Shown one piece after another: positions 1-32,675 of a stretch of 32,675 nt of DNA. Each line of letters begins with the position of its first letter. Position 1 is the first letter of the stretch. Source of the DNA: Flavobacteriales bacterium (GTDB lineage: Bacteria > Bacteroidota > Bacteroidia > Flavobacteriales_D > UBA2798); assembly GCA_019694795.1 (NCBI GenBank), contig JAIBBF010000031.1:1-32675 (forward strand), in the 5' to 3' direction. The position numbers and the translations under genes were made by a program. The notes under the pieces are model-generated. The model had not been told where the DNA came from and did no database searches. It saw only the letters and a list, made by a program, of their open reading frames with translations.

Positions 1-14
1 CTTACATCTTTAGC

Positions 15-1469
15 ATGCGTCATATTTTAATTTCAGGCTTCATCCTGTGTTCTGTAATTGCCAATTCTCAAAACGAAGTTGACGCATTAAGATATTCTAA
101 TATCGGTTTTGGAGGTACAGCTCGTTCCACATCGATGGCGGGTGCCATTTCTGCTTTGGGGGCAGATCCTTCGTGCTCAGCGATTAACCCCGCAGGGTTC
201 GGACGATTCACGCGTTCTGAATTTTCATTCGGGCTTAATTATTTCGACATCCAATCCAACACTTCGTTCAACGGATCCAATTCACACGGTGGAAGAGCAA
301 ATTTAAACGTGGCAAATTTTGCATTAATTGGTTCCAGCGAGCCTCAAAACTCAGAAGACTGGAAGCGAATTCAATTCGGAATATCCTATCAGCGTTATGC
401 TAATTTCAATAATAAAATCACCATAAATGGTGACAATAACTCCTCGATGCTTGATGCTTTCGTAGCTGAAGCAAATGGAACAGCAGAAGCAAATTTGCTC
501 GATGAAAAACCATTTTATTCGGGTCCGGCCTATTGGGCTTATTTAATAGATCCGATTAGTCCAGGCAACAACACCTATAGCAGTCAGATCCCCGACAGCA
601 GAGTGCATCAAACCAGAAGTATTACGCGGATCGGTTCTATTGGTGAAACCAATTTTACCTTGTCCGGAAATTACCTGGATAAACTATATTTTGGTGGATC
701 CATCGGTTTGCCGAGTGTGAGGTATCAGGATAAATACAGTCATGAAGAAACACCTTTAGATTCCTCACTGTCATTAACCGGATTTACATTTGATGAATCG
801 TTGGTTACACGCGGACTGGGCATCAATTTTAAAGCAGGAATTCTTTTTTCAGCTACCGAATGGTTACGATTAGGATTGGCACTTCATACTCCAACCGGCA
901 TTGGACTCTCAGATCGCTGGAGCACCACTGTATCATCCGAATTTTCGAATGGAGATCAATATTCCGAGACCTCCATTTTAGGTAGCTATAGTTACCACCT
1001 GCGAACACCGGGGAGAGTAATTTTTAGCACTGCTTTCATTATTAAAAAGCAGGGTTCCGTTTCAGTTGATTTTGAACGTGTAAATTATTCGAAGGCCAAA
1101 TTACGCGCCGACAAATTTGAAACGAATCCGTATCCATTTACATTGGAAAACAATGCCGTTCTTACCAATTATCAATCGGCATCCAATATTCGTATTGGAG
1201 CGGAGTGGCGTTTTATTCCCATTTACCTGCGTGCCGGATATGCCATTTATGGAACACCTTTTAAAAATGGCGTTTCCATTTCTGATGCATCAAGAACCTA
1301 CATTACTGGTGGGGTTGGATATAGAAACAGAATATTTTATGTAGACCTTGCCTATGTAAACGGAAAGTGGAAGGAAGATTACTACATGTATAACGCAGCG
1401 CTCACCAACCCGGCTCAGGTGAGTAATACAACACATTCCATTGTATTAACGGCAGGGATCAATTTCTAA
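15..1469 (+). CDS. OmpP1/FadL-like outer-membrane protein
   Basis: Predicted 484-residue outer-membrane beta-barrel of the OmpP1/FadL/TodX type, a family that moves hydrophobic compounds across the outer membrane. An N-terminal signal peptide (about residues 1-19, ending near ANSQ) is followed by a segment typical of Bacteroidota members: a Ser-Met-Ala-Gly-Ala stretch, then a Gly-Ala-Asp-Pro-Ser and Asn-Pro-Ala-Gly pattern around residues 40-60. The rest alternates polar and hydrophobic residues with many aromatics, as barrel strands do, and the protein ends in an aromatic residue (NF). The ATG lies only 14 bases into the window, so its promoter is mostly outside. It converges on the Zn-ribbon gene. 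The substrate cannot be told from sequence; the fold assignment is firmer than the transport role. Confidence 0.8.
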   Translation: MRHILISGFILCSVIANSQNEVDALRYSNIGFGGTARSTSMAGAISALGADPSCSAINPAGFGRFTRSEFSFGLNYFDIQSNTSFNGSNSHGGRANLNVANFALIGSSEPQNSEDWKRIQFGISYQRYANFNNKITINGDNNSSMLDAFVAEANGTAEANLLDEKPFYSGPAYWAYLIDPISPGNNTYSSQIPDSRVHQTRSITRIGSIGETNFTLSGNYLDKLYFGGSIGLPSVRYQDKYSHEETPLDSSLSLTGFTFDESLVTRGLGINFKAGILFSATEWLRLGLALHTPTGIGLSDRWSTTVSSEFSNGDQYSETSILGSYSYHLRTPGRVIFSTAFIIKKQGSVSVDFERVNYSKAKLRADKFETNPYPFTLENNAVLTNYQSASNIRIGAEWRFIPIYLRAGYAIYGTPFKNGVSISDASRTYITGGVGYRNRIFYVDLAYVNGKWKEDYYMYNAALTNPAQVSNTTHSIVLTAGINF

Positions 1470-1472
1470 AGC

Positions 1473-1499
1473 AAAAAAAAGCCGGAACGAGTCCGGCTT
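1473..1499 (-). terminator. Intrinsic terminator of the NIF3/Zn-ribbon unit
   Basis: Perfect 8-bp stem AAGCCGGA / TCCGGCTT (1479-1486 and 1492-1499) with a 5-base loop. On the minus strand it is followed at once by eight T (A-tract 1473-1480 on the plus strand). It sits about 24 bases beyond the stop of the minus-strand Zn-ribbon gene. The plus-strand side has no T-run, so it mainly ends leftward transcription, though the hairpin may also slow the converging gene. Confidence 0.88.
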
Positions 1500-1522
1500 A
1501 TTGAAATTATCTTCAGGAAAAA

Positions 1523-2287
1523 TTAAGCTTCAACGTTTTCAGCATTGATTGCTTTATCCACTAAAATTCTACCGCAATGTTCGCATACGATAACTTTTTT
1601 ATGCATACGAATATCTAACTGACGTTGTGGAGGGATATGGTTAAAACAACCTCCGCAAGAATCACGTTCTACCGCTACAACTGCCAATCCATTTCTTGCA
1701 TTGCCTCTTAAACGATGGTAAGCTGTAAGTAAACGCTCATCAATTAGACCTTCAGCATTTTTTGCTTTATCTAAAAGATCTTCTTCCTCTTTTTGAGTTT
1801 CATCAATGATTTCTTTCAGCTCGGCTTTTTTCACTTCAAGATCTTTTTTGCGATCATCTAAGTTCGCTTTAGAAGAAGTGATAAAATCCTGTTTCGCTAA
1901 TAATGAAGTTTTAAACTCCTTAATTTTCTTCTCAGAAAGCTGAATCTCGAGATTTTGATATTCGATTTCTTTTGTAATTGAATCGTATTCGCGATTGTTA
2001 CGCACTTTACCTTGTTGTTCTTCGTATTTACGAATGGTAGTTTGCGCATCTTTTATTGCATTCTTTCTGTCTGAAACCTGTGTTTCGATGTCATTCAATT
2101 CTTCTTCCAGTCGTTGAACACGTGTTTCTAGTCCGGCAATTTCATCTTCCAAATCCTGAACCTCTAATGGTAATTCACCGCGAACTGTGCGGATTTTATC
2201 AATTTGAGAGTGCAGATGCTGAAGATTATAAAGCGCGCGGAGCTTCTCTTCTACTGGAATATCCTTTTCGGATGATGCCTTGTTCAT
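1523..2287 (-). CDS. Coiled-coil protein with C4 zinc ribbon
   Basis: 254 residues. Residues about 15-180 are a long charged coiled coil rich in Glu, Lys and Gln. The C-terminus holds a C4 zinc ribbon with pairs Cys211/Cys214 (CGGC) and Cys235/Cys238 (CEHC). This matches the widespread family annotated as Zn-ribbon, possibly nucleic-acid-binding proteins (CT398-like), whose exact role is unsettled. It is the second gene of a leftward unit and starts 2 bases after the NIF3 stop, so the two are very likely co-transcribed and translationally coupled. A clear terminator follows. Family assignment is firm; nucleic-acid binding is only the family's suggested role. Confidence 0.88.
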   Translation of the reverse strand: MNKASSEKDIPVEEKLRALYNLQHLHSQIDKIRTVRGELPLEVQDLEDEIAGLETRVQRLEEELNDIETQVSDRKNAIKDAQTTIRKYEEQQGKVRNNREYDSITKEIEYQNLEIQLSEKKIKEFKTSLLAKQDFITSSKANLDDRKKDLEVKKAELKEIIDETQKEEEDLLDKAKNAEGLIDERLLTAYHRLRGNARNGLAVVAVERDSCGGCFNHIPPQRQLDIRMHKKVIVCEHCGRILVDKAINAENVEA

Positions 2288-2289
2288 AG

Positions 2290-3402
2290 TTAAAGGTAAT
2301 TGATTGGATTAGTATTGGTATCCGTAAAATGAACCGCAAATGTAGGAAATTTTTTTCTTATCCAAGCGACCAGTAAATCGATCGTAAATTGCTCAGATTC
2401 AAAGTGTCCGATGTCGGCAATAACAATTTTACCCTCAGCATCAAAGAATTCATGGTATTTGAAGTCGCCCGTAACAAAGGCCTGGGCTCCGGCGGACTTT
2501 GCCTGGGAAAGGAGAAAACTGCCCGAACCTCCACACAAAGCCACCTTTTTTATTTTTTGCTGCGGGTCGTTCAATGTGGTATAACGTACAACGCCGGCTT
2601 TCATTTTTGATTTTACCATAGCAATAAAATCAGATGTCGACATTTCCTCAGGCAATTCACCAATGAGTCCCGCCCCCACCGACTGGAACGTATTATCCAA
2701 CGATACAACATCAAAAGCGATTTCTTCATAAGGGTGATTGGAGCGCATGGCCGAGAGGATTTCTCTTTCCTTCCATCGCGGAAAAACAACCTCTATGCGG
2801 GTTTCCTTTTCATGGTGACGAATCCCCTTCTCTCCTACATAGGGATTAGAATTATCCATGGCCATAAAACTGCCAGTACCTTCAATGGAAAAACTACATT
2901 CTGCATAATTCCCAATTTCACCTGCACCTGCACTAAATAAGGCATCCAACAACTGCTCCCTGTTATCCGAAGGAACATACACTCCCAATTTTTTTAATTC
3001 CGAAGATTTTGGAGCTAAAATTCGTGTATTCCTCAATCCCAATTTTTCAGCAAAAATGGCATTTACACCATGTGATACATTATCGAGATTCGTGTGAATT
3101 GCATAGATGGCTACTCCATTTTTTATGGCTGCAATCATGGTGCGCTCTACATAATTGGATCCGGTCAGTTTTTTTAGTCCTTTAAATATCACCGGGTGAT
3201 GACAAACTACGATTTCACATTTTTTTGCAACTGCCTCAGCAATCACCGCTTCAGTACAATCTAAACTTACCAGAACGTTGGAGACAGTTTGTTCAGAATC
3301 ACCACATAACAAACCGCAATTATCATAGGATTCCTGCAATTGTATTGGAGCGGTGGATTCTAAAAAAGCAATAAGCTCTTTAATTTTTATTTTATTGTTC
3401 AT
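2290..3402 (-). CDS. NIF3-like dinuclear metal-binding protein
   Basis: 370 residues, the long bacterial form of the NIF3/YbgI (DUF34) family, often annotated as GTP cyclohydrolase I type 2 homolog; the true substrate is unclear. Metal-site residues are visible: His68-His69 in the CHHP motif, His103 and Asp107 in HTNLD, and near the C-terminus GHFESEQ with His333 and Glu337. The extra length comes from the PII-like insertion between the two halves (about residues 130-240). The ATG is supported by a TAnnTTTG box just upstream. It heads a leftward two-gene unit with the Zn-ribbon gene and is divergent from lpxK. Confidence 0.92.
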   Translation of the reverse strand: MNNKIKIKELIAFLESTAPIQLQESYDNCGLLCGDSEQTVSNVLVSLDCTEAVIAEAVAKKCEIVVCHHPVIFKGLKKLTGSNYVERTMIAAIKNGVAIYAIHTNLDNVSHGVNAIFAEKLGLRNTRILAPKSSELKKLGVYVPSDNREQLLDALFSAGAGEIGNYAECSFSIEGTGSFMAMDNSNPYVGEKGIRHHEKETRIEVVFPRWKEREILSAMRSNHPYEEIAFDVVSLDNTFQSVGAGLIGELPEEMSTSDFIAMVKSKMKAGVVRYTTLNDPQQKIKKVALCGGSGSFLLSQAKSAGAQAFVTGDFKYHEFFDAEGKIVIADIGHFESEQFTIDLLVAWIRKKFPTFAVHFTDTNTNPINYL

Positions 3403-3406
3403 AGTC

Positions 3407-3414
3407 CAAATTTA
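3407..3414 (-). promoter_or_regulatory. -7 promoter box for NIF3 unit
   Basis: On the minus strand this reads TAAATTTG, a perfect match to the Bacteroidota -7 consensus TAnnTTTG. Only four bases separate it from the NIF3 ATG, so the transcript would be leaderless or nearly so. I see no good -33 TTG at the usual spacing, so confidence is moderate. Confidence 0.5.
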
Positions 3415-3435
3415 GCAATCAGATAGCTTCCTTTC

Positions 3436-3466
3436 TTAGGATGATTCGAATTTCCTCTTATTTTTG
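3436..3466 (+). promoter_or_regulatory. Promoter for lpxK operon
   Basis: TATTTTTG at 3459-3466 matches the Bacteroidota -7 consensus TAnnTTTG exactly. A TTAG at 3436-3439, 19 bases upstream, is a near match to the -33 TTTG element at the standard spacing. The box ends 7 bases before the lpxK ATG at 3474, so the 5' leader would be a few bases at most. It shares a 71-base intergenic region with the divergent NIF3 box. Confidence 0.6.
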
Positions 3467-3473
3467 AACCCGC

Positions 3474-4568
3474 ATGTACCTGATCCGGTTTTTACTTTTT
3501 CCTTTTACTTTCCTTTTTGTGCTCGTCACAGAAATGCGGAATTTTTTTTACAGATCCGGAATTTTAAAATCAAGTCAATTTGATATCCCAATCATTTCCA
3601 TTGGGAATTTATCAGTAGGCGGAACGGGAAAATCTCCAATGACAGCCTACCTCGTGAACCGATTAAAATCCAACCATCAGGTTGGTGTTCTCAGTCGCGG
3701 ATACGGAAGAAAAACACAGGGCTATCTGGAAGTAGATTCCAATGGAAGTGCTACCGAATACGGAGATGAACCTTTGCAGTTGAAACGCAATTTTCCCGAC
3801 ATCCCCGTAGCGGTTGAGTCGCACCGGATTAAAGGCATTGTTAACTTGCTGGACCATCATGAAGAAATGGATGTGGTTTTGCTCGATGATGCTTACCAAC
3901 ACCGGGCAGTAAAGGCCGGATTATCCATTCTTTTAACCGACTATTCGGCTCCTTTCTTTACAGATTTTGTTTTACCAACAGGTAATCTGAGAGAGCTTCG
4001 TAGTAATGCTAACCGTGCCGACATCATCATTGTTACGAAGTGTCCGGAATACATGGATCAATCATTTAAGAAGGATTTCATTCGTAAAATTTCGAAATAC
4101 TCCAAAGCTCCCGTATTTTTTTCATCGGTGGTTTATGAAAATTTATGCGCGCTTAATCAGGGCGATAATGTGCCAGCGCTGGATGACAAATACGTGCTTG
4201 CCCTAAGCGGTATTGCTCGTCCTGTTCCTTTCTTCACTTTTTTAAAAAGTAAATCGAAATGCGTAAAAGAAATGCGTTTTCCGGACCATCACCGTTTTAC
4301 ACTTAAGGACATTCAAAAAATAGAGCAGGCATTCCACGAATTTTCTGCACAGGGCGGAATAATTTGCACCACCGAAAAAGATGCCATGCGTTTGCAAAGT
4401 CTGCAAGGAGAAGCAAAAATTATCATTCAAAAATTACCTATCTTTTATCAAAAGATCGGGGTCAAAATACACGAAGAATCATTGTTCAATTCTATTATCG
4501 AAGAGTATGTTGCAACAAATAAAGGAAACCACCTCATTCCTTCAGAGCAAGACGAATCTCATTCCTGA
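3474..4568 (+). CDS. lpxK: Tetraacyldisaccharide 4'-kinase
   Basis: Phosphorylates the 4' position of the tetraacyl-disaccharide 1-phosphate to give lipid IVA in the lipid A pathway, on the inner face of the inner membrane. The 364-residue protein has an N-terminal hydrophobic membrane-anchoring segment (residues 3-19), a Walker A P-loop (GGTGKSP, residues 49-55), the conserved SRGYGR motif (74-79) and the DDAYQHR signature (138-144) that carries catalytic Asp residues. The start is the only ATG in the right place and lies just after a -7 box. The last 62 bases overlap purine nucleoside phosphorylase in another frame, giving LpxK a C-terminal tail of about a dozen residues beyond where I would expect the family to end. 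First gene of a long rightward run. Confidence 0.95.
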   Translation: MYLIRFLLFPFTFLFVLVTEMRNFFYRSGILKSSQFDIPIISIGNLSVGGTGKSPMTAYLVNRLKSNHQVGVLSRGYGRKTQGYLEVDSNGSATEYGDEPLQLKRNFPDIPVAVESHRIKGIVNLLDHHEEMDVVLLDDAYQHRAVKAGLSILLTDYSAPFFTDFVLPTGNLRELRSNANRADIIIVTKCPEYMDQSFKKDFIRKISKYSKAPVFFSSVVYENLCALNQGDNVPALDDKYVLALSGIARPVPFFTFLKSKSKCVKEMRFPDHHRFTLKDIQKIEQAFHEFSAQGGIICTTEKDAMRLQSLQGEAKIIIQKLPIFYQKIGVKIHEESLFNSIIEEYVATNKGNHLIPSEQDESHS

Positions 4569-5319
4569 AGTTGGGATTATTTTAGGAACGGGTCTTGGCG
4601 GATTAACCAAAGAGATTGAAATAAGTGTTGCAATACCTTATAATGAAATCCCCCATTTTCCGGTTTCAACCGTGCAAGGACATTCCGGCAAATTGTTGTT
4701 TGGAAAACTAGGCGGAAAAAACATCGTTGCCATGCAGGGTCGTTTCCATTTTTACGAGGGTTACGACATGAAGCAAGTGACCTATCCTGTTCGGGTAATG
4801 CAAGCATTAGGAATAAAAAATCTGATGCTTTCGAATGCTGCGGGCGGGACAAATCCCTACTTTCAAATCGGCGAAATCATGATCATTAAAGATCATATCA
4901 ACCTGTTTCCAACGAATCCGCTAATTGGGAAAAACGAAGATCAGTTAGGTCCCCGCTTTCCGGATATGAGTGAAGCCTACGACAAAAAGCAAATTGCAAT
5001 GGCAAAAGAAATTGCGTCTTCGAATAACATCAGGGTTGCCGAAGGTGTTTATGCAGGATTAACAGGACCATGCTACGAAACTCCTTCGGAATATAAATAC
5101 CTGCAAATTATAGGGGCAGACGCTGTTGGAATGAGCACGGTTCCTGAAGTTATTGTTGCCCGCCACATGGGAATTCCCTGTTTTGCCGTTTCCATTATAA
5201 CCGATTTAGGCATAGACGGTAAAATTGTGGAAGTGAGTCATGAAGAGGTGCAACAGGTCGCTTCTGAAGCTGAGCCAAGAATGACCCTAATTATTAAGGA
5301 ACTCCTGAAGAGAATCTAA
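4507..5319 (+). CDS. Purine nucleoside phosphorylase
   Basis: Cleaves purine nucleosides with phosphate to free base and ribose 1-phosphate in cytosolic purine salvage. Trimeric PNP-I type, 270 residues: phosphate-binding GTGLG (27-31), GHSGKL, NAAGG, then GPCYETPSEY and GADAVGMSTVPE near the C-terminus. The reading frame is open further upstream (to 4381), but those residues lie wholly inside lpxK and do not look like the family. The ATG at 4507 gives the expected N-terminus (MLQQIKETTSFLQSKT), so I chose it. The gene therefore overlaps lpxK by 62 bases in a different frame, implying coupled expression. Confidence 0.94.
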   Translation: MLQQIKETTSFLQSKTNLIPEVGIILGTGLGGLTKEIEISVAIPYNEIPHFPVSTVQGHSGKLLFGKLGGKNIVAMQGRFHFYEGYDMKQVTYPVRVMQALGIKNLMLSNAAGGTNPYFQIGEIMIIKDHINLFPTNPLIGKNEDQLGPRFPDMSEAYDKKQIAMAKEIASSNNIRVAEGVYAGLTGPCYETPSEYKYLQIIGADAVGMSTVPEVIVARHMGIPCFAVSIITDLGIDGKIVEVSHEEVQQVASEAEPRMTLIIKELLKRI

Positions 5320-5340
5320 GGCTTGAGCCTCTAATTTTCT

Positions 5341-5348
5341 TACCTTTA
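5341..5348 (+). promoter_or_regulatory. Possible -7 box before gatB
   Basis: TACCTTTA matches TAnnTTTG at all but the last base. It lies 22 bases after the PNP stop. A TTG at 5323-5325 is at a rather short 15-base spacing. If real, transcription would begin around 5353-5356, downstream of the first candidate gatB ATG (5348), which supports the ATG at 5366. Confidence 0.3.
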
Positions 5349-5366
5349 TGCGGTTTTTTCCGCATA
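5347..5366 (+). promoter_or_regulatory. Hairpin overlapping the gatB start
   Basis: Perfect 7-bp inverted repeat TATGCGG / CCGCATA (5347-5353 and 5360-5366) with a T6 loop. It contains the upstream candidate ATG (5348) and its last base is the A of the preferred ATG (5366). In RNA it could hold the start region closed, or it may act as a DNA palindrome. Regulation is inference. Confidence 0.4.
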
Positions 5367-6826
5367 TGAATTCAATCTACGACAAATACGAAGCAGTTAT
5401 CGGTTTGGAAGTGCATGCACAATTGCTGACGCGTTCCAAAAATTTTTCGGCCGATAAAAATGAATATGGTGCAATCCCAAACACCAATGTGAGTGTAATA
5501 TCGCTTGGTCACCCCGGCACCTTGCCCCGACTAAATAAAAAAAGCATAGAGTTCGCGGTGCGACTTGGAATTGCGTGTGAAGCGGAGATTCGCTCGCATA
5601 TGCATTTTGCAAGAAAAAATTATTTCTATGCCGACTTACCGAAAGGGTATCAGATTACGCAGGACACTACTCCCATTTGTGAAAAGGGTTTCATCATGAT
5701 TAAAGATGAAAATGGGAATGACAAAAAAATAAATCTTATCCGGATTCACATTGAAGAAGATGCCGGAAAAAGCATTCACGATGTGGATCCATTTGATACG
5801 CTTGTTGACCTAAACCGCGCAGGAGTTCCTCTTTTGGAAATTGTTTCTGCGCCCGATATTAAAACAGCCAAAGAAGCCTATAACTATCTCACTGAAGTGC
5901 GAAAATTAATTCGCTACCTGGATATTTGCGACGGAAATATGGAAGAAGGCTCGATGCGTTGCGATGCCAATATTTCTGTGATGCTTAAAGGCTCAGAAAA
6001 ATTTGGTACCCGGGCAGAGGTAAAAAACATGAACTCTATTCGAAATGTACAACGTGCAATTGAGTTTGAAATTAAACGTCAAATTGAATTGATTGAATCC
6101 GGAGGAACAGTTGTTCAGGAAACCCGATCGTTTGATGCAGTAAGTGGAGGAACAATTAGCATGCGTAGTAAAGAAATGGCGCACGACTACCGGTATTTCC
6201 CGGAACCCGATTTACCACCGGTAACTGTTACCAGCGAGTATATTCAGGAAGTCAAAAACCATTTGCCACCACTTCCTGCTGAATTATTTAAGCGCTACAC
6301 TTCTGAATTCGGATTGTCGGAATATGATGCCTATCAATTAACCGACCATAAATCGGTGGCCTTGTTCTTTGAGGAATTGATTAAGCATACGAAAAACTAC
6401 AAATCAGCAGCTAACTGGATAATGGGAGATGTTCGTTCATGGTTGAATGAAAATGGAAAAGAGATAGAAGAATTCCCGCTTAGTCCAGCCAAAATCGCTG
6501 ATTTAATAGCACTGATCGATTCCGGCAAGGTGAGTCACACCGTAGCTGCTCAATCGATATTTCCGGTATTGATTTCATCTCCGGAAAAAACGCCGCTTCA
6601 GATTGCTGAAGAAAATAATTTAATTCAGGAAAGTGATCAGGATGCATTACTTGGATTTATCCACCAGGCCATTGAAAATATTGGTCCGGCAAAACTTGCT
6701 GAATACAAAGGCGGCAAAAAAGGATTGGTTGGTTTATATATGGGCGAAGTAATGAAACTTTCGAAAGGAAAAGCTGATCCGAAAAACACCAACCAATTAT
6801 TAATTAAAACACTCGACGAAAAATAA
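5366..6826 (+). CDS. gatB: Asp-tRNA(Asn)/Glu-tRNA(Gln) amidotransferase subunit B
   Basis: Subunit B of the GatCAB amidotransferase, which converts misacylated Glu-tRNA(Gln), and Asp-tRNA(Asn) where relevant, to the amidated forms. 486 residues from the preferred start. The signature VIGLEVHAQL is at residues 11-20; further family motifs are KNYFYADLPKGYQ, HIEEDAGKS, NRAGVPLLEIVS, GSMRCDANIS and DYRYFPEPDLPP, followed by the C-terminal helical YqeY-like tRNA-binding tail (about 340-486). An upstream in-frame ATG at 5348 would add six residues, but 5366 gives the usual N-terminus. gatA and gatC are not in this window. It ends 7 bases before the thioredoxin-fold lipoprotein gene. Confidence 0.95.
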   Translation: MNSIYDKYEAVIGLEVHAQLLTRSKNFSADKNEYGAIPNTNVSVISLGHPGTLPRLNKKSIEFAVRLGIACEAEIRSHMHFARKNYFYADLPKGYQITQDTTPICEKGFIMIKDENGNDKKINLIRIHIEEDAGKSIHDVDPFDTLVDLNRAGVPLLEIVSAPDIKTAKEAYNYLTEVRKLIRYLDICDGNMEEGSMRCDANISVMLKGSEKFGTRAEVKNMNSIRNVQRAIEFEIKRQIELIESGGTVVQETRSFDAVSGGTISMRSKEMAHDYRYFPEPDLPPVTVTSEYIQEVKNHLPPLPAELFKRYTSEFGLSEYDAYQLTDHKSVALFFEELIKHTKNYKSAANWIMGDVRSWLNENGKEIEEFPLSPAKIADLIALIDSGKVSHTVAAQSIFPVLISSPEKTPLQIAEENNLIQESDQDALLGFIHQAIENIGPAKLAEYKGGKKGLVGLYMGEVMKLSKGKADPKNTNQLLIKTLDEK

Positions 6827-6833
6827 TTTTAAA

Positions 6834-7982
6834 ATGAAAAAATTCATTTTCTTTTTTCTTATAACTGTCATCGCATCTGCCTGCGGAAAAAGTGGCAACA
6901 CGTTGAAAGGGACCTTTAACAATGGAGGTGGACAAACTGTTTATCTCGAGCGATTTGAAAAATCGAAACCTATTATCGTTGATTCTGCAGTAATTGAAGA
7001 CAACGGAAATTTCACGCTTCAATTCCCGAATCAATTAGATATTTATCGACTTCGTATTCATGAAAATGATTTTGCGGTATTAATTCTAGACAGTAGCAAC
7101 ACACCGGAAATTAAAGCAGACGCAGGACAAGTTTTAGCCACCTATTCCGTAAATGGTTCAAAAAACAGTGAGTTGGTTCATGAATTTTTCAAAAAAACGA
7201 ACGAATACCTGGTACAAAGAGAAGAGTTTAGAAAGCGATTGGATGTTATTGCATTGGATGATTCTATAGGCAGAGCTGCAGTACTAGGCGAAATAGAAGT
7301 TGCAAAAACAGAATTTGATAATTACAAAAAAGCTTTCGTGAATGAAAATCCTGCTTCACCTGCACTTATTACGACCATGAATCAGTTTCATCCTTTGGAA
7401 GAAATTGAGTACCTGAAAAAAATAGAAGCTGCACTCGCTGCCTCCATGCCAAATAGTGAGTATCACCAATCGTTAAAACTCACTGTTCAGCAATCTGAGA
7501 TGCAGGCCCAGATGATGGAGATGGAAAAACAACAGGCCGAACTAACTGCTAATCTCTTAAAAACAGGAACGCCTGCCCCGGAAATTGATTTACCGGGAAT
7601 CGATGGAAATAACATTAAACTTTCTTCGCTTAGAGGAAAATATGTCCTCATCGATTTTTGGGCATCCTGGTGTGTGCCTTGCAGGAATGAAAATCCGAAT
7701 GTTGTCCGCTTGTATGAAAAATACAAAGACAAAGGATTTGAAGTGTATTCTGTTTCTCTGGATGATAAAAAAGACAAGTGGATTAATGCCATTAATAAAG
7801 ACGGTTTAGTATGGAAATCGCATGTAAGTGAATTAAAACAATGGCAATCTGCAGTGGTAAGTACTTATGGAATTCAATCCATTCCATTTACCGTTTTATT
7901 AGATAAAAAAGGAAATGTATTAGCAACTAATCTTCGTGGCACACAACTTGAGGATAAGTTGAAAGAACTTTTAGGCGTATGA
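6834..7982 (+). CDS. Thioredoxin-fold lipoprotein (DUF4369 + TlpA-like)
   Basis: 382 residues. A lipoprotein signal peptide ends in IASAC with Cys17 as the lipidated residue, so the protein should be membrane-anchored outside the cytoplasm. Residues about 22-115 resemble the DUF4369 domain often found before thioredoxin domains in Bacteroidota. A helical linker follows, then a TlpA/ResA-like thioredoxin domain from about 245 with active site WCVPC (Cys280, Cys283) and the cis-Pro region SIPFTVL. Likely a thiol-disulfide reductase or oxidoreductase on envelope proteins. It is paralogous to the next gene, which it overlaps by 4 bases (ATGA), so the two are translationally coupled. The partner proteins are unknown. 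Confidence 0.88.
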   Translation: MKKFIFFFLITVIASACGKSGNTLKGTFNNGGGQTVYLERFEKSKPIIVDSAVIEDNGNFTLQFPNQLDIYRLRIHENDFAVLILDSSNTPEIKADAGQVLATYSVNGSKNSELVHEFFKKTNEYLVQREEFRKRLDVIALDDSIGRAAVLGEIEVAKTEFDNYKKAFVNENPASPALITTMNQFHPLEEIEYLKKIEAALAASMPNSEYHQSLKLTVQQSEMQAQMMEMEKQQAELTANLLKTGTPAPEIDLPGIDGNNIKLSSLRGKYVLIDFWASWCVPCRNENPNVVRLYEKYKDKGFEVYSVSLDDKKDKWINAINKDGLVWKSHVSELKQWQSAVVSTYGIQSIPFTVLLDKKGNVLATNLRGTQLEDKLKELLGV

Positions 7983-9190
7983 AATTAATTAAGATATTAT
8001 CTCTGGCAAGTTGTCTGCTTTTTACTGCAAACACGTTTGCTCAAAAATCGGAAGCTTCTAAAAAAGAAAGCGCTTCAACTACTGATGTTAAGGAAGTCAC
8101 TATTGACGCGACCATTAAAAACGGTATCGGCAAAATGATTTATGTTGAGAATTTTGAAAAATCCGGGCTAGCTGCACGTGTCGACAGTGCTACGATTAAC
8201 AAAAAGGGGAAAGTCCTTTTTAAATTAAAAATTGATAAGACCGGTTTTTACCGATTTTCTTCTGTTCCTTCCGACTTTTTTGTTTTAATCCTTCAACCCG
8301 GCGAAAAAGTAGCAGTGATGGCAGATTATGCTCAATTAAATAAATCCTATTCGGTGAAAGGCTCTGTCCATTCACAAAAATTACTTGAGTTTGTTAATCT
8401 GGTTAATCACTATGTGATTGAGCGGGATTCGATACAGAATAAAGTAAAAGAGTTCGCAGGAAAAGGAGACCAGGCCTCTGCCAATAAAGCGAATCAGGAA
8501 GCAACTGAGGCCTACAATCGTTTTATTGTAAACAGAGATAAATTCATCAATGACAATCCTGCATCACCAGCCTTGCTGGGTGCATTAAATCACATCAATC
8601 AAAATCAGGATTTGGAATTGATGCGTAAGATTGAAAATGCACTTGGTACATCCATGCCCGGAAGTCCGTTTCACGAAAGTGTAAAACAATTACGCATGAA
8701 TCTGGAAGCAAAACTTGCGGAAGAACAACGCAAACAAAAAGAACAGGCAGAACTCGCCGGAAGAATTGCTCCAGGAAAACCCGCCCCTGCCATTGAAATG
8801 AATGATGCCAATGGAAATCCACTTCCGCTTTCTTCCTTAAAAGGAAAATATGTGCTCATCGATTTTTGGGCATCATGGTGTGGACCATGCCGTAAAGAAA
8901 ATCCGAATGTGGTTCGCGTTTATAATAAATACAAGGACAAAGGATTTACTGTATATAGCGTGTCCATCGATAGTCAGAAAGCAAATTGGTTAGCCGCCAT
9001 TGAGAAGGATGGACTAAGCTGGCCCAATCATGTTTCACAACTTCTAGGGTGGCAAACTCCCATATTAAAAGAATACGGAATTACAGGTATTCCTTTTACT
9101 GTTTTAATTGATAAAGAAGGAAACATCATACAGACCAATTTACGTGGTCCAATGCTCGAACAAAAGCTGATTGAAATATTCGGATTCTGA
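7979..9190 (+). CDS. Periplasmic thioredoxin-fold protein, paralog of the previous gene
   Basis: 403 residues with the same layout as the gene before it: N-terminal DUF4369-like domain, Gln/Lys/Glu-rich helical linker, C-terminal thioredoxin domain. The active site is the classical WCGPC (Cys301, Cys304), against WCVPC in its neighbour. Its signal peptide ends at a type I site (NTFAQ) without a lipobox Cys, so it should be soluble in the periplasm while its paralog is anchored. Long stretches between the two are near-identical around the active site (YVLIDFWASWC, ENPNVVR, KYKDKGF), indicating tandem duplication. It overlaps the M1 peptidase gene by one base. The redox direction is not decidable from sequence. 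Confidence 0.88.
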   Translation: MKLIKILSLASCLLFTANTFAQKSEASKKESASTTDVKEVTIDATIKNGIGKMIYVENFEKSGLAARVDSATINKKGKVLFKLKIDKTGFYRFSSVPSDFFVLILQPGEKVAVMADYAQLNKSYSVKGSVHSQKLLEFVNLVNHYVIERDSIQNKVKEFAGKGDQASANKANQEATEAYNRFIVNRDKFINDNPASPALLGALNHINQNQDLELMRKIENALGTSMPGSPFHESVKQLRMNLEAKLAEEQRKQKEQAELAGRIAPGKPAPAIEMNDANGNPLPLSSLKGKYVLIDFWASWCGPCRKENPNVVRVYNKYKDKGFTVYSVSIDSQKANWLAAIEKDGLSWPNHVSQLLGWQTPILKEYGITGIPFTVLIDKEGNIIQTNLRGPMLEQKLIEIFGF

Positions 9191-12100
9191 TGAAACATAT
9201 TCTAACGCTATGCATGCTTGCATTAGCAGGCATTTCTATTGCTCAAAAAAACAATACCAAAGCGGAATATTTTCAGCAGGAAGTCAATTATTCCATCGAT
9301 GTAAAACTGGACGATCATCTTCACACCTTAAGTGGATTTGAACAAATCCAATACATCAATCACTCTCCACATCCCATTACCGATATTTATTTTCACCTGT
9401 GGCCAAATGCCTACCGCAGCAGAGAAACTGCATTGGCAAAACAATTACTCGAAAATGGAGAGACCGATATGTATTTTGCGAATCCGCAAATGAATTACGG
9501 GTATATCGATTCGCTCCAATTTATTGTAAATAAAGATACCGTGCGGTGGGAATATGATACCACACATATGGACATTGCTATTGTTCATTTAAAGAAAGTT
9601 TTAAATCCCGGTGACACCGCATTTATTTCTACTCCATTTTTTGTTAAGCTTCCATCCAGTTATTCCCGGTTGGGACATGTAGATCAATCCTATCAAATTA
9701 CCCAATGGTATCCCAAACCCGCAGTATACGACCGTGATGGCTGGCACCCGATGCCTTATCTGGATCAGGGAGAATTTTACAGTGAATTCGGGTCGTTTGA
9801 TGTAAGAATAAGCGTACCAAAAAATTATGTGGTTGCCGCAACAGGAGATTTGTTTGATTGTCCGGAAGAAGAAAAATGGCTGGAGCTTAGAGCTAAAAAC
9901 ACCAAGGCTTTATTGGAAGAAAACCGTATTGATAAACTCGGAAATATCCGCGGTGAATACGACATGGAATTTCCCGAATCTGAAAAACAATACAAAACAC
10001 TGCGGTATAAGCAAAACAATGTTCACGATTTTGCGTGGTTTGCAGATAAGCGATTCTATGTTTTAAGAGGAGAATACAATCTGCCTAAAAGTGGAAGAAA
10101 CGTTACTCTTTGGAGTTTCTTTACCAAAGACAATTCCCGTTATTGGGCGAAGTCGACCCAATACCTGCACGATGCCGTAAAATATTACTCCATGTGGAAC
10201 GGGGAATATCCGTACAATGTGGTGAGCGCGGTTGACGGAACCATTTCCGCCGGTGGAGGAATGGAATATCCTACCGTTACCGTCATCGGAGAATCCAATT
10301 CCGATATCGGACTTGAAACCGTTATCATGCATGAAGTGGGTCACAATTGGTTTTACGGTATTTTAGGAAGTAATGAGCGAGATCATCCATGGATGGACGA
10401 AGGATTAAACTCCTTTAATGAAATGCGCTACATTGAAACCAAATATCCGGAACTTTCATTGTTGGCTTCCTTTGCACCTCAGCTTTCATCTAAGAATGAG
10501 TTTTTCGATTTAAAAGAAACCAAACAACGTGCTCAATATTACATTTCCTATGTAATGAATGCCCGCAGAAATCTGGATCAACCCATTGAAGAAAAATCGG
10601 AAAACTATACGCCGACTAATTACGGAGGAGTAGTTTATTCCAAAACAGCATTGGCATTTGCCTATTTAAAAGCGTATCTGGGAGATAAAACTTTTGATAA
10701 ATGTATGCATGCCTATTATGAAAAATGGATGTTCAAACATCCTTCACCGGATGATATGAAAGAAGTTTTTCAGGAAACGGCTAAAAAAGATTTAAGTTGG
10801 TTTTTCGATGGCGTTATAAAAGAAAACCAGGTTATCGATTATAAATTCAAACGTAAAAAACGAGTGGACCGCCGATCTTCCAAAACGTATACCTGGATGA
10901 AATACGAGGAGAGTTTGGTGGTAGTTAATAAAGGAACTGCCGATGTTCCGTTTTGTATCAATGGCGTAAAAGGAGATACCCTTTTTAATACGGTTTGGTA
11001 TCCCGGACACAAAGGAAAAGCAACGATTAATTTTCCGAATGGTCCTTATGACTATTTCAAAATTGATTTCGACGAACGCATTCCGGAGGTTGACCGTAAA
11101 AACAATATGATGAAAGAAAAAGGATTATTCCGGAGAATGGAACCCTTAAAATTTCAATTCATCACCAGCCTGGAAAATCCAAAAAAATCAGTGATCTACT
11201 GGTCGCCCGTTATCGGAATGAATGCCTACGACGGATTTATGGCCGGATTTCTCCTCTATAACAATTTATTTCCCCAACGAAATTTCGAATGGCAACTCAT
11301 GCCTATGTATGGTTTCCGTTCCAAAAAACCCATTGGTTATGGCAATATGGAATGGCACATTAACACCAGAAAAAGTGATTTGCTAAATTCCATCGATGTT
11401 GGATTAAATGCAGCCAGCTTTCAAACCGAGCGAATTACCATAAATGATTTTACCAGAGAACGCGGATTTATTAAAATTGCTCCACATGTTGGATTTAAAC
11501 TCAAGAAAAAGAAAGCAAGAAGCGTAAACAATCATTATATCAATTTGAGATCCGTAATGGTTTATGAAGACACGGTAGATCGCTGCAATGGCGATTGCAA
11601 TGGATTATTGCCTCAGGATTTCGGTGGTGAATTCGTTCTTTATAATGAAGTTCAATACTTCTATTCCAACACCAACACCTTGCATCCCTGGAATGGAAAA
11701 ATGATGGTGCAACAAAACAATGATTTTTTAAAACTGGAACTGAGTGCTGCATTCAAACGATTTTATAATGCAAAAATGAATTTTGTAGAAGCTCGTGTTT
11801 TTGCAGGGAAATTTATTTACAATAACTCTACCAGCTCCAGGTACAACTTCAGATCCGATGGTCAACACGGAAGAAATGATTACACCTACGACGAAGTATT
11901 CCCTGCGCGTAATGCAACACAAGGTATGTGGATGAATCAATTTGTTGCCAACCAGGGTGCGCTAAAAATCGGAACTGCAAACGGACAAAGCATCGATTGG
12001 CTTACAGCACTCAATTTGAAAGCGTCCTTACCTATTCCAATTATTCACCTGTTTGCAGATGTAGCATTAAGTAAAAACCCTGCCATGGATGCTGTGTTTT

Positions 12101-12288
12101 TATATGACGCAGGAATTTCCATTCCGATGTTCCGTGGAATAGCAGAAGTTTATTTCCCGCTTGTTTGGTCATCCGTAATTAAAGACGAATACAAAGCCAA
12201 TGGATACGGATACGGAAACGCCATCCGGTTTACTTTTAACCTCAACAATTTAAATCCGTTTAAACAGGTTAAAAACATCAAAGGATGA
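9190..12288 (+). CDS. M1-family metallopeptidase with C-terminal barrel-like domain
   Basis: 1032 residues with a type I signal peptide (cut after SIAQ). The N-terminal part has the M1 aminopeptidase layout: a substrate-site GGGMEYP motif (the GAMEN counterpart), then the zinc site HEVGH (His381, Glu382, His385) and Glu404 in WMDEGL, exactly the HExxH-x18-E spacing. The catalytic part ends around residue 640. The last 390 residues are not peptidase-like. They alternate hydrophobic and polar residues with many aromatics and Gly/Asn turns, and the final segments look like outer-membrane barrel strands (GIAEVYFPLVWSSV, NAIRFTFNLN). I infer a surface or outer-membrane-anchored peptidase; the barrel is inferred by eye. 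Coupled to both neighbours by overlaps of 1 and 4 bases. Confidence 0.88.
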   Translation: MKHILTLCMLALAGISIAQKNNTKAEYFQQEVNYSIDVKLDDHLHTLSGFEQIQYINHSPHPITDIYFHLWPNAYRSRETALAKQLLENGETDMYFANPQMNYGYIDSLQFIVNKDTVRWEYDTTHMDIAIVHLKKVLNPGDTAFISTPFFVKLPSSYSRLGHVDQSYQITQWYPKPAVYDRDGWHPMPYLDQGEFYSEFGSFDVRISVPKNYVVAATGDLFDCPEEEKWLELRAKNTKALLEENRIDKLGNIRGEYDMEFPESEKQYKTLRYKQNNVHDFAWFADKRFYVLRGEYNLPKSGRNVTLWSFFTKDNSRYWAKSTQYLHDAVKYYSMWNGEYPYNVVSAVDGTISAGGGMEYPTVTVIGESNSDIGLETVIMHEVGHNWFYGILGSNERDHPWMDEGLNSFNEMRYIETKYPELSLLASFAPQLSSKNEFFDLKETKQRAQYYISYVMNARRNLDQPIEEKSENYTPTNYGGVVYSKTALAFAYLKAYLGDKTFDKCMHAYYEKWMFKHPSPDDMKEVFQETAKKDLSWFFDGVIKENQVIDYKFKRKKRVDRRSSKTYTWMKYEESLVVVNKGTADVPFCINGVKGDTLFNTVWYPGHKGKATINFPNGPYDYFKIDFDERIPEVDRKNNMMKEKGLFRRMEPLKFQFITSLENPKKSVIYWSPVIGMNAYDGFMAGFLLYNNLFPQRNFEWQLMPMYGFRSKKPIGYGNMEWHINTRKSDLLNSIDVGLNAASFQTERITINDFTRERGFIKIAPHVGFKLKKKKARSVNNHYINLRSVMVYEDTVDRCNGDCNGLLPQDFGGEFVLYNEVQYFYSNTNTLHPWNGKMMVQQNNDFLKLELSAAFKRFYNAKMNFVEARVFAGKFIYNNSTSSRYNFRSDGQHGRNDYTYDEVFPARNATQGMWMNQFVANQGALKIGTANGQSIDWLTALNLKASLPIPIIHLFADVALSKNPAMDAVFLYDAGISIPMFRGIAEVYFPLVWSSVIKDEYKANGYGYGNAIRFTFNLNNLNPFKQVKNIKG

Positions 12289-13031
12289 CCCCCGGGAAAA
12301 AAATATATTTTGCCAGTGATTTTCATCTAGGTGTTCCAACCTGGGAAGAAAGCAGAAAGCGGGAAGATAAAATCATTCGGTGGCTTACAGAAATTGAAAA
12401 GGATGCAGAAGAGATCTACCTGGTAGGAGATGTTTTCGATTTCTGGTTCGAATATAAACGCGCCATACCAAAAGGATTTGTAAGGCTACAAGGAAAAATC
12501 GCTTCACTTTGCGATAAAGGAATTCCTGTTAAAATTTTTATTGGTAATCACGACATGTGGATGTTTGATTATCTGCCCAAGGAATTAGGTGTGGAATTAT
12601 TCAGGGAACCCATTCAAAAATCATATAACGGAAAAACATTTTATATCGGTCACGGCGACGGATTAGGTCCCGGTGATTACGGTTATAAATTCATAAAAAA
12701 AATATTCCGTAATAAAATTTGTCAATGGCTTTTCGCTCGTTTACATCCTAATTTCGGAATTGGAATTGCAGATTATTTCTCTCGATCCAGCAGAAAAAAA
12801 ACAAAGCACGAAGATCAATACCTCGGCGATGAAAAAGAATACCTGGTGAATTACATTAAGGATCTAGAAAAAAAAGAGCACTACGATTATTATGTTTTTG
12901 GTCACCGTCACCTTCCCATTGATATGACCATTGGAAAATCGCGTTATATTAATCTTGGCGACTGGATCGGATTTTTCACTTATGCCGAATTCGACGGATC
13001 AGAAATTCAATTTAAAAAATTCGAAGCGTAG
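12285..13031 (+). CDS. lpxH: UDP-2,3-diacylglucosamine diphosphatase (LpxH type)
   Basis: Calcineurin-like metallophosphoesterase, 248 residues. The family motifs appear in order: SDFHLG (Asp12, His14), GDVFDFW (48-54), GNHD (87-90), GHGDG (122-126) and FGHRH near residue 210. The arrangement, especially DVFDFWFEY and the long helical insertion after GHGDG, fits LpxH, which hydrolyses UDP-2,3-diacylglucosamine to lipid X in lipid A synthesis. It lies in the same rightward run as lpxK, which acts two steps later, supporting the assignment. It starts within the stop region of the M1 peptidase gene (ATGA) and ends one base from the stop of the opposing PKD gene. LpxG/LpxH2-type or other phosphoesterase activity is less likely. 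Confidence 0.86.
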   Translation: MTPGKKIYFASDFHLGVPTWEESRKREDKIIRWLTEIEKDAEEIYLVGDVFDFWFEYKRAIPKGFVRLQGKIASLCDKGIPVKIFIGNHDMWMFDYLPKELGVELFREPIQKSYNGKTFYIGHGDGLGPGDYGYKFIKKIFRNKICQWLFARLHPNFGIGIADYFSRSSRKKTKHEDQYLGDEKEYLVNYIKDLEKKEHYDYYVFGHRHLPIDMTIGKSRYINLGDWIGFFTYAEFDGSEIQFKKFEA

Positions 13032-13032
13032 C

Positions 13033-16000
13033 TTATCTTCTTAGTACGGTTACATGGCCGTAATAATCCTGAATATCTCCATTGGCATATTCAACATTTG
13101 CTTTCCAAACATAAACATCCTGCTTCACGGCTTCTCCTTTATACGTTGCATCCCAGCTGTCGTTTATGGAGTATCCGTCAAATAATTTTTCACCCCAACG
13201 ATCAAACACCATCCAGTGAATTTTTACAATGTTAGATCCCGTAACAAAGAAATTATCATTTCTACCGTTTCCATCAGGACTAATTGCATTAGGAGCAAAG
13301 AAGGTCATTACCTCTTCAATCACCACATTTCGTGAAATTGTATCGCGACAACCAAATTCATTGGTAACAATTTGTGTTATGGTGTAAGTGTTCGGTTCGT
13401 AATAAGTCACCATTGGTGATGATTCATTACTGTATTGTCCGTCACCAAAAGAATATTCCCACAATACTGCACCACTTGATAAATCGTTCACCTGAATATC
13501 CGGCTGATAAATGGTAGTCACATATGGATCAGGTTCAAAATTGGCAACTGGTTGCGGATAAACAACAATTGGATAGGTTAAGGTGTCGCTAAAAATACAA
13601 CCATCACTTGTGGTAACCTGAACAGAAACATAATACGAACCATCATTCATATAAATATGATCCGGACTCTGACCGAAGGATAAAAATCCATCTCCAAAAT
13701 CCCAAACCCAGGAAACCACATTTGCATTTCCTGTAGTGGTAGATTGATCAGTAAAGTGAACATTTAAAGGAGCACATCCACTGGCTATTGACGGGAAATA
13801 ATCAAAGTTTACAATTGGTAAAGTAGCTACAGGCTGCACAATGGTATCTGTACAACCATTTGTTGTTATCACTACAAAAGTCACATAAAACGTATCGGAA
13901 TACGCATTGAATACATGTTGATCTTCCGGCAACACACTTGTACTTCCATCTCCAAAATCCCAAAACCAACCAGCTATAGTATCACCTGCAGGAACAGTAG
14001 ATGCGTCAAAAAATGAAACGGGTGTACCAAGGCAGGTTACATTATTGGTAAAGGCAGCGGTGGGACTTCCAAACACCAAAATATTTTGTACGATGGTGTC
14101 TTTGCAGGAAAAATTATTAGTGACAATTAACTCAACATTGTAATTTCCTGAAGCAACATAATTATGGGTTGGACTTTGAACATTATCAGAAAATCCATCA
14201 CCAAAATTCCAATTCCAATTGGTAATATTTATTGTACTTAAATCGGTAAATGTTAAACCAATGCCCGAACATCCACTGTTACTTGAGAATTGAGCATTCG
14301 GCAATTCATTCACTACAATGGTATCTACCACTTGTGATACACAACCGCCGCTACTGGTAACGGTATGCGTTACAAAATAAATTCCCGGTGTAGTATAAGC
14401 ATAAGAACCTGTAGAAGATGTAAAAGTTGAACCGTCGCCCATATCCCATGTTTGAGATACGACTGTTCCAAAATTAATGGTAGAATTATCCGTAAACGTA
14501 AAGGTCTCCATGGCACAAAGTGTATCCGGAAGAGAAACTCCTGCAATTGCATCTGCACTAACAGTAACTACTCCAAATGTAAAATCGGAGCAATTATTTC
14601 CTGCACCTTCTGCTACCAGAGTAACAATATATGATCCTGCATTTGTATACAGATGCGAAACTATGGGACCACCGGTTGCAACATTTCCGTCACCAAAACT
14701 CCATGTCCACTGCGTAGGAAATCCGGTAGAAACATCTGTAAAAATTGTAGGAGAACCTAAGCATACCGTATCTGCAGTAAATGCCGCAACGGGAACATCA
14801 TTTACAACTACAGCTTGTTGCATGGTAGTATCACAACCGTGAATATTACTTACAGTAAAAGTTACATTGTAGATGCCCGGATTCTGATAGATGTAAGTTG
14901 GGTTTTCTGCAAAAGAATTATTGCCATCTCCAAAATCCCAAAACCAAGATGTTAATGCTGCAGAATCGACAGTTAAATCACTAAAGTGCGTGATGTTAAA
15001 CAAACAAACGGTATCAGCAGAAAATGCTGCATCAGGTACAGTATAAACCTCAACAGCAACTGTAGTTGTATCCAAACATCCGGATGGATTGCCGGAAATT
15101 AATGTGACATTATAAATTCCTCCATTAAGAAAATCATGCGAAGGATTTTGTGTGTTGCTTAAAGGTGTTCCATCTCCAAAGTCCCAGGTCCATTGTACCG
15201 GCGATCCCAACGAGGTATCCGTGAAAATAACAGTTTGTCCGGCGCATACCGTTGTGTTAACGAAACCTGCTTCCGGTTGGGGGAGTACGCTTACCGATTG
15301 CACAAGTGTATCTTTACATCCGAAAACATTAGTAACAATCAGTTGAGCTGAATAATTTCCCTGTGCGCCATAAGTATAAACCGGATTAACCACTGTAGTG
15401 GCAGAACCTGCTTCTCCTAAATCCCATTGCCAGTCAATAGCATTAATAGATGCATCCGTAAAATTGGTGGGATAAGAAAAACATGCCGTAGTAAATGAGA
15501 AATTGGCAGTAGGATTAGGGTTGACTGTTACAGTATGTAAAACAGTATCTGTGCAACCAAACGAGTTGGTAACAATTAACTCCACATTATAAGTTCCACT
15601 CGAAGGAAACAAATGAAATGGATTCTGCAAGGTTGAAACCGGAGATGCATCTCCAAAATTCCAATGCCATTGAGAAGGTGAGGTAGACAAATCTACAAAT
15701 GCAGTTGCAAATCCATCGCAAATAGTGTCATTGCTAAATGCAGCCACGGGCAGAGGAAAAACCTGAATATTCTGATGGAGAGAGTCGACACATCCAAATG
15801 CATTTTCAGTAATTAAGGTAATAGAAAATGTTCCCGGATTGGTGTAAGTATGTATCGGATTTTGAAGTGAAGAAACCGGACTGCCATCGCCAAAATTCCA
15901 TTGCCATTGATTGGGATTTCCTGATGTAACGTCTGAGAAATTCGTTACACCACCTAAACATGGTGTATTGGAAGTAAAGGATGGATTTGTACGCGGAAAT

Positions 16001-19000
16001 GCATCAACAGTGTAGGAAATGGAATTTGTACATCCGGATGCCGCAAATCCTGCCGTTAATGTTACTGTATAGGTTGAAGCAGTATTGTAAACATGAACAA
16101 GGGAATCTAAATTGGATGAATTGGACGTTCCGTCTCCAAAATTCCATACATAGGTGTCCGGATTCCCTAAGGATTGTGAAACAAAAATGGTAGTGTCGTG
16201 GGTGCAGACTTCCTGAAAAGAAAAATCTGCAGTGGGTATTCCTGTAATAGTGATTGTGTGACTAATGGTATCGGAACATCCTGCGCCTCCAAAAGAAATT
16301 AAGGTTACAGTATAAATTCCGGTAGCAGCGTAAGTGTGTGAAGGGTGTTGCAATGTTGATGTTGATCCATCACCAAAATCCCAGTTCCATGCAACAGGTA
16401 CTCCACTTGTTTGATCGGTAAATTGAGTAGCGCTTCCCAAACAAAAAGAAGTCGCAACAAAATTTGCAACAGGCACTGCATTTACAATAACATTTTGTGT
16501 AATGGAATTGGTACACCCCACTCCATTAGTGGTTGTTAATGTAACGGAATATGTACCGGCTGCTGCATAAACATGATCAGGGTTCTGCAAAGTAGAAACG
16601 GGACTAGCATCTCCAAAATCCCAGGACCAACCTACTGCTGTTCCTGTTGACAAATCCGAAAACTCAGTTGTATCTCCAAAACAAACAATAGAAGAAGTAA
16701 AGGCAGAACTTGGAATAGAATCAATCACCACTGCATGCGTTACAGTATCTCTGCAGGAAAATCCGGTGATCGCAATTAATTGTACTGTAAAGGTTCCCTG
16801 ATTGGAATAATTATGAGAAGGACTAATTGCAGTTGATGTTCCTCCATCTCCAAAACTCCATTGAAAAGAAGAAGCACCCGTTGAATTATTTAACATTCCA
16901 ATTGGTGTTAAAGCACAAACTGTATCCGGAAGTGGAGTAAAATCTGCAATAGGCAATGGATGAACTAAAATTGTAGTTGTAGCCGTACTGGTACACCCAT
17001 TGGCACTGGTGATGGTTAATGTAACCGTATACGTTGAATCAACACCCGTGGTAGTGTAGGTTTGTCCACCCGGACTCTGACTATTACTGGTGTTTCCATT
17101 TCCGAAATTCCAGGAATATGATTCTCCTCCAATAACGGGACTTGTATTATTAAACGCAACATTCAAAGGTGAACAACCGGAAGTTGGTGTTGCCGTAAAG
17201 CTTACAACAGGTAGTGGAAATGTGGTAATCGATACAGTATCGGAAGAAGAACAACCTAAAACATTAACAGTGTAAATCACTTGTGATGTACCTGCAGTTG
17301 AATAGGTGACAGCAGATGGAGTAAACGCAGTAGAAGTAGCGGGCGATGATCCTGTCCCGAAGCTCCAGCTATTGGTTCCACCTGGTGTTGAATTATTGGT
17401 AAAATTCACAACATGTGGAATACATCCGGTAATTGGACTCGCAGAAATATCTGCAACAGGATAAGGCAATACTACCACTGTATGAAGTAAACTATCCGTT
17501 CCGCAAAATCCACTTACTACATCTTTTATCACATAGGTTCCTGCACTTGCATAGGTATGCGTAAACGGACCTTGCGTATTAGCTGAAGTGCCATCTCCAA
17601 AATCCCATGTCCAGTTCAACATATCACCGCGTGATGCATCTGTAATGGAAATGGATTGTCCTACACAAATGGTATCATCTGAAATGGTAAAAATCGCATC
17701 CACTGCAGGGTGAACCAAAATACTTTCTGCATCCGAACGAACACCACAATGATTGCTAACTGTTAAACTTACTGTATGCGTTACTGCGGTATTTCCTGGA
17801 GGAGCTGTAAAAACCTGTGAGGGTAAATTGTAGGCTGAACTTGTAAACACACCATCGACATACCATGCGTAACTGGCATTATTTCCGGATGAATTATTTG
17901 TAACATTTACGGTTAATGGCGTACATCCTTCCAGTGGATTTGCAATAATAGCAGCAATGGGAATTGAATCAATCACAATGTTTGTGATGGTGGTATCGAA
18001 TCCACATGCATTACCTGCAATCAGCATCACCTGATAGGTGCCTTGTGTAGGATATGTTTGAGCAGGAGGATTAATAACATTGGTATAGGTATTTCCATTC
18101 CCCATGCTCCAGAAATAATTATTGGCAGGTTGCGCTCCGCTGGATAAATTGGAATAGGTTACATTTTGAGGTGCACATCCTAAATTTCCTAAACCAGCAA
18201 GTGAGGAAGTGAAATTTGAATTAGGTCCAGCAACAATTACAATTGGACTAATTGTCGCCATTGCCATATTGCAGGAATTAGCTGCTGTAAGTGAAATGGT
18301 ATATGTTCCGGAAGTGGTATACACATGTGGTGGCGGTGTAGAGGAAGTGGTGACTACCGGTGGAGATCCGTCTCCAAAATTCCAGGTGTAGGTATTTGCA
18401 TTTACCGATAAATTCTGAAGTGTAGTTAATGTATGCGGTGCACATCCGGAATACTCCGTAATATCGAGCGTCATCGAAGCGGAAACATACTTTTCAAAAA
18501 CAACAGTAAGTGTTGCCGTAGTTGTACAACCATTCGCATGCGTTGCAGTTAAGGTAACGGTGTAAGTACCATAACTTGTATAGGTATGAGATGGGTTAGG
18601 TAGCGTTGATGTATTACCATCACCAAAATTCCACAGAATACTTGTTGCATTTGTTACTACACTGGTGAAGTTCACCGTTTCACTTACAGAAGGATTTCCG
18701 GGCAATAAACAATTCGTTAAATCACCATCACCATCATCACCGGAAATGGAAACAGTGGGGGCATCTAAAATGGTGACCGTTGCTGTTTGCACATCTGAAC
18801 ATCCGGCAAAATTGGTGACTGTTTGCGTTACGGTATAGGTTCCGCCAGCCGCATACGTATGACTCGGACTTTGAGAAGTTGATGTTCCGCCATCTCCGAA
18901 ATTCCAGCTGTAGGTGGTTGCACCCGTAGTTCCAGTAGAAGTATTGGTAAAAGAAACCGCAGAGCCTGCACAGGCATTGTTATTTACAATATTAAATCCT

Positions 19001-19380
19001 GCATTGGGTGTTGGGAAAACAGTAACCGTTACAAAAGCAGTATCTGTACAAGGAACGGAAGGATCTGTTGCTATTAACCGAAAAGTATAGGTACCTGCAG
19101 CAAATACATTGCTGTTATTCGGATTAGATAATCCACTTGTATTATCGAATAAAACACCATTTCTGTACCATTTGTAAGTGGCACTATTTGCATTGGCTCC
19201 GGTGGATGTATTGGTAAATGAAATGGAGGTAAAACCGGTACCGCAAACATTAACGGGAGTTGCGGTAAAAGACGCTGTTACGGCCGGGCAATCCGCTTTC
19301 ACCTTTCCCGGCAAAATTGCACCGAGAAAATAGATGAAAAACATCCAAAATACTTTAGACTGTTGGCAAGCAGCTTTCAC
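13033..19380 (-). CDS. Giant PKD-repeat protein with T9SS type B sorting domain
   Basis: 2115 residues. After an N-terminal secretion signal (hydrophobic about 11-24, cut near KVKA) come about 24 PKD/Ig-like units of roughly 83 residues, most marked by W-x-(F/M)-G-D/N-G followed 12-18 residues later by H-x-Y. Units 1 and 6 are degenerate. Most units carry two Cys positioned to pair. The last 85 residues are the gliding-motility-associated C-terminal domain (PNAISPDGNGRND, then VFDRWGEKLF), the type B signal for T9SS export. Such proteins act as adhesins or matrix proteins outside the cell; the ligand is unknown. The start is GTG: there is no upstream ATG in frame, and the first internal Met (residue 13) would lose the basic N-terminus. 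It converges on lpxH with a one-base gap. Confidence 0.9.
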   Translation of the reverse strand: MKAACQQSKVFWMFFIYFLGAILPGKVKADCPAVTASFTATPVNVCGTGFTSISFTNTSTGANANSATYKWYRNGVLFDNTSGLSNPNNSNVFAAGTYTFRLIATDPSVPCTDTAFVTVTVFPTPNAGFNIVNNNACAGSAVSFTNTSTGTTGATTYSWNFGDGGTSTSQSPSHTYAAGGTYTVTQTVTNFAGCSDVQTATVTILDAPTVSISGDDGDGDLTNCLLPGNPSVSETVNFTSVVTNATSILWNFGDGNTSTLPNPSHTYTSYGTYTVTLTATHANGCTTTATLTVVFEKYVSASMTLDITEYSGCAPHTLTTLQNLSVNANTYTWNFGDGSPPVVTTSSTPPPHVYTTSGTYTISLTAANSCNMAMATISPIVIVAGPNSNFTSSLAGLGNLGCAPQNVTYSNLSSGAQPANNYFWSMGNGNTYTNVINPPAQTYPTQGTYQVMLIAGNACGFDTTITNIVIDSIPIAAIIANPLEGCTPLTVNVTNNSSGNNASYAWYVDGVFTSSAYNLPSQVFTAPPGNTAVTHTVSLTVSNHCGVRSDAESILVHPAVDAIFTISDDTICVGQSISITDASRGDMLNWTWDFGDGTSANTQGPFTHTYASAGTYVIKDVVSGFCGTDSLLHTVVVLPYPVADISASPITGCIPHVVNFTNNSTPGGTNSWSFGTGSSPATSTAFTPSAVTYSTAGTSQVIYTVNVLGCSSSDTVSITTFPLPVVSFTATPTSGCSPLNVAFNNTSPVIGGESYSWNFGNGNTSNSQSPGGQTYTTTGVDSTYTVTLTITSANGCTSTATTTILVHPLPIADFTPLPDTVCALTPIGMLNNSTGASSFQWSFGDGGTSTAISPSHNYSNQGTFTVQLIAITGFSCRDTVTHAVVIDSIPSSAFTSSIVCFGDTTEFSDLSTGTAVGWSWDFGDASPVSTLQNPDHVYAAAGTYSVTLTTTNGVGCTNSITQNVIVNAVPVANFVATSFCLGSATQFTDQTSGVPVAWNWDFGDGSTSTLQHPSHTYAATGIYTVTLISFGGAGCSDTISHTITITGIPTADFSFQEVCTHDTTIFVSQSLGNPDTYVWNFGDGTSNSSNLDSLVHVYNTASTYTVTLTAGFAASGCTNSISYTVDAFPRTNPSFTSNTPCLGGVTNFSDVTSGNPNQWQWNFGDGSPVSSLQNPIHTYTNPGTFSITLITENAFGCVDSLHQNIQVFPLPVAAFSNDTICDGFATAFVDLSTSPSQWHWNFGDASPVSTLQNPFHLFPSSGTYNVELIVTNSFGCTDTVLHTVTVNPNPTANFSFTTACFSYPTNFTDASINAIDWQWDLGEAGSATTVVNPVYTYGAQGNYSAQLIVTNVFGCKDTLVQSVSVLPQPEAGFVNTTVCAGQTVIFTDTSLGSPVQWTWDFGDGTPLSNTQNPSHDFLNGGIYNVTLISGNPSGCLDTTTVAVEVYTVPDAAFSADTVCLFNITHFSDLTVDSAALTSWFWDFGDGNNSFAENPTYIYQNPGIYNVTFTVSNIHGCDTTMQQAVVVNDVPVAAFTADTVCLGSPTIFTDVSTGFPTQWTWSFGDGNVATGGPIVSHLYTNAGSYIVTLVAEGAGNNCSDFTFGVVTVSADAIAGVSLPDTLCAMETFTFTDNSTINFGTVVSQTWDMGDGSTFTSSTGSYAYTTPGIYFVTHTVTSSGGCVSQVVDTIVVNELPNAQFSSNSGCSGIGLTFTDLSTINITNWNWNFGDGFSDNVQSPTHNYVASGNYNVELIVTNNFSCKDTIVQNILVFGSPTAAFTNNVTCLGTPVSFFDASTVPAGDTIAGWFWDFGDGSTSVLPEDQHVFNAYSDTFYVTFVVITTNGCTDTIVQPVATLPIVNFDYFPSIASGCAPLNVHFTDQSTTTGNANVVSWVWDFGDGFLSFGQSPDHIYMNDGSYYVSVQVTTSDGCIFSDTLTYPIVVYPQPVANFEPDPYVTTIYQPDIQVNDLSSGAVLWEYSFGDGQYSNESSPMVTYYEPNTYTITQIVTNEFGCRDTISRNVVIEEVMTFFAPNAISPDGNGRNDNFFVTGSNIVKIHWMVFDRWGEKLFDGYSINDSWDATYKGEAVKQDVYVWKANVEYANGDIQDYYGHVTVLRR

Positions 19381-19392
19381 AATGGTTCTATG

Positions 19393-19419
19393 AAAAAAAG
19401 ACGCCTATTTGATAATAGG
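19393..19419 (-). terminator. Probable weak terminator of GAPDH gene
   Basis: Inverted repeat CCTATT / AATAGG (19404-19409 and 19414-19419) with a TGAT loop. On the minus strand it is followed after four bases by seven T. It lies 18 bases beyond the GAPDH stop and before the PKD gene start, where a terminator is expected. The short A/T-rich stem and the gap before the T-run make it weak. Confidence 0.42.
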
Positions 19420-19437
19420 TTGCCTTTGAGAGGGAAA

Positions 19438-20436
19438 TTAAGCAATTTTCATCACTAAATCCACCAAACGCGCAGAATAACCGCTTTCATTATCGTACCA
19501 TCCTACTACTTTAACCATTTTTCCAATGACGGAAGTGAGCTGAGCATCGAAAACACAGGAGTGGCGATTCCCTATGCAATCCACCGAAACTACAGGGTCT
19601 TCCGTATATTCAAGAATACCTTTTAACCTTCCTTCGGACGCTTTTTTAAAAATCGCATTGATTTCTTCTACCGTTTTGGCGTTCTTAACAATGAATGTTA
19701 TGTCTGTAAGCGAACCATCAGGAACCGGAACACGAATTCCGCAGCCCCCCACTTTTCCTTCCAAATCAGGGAAAATTTTTGTGATAGCCTTTGCTGCTCC
19801 GGTGGTGGTAGGAATAATAGAAACAGCTGCTGCCCGCGAGCGACGTAAATCAGCATGTGGCGCATCGTGTAATCGTTGATCTCCGGTGTAAGAATGCACG
19901 GTTGACACATAACAACTTTCAATTTCACAATGCTGGTGAATCAATTGAATCATTGGAGATGCGCAATTGGTAGTGCAGCTGGCGTTAGATAAAATAACAT
20001 CGTCCTGGTTCAGTAGATCATCATTAATCCCTAAAACAATAGTTTTTATTTCATCCGATTTTGCAGGTGCAGAAATGATCACCTTTTTTGCACCGGCCGT
20101 GATGTGTTTTTGCGCTCCTTCGGTTGTGGTAAAATGACCTGTCGATTCAATAACCACATCTATGTTCAAATCCTTCCATGGTAAATTTGCCGGATCTTTT
20201 TCAGCGTAACAATAAATCACTTTTTCATTCACGATTAAACATTTCGATCCTGCTTCCACCGATCCGTTAAACCTGCGATGAACGGAGTCGTACTTCAATA
20301 AATGAGCAAGAGTTTTTTCATCCGTCAGATCATTGATCGCTACAAGTTCAATCTGCGGATTTTCCATTGCAAACCGTGTAAACACTCTTCCAATTCGCCC
20401 GAAGCCGTTAATGGCAACTCTGATGGTTTTACTCAT
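19438..20436 (-). CDS. gap: Type I glyceraldehyde-3-phosphate dehydrogenase
   Basis: Oxidises and phosphorylates glyceraldehyde 3-phosphate to 1,3-bisphosphoglycerate with NAD in glycolysis. 332 residues, the normal length. The Rossmann motif NGFGRIGR is at residues 10-17. Asn35-Asp36 after the second beta strand point to NAD rather than NADP. The catalytic loop SNASCTTNC holds nucleophile Cys154, and His181 in the VHSYTGDQ segment is the general base. The phosphate-site stretch RRSRAAAVSIIPTTTGAA and the C-terminal WYDNESGYS are present. The ATG is the first in frame and gives the family N-terminus. It seems to be its own transcription unit, between a strong terminator upstream and a weaker one downstream. 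Confidence 0.96.
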   Translation of the reverse strand: MSKTIRVAINGFGRIGRVFTRFAMENPQIELVAINDLTDEKTLAHLLKYDSVHRRFNGSVEAGSKCLIVNEKVIYCYAEKDPANLPWKDLNIDVVIESTGHFTTTEGAQKHITAGAKKVIISAPAKSDEIKTIVLGINDDLLNQDDVILSNASCTTNCASPMIQLIHQHCEIESCYVSTVHSYTGDQRLHDAPHADLRRSRAAAVSIIPTTTGAAKAITKIFPDLEGKVGGCGIRVPVPDGSLTDITFIVKNAKTVEEINAIFKKASEGRLKGILEYTEDPVVSVDCIGNRHSCVFDAQLTSVIGKMVKVVGWYDNESGYSARLVDLVMKIA

Positions 20437-20472
20437 GACATTTTTTTTTAAAAATAATTCAATAATTCAAGC

Positions 20473-20506
20473 AAAAAAAAATCCCTGCCGAATGCGACAG
20501 GGATTT
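20473..20506 (-). terminator. Strong intrinsic terminator of the BNR-repeat gene
   Basis: A 9-bp stem AAATCCCTG / CAGGGATTT (20479-20487 and 20498-20506), with two more pairs (CG/CG) inside the loop and an AATG tetraloop. On the minus strand it runs directly into an uninterrupted T-tract. It lies 20 bases beyond the stop of the BNR gene and separates it from GAPDH. Confidence 0.9.
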
Positions 20507-20525
20507 CTGTGAAGATTAACATTTT

Positions 20526-23354
20526 TTATCGTGCAATCAAAAGTTTGCCTTGATGCACATATTTTCCGGCTTGTACATGAACGATATATGTTCCGTTAGC
20601 TAATTCCGCTACGTTGATGTCGGCATATTGTTTACCGGCGTTACGTTGACCTAAAGACAAGGTCTGAACTTTTTGTCCTGCAAGGTTGTAAACGCTCAAT
20701 ACTACATTTCCGTTTTCTTTCATATCAAAAGAAACTCTTCCGTTATCCTGCATTGGGTTTGGATAAATAGAAACCGGTAAAACATTCGACAAGCTGTTGT
20801 TGTCTGTTCCAGGATCTTTAACACTTAACCATGCTTCAGATCTCCAGATACCTCTACCAAAAGTTCCAAGGTAAACTTCACCCGGACGATTGGTTCCTTC
20901 ATCCCAGCCTCTCCATTGTTGACGAACAGAGTAAACAGGAACAGTTTGAGGACCATTAACCTGGCTTTGGAACGTCCACACAGTAGAAGTTCCATTCAGG
21001 TTATCTGTAGCATAAGCTCCGAACTCAGTACCGATGATAGCTTGATCCGTATTGTTTACATTGATCACTGCGTCGTACACAGGAATGTTAGGAAGATTAC
21101 CGTGAATAGAAGTAAATGAAGTTGTAGTAGAGGTAGATGCTGCAGTGTTAGATTCTAAAACACGTGCGGTTTGGAATCCGGTTAATGTAACAATTACATG
21201 CTCCGGATCTGTCATGTCAACACCTATACCATCAACTGATCCACCTGAACCATTGAAGATTTGTGTTACCGTAATATTGCTTACATCATAAGTAGGCGCA
21301 TAGAAGGTGCTGAAACCTGAAATACGGTACAGATCACCTGTTGAAGTACCAACATATAAATGCTCACCATCATGGCTAAATTCTAATGCAGTTGCAACAA
21401 CTCCGGTTTGTAAAATTCTGAAGTTAGGCGTAACACTGAAACGAAGTGCCTCACGAGTAACACGAACTTCAGTACCTAATCCAATAGCATAAAGTGACTG
21501 AACGCGGTCTTGCAATGTAATTACATTGGCAGAGTCGTGTGTTGCAACGATATTGGTTGGAGTGATGTAATAAAGTGGTTGTTGTAAAGTTTGAGAGAAA
21601 TAATGGATGGTATCTCCGGCTGTTGCTAAAATATCACCGGTTACGGTGTTATTGTTTCCTAATTGAACACCAATAGAATCCAATGCATTTACATCATTAG
21701 GATTTTCCCATAAGCGTCCAACCGTGTGGAAAGGAGAGCCTGATGGAGGAGAAAAGAATGCATTAAAGGATGCACCGCCATCGTCTGAACGTTGCATATC
21801 TCCATTATAAACTGAAGCAAAAATTACATCTTCTTTAATATGTGAAATATCACAATCAAAACCATCACCACCACGAACCTGGTCGAACGACAACAATGTA
21901 ACACCTGTGTGTGTATTCAGGTTGGTACCGTTATCTTGCGCACCACCAATTACATCTCCATCTGCTGAGAAACCGATGCCATAGAATTGAGTTACGTTAT
22001 AACCACGGTTGGCAGGGAAGAAAATAGATCCTTTGTCAGGAGATTTTCCAATACCACCATCGTTACCGATATAAAGAATACCGTTTTGATCCCATTCCAT
22101 TTCATGGTTATCTGCGTGAACATAGATTGGCGAAAGTGGAGAAGCGAACCACAATGAGCGTTGTTCCCATTGACCAAAAGCAGGATTTGTGCCCGCCGCT
22201 CTTTCCCATGCATATACATCGATACCTCCTAAAAGCGCCTTTTCAGGTGCTCCAGGAATAACAGTGATTACGTTGTCGTAAACACCTTGTCCGTTTTGAG
22301 AAATAAAAGGATCGAAAGAAGGACTGGAAGATGGTGCAATTTCGGACCAGGTTAATCCATTGTCTTCTGAAAAATATTGACCTTTCAATGTTCCTCCACC
22401 AGTTGTAACTACTGATGCAAAAAGATTCCAGGCATTATTTGAATTTTTCTCATGAGAGATTGCAAGTTCAATACGTCCAACCCCTGAACTTGGGATTTGT
22501 GTTGAACCAGTACCTGATACGTTGGTAAAGTTAACACCTCCGTCGGTTGAAACATAGGTACGAACACCTGTAGATGCCATTGCACATGCAACAACATTTC
22601 CGTCTTTAGAGATTTTTACATCGTAACAATTTCCGGTTCCCATACCATTGTTGTTAATGGTTGTAATGGTTGCACCGTCGTAAGTTTTTAAACCGCCGCT
22701 GGTACCACACCAGATTTTGTTCGGATTATTCGGGTCTGCCTGTAACTCCACCCAATCTTCGTTGGCTGATCCAGACACCTGATTCCAGGTTTGACCTAAG
22801 TCATCGGTGTAGAACAATCCGTCACCAACAAATGCTTCGTTAAAGAAGAATCCATTAGAAAATCCTGTTCCAACATATAATCTTCCATTGAGGGTTTGCG
22901 TCATGGAAGCAATGGATAAAGTCTGATCGAAATTATCTACTCGTCCCCAGGAATTACCGCCGTTAGAAGAAACGAACAATCCGCCCGACACACTACCTGC
23001 CCAAACAAGGTTCGAGTTGTTTTTGTCGATACAAATTGCGCGGGTACGTCCACCTACGTTATCCGGACCTTCTTCAATCCAAGGCATATCCAGTGAACGA
23101 TTCATACCACCGGCCATTAAGGCTTGCATGAATTGTGCACGGGTTTGCTTAATTAAAGCGGGATTGTACACACCGTTTGCGTCTAAGCGTTTCGACATGT
23201 AGTGCTCCATTGCCTGATCAACCGAAGGTTTTTCGTTGTCGTTCTGACGGGGAGAATAGGTCAGCTCGTTTGAGGACAGAAATGGAGTAGCTACCATTAA
23301 CCCGGCAACTAACCCAAGGCCCAACGTTCCAATGAGTAAATTTTTGTTTTTCAT
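20526..23354 (-). CDS. BNR/sortilin-like beta-propeller protein with T9SS type A signal
   Basis: 942 residues. An N-terminal hydrophobic signal (about 5-27) is followed by a short helical pro-region. From residue about 92 the motif W-x-E-x-G-P-x-N-x-G-G-R-T-R opens a beta-propeller region with BNR/Asp-box hairpins: SSNGGNSW, TDDLGQTW, STDGGVNF, SEDNGLTW and SDDGGASF. The layout resembles VPS10/sortilin-like or YCF48-type glycosidase-fold propellers. The last 85 residues are a type A T9SS sorting domain (YPNPMQDNGRVSF, then VYNLAGQKV and a final basic residue). So it is exported through the outer membrane and probably attached to the surface. Catalytic residues of a glycosidase are not evident. 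Single gene, with a strong terminator. Confidence 0.88.
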   Translation of the reverse strand: MKNKNLLIGTLGLGLVAGLMVATPFLSSNELTYSPRQNDNEKPSVDQAMEHYMSKRLDANGVYNPALIKQTRAQFMQALMAGGMNRSLDMPWIEEGPDNVGGRTRAICIDKNNSNLVWAGSVSGGLFVSSNGGNSWGRVDNFDQTLSIASMTQTLNGRLYVGTGFSNGFFFNEAFVGDGLFYTDDLGQTWNQVSGSANEDWVELQADPNNPNKIWCGTSGGLKTYDGATITTINNNGMGTGNCYDVKISKDGNVVACAMASTGVRTYVSTDGGVNFTNVSGTGSTQIPSSGVGRIELAISHEKNSNNAWNLFASVVTTGGGTLKGQYFSEDNGLTWSEIAPSSSPSFDPFISQNGQGVYDNVITVIPGAPEKALLGGIDVYAWERAAGTNPAFGQWEQRSLWFASPLSPIYVHADNHEMEWDQNGILYIGNDGGIGKSPDKGSIFFPANRGYNVTQFYGIGFSADGDVIGGAQDNGTNLNTHTGVTLLSFDQVRGGDGFDCDISHIKEDVIFASVYNGDMQRSDDGGASFNAFFSPPSGSPFHTVGRLWENPNDVNALDSIGVQLGNNNTVTGDILATAGDTIHYFSQTLQQPLYYITPTNIVATHDSANVITLQDRVQSLYAIGLGTEVRVTREALRFSVTPNFRILQTGVVATALEFSHDGEHLYVGTSTGDLYRISGFSTFYAPTYDVSNITVTQIFNGSGGSVDGIGVDMTDPEHVIVTLTGFQTARVLESNTAASTSTTTSFTSIHGNLPNIPVYDAVINVNNTDQAIIGTEFGAYATDNLNGTSTVWTFQSQVNGPQTVPVYSVRQQWRGWDEGTNRPGEVYLGTFGRGIWRSEAWLSVKDPGTDNNSLSNVLPVSIYPNPMQDNGRVSFDMKENGNVVLSVYNLAGQKVQTLSLGQRNAGKQYADINVAELANGTYIVHVQAGKYVHQGKLLIAR

Positions 23355-23574
23355 AATCGCAACTTAAATACTTGTCGGTTTTTTCAACAAGCCTACAAAT
23401 AAAGTAACATTTTAGGGAAATGTCAATAGCAGTTTAGGCAAAGGAGCTGAATAATGAGCCAATGGGGCATAATATTTATTCCCCAGGAAATAAAAACCTT
23501 CAAATCCCAATGAAATCAACGGATTCAGAAATGAAGTGAGAAAGAAAAAAAATGGCAAAAATATACAGGTCTAA
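23355..23574. other. Intergenic region between lipA and the BNR gene
   Basis: The longest non-coding stretch in the window (220 bases). On the minus strand, TTG followed after 17 bases by TATTTAAG (about 23365-23391) is a weak promoter candidate for the BNR gene. A hairpin lies at 23463-23485. The rest is A/T-rich with runs of A near 23550. The only open frames are a 19-codon plus-strand stretch and the tail of an antisense frame to lipA, neither supported. No RNA gene is recognised. Confidence 0.5.
23463..23485. other. Isolated hairpin in the lipA/BNR intergenic region
   Basis: TGGGG (23463-23467) pairs with CCCCA (23481-23485). Inside a single C/T mismatch, ATAA pairs with TTAT around a three-base loop. 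It lies about 90 bases past the lipA stop and 110 bases before the BNR start. There is no T-run on either side, so it is not a canonical terminator. It may be a 3'-end structure of the lipA message or an operator. Confidence 0.35.
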
Positions 23575-24444
23575 TCAGAACAAATGCTTTTCGGCATGGT
23601 ATGAAGAACGCACCAGGGGTCCGCTTTCCACATACAGGAAGCCTTTGGAAAGGGCAATTTCCTTGTATTTCTCAAACCTGTCGGGGGTTACAAATTCTGC
23701 AACCGGCAAATGTTTAGGAGTAGGTTGCAAATATTGACCCAGTGTAAGGATGTCAACCTTTACACTTCGCAAATCTTCGATGGTTTCCAGAATTTCATCT
23801 TCGGTTTCCCCAAGCCCCAGCATAACGCCGGATTTTGTGCGGATACCGGCCTGTTTTAAGCGGAGCAAAACTTCCAGACTACGATCGTATTTTGCTTGAA
23901 TTCTTACTTGTTTCGTTAAACGGCGAACGGTTTCCAGATTATGCGAAACTATCTCTGGATGTACATCAATAATTTTTTGAAGATTTTCCCATTTCCCCAT
24001 AAAATCGGGAATGAGGGTTTCGAGTGTTGTTCCGGGAGATTTTCTACGAATGGCACGAACGGTTTGCGCCCAGATTTCTGAACCGCCGTCCGGAAGATCA
24101 TCTCGGTCAACCGAAGTAATCACGCAGTGCTTAACTCCCATTAAATGGACACTTTGAGCTACACGTGCAGGCTCAAAAGGATCAGCGTCTAATGGTCGAC
24201 CCGTAGCCACATTGCAAAAGCCGCAGGATCGGGTGCAAATATTCCCAAGAATCATAAATGTTGCCGTGCCCTCGCCCCAGCATTCGCCCATGTTCGGACA
24301 ATTACCACTTTCGCAAATGGTATGCAGTTTATGTTCAGAAACCAGACTTCTCACCTTCCGGTAATTCTCACCGGTAGGCAATTTTACACGAAGCCATTTT
24401 GGTTTAGGTAATCGTTGGGTTAAATTGGAATCCTCAGCACTCAT
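23575..24444 (-). CDS. lipA: Lipoyl synthase
   Basis: Radical-SAM enzyme that inserts two sulfurs into octanoyl groups on lipoyl domains of 2-oxoacid dehydrogenases and the glycine cleavage H protein. 289 residues, normal for the family. The auxiliary 4Fe-4S cluster ligands are Cys44, Cys49 and Cys55 ([12 protein letters not shown]). The SAM cluster is CTRSCGFC with Cys70, Cys74 and Cys77. The C-terminal RSSYHA supplies the conserved Ser ligand of the auxiliary cluster. The ATG gives the expected N-terminus. It begins 9 bases after the stop of an unrecognised outer-membrane-like gene, so the two are probably one transcript, although no functional link is evident. lipB is not in the window. 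Confidence 0.96.
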
Positions 24445-24453
24445 CGTTAAAAA

Positions 24454-25203
24454 TTAAAAATATTTCCTTCCGAAAATAAAATTCAGATATAGCGTTAAAA
24501 AATAAGGCTTGTTTTGGTCGTTGGCCATAATGGGAACCTTTTGAGGATAAACATCCAGAACCATTCCCGTTTCGAAAGCACGAATCAGATCTTCTTCCGG
24601 AGAAAACTCGAAATGGAGTCCGAATTTTACCGCGCCACCGATATATGTTTTCATCTCACTCAAGCCAAAGCCCCAGTTCGATCTTCCGTAAATATTATCC
24701 GTATTATGAATTACAGGATCATATTTTTCGTCGGAAATAATTACATCATTTTGCGTTAAATGGATAATCTGAAGATAGACCGGCTTTGCAAATGAAAAGG
24801 AAGGACCAACTCCCCAGTTAAAACCAACTTCTACTCCCTGATCTCTCAATTTTTGAAATACAATTCGCCGGCTGCCGATAAATGGACGAAACACAATTAT
24901 TCCATTCATTTTACCATAGAAATAACCCTTCCCGTCATCATAAGTAGGATTATATACTTTGATCTCTTTTGGACTTCGCATATTCACCAAATCAAAACCA
25001 AAAGAAAGTTTATTTAAATAGGTTTTTTGAATTCCGTACCTGAAATGAAAACCAAAGCCACGGGTATGCAATAATAATCCGCCTACCGCCTCTTTGCGAT
25101 AAACTAAACCCACTTCTTCATCAGCCGCCTTCTGAGCATCAGCAGAAAAAGGCGAAACCAGAAAAAAGCACAGGACTAAAATTGAAATCCTTAATTTTGG
25201 CAT
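24454..25203 (-). CDS. Unrecognised outer-membrane beta-barrel-like protein
   Basis: 249 residues. The signal peptide (MPKLRISIL, hydrophobic to SADAQ) directs export. The mature part has repeated alternating strands with aromatics and Gly (GFGFHFRYG, LSFGFDLVN, VGFNWGVGPSFSFA, LHFEFSPEE) and ends in strand-like LTLYLNFIFGRKYF, which suggests a small barrel of about 8-10 strands. I do not recognise a named family. The frame is open from a TTG at 25218, but the ATG at 25203 gives a clean signal peptide and lies just after a -7 box, so I chose it. It precedes lipA by 9 bases, probably in one unit. Function unknown. Confidence 0.72.
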   Translation of the reverse strand: MPKLRISILVLCFFLVSPFSADAQKAADEEVGLVYRKEAVGGLLLHTRGFGFHFRYGIQKTYLNKLSFGFDLVNMRSPKEIKVYNPTYDDGKGYFYGKMNGIIVFRPFIGSRRIVFQKLRDQGVEVGFNWGVGPSFSFAKPVYLQIIHLTQNDVIISDEKYDPVIHNTDNIYGRSNWGFGLSEMKTYIGGAVKFGLHFEFSPEEDLIRAFETGMVLDVYPQKVPIMANDQNKPYFLTLYLNFIFGRKYF

Positions 25204-25207
25204 ATAA

Positions 25208-25215
25208 CAAAAATA
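25208..25215 (-). promoter_or_regulatory. -7 promoter box for the barrel-lipA unit
   Basis: Minus strand reads TATTTTTG, an exact TAnnTTTG match, four bases before the ATG at 25203. This is the same box-to-ATG spacing as at the NIF3 gene. No clear -33 TTG is seen. Expected transcript: leaderless or nearly so. Confidence 0.5.
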
Positions 25216-25247
25216 CAATTATATAACGGTTTTGTTGACCAGTTCGT

Positions 25248-25655
25248 ATGGAAATTTCAAAGATCAGCTATTTAGGAGAATTAAGAACGGAAGCCCGTCA
25301 TTTAAAATCCGGTGAAACATTTATTACCGATGCTCCGCTTGACAACCAAGGTAAAGGTGAAGCTTTCTCGCCTACCGATTTGTTGGCTACATCACTCGGT
25401 GCATGCATGGTTACCATTATGGGGATTGCAGCAAGGACCCATGGAATTCCAATTGGAAAAATTGAGATATCGGTAAGCAAGTTTATGGCATCCAACCCCA
25501 GACGGGTAGAAAAAATCGGACTGATTTTGGAAATAGAGGATCGCGGTTATACCGATCATCAAAAAAACCTATTGGAAACCGCAGGAAGAAATTGCCCTGT
25601 TGCCAAAAGCCTGCATCCGGACCTCGTACAAGAGGTTCAATTTATTTACCAATGA
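25248..25655 (+). CDS. OsmC-family protein
   Basis: 135 residues with the OsmC/Ohr fold signature: a substrate-side segment SPTDLLATSLGAC with Cys53 at the start of the central helix, and a second Cys116 in NCPVAKSLHP. Members reduce organic peroxides through these two thiols; this short YhfA-like branch is less well characterised, so peroxidase activity is likely but not proven. The ATG is the first in frame and gives the usual N-terminus with strand ISYLGELRTEA. It is divergent from the barrel gene with only 44 bases between, and its last 10 bases overlap the end of the opposing bacilliredoxin gene. The neighbourhood suggests a thiol-redox theme. Confidence 0.9.
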   Translation: MEISKISYLGELRTEARHLKSGETFITDAPLDNQGKGEAFSPTDLLATSLGACMVTIMGIAARTHGIPIGKIEISVSKFMASNPRRVEKIGLILEIEDRGYTDHQKNLLETAGRNCPVAKSLHPDLVQEVQFIYQ

Positions 25656-25981
25656 ATTTGGGAGGGACGAATATCGAAATGCGTCGTCTCCGAAATGCAA
25701 ATCCCATTTTTAAAAATCAATAATTGGGGCGACTGGTGATTGATTTTACTGATTTCTGCAATTGAATTGGAAATATCGCGATAGGAAAGAAGATCCAAAT
25801 ACAACACATCCACACCAGGGTGATGCGTTTCCCATTCACGTTCCATGCGGTTTAAAGCCGCGGCAGAAATGGAGCATCGGGTAGAATGCTTAAACACCCC
25901 GAAAACAAAATCAGGCTCCGCCTTTGAGCGAAGAATCAAATCCGTAAACTGGGTTAAATCGTTGAGGGTAATCCAATTCAA
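25646..25981 (-). CDS. ytxJ: YtxJ-type bacilliredoxin
   Basis: 111-residue thioredoxin-fold protein of the YtxJ family, linked to bacillithiol and thought to remove bacillithiol from proteins as a monothiol bacilliredoxin. A single active Cys36 lies in the FKHSTRCSIS segment. Further on are the EREWE helix, the LYLDLLSYRDISN strand-helix and cis-Pro region HQSPQLLIF, and the final HFDIRPSQI. The start must be non-ATG: a stop lies in frame 7 codons upstream, and the first internal Met falls past the active site. TTG at 25981 fits best. It begins two bases after the stop of a 55-residue lipoprotein gene, so translation is probably coupled. It converges on the OsmC gene with a 10-base overlap. 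Confidence 0.88.
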   Translation of the reverse strand: MNWITLNDLTQFTDLILRSKAEPDFVFGVFKHSTRCSISAAALNRMEREWETHHPGVDVLYLDLLSYRDISNSIAEISKINHQSPQLLIFKNGICISETTHFDIRPSQIHW

Positions 25982-25983
25982 AA

Positions 25984-26151
25984 TCAGCGAGACTGATTTT
26001 CAGGCATTTCAGTGATATCCAAAACTTTATCAGAACCTACTGAAGTGTAGGCAGGACATTTTTCACTTTTACCACCGCGGAACAAACCACATGAAGTAAA
26101 CATTGAACCAGCGGTTAAAAAAAGTACAAAAGACAACACAAACTTTCTCAT
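25984..26151 (-). CDS. Small lipoprotein, 55 residues, unknown function
   Basis: Short gene read directly from the sequence. ATG at 26151 gives a basic N-terminus (MRKF), a hydrophobic stretch and a lipobox ending FTSC with Cys21 as the lipid-acceptor. The mature part is about 35 residues, starting CGLFRGG, with a second Cys32 (EKCPAY) and an acidic tail. The clean lipoprotein signal and the 2-base gap to the bacilliredoxin gene support it as real. It should sit in the outer or inner membrane facing the periplasm, whereas YtxJ is cytosolic, so a shared function is not obvious. I do not recognise a family. Confidence 0.75.
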   Translation of the reverse strand: MRKFVLSFVLFLTAGSMFTSCGLFRGGKSEKCPAYTSVGSDKVLDITEMPENQSR

Positions 26152-26230
26152 TCTGATAATTGGTTTTTGGTAATACGCCTTGCTTTATTTGGACCGAAAA
26201 GATAAGATAAGTTTTTTAAAAAATAAAAAA

Positions 26231-26935
26231 ATGGCGGATTTTTATGGGGTGAAAACAGAAACAAGCCAATTCATCCGTGAAGAATCCTGGTTAAAACTCC
26301 TTCGTGAAGAGCTAAGCAAACCTTATGTTTCGGACCTATTGAAATTCGTTGCAGAAGAAAGAAAAAAACATCCCATCTTCCCTCCCGAAGAAATGGTTTT
26401 TAAAGCCCTGGAACTATGTCCGCCTCAAAAAACAAAGGTGGTCATTCTCGGGCAGGACCCTTACCATGGTCCCGGTCAAGCTCACGGCCTGGCCTTTTCT
26501 GTCCCGATGGGACTAAAATTTCCTCCTTCGCTTCGAAATATTTTCAAAGAATTACAGAGCGATTTAAATACAGATGTACCTTTTTCAGGGGATTTAACTG
26601 CCTGGGCCGAACAAGGTGTTTTACTTCTAAATTCTACACTAACCGTTAGATCCGGTGAAGCGGGGAGTCACCAAAAAAAAGGATGGGAACAGCTCACCGA
26701 TGAGATCATCCGGAAATTATCTGAGCAGGAGCAACATCTCGTTTTTATTTTGTGGGGGAATTATGCTATTCAAAAAAAGGAATTAATTGATGAAAACCGG
26801 CATTTGATTCTCAGTTCAGCACACCCCTCACCTCTTTCTGCCCATCATGGATTTTTTGGAACCAAGCCTTTTTCCAAAGCCAATGAATACTTGATTAAGC
26901 ACCATAAAAAACCAATCCATTGGGAACTGCAATAA
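26231..26935 (+). CDS. ung: Uracil-DNA glycosylase
   Basis: Family 1 uracil-DNA glycosylase, which removes uracil from DNA as the first step of base-excision repair. 234 residues. The water-activating motif GQDPYHG is at residues 74-80 (Asp76, His79). LLLNSTLTVR and the Leu-loop HPSPLSAHHGFFG with catalytic His follow. The frame is open from a TTG at 26180, but the 17 extra residues are not family-like. The ATG at 26231 follows an A-rich stretch typical of Bacteroidota translation starts. An imperfect -7 box (TTTATTTG, 26184-26191) lies upstream. The following barrel gene begins 29 bases after the stop. It is divergent from the small lipoprotein gene. Confidence 0.96.
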   Translation: MADFYGVKTETSQFIREESWLKLLREELSKPYVSDLLKFVAEERKKHPIFPPEEMVFKALELCPPQKTKVVILGQDPYHGPGQAHGLAFSVPMGLKFPPSLRNIFKELQSDLNTDVPFSGDLTAWAEQGVLLLNSTLTVRSGEAGSHQKKGWEQLTDEIIRKLSEQEQHLVFILWGNYAIQKKELIDENRHLILSSAHPSPLSAHHGFFGTKPFSKANEYLIKHHKKPIHWELQ

Positions 26936-26964
26936 CAATAATTCATTTCTTTCGTTATGGCAGG

Positions 26965-28698
26965 GTGAACTTCAGGTTGCTATTCCTATTCTTCTGTTTT
27001 GGATTTTCTTTATCCAATGCACAACCCAATAAATTGACTTTAGTTTTTCCGGGGAATGCAGACTTTTTTGCTGAAGAAAAAATTTCTTTTAAAACCAAAC
27101 CAGGGAACATCAATGAAGCAGAAAAAAATATTAAATCGGTTCTCTCGCAATTAAGAAGCAAAGGATATATTTCATGCAACAGAGACTCCTCCGTTTTTCG
27201 AAACGACACCTTAATGGTTTATTTGTACACGGGGAAAAAATATGTGTGGTCGACTTTAAAAAGAGGAAATGCAGAAGAGGAAGCATTAATTTATGCCGGT
27301 TACCGCGAGAAGATTTTCAGGGGACGCGTTTTTAGTCCGAAAGAAATAAATGAACTATTCGAACGACTGATCCATTTTTACGAAGACCGTGGCTATCCAT
27401 TTACCGGGGTTAAGCTGGATTCCTTAAACGAACAAAAGGGAACTATTTCTGGAGTATTGCGGGTTGAAAAAAACAAATTATATAAAATCGACAGTGTATT
27501 GGTAAAAGGAGATGCAAAAATCAGCATGCCTTATCTCTATAATTTTATCAGCATAGAACCCGGCGATATTTACAAAGAAAGTTTGGTACAACAAATCGAT
27601 TTACGGATTAAAGAAATTTCGTTTGTTGAACTTGCCAAACCAAGCGAAATTATTTTTACGGACAACCAGTGTCTCGTAATCATTTATCTCAAAAAAAAGA
27701 AAGCCTCACAGTTTAATGGCATTCTTGGTGTTGTTCCTGATAATAAAACCAATAAAATCGTAATTACAGGTGATGCTGCCATTCGCATCAGAAATGGATT
27801 TGGGAAGGGAGAATTAATTGATTTTAACTGGAGAAAATTAAATAATCAAATTCAGGATTTAAAAATCAATTTCAATTATCCATTCTTATTTAAAAGTCCG
27901 TTTGGTACCGATTTGCAATTTAAACTTTACAAAAAAGATTCTACGTTTATAGAATTACAGCAAACCGCTGCCTTGCAATATTATCTTAAAGGCGGGAATT
28001 ATTTTAAAGTTTTCCTGGGCAATCACCTGAGCAGTTTAATTACACCTAAAATGTTCGAAAACGCAACCACCCTGCCACCCTATGCGGATGTTTCGACATT
28101 TACCTATGGAATAGGATTTAAAAAAGAAAAACTCGATTACAGGCTTAATCCACGGAGCGGTTTTAGCGTTTCAATAGAAGGTTCTGCAGGTCAACGAAAA
28201 ATTAGCATTAACCCGATTTTAAATCCCGTGGTGTATGAAAATGTCAACCTGAAATCAAACCAATTAAAAGGTCAGCTCCTTGCAGAATTTTTTATCCCTT
28301 TATTGAAACGAACTACTCTGAAAATAGGCAACAACTCCGCATTTGTGCAAAACAATACCCTTTTTACCAATGAACTTTATCGTATCGGGGGTATTCGCAC
28401 ATTAAGGGGATTTTCAGAAGAATCCATATTCGCATCTACCTACTCCATCTCCACCCTTGAGTACCGTTTTCTCCTCGACAGAAATTCTGCCGTGTACATT
28501 TTTTACGATCAGGCCATTTATGAAAAAAACGACAAAGAAGGGTACCTGCGTGATCAACCATTTGGCTTTGGAACCGGATTGTTTTTTCAAACCAAAGCAG
28601 GAGTCTTCTCGTTAAGTTATGCACTTGGATCACAATTAGGGAACCCTATTCTTATCCGGTCAGCTAAAGTTCATTTTGGATTTATCAATTATTTTTAG
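26965..28698 (+). CDS. Omp85-family (TamA/BamA-like) outer-membrane protein
   Basis: 577 residues from a GTG start. It has a signal peptide (MNFRLLFLFF to SNAQ), a periplasmic region with at least one POTRA-like domain (about 165-235: YKIDSVLVKGDAKI then YKESLVQQIDLRI), and a C-terminal 16-strand-type barrel. The lid-loop signature RGF (Arg481-Gly482-Phe483, in GGIRTLRGF) marks Omp85 proteins, and the chain ends in Phe. It is shorter than BamA and fits TamA-like or ShlB-like relatives that insert or secrete outer-membrane proteins. I chose GTG 26965 because it directly precedes a clean signal peptide; the longer frame begins at TTG 26920 inside ung. The transpeptidase gene follows after 12 bases. 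Confidence 0.87.
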   Translation: MNFRLLFLFFCFGFSLSNAQPNKLTLVFPGNADFFAEEKISFKTKPGNINEAEKNIKSVLSQLRSKGYISCNRDSSVFRNDTLMVYLYTGKKYVWSTLKRGNAEEEALIYAGYREKIFRGRVFSPKEINELFERLIHFYEDRGYPFTGVKLDSLNEQKGTISGVLRVEKNKLYKIDSVLVKGDAKISMPYLYNFISIEPGDIYKESLVQQIDLRIKEISFVELAKPSEIIFTDNQCLVIIYLKKKKASQFNGILGVVPDNKTNKIVITGDAAIRIRNGFGKGELIDFNWRKLNNQIQDLKINFNYPFLFKSPFGTDLQFKLYKKDSTFIELQQTAALQYYLKGGNYFKVFLGNHLSSLITPKMFENATTLPPYADVSTFTYGIGFKKEKLDYRLNPRSGFSVSIEGSAGQRKISINPILNPVVYENVNLKSNQLKGQLLAEFFIPLLKRTTLKIGNNSAFVQNNTLFTNELYRIGGIRTLRGFSEESIFASTYSISTLEYRFLLDRNSAVYIFYDQAIYEKNDKEGYLRDQPFGFGTGLFFQTKAGVFSLSYALGSQLGNPILIRSAKVHFGFINYF

Positions 28699-28710
28699 AT
28701 CTTTCATCGC

Positions 28711-29307
28711 ATGCGGAAATTGGTCTTATTTATTTTTCTACTTCCTGTATTCTCGTTCACCGGGAATAATGAATTTGAACTTATTCCGGCTTACGTCAAA
28801 GAAAACTACCCACAGGCCGATATATCGCAATTCATTTATGTTTCCGTTCGCTATCAAAAACTTTATTTTTTTAGTCGCGACGAGAAAACAGAAGTATATG
28901 ATATTTCAACCTCTAAATACGGAACGGGTTCCGATCACAACAGTGAAAAAACACCTTTGGGTTTGCACCGTATTTCGGAGGTACTTGGTAAAAACGCTCC
29001 CATTGGAGGAATTATTGAAAAAAAGGGATATGTTGGCAAAGAGGCCGAAATTATTCAGGAGAAAAAAAGCAGTGATAAAGACCTAATTACAACCCGGGCA
29101 ATCCGATTAGAAGGAATGGAAAGAGGCATCAACAAGGGAGGGAAAAAAGACAGTCACTTGCGTGAAATCTATATTCATGGAACACATGAAGAAGGTTTAA
29201 TCGGTTCTCCTGCTTCACATGGTTGTGTTAGGATGAGAAATATGGATGTTCTCCAACTGGAAAAAAAGATAAAAATCGGAATGCCGGTTATTATTCTTAA
29301 CTACTGA
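28711..29307 (+). CDS. L,D-transpeptidase (YkuD domain)
   Basis: 198 residues with a signal peptide (cut near SFTGN). The YkuD catalytic domain spans about 45-198 and ends with the hallmark IHGTHE and SPASHGCVRM, giving nucleophile Cys172 with His170 and Arg174. Such enzymes form 3-3 cross-links in peptidoglycan or attach proteins to it, in the periplasm. Lys/Tyr-rich stretches and a GTGSDHNSEKTPLG substrate-side loop are as in Bacteroidota members. It starts 12 bases after the Omp85 gene, so probably one transcript. Its last 7 bases overlap the end of the opposing LVIVD gene. Confidence 0.92.
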   Translation: MRKLVLFIFLLPVFSFTGNNEFELIPAYVKENYPQADISQFIYVSVRYQKLYFFSRDEKTEVYDISTSKYGTGSDHNSEKTPLGLHRISEVLGKNAPIGGIIEKKGYVGKEAEIIQEKKSSDKDLITTRAIRLEGMERGINKGGKKDSHLREIYIHGTHEEGLIGSPASHGCVRMRNMDVLQLEKKIKIGMPVIILNY

Positions 29308-30662
29308 TGAATAATTACCATTTTACCATTCATTTCCACTTTCCTGTCAATTCCTGTCAACCGATAATAATAAACCCCTTCGCTCCATTGAGAAACATCC
29401 AGAAAATAATTGTTGCTTTCGTAAAAACTGGAGGAATAAATCTGTTTGCCGTTCAAATCAAAAACCGTTAATGCATAGCTAAAATGACGGGTATTTGAAA
29501 TCCAAAACCAAACATTTTTATCTGCCGGATTAGGATACACACCATGTTCACTTTGCTGTTCCATTCCCTTTACCGGGGGATTAAATTCAAACAACATTAA
29601 ACCTTGCTGACGATCAGAAATCATAATTTTTCCATCGTCTTTCCAATGAAAAACACCCCAGGCTCCGGAATAAATGATTGAATTTTCTAAATGGGTATCG
29701 TACCATCCGGCACGGTAAACATTTTCCGGATCTGAAATATCGAAAATCTGAAGTCCATCATAATAATGCGAGAGATAAACATATTTACCAGAAATCATTG
29801 GGTTATGTGCAATGGTATTTGCATCCGACTCCGAATTAAAAAACGACACAATCCGAATATCATTTAAGTTCTGGACATTACATAATTTTATTTTTTTTCC
29901 GGCAGTTTCATCCGTAAATACGTAGTATTTCCCATCATCGCTTAACCATCCGCTGTGATTATATCCCATATCGGTGTAAGTTGACAAATCTCCAATGACT
30001 ATCGGATTGAGTGGATTGGAATAATTGACGACCTGAAGTCCTTCCGGACCACAATTTAACCAGGCCGTATCGTTTCTTACAAAACAATCGTGAACATATT
30101 GAGCATATGGGTAGCTGGAAAGATAAAGCGGTTGTTCTGGATTAGCCAATGAAAAAACATCCATGGCACGTGAACCATTGATGTTGGAGTTGGGTCCGCA
30201 GATATACATTCTTGCCGATGAAGTATCAATAAAGACACTGTGTGCGCGCTGGAAAAAAGAATCGGATTCAAAAACGACATGAGCCGAATCTGGCAAATAA
30301 TGTAAATCAATTACCTGCAAACTTGAATAGCCGTCGTCGCAAATAGCATATACATAACCCTTGTATTCAAAAACATCCCGGTTAATTACATTGGGGCCTT
30401 GTGCAGCACCTGCTACGAACGCGATTTCGGTGAGTTGATTATTTTCCACCTGAATGATGTGCGTCCCCTCAGTTGATCCAATGGCTGCATACTTGTTTCC
30501 ATTAAAATAAAATCCCCAAACATCGTTGTAAACCGAACCATCTGTGGCTTCGGTTAAGGCTGAATTTTGCCATTGTGCAAGCAAAGCAACATTATGTCTG
30601 TTTTGAGCCAAACCAAAGGCGCTGAGGAACAGGAAACATATGCTGACAAAAACCAATTTCAC
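29301..30662 (-). CDS. LVIVD-repeat protein with T9SS type A signal
   Basis: 453 residues. A signal peptide (cut after GLAQ) is followed by LVIVD-type propeller repeats, seen as recurrent V-x-D-V/I/L-segments (LQVIDLHYLPDS, LQVVNYSNPLNPIVIG, LQIFDISDPENVYRAG). Residues about 375-453 form a T9SS type A sorting domain (GVYPNPADKNVWF, then VFDLNGKQI). So it should be exported and surface-attached, with unknown ligand. The start is GTG: in frame upstream there are nine sense codons without ATG or TTG, then a stop. A good promoter lies about 75 bases upstream. No terminator is seen where it converges on the transpeptidase gene. Confidence 0.86.
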   Translation of the reverse strand: MKLVFVSICFLFLSAFGLAQNRHNVALLAQWQNSALTEATDGSVYNDVWGFYFNGNKYAAIGSTEGTHIIQVENNQLTEIAFVAGAAQGPNVINRDVFEYKGYVYAICDDGYSSLQVIDLHYLPDSAHVVFESDSFFQRAHSVFIDTSSARMYICGPNSNINGSRAMDVFSLANPEQPLYLSSYPYAQYVHDCFVRNDTAWLNCGPEGLQVVNYSNPLNPIVIGDLSTYTDMGYNHSGWLSDDGKYYVFTDETAGKKIKLCNVQNLNDIRIVSFFNSESDANTIAHNPMISGKYVYLSHYYDGLQIFDISDPENVYRAGWYDTHLENSIIYSGAWGVFHWKDDGKIMISDRQQGLMLFEFNPPVKGMEQQSEHGVYPNPADKNVWFWISNTRHFSYALTVFDLNGKQIYSSSFYESNNYFLDVSQWSEGVYYYRLTGIDRKVEMNGKMVIIHQ

Positions 30663-30737
30663 TTCAGAATCTCTTTCGGTTAAAAAACGTTAAGAATAAA
30701 TACTTAGAACGTAAACTGCGTTATTTAATAAACTGCT

Positions 30738-30765
30738 CAAATTTAGCGCTATATTCTGACTTCAA
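30738..30765 (-). promoter_or_regulatory. Promoter for the LVIVD-repeat gene
   Basis: Minus strand TTG (30763-30765), a 17-base spacer, then TAAATTTG (30738-30745), a perfect TAnnTTTG -7 box. Both elements of a Bacteroidota promoter are present. The start would fall near 30731, leaving a leader of about 70 bases before the GTG at 30662. Confidence 0.62.
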
Positions 30766-30802
30766 TCTGCTTTAATTATTTTACGGCATCAGAAATAAAA
30801 TC

Positions 30803-30810
30803 TATTTTTA
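30803..30810 (+). promoter_or_regulatory. Possible -7 box for the glycosyltransferase-pyrC pair
   Basis: TATTTTTA, one base from TAnnTTTG, ending 19 bases before the GTG at 30830. No convincing -33 TTG is seen. It lies in the 167-base divergent region shared with the LVIVD promoter. Confidence 0.3.
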
Positions 30811-30829
30811 GGGCCTATTCCAAAACCAC

Positions 30830-31543
30830 GTGTCAGACAGTATTGTAATCATACCTACCTACAACGAAAAAGAAAACATAGAGCGTATTCTTCGCAAGGT
30901 GTTTTCTTTGGAAAAGGATTTCCATGTACTCATTGTGGATGATGGTTCTCCGGATGGCACAGGTGATATTGTCCGCTCTCTAATGACGGAGTTTCCCGGT
31001 CGCCTTTTCATGGAGGTTCGCAAGGAAAAATCAGGGTTAGGTACTGCATACATCCATGGCTTTAGATGGGCTTTGCAACATGCTTATGCATATATTTTTG
31101 AAATGGATGCGGACTTTTCGCATAACCCGGATGATTTAATCCGCTTATATCAAGCCTGTGCCGATGAACAATTTGATATGTCGGTTGGTTCTAGATATGT
31201 GAAAGGTGGTAAAGTAAAAAACTGGCCCTTTACCCGGTGGCTGATGAGTTATTTTGCTTCCCTGTACGTTCGCATGGTGTTATGGATTAATATTAAAGAC
31301 ACCACAGCGGGATTCAAATGCTACAGAAGAAAAGTTTTGGAAACTATTGACCTCAATAAAATTCATTTCGTAGGCTATGCATTTCAGATTGAAATGAAGT
31401 ATACAGCCTTGTTGCATGGATTTAAGATTAAAGAAGTGCCCATCGTATTTATCGATCGCGTTTTAGGTCAATCCAAAATGAGCATGAAAATTTTCAAAGA
31501 AGCATTTTGGGGCGTAATAAAAATGCGCAGAAAAAAGATTTAA
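30830..31543 (+). CDS. Polyprenol-phosphate mannosyltransferase-like GT2 enzyme
   Basis: 237-residue family 2 glycosyltransferase resembling DPM1-type polyprenol monophosphomannose synthase, which moves a sugar from a nucleotide donor to polyprenyl phosphate at the inner membrane. Motifs: IPTYNEKENI (8-17), VDDGSPDGT (36-44), MDADFSHNP with the metal-binding Asp-x-Asp (93-95), GSRYVKGG (120-127), and a C-terminal FIDRVLGQSKM. There is no C-terminal membrane domain, as in short soluble DPM1 forms. The start is GTG: it gives the exact family N-terminus and I find no nearby ATG in frame. Dihydroorotase follows after 11 bases. The sugar specificity is not certain. Confidence 0.88.
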   Translation: MSDSIVIIPTYNEKENIERILRKVFSLEKDFHVLIVDDGSPDGTGDIVRSLMTEFPGRLFMEVRKEKSGLGTAYIHGFRWALQHAYAYIFEMDADFSHNPDDLIRLYQACADEQFDMSVGSRYVKGGKVKNWPFTRWLMSYFASLYVRMVLWINIKDTTAGFKCYRRKVLETIDLNKIHFVGYAFQIEMKYTALLHGFKIKEVPIVFIDRVLGQSKMSMKIFKEAFWGVIKMRRKKI

Positions 31544-31554
31544 ATAAAAATACC

Positions 31555-32675
31555 ATGATACTTATTAAGAATGCACGAATTGTCAATGAAGGAAAAATCG
31601 TTGACGGAGATGTATTGATTGAAGGCGCATACATTAAGGCCATAGGGAAAAATCTGGAAGGAAAATTTGAAACCATCATTGATGCTGCCGGTAAATTTTT
31701 ATTACCCGGTGCTATCGACGATCAGGTTCATTTCAGAGAGCCGGGATTAACACATAAAGCTGAGATTTATACCGAAGCCAAAGCGGCCGTGGCAGGAGGA
31801 ATTACATCTTACATGGAGATGCCTAATACCGTTCCCAACACACTCACGCAGGAATTACTTGAAGAAAAATACCAACGGGCTGCGGAGGTTTCATTGGCCA
31901 ATTACTCCTTTTTTATGGGAGCCTCCAACGATAATTTAGAAGAAGTTTTAAAAACCAATCCACGAAATGTTTGTGGCGTAAAAATTTTCATGGGTTCCTC
32001 CACCGGAAACATGCTGGTGGATAAAATCGATGTACTTGAAGCCATTTTTAAACATTGCAAAACATTGATTGCAACGCATTGTGAAGACGAGGCTACAGTG
32101 CGTAAAAATGCTGAAGAGTTTAAACAGAAATACGGCGATCAATTAAACGCCAGTTTTCATCCAATCATTCGCAGCGAGGAAGCTTGTTACTTATCTTCTT
32201 CCCTGGCCGTGAATCTGGCAAAAAAACACAATACACGTTTACATATACTTCATATTTCTACAGGAAAAGAAGTGGACTTATTCGATAACAAAACACCCTT
32301 AAAAGAAAAAAGAATAACAGCCGAAGCGTGTATTCATCACCTGTGGTTTTCGGATAAGGATTATGCTGAAAAGGGAAATTGGATCAAATGGAATCCTGCT
32401 GTAAAAACGGAGCAAGACCGCGATAAAATTCTTCAGGGAGTTTTGGATAATCACATCGACGTTATTGCAACCGACCATGCTCCGCATACCATTGAAGAAA
32501 AACAACAACATTATATAACTGCACCTAGTGGTGGACCACTCGTTCAACATGCTTTACCTGCCATGCTCGATTTGGTGAAAGCAAAAAAAATAAGCATCGA
32601 AAAAGTAGTTGAGAAAATGTCGCACGCCGTTGCCGATTGTTTTCAAATTGAAAAAAGAGGCTATATCCGTGAAGG
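31555..32675 (+). CDS. pyrC: Dihydroorotase, truncated by the window edge
   Basis: Interconverts N-carbamoyl-aspartate and dihydroorotate in pyrimidine synthesis. The frame is open from ATG 31555 to the window end (373 codons, no stop), so about 50-70 C-terminal residues are missing. Amidohydrolase features: DDQVHFREPGLTHK (55-68), VKIFMGSSTGN with Lys143 as likely carbamylated metal bridge, His175 in ATHCED, His233 in LHILHIS, and Asp307 in ATDHAPH. The first metal-site His of the usual HxH is Gln57 here, with His59 kept; I recall the same in other Bacteroidota dihydroorotases. It lies 11 bases after the glycosyltransferase gene. Allantoinase or hydantoinase is less likely given FREPGLTHK. 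Confidence 0.9.
   Translation, partial: MILIKNARIVNEGKIVDGDVLIEGAYIKAIGKNLEGKFETIIDAAGKFLLPGAIDDQVHFREPGLTHKAEIYTEAKAAVAGGITSYMEMPNTVPNTLTQELLEEKYQRAAEVSLANYSFFMGASNDNLEEVLKTNPRNVCGVKIFMGSSTGNMLVDKIDVLEAIFKHCKTLIATHCEDEATVRKNAEEFKQKYGDQLNASFHPIIRSEEACYLSSSLAVNLAKKHNTRLHILHISTGKEVDLFDNKTPLKEKRITAEACIHHLWFSDKDYAEKGNWIKWNPAVKTEQDRDKILQGVLDNHIDVIATDHAPHTIEEKQQHYITAPSGGPLVQHALPAMLDLVKAKKISIEKVVEKMSHAVADCFQIEKRGYIRE

Follow-up and report, generated by a model that had tools for sequence, protein, structure and literature searches.

An M1 metallopeptidase with a predicted C-terminal Omp85-type barrel in a Flavobacteriales bacterium

Omp85-type barrels that carry enzymes

The closest described systems are PlpD and FplA (patatin-like Omp85 proteins, formerly assigned to type Vd secretion), which combine an N-terminal soluble enzyme with a C-terminal 16-stranded barrel of the Omp85 type. 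For PlpD, the phospholipase at the N-terminus had for a long time been regarded as exported before it was found in the periplasm (PMC11116518). With regard to the superfamily as a whole, Heinz and Lithgow (2014) state in the part of their classification considered here that the barrel defines Omp85 while POTRA is not required, and none of the ten subfamilies given there is named with an M1 domain (PMC4104836). Two of these subfamilies, i.e., noNterm and Metallo, are Omp85 barrels without POTRA, and Metallo additionally bears an N-terminal enzyme, which belongs to PF00149 (Pfam: calcineurin-like phosphoesterase) and not to the M1 peptidases (PMC4104836).

We compared these systems with a locus in a window of 32,675 nucleotides (the whole stretch of DNA that was analysed; contig JAIBBF010000031.1 of assembly GCA_019694795.1). 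An open reading frame at 9190..12288 encodes a protein of 1032 aa that comprises a probable signal peptide, an M1 metallopeptidase and a predicted Omp85-type barrel, referred to as M1-barrel in the following; all coordinates given in this text are on the forward strand. It shares with PlpD and FplA the order of soluble enzyme and 16-stranded barrel as well as the periplasmic place of the enzyme, which was shown for PlpD (PMC11116518) and which we infer for M1-barrel. In contrast to them, it has an M1 zinc peptidase instead of a patatin phospholipase, no POTRA and no RGF/RGY motif. The closest named barrel by profile (91.0%) is DUF5686 (PF18939) of Bacteroidota, which mostly lacks RG[YFW], as M1-barrel does, but has a putatively different N-terminal part. 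On the enzyme side, M1-barrel agrees with tricorn factor F3, PepN, ERAP1 and LTA4H in its zinc site and in having an N-terminal, a catalytic and a beta-sandwich domain, but shows a predicted membrane barrel for helical domain IV and GGMEY for GxMEN. Searches of a library of open-access papers for M1-Omp85 fusions or DUF5686 brought up no account of such a fusion. Predicted models of M1-barrel proteins are probably present in public databases.

Domain layout and the M1 enzyme part

PF01433 (Peptidase_M1) is the sole Pfam domain in the protein (residues 374-540, E 2.5e-17), scoring 63.6 bits against a cut-off of 27.7. That is, Pfam reports neither a patatin domain nor a POTRA family, and no match to PF18939 above its cut-off. 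The full-length model has a pLDDT of 91.6 and a pTM of 0.90, the latter suggesting a fixed arrangement of enzyme and barrel. Read by eye, the N-terminus forms a probable Sec/SPI signal peptide (residues 1-18, 9190..9243) that ends in SIA, with cleavage before Q19. Of 80 homologues, a script located the landmark motif in 73, and 71 of these have a glutamine at the equivalent place.

The 80 homologous loci stem from named genomes, and all 80 are open frames matching the query. The alignment used below holds 76 sequences, i.e., 75 of these loci and the window. Five loci (L078, L106, L107, L123, L126), whose frame or match stops before the C-terminus, were omitted from the alignments A2 and A3, where A3 is the profile of the C-terminal segment of M1-barrel.

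According to structural matches, the M1 core, made up of a beta domain at the N-terminus and the catalytic domain, spans approximately residues 28-545 (9271..10824). Matches to tricorn factor F3, ERAP1, PepN and LTA4H set in at residues 25-30, and the first three are the best structural matches of the full-length model (Z 28-31). The alignment with F3 reaches a Z of 31.3 over 461 residues with an rmsd of 3.0.

The zinc site, which the initial annotation had called complete, is indeed so: HEVGH (residues 381-385, 10330..10344) is followed 18 residues on by the third ligand E404 (10399..10401), and H381, E382, H385 and E404 of this HExxH-x18-E pattern are invariant in 76/76 rows. The same holds for the probable catalytic tyrosine Y483 (10636..10638), which we take, by eye, to be the equivalent of Y383 in LTA4H and Y381 in PepN. 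Judged by its residues, the active site of the M1 part is intact.

The motif GxMEN marks aminopeptidases of the M1 family, though not every M1 member, and its glutamate binds the free N-terminus in M1 enzymes. At what is presumably the same position, M1-barrel does not show the motif letter for letter but reads GGMEY (residues 356-360, 10255..10269). M358, E359 and Y360 are present in all 76 rows, i.e., the glutamate is always kept and the asparagine always replaced by tyrosine. Since the glutamate is kept, aminopeptidase activity is likely, while the change to GGMEY leaves exopeptidase specificity less than certain.

The M1 core is followed by a beta-sandwich resembling M1 domain III (residues 551-625, 10840..11064), placed by the limits of the F3 alignment and by the strands of the model (551-560, 572-580, 588-594, 597-604, 609-615 and 622-625). 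The alignment with F3 is confined to its chain residues 1-513 of 780, which argues that domain III is kept and that the predicted barrel follows where the helical domain IV would stand. Residues 551-625 fit M1 domain III in both model and structural matches, and no POTRA family is seen by Pfam anywhere in the protein. The boundary to the barrel is well placed: for three M1 paralogues of 668-684 aa that lack the barrel (L061, L062, L063), the alignment covers query residues 27 to 639-642 and goes no further.

Predicted structure and kinship of the barrel

The segment at 11110..12288 consists of codons 641-1032 and the stop codon. It has no sequence match in Pfam, NCBIfam or PDB, which agrees with the earlier remark that it holds no peptidase motif. 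A separate model of residues 636-1032 (pLDDT 93.0, pTM 0.89) shows 16 strands; a C-terminal outer-membrane barrel of 10-16 strands had been foreseen, and this prediction falls within that range. From model, fold and profile matches, the barrel would cover residues 667-1018 (11188..12243) and replace M1 domain IV. The last loop of the model contains a short helix, and the chain ends in a short tail that is helical as well; in the full-length model, this tail takes up residues 1019-1032, directly after the terminal strand AIRFTFNL (residues 1011-1018, 12220..12243; F at 1014 in 69/76 rows). Strand 16 comprises only 4 residues by DSSP in the segment model, and closure of the barrel at the seam of strands 1 and 16 is putative.

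The alternation of polar and hydrophobic residues that had been noted from the letters is also reflected in the strands. Over the 16 predicted strands, the mean odd/even hydropathy difference is 2.40 compared to 1.37 (sd 0.25) after shuffling within strands, and 1 of 5000 shuffles reached the observed value; the strands were taken from the model, with one widened by hand, such that the test is tied to the model. The same strand columns yield differences of 2.12 to 3.14 in the 76 alignment rows.

Foldseek reports 83 matches in the PDB at E <=0.001, of which the 50 listed are, by title, chains of BamA, TamA, FhaC, CdiB or the SAM complex. Their TM-scores are modest (0.38-0.49 over the model, rmsd 7.6-13.5; 50 of 83 listed). 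A second structural aligner lists exclusively BamA, TamA, FhaC or SAM-complex chains by title (50 of 50 rows), with Z ranging from 15.1 to a best value of 18.1 over 288 residues. Porins are missing from these 50 rows, which alone is insufficient to exclude a porin. A viral structure library gave no match at E <=0.001. In the predicted structure, the barrel is of Omp85 type by fold, i.e., 16-stranded as in the Omp85 superfamily, and the earlier reading of a peptidase fused to an outer-membrane barrel is supported at the level of the model.

By sequence profile, kinship is graded. In profile-profile comparison, the barrel matches DUF5686 barrels with 91.0%, collinear over residues 9-394 of 397, and DUF5686 in turn matches Omp85 barrels with 84.3%. 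The direct comparison with Omp85 (PF01103) barrels yields 20.3%, though collinear. Of the individual segments, 2/76 match PF18939 weakly (best E 1.3e-4); a listing of all 76 at E <=10 comprises 18 families, and PF01103 is not one of them. The controls FadL and Porin_O_P reach 0.6% and 0.1%, respectively, on which a plain porin or FadL barrel was rejected.

Two further groups of M1 proteins have C-termini that match both sides strongly, namely L002, L276, L055, L057 and L059 (95.9% against Omp85, 97.8% against A3) and L048, L050, L051 and L052 (97.1% and 98.0%). Pooling eight of their nine C-termini into a profile A4 gives 98.3% between A3 and A4; A4 also matches short stretches in frames found by PF01103, e.g., G102:C51 and G083:C13. 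Another set of long M1 proteins (L058, L060) matches less well, with 57.8% against Omp85 and 24.8% against A3, and controls for the other M1 C-termini groups stay at or below 3.3%. Because the direct PF01103 profile match is weak (20.3%), the link to Omp85 rests on the fold, on DUF5686 and on these other M1-barrel groups. Together, they make it probable that the barrel is of Omp85 type by descent as well.

Between strands 11 and 12, the model places a 58-residue loop (residues 879-936, 11824..11997), every other gap being shorter; across the 76 rows, its length varies from 53 to 72. We take its position to be that of the Omp85 loop L6, for which a long loop at this predicted place is expected. 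D897, R907 and G923 of the loop are kept in 76/76 rows and Q917 in 75/76, while the L6 motif [VLIM]RG[YFW] occurs in this loop in 0/76 rows. For comparison, an RGF/RGY-type motif is present in 27/30 sequences of the Omp85 set, and RG[YFW] is missing in 27/30 of the DUF5686 set. We do not claim R907 as the RGY arginine, since the L6 residues and RGY match up only roughly in the profile alignments. Relatives with a canonical RGY loop do exist: RGY is found in 4/5 members of the L002 group, among them L002 itself, a second copy encoded by the genome from which the window derives, and in 0/4 of the L048 group.

Without POTRA, a PF01103 match and the RGF/RGY motif, M1-barrel has an Omp85-type barrel and is not to be filed under BamA, TamA or PlpD.

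Occurrence, gene neighbourhood and proposed role

Matches to the M1-barrel protein occur in 225/296 genomes of a phylum sample, many of them in frames of ~640-690 aa. With the C-terminal segment alone as query, 39 of 60 relatives gave a match. Profile A3 matches 19/99 phylum genomes, and all 19 are among the 24 labelled as own, same order or same class, with 0/75 in the other phylum genomes. A larger sample of the class gives A3 matches in 209/295 genomes, mostly one each, and the frames with barrel among the matches listed there mostly measure ~930-1060 aa. That is, the M1-barrel design is conserved across the class and is no local oddity.

Two DUF4369-thioredoxin proteins are encoded upstream, at 6834..7982 (PF14289, PF00578) and 7979..9190 (by Pfam), and an LpxH-like metallophosphoesterase (PF00149) downstream at 12285..13031; against the NCBIfam LpxH models, the latter gives an E of 1.4e-24, which lies under their cut-offs. 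Successive genes overlap by 4, 1 and 4 nt, which suggests that the genes at 6834, 7979, 9190 and 12285 form one transcript. Among the 80 loci, leaving out those with too little flank, a thioredoxin of this kind is found directly upstream in 34/64 (at least 1500 nt flank), an LpxH-like gene directly downstream in 42/71 (at least 900 nt flank) and both together in 27/58. The order is hence kept beyond close relatives and hints at an outer-membrane setting. We put little weight on this, as GatB belongs to the same order (24/56 loci with at least 5500 nt upstream), and the LpxH/thioredoxin neighbourhood may be plain gene order.

What the computation supports is an M1 core with intact active site, a 16-stranded Omp85-type barrel, the lack of POTRA and a conserved fusion. 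Given these features, we consider it likely that M1-barrel is a zinc aminopeptidase tethered to the outer membrane and facing the periplasm. The protein would be exported by Sec and its C-terminal barrel inserted into the outer membrane. Since the barrel has 16 strands and presumably the Omp85 orientation, both of its ends would lie in the periplasm; that is, because the barrel is specifically Omp85-like, the enzyme would be on the periplasmic side by default. The M1 domain, fused just before strand 1, would be packed in its folded state onto the periplasmic mouth of the barrel. There, on the inward side of the outer membrane, it may cut residues from the N-termini of peptides or of proteins with unblocked ends. 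Its substrates might be peptides that come in through outer-membrane importers, as well as exported proteins whose N-termini are unblocked. In other M1 enzymes, the helical domain IV closes the active-site cavity; with a barrel in its place here, barrel and membrane may assume part of its gating role.

Display on the cell surface, i.e., a barrel that carries the M1 domain outside, as in type Vd secretion, where the enzyme feeds on external peptides, was originally proposed for PlpD (PMC4104836, PMC11116518). Other M1 enzymes are probably secreted here, to judge from the paralogue L003, whose C-terminus is a T9SS sorting domain (PF18962, E 1.7e-11). We nevertheless regard display as unlikely: strand number and Omp85 orientation put both ends in the periplasm, the part to be carried across would be a zinc enzyme that is large, folded and predicted to have a fixed place on the barrel (pTM 0.90), and later work located the PlpD enzyme on the periplasmic side (PMC11116518). 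This phospholipase is the direct precedent from which an outer-membrane-anchored periplasmic aminopeptidase is to be expected.

Equally doubtful is a role in assembly or translocation, with a barrel that inserts or exports proteins like BamA or FhaC and an M1 domain that clips or proofreads passing substrates. The barrel fold is that of such proteins, and the L6 position is kept with its invariant D, R and G, but the protein lacks POTRA as well as the RGF/RGY motif (0/76), and the role is already filled by two PF01103 genes (Omp85-type proteins) in the same genome. For a soluble C-terminal domain as is usual in M1 enzymes, i.e., beta-sandwich or helical, the sole point is that the segment lacks a sequence-family match of its own. 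We rejected this reading as extremely improbable on the high-confidence 16-stranded model and on fold matches that, among those listed, are all barrels. The initial annotation had named such a C-terminus as the outcome that would speak against its reading; what is seen is a sandwich that already stands before the segment, at residues 551-625, and no helical domain IV.

The periplasmic aminopeptidase reading touches on the N-termini of exported proteins. According to the passages of PMC10653852 and PMC5837995 considered here, most Sec/SPI exported proteins of Bacteroidetes start with a glutamine that is cyclised to pyroglutamate (Q-rule), which stabilises them, presumably against aminopeptidases; the enzymes named there are dipeptidyl-peptidases of P. 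gingivalis, with no M1 enzyme among them. M1-barrel would be a candidate for this pressure, being mostly single-copy, presumably anchored to the periplasmic side of the outer membrane and kept across the class. That an outer-membrane-tethered M1 enzyme would be a main resident threat to free periplasmic N-termini in the lineage, and one selective force behind the Q-rule, is a long shot that we put forward as such.

Omp85 barrels are known above all for inserting or exporting proteins, and the case of PlpD added that such a barrel can bear an enzyme on its periplasmic side. If the proposed reading is true, M1-barrel would be a second Omp85 barrel bearing a periplasmic enzyme, of another enzyme type and widespread in its class, in which a membrane barrel stands in for a catalytic lid domain. 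It would also offer one specific candidate for the aminopeptidase pressure in the periplasm by which N-terminal pyroglutamate in Bacteroidetes has been explained.

Loop features and relatives of the M1 barrel

In the M1 barrel, i.e., the C-terminal Omp85-type barrel of the M1 metallopeptidase, strands 7 and 8 are joined by a loop that is predicted to be extracellular and carries a cysteine pair (CNGDC, residues 799-803, 11584-11598, + strand). In alignment A1, the nearest relatives show CAEC (L006) and CESC (L007) near this position, and no cysteine pair is found there in the remaining sequences of the alignment.

The window's own genome encodes a further M1-barrel protein of 1096 aa (L002, G000:C1:115399-118686, + strand), whose barrel loop holds the canonical motif as LRGY. 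Among 40 relatives, full-length or almost full-length matches to L002 are confined to G000-G002; the G001 counterpart is divided between two frames. At another homologous locus (L045, G310:C66:302544-305796), two M1 frames stand in tandem: the first, with 524 aa, has no barrel, and the longer one immediately after it has 967 aa, i.e., the length of the barrel form.

We also observe stand-alone frames of 403-472 aa (L313-L325, e.g., G126:C1:296820-297920) that match A4, the profile pooled from the C-termini of two other M1-barrel groups. They are too short to hold an M1 domain, are found chiefly in one family (f34) belonging to another class and are possibly barrel-only relatives.

Other outer-membrane genes in the window

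An additional Omp85-superfamily gene lies at 26920-28698 (+), with a POTRA domain (PF07244, E 7.6e-9) and an LRGF stretch in its product. Profile comparison of the C-terminal part of this product yields 75.2% with Omp85 and 0.3% with the M1 barrel. Positions 1-1469 (+) encode a FadL/TodX-type outer-membrane protein (PF03349).

With regard to nomenclature, section 10 of PMC4104836 terms the Metallo subfamily of Omp85 a "metalloprotease", whereas Pfam lists the domain of this subfamily, PF00149, as a phosphoesterase family.

T9SS cargo

The gene at 13033-19380 (-) encodes a product of 2115 aa, which we take to consist of repeated PKD-like units and whose C-terminus presumably resembles type B T9SS signals. 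Since the products of 20526-23354 (-) and 29301-30662 (-) both carry T9SS sorting domains (PF18962), the organism has T9SS cargo, to which the M1 paralogue L003 also belongs.
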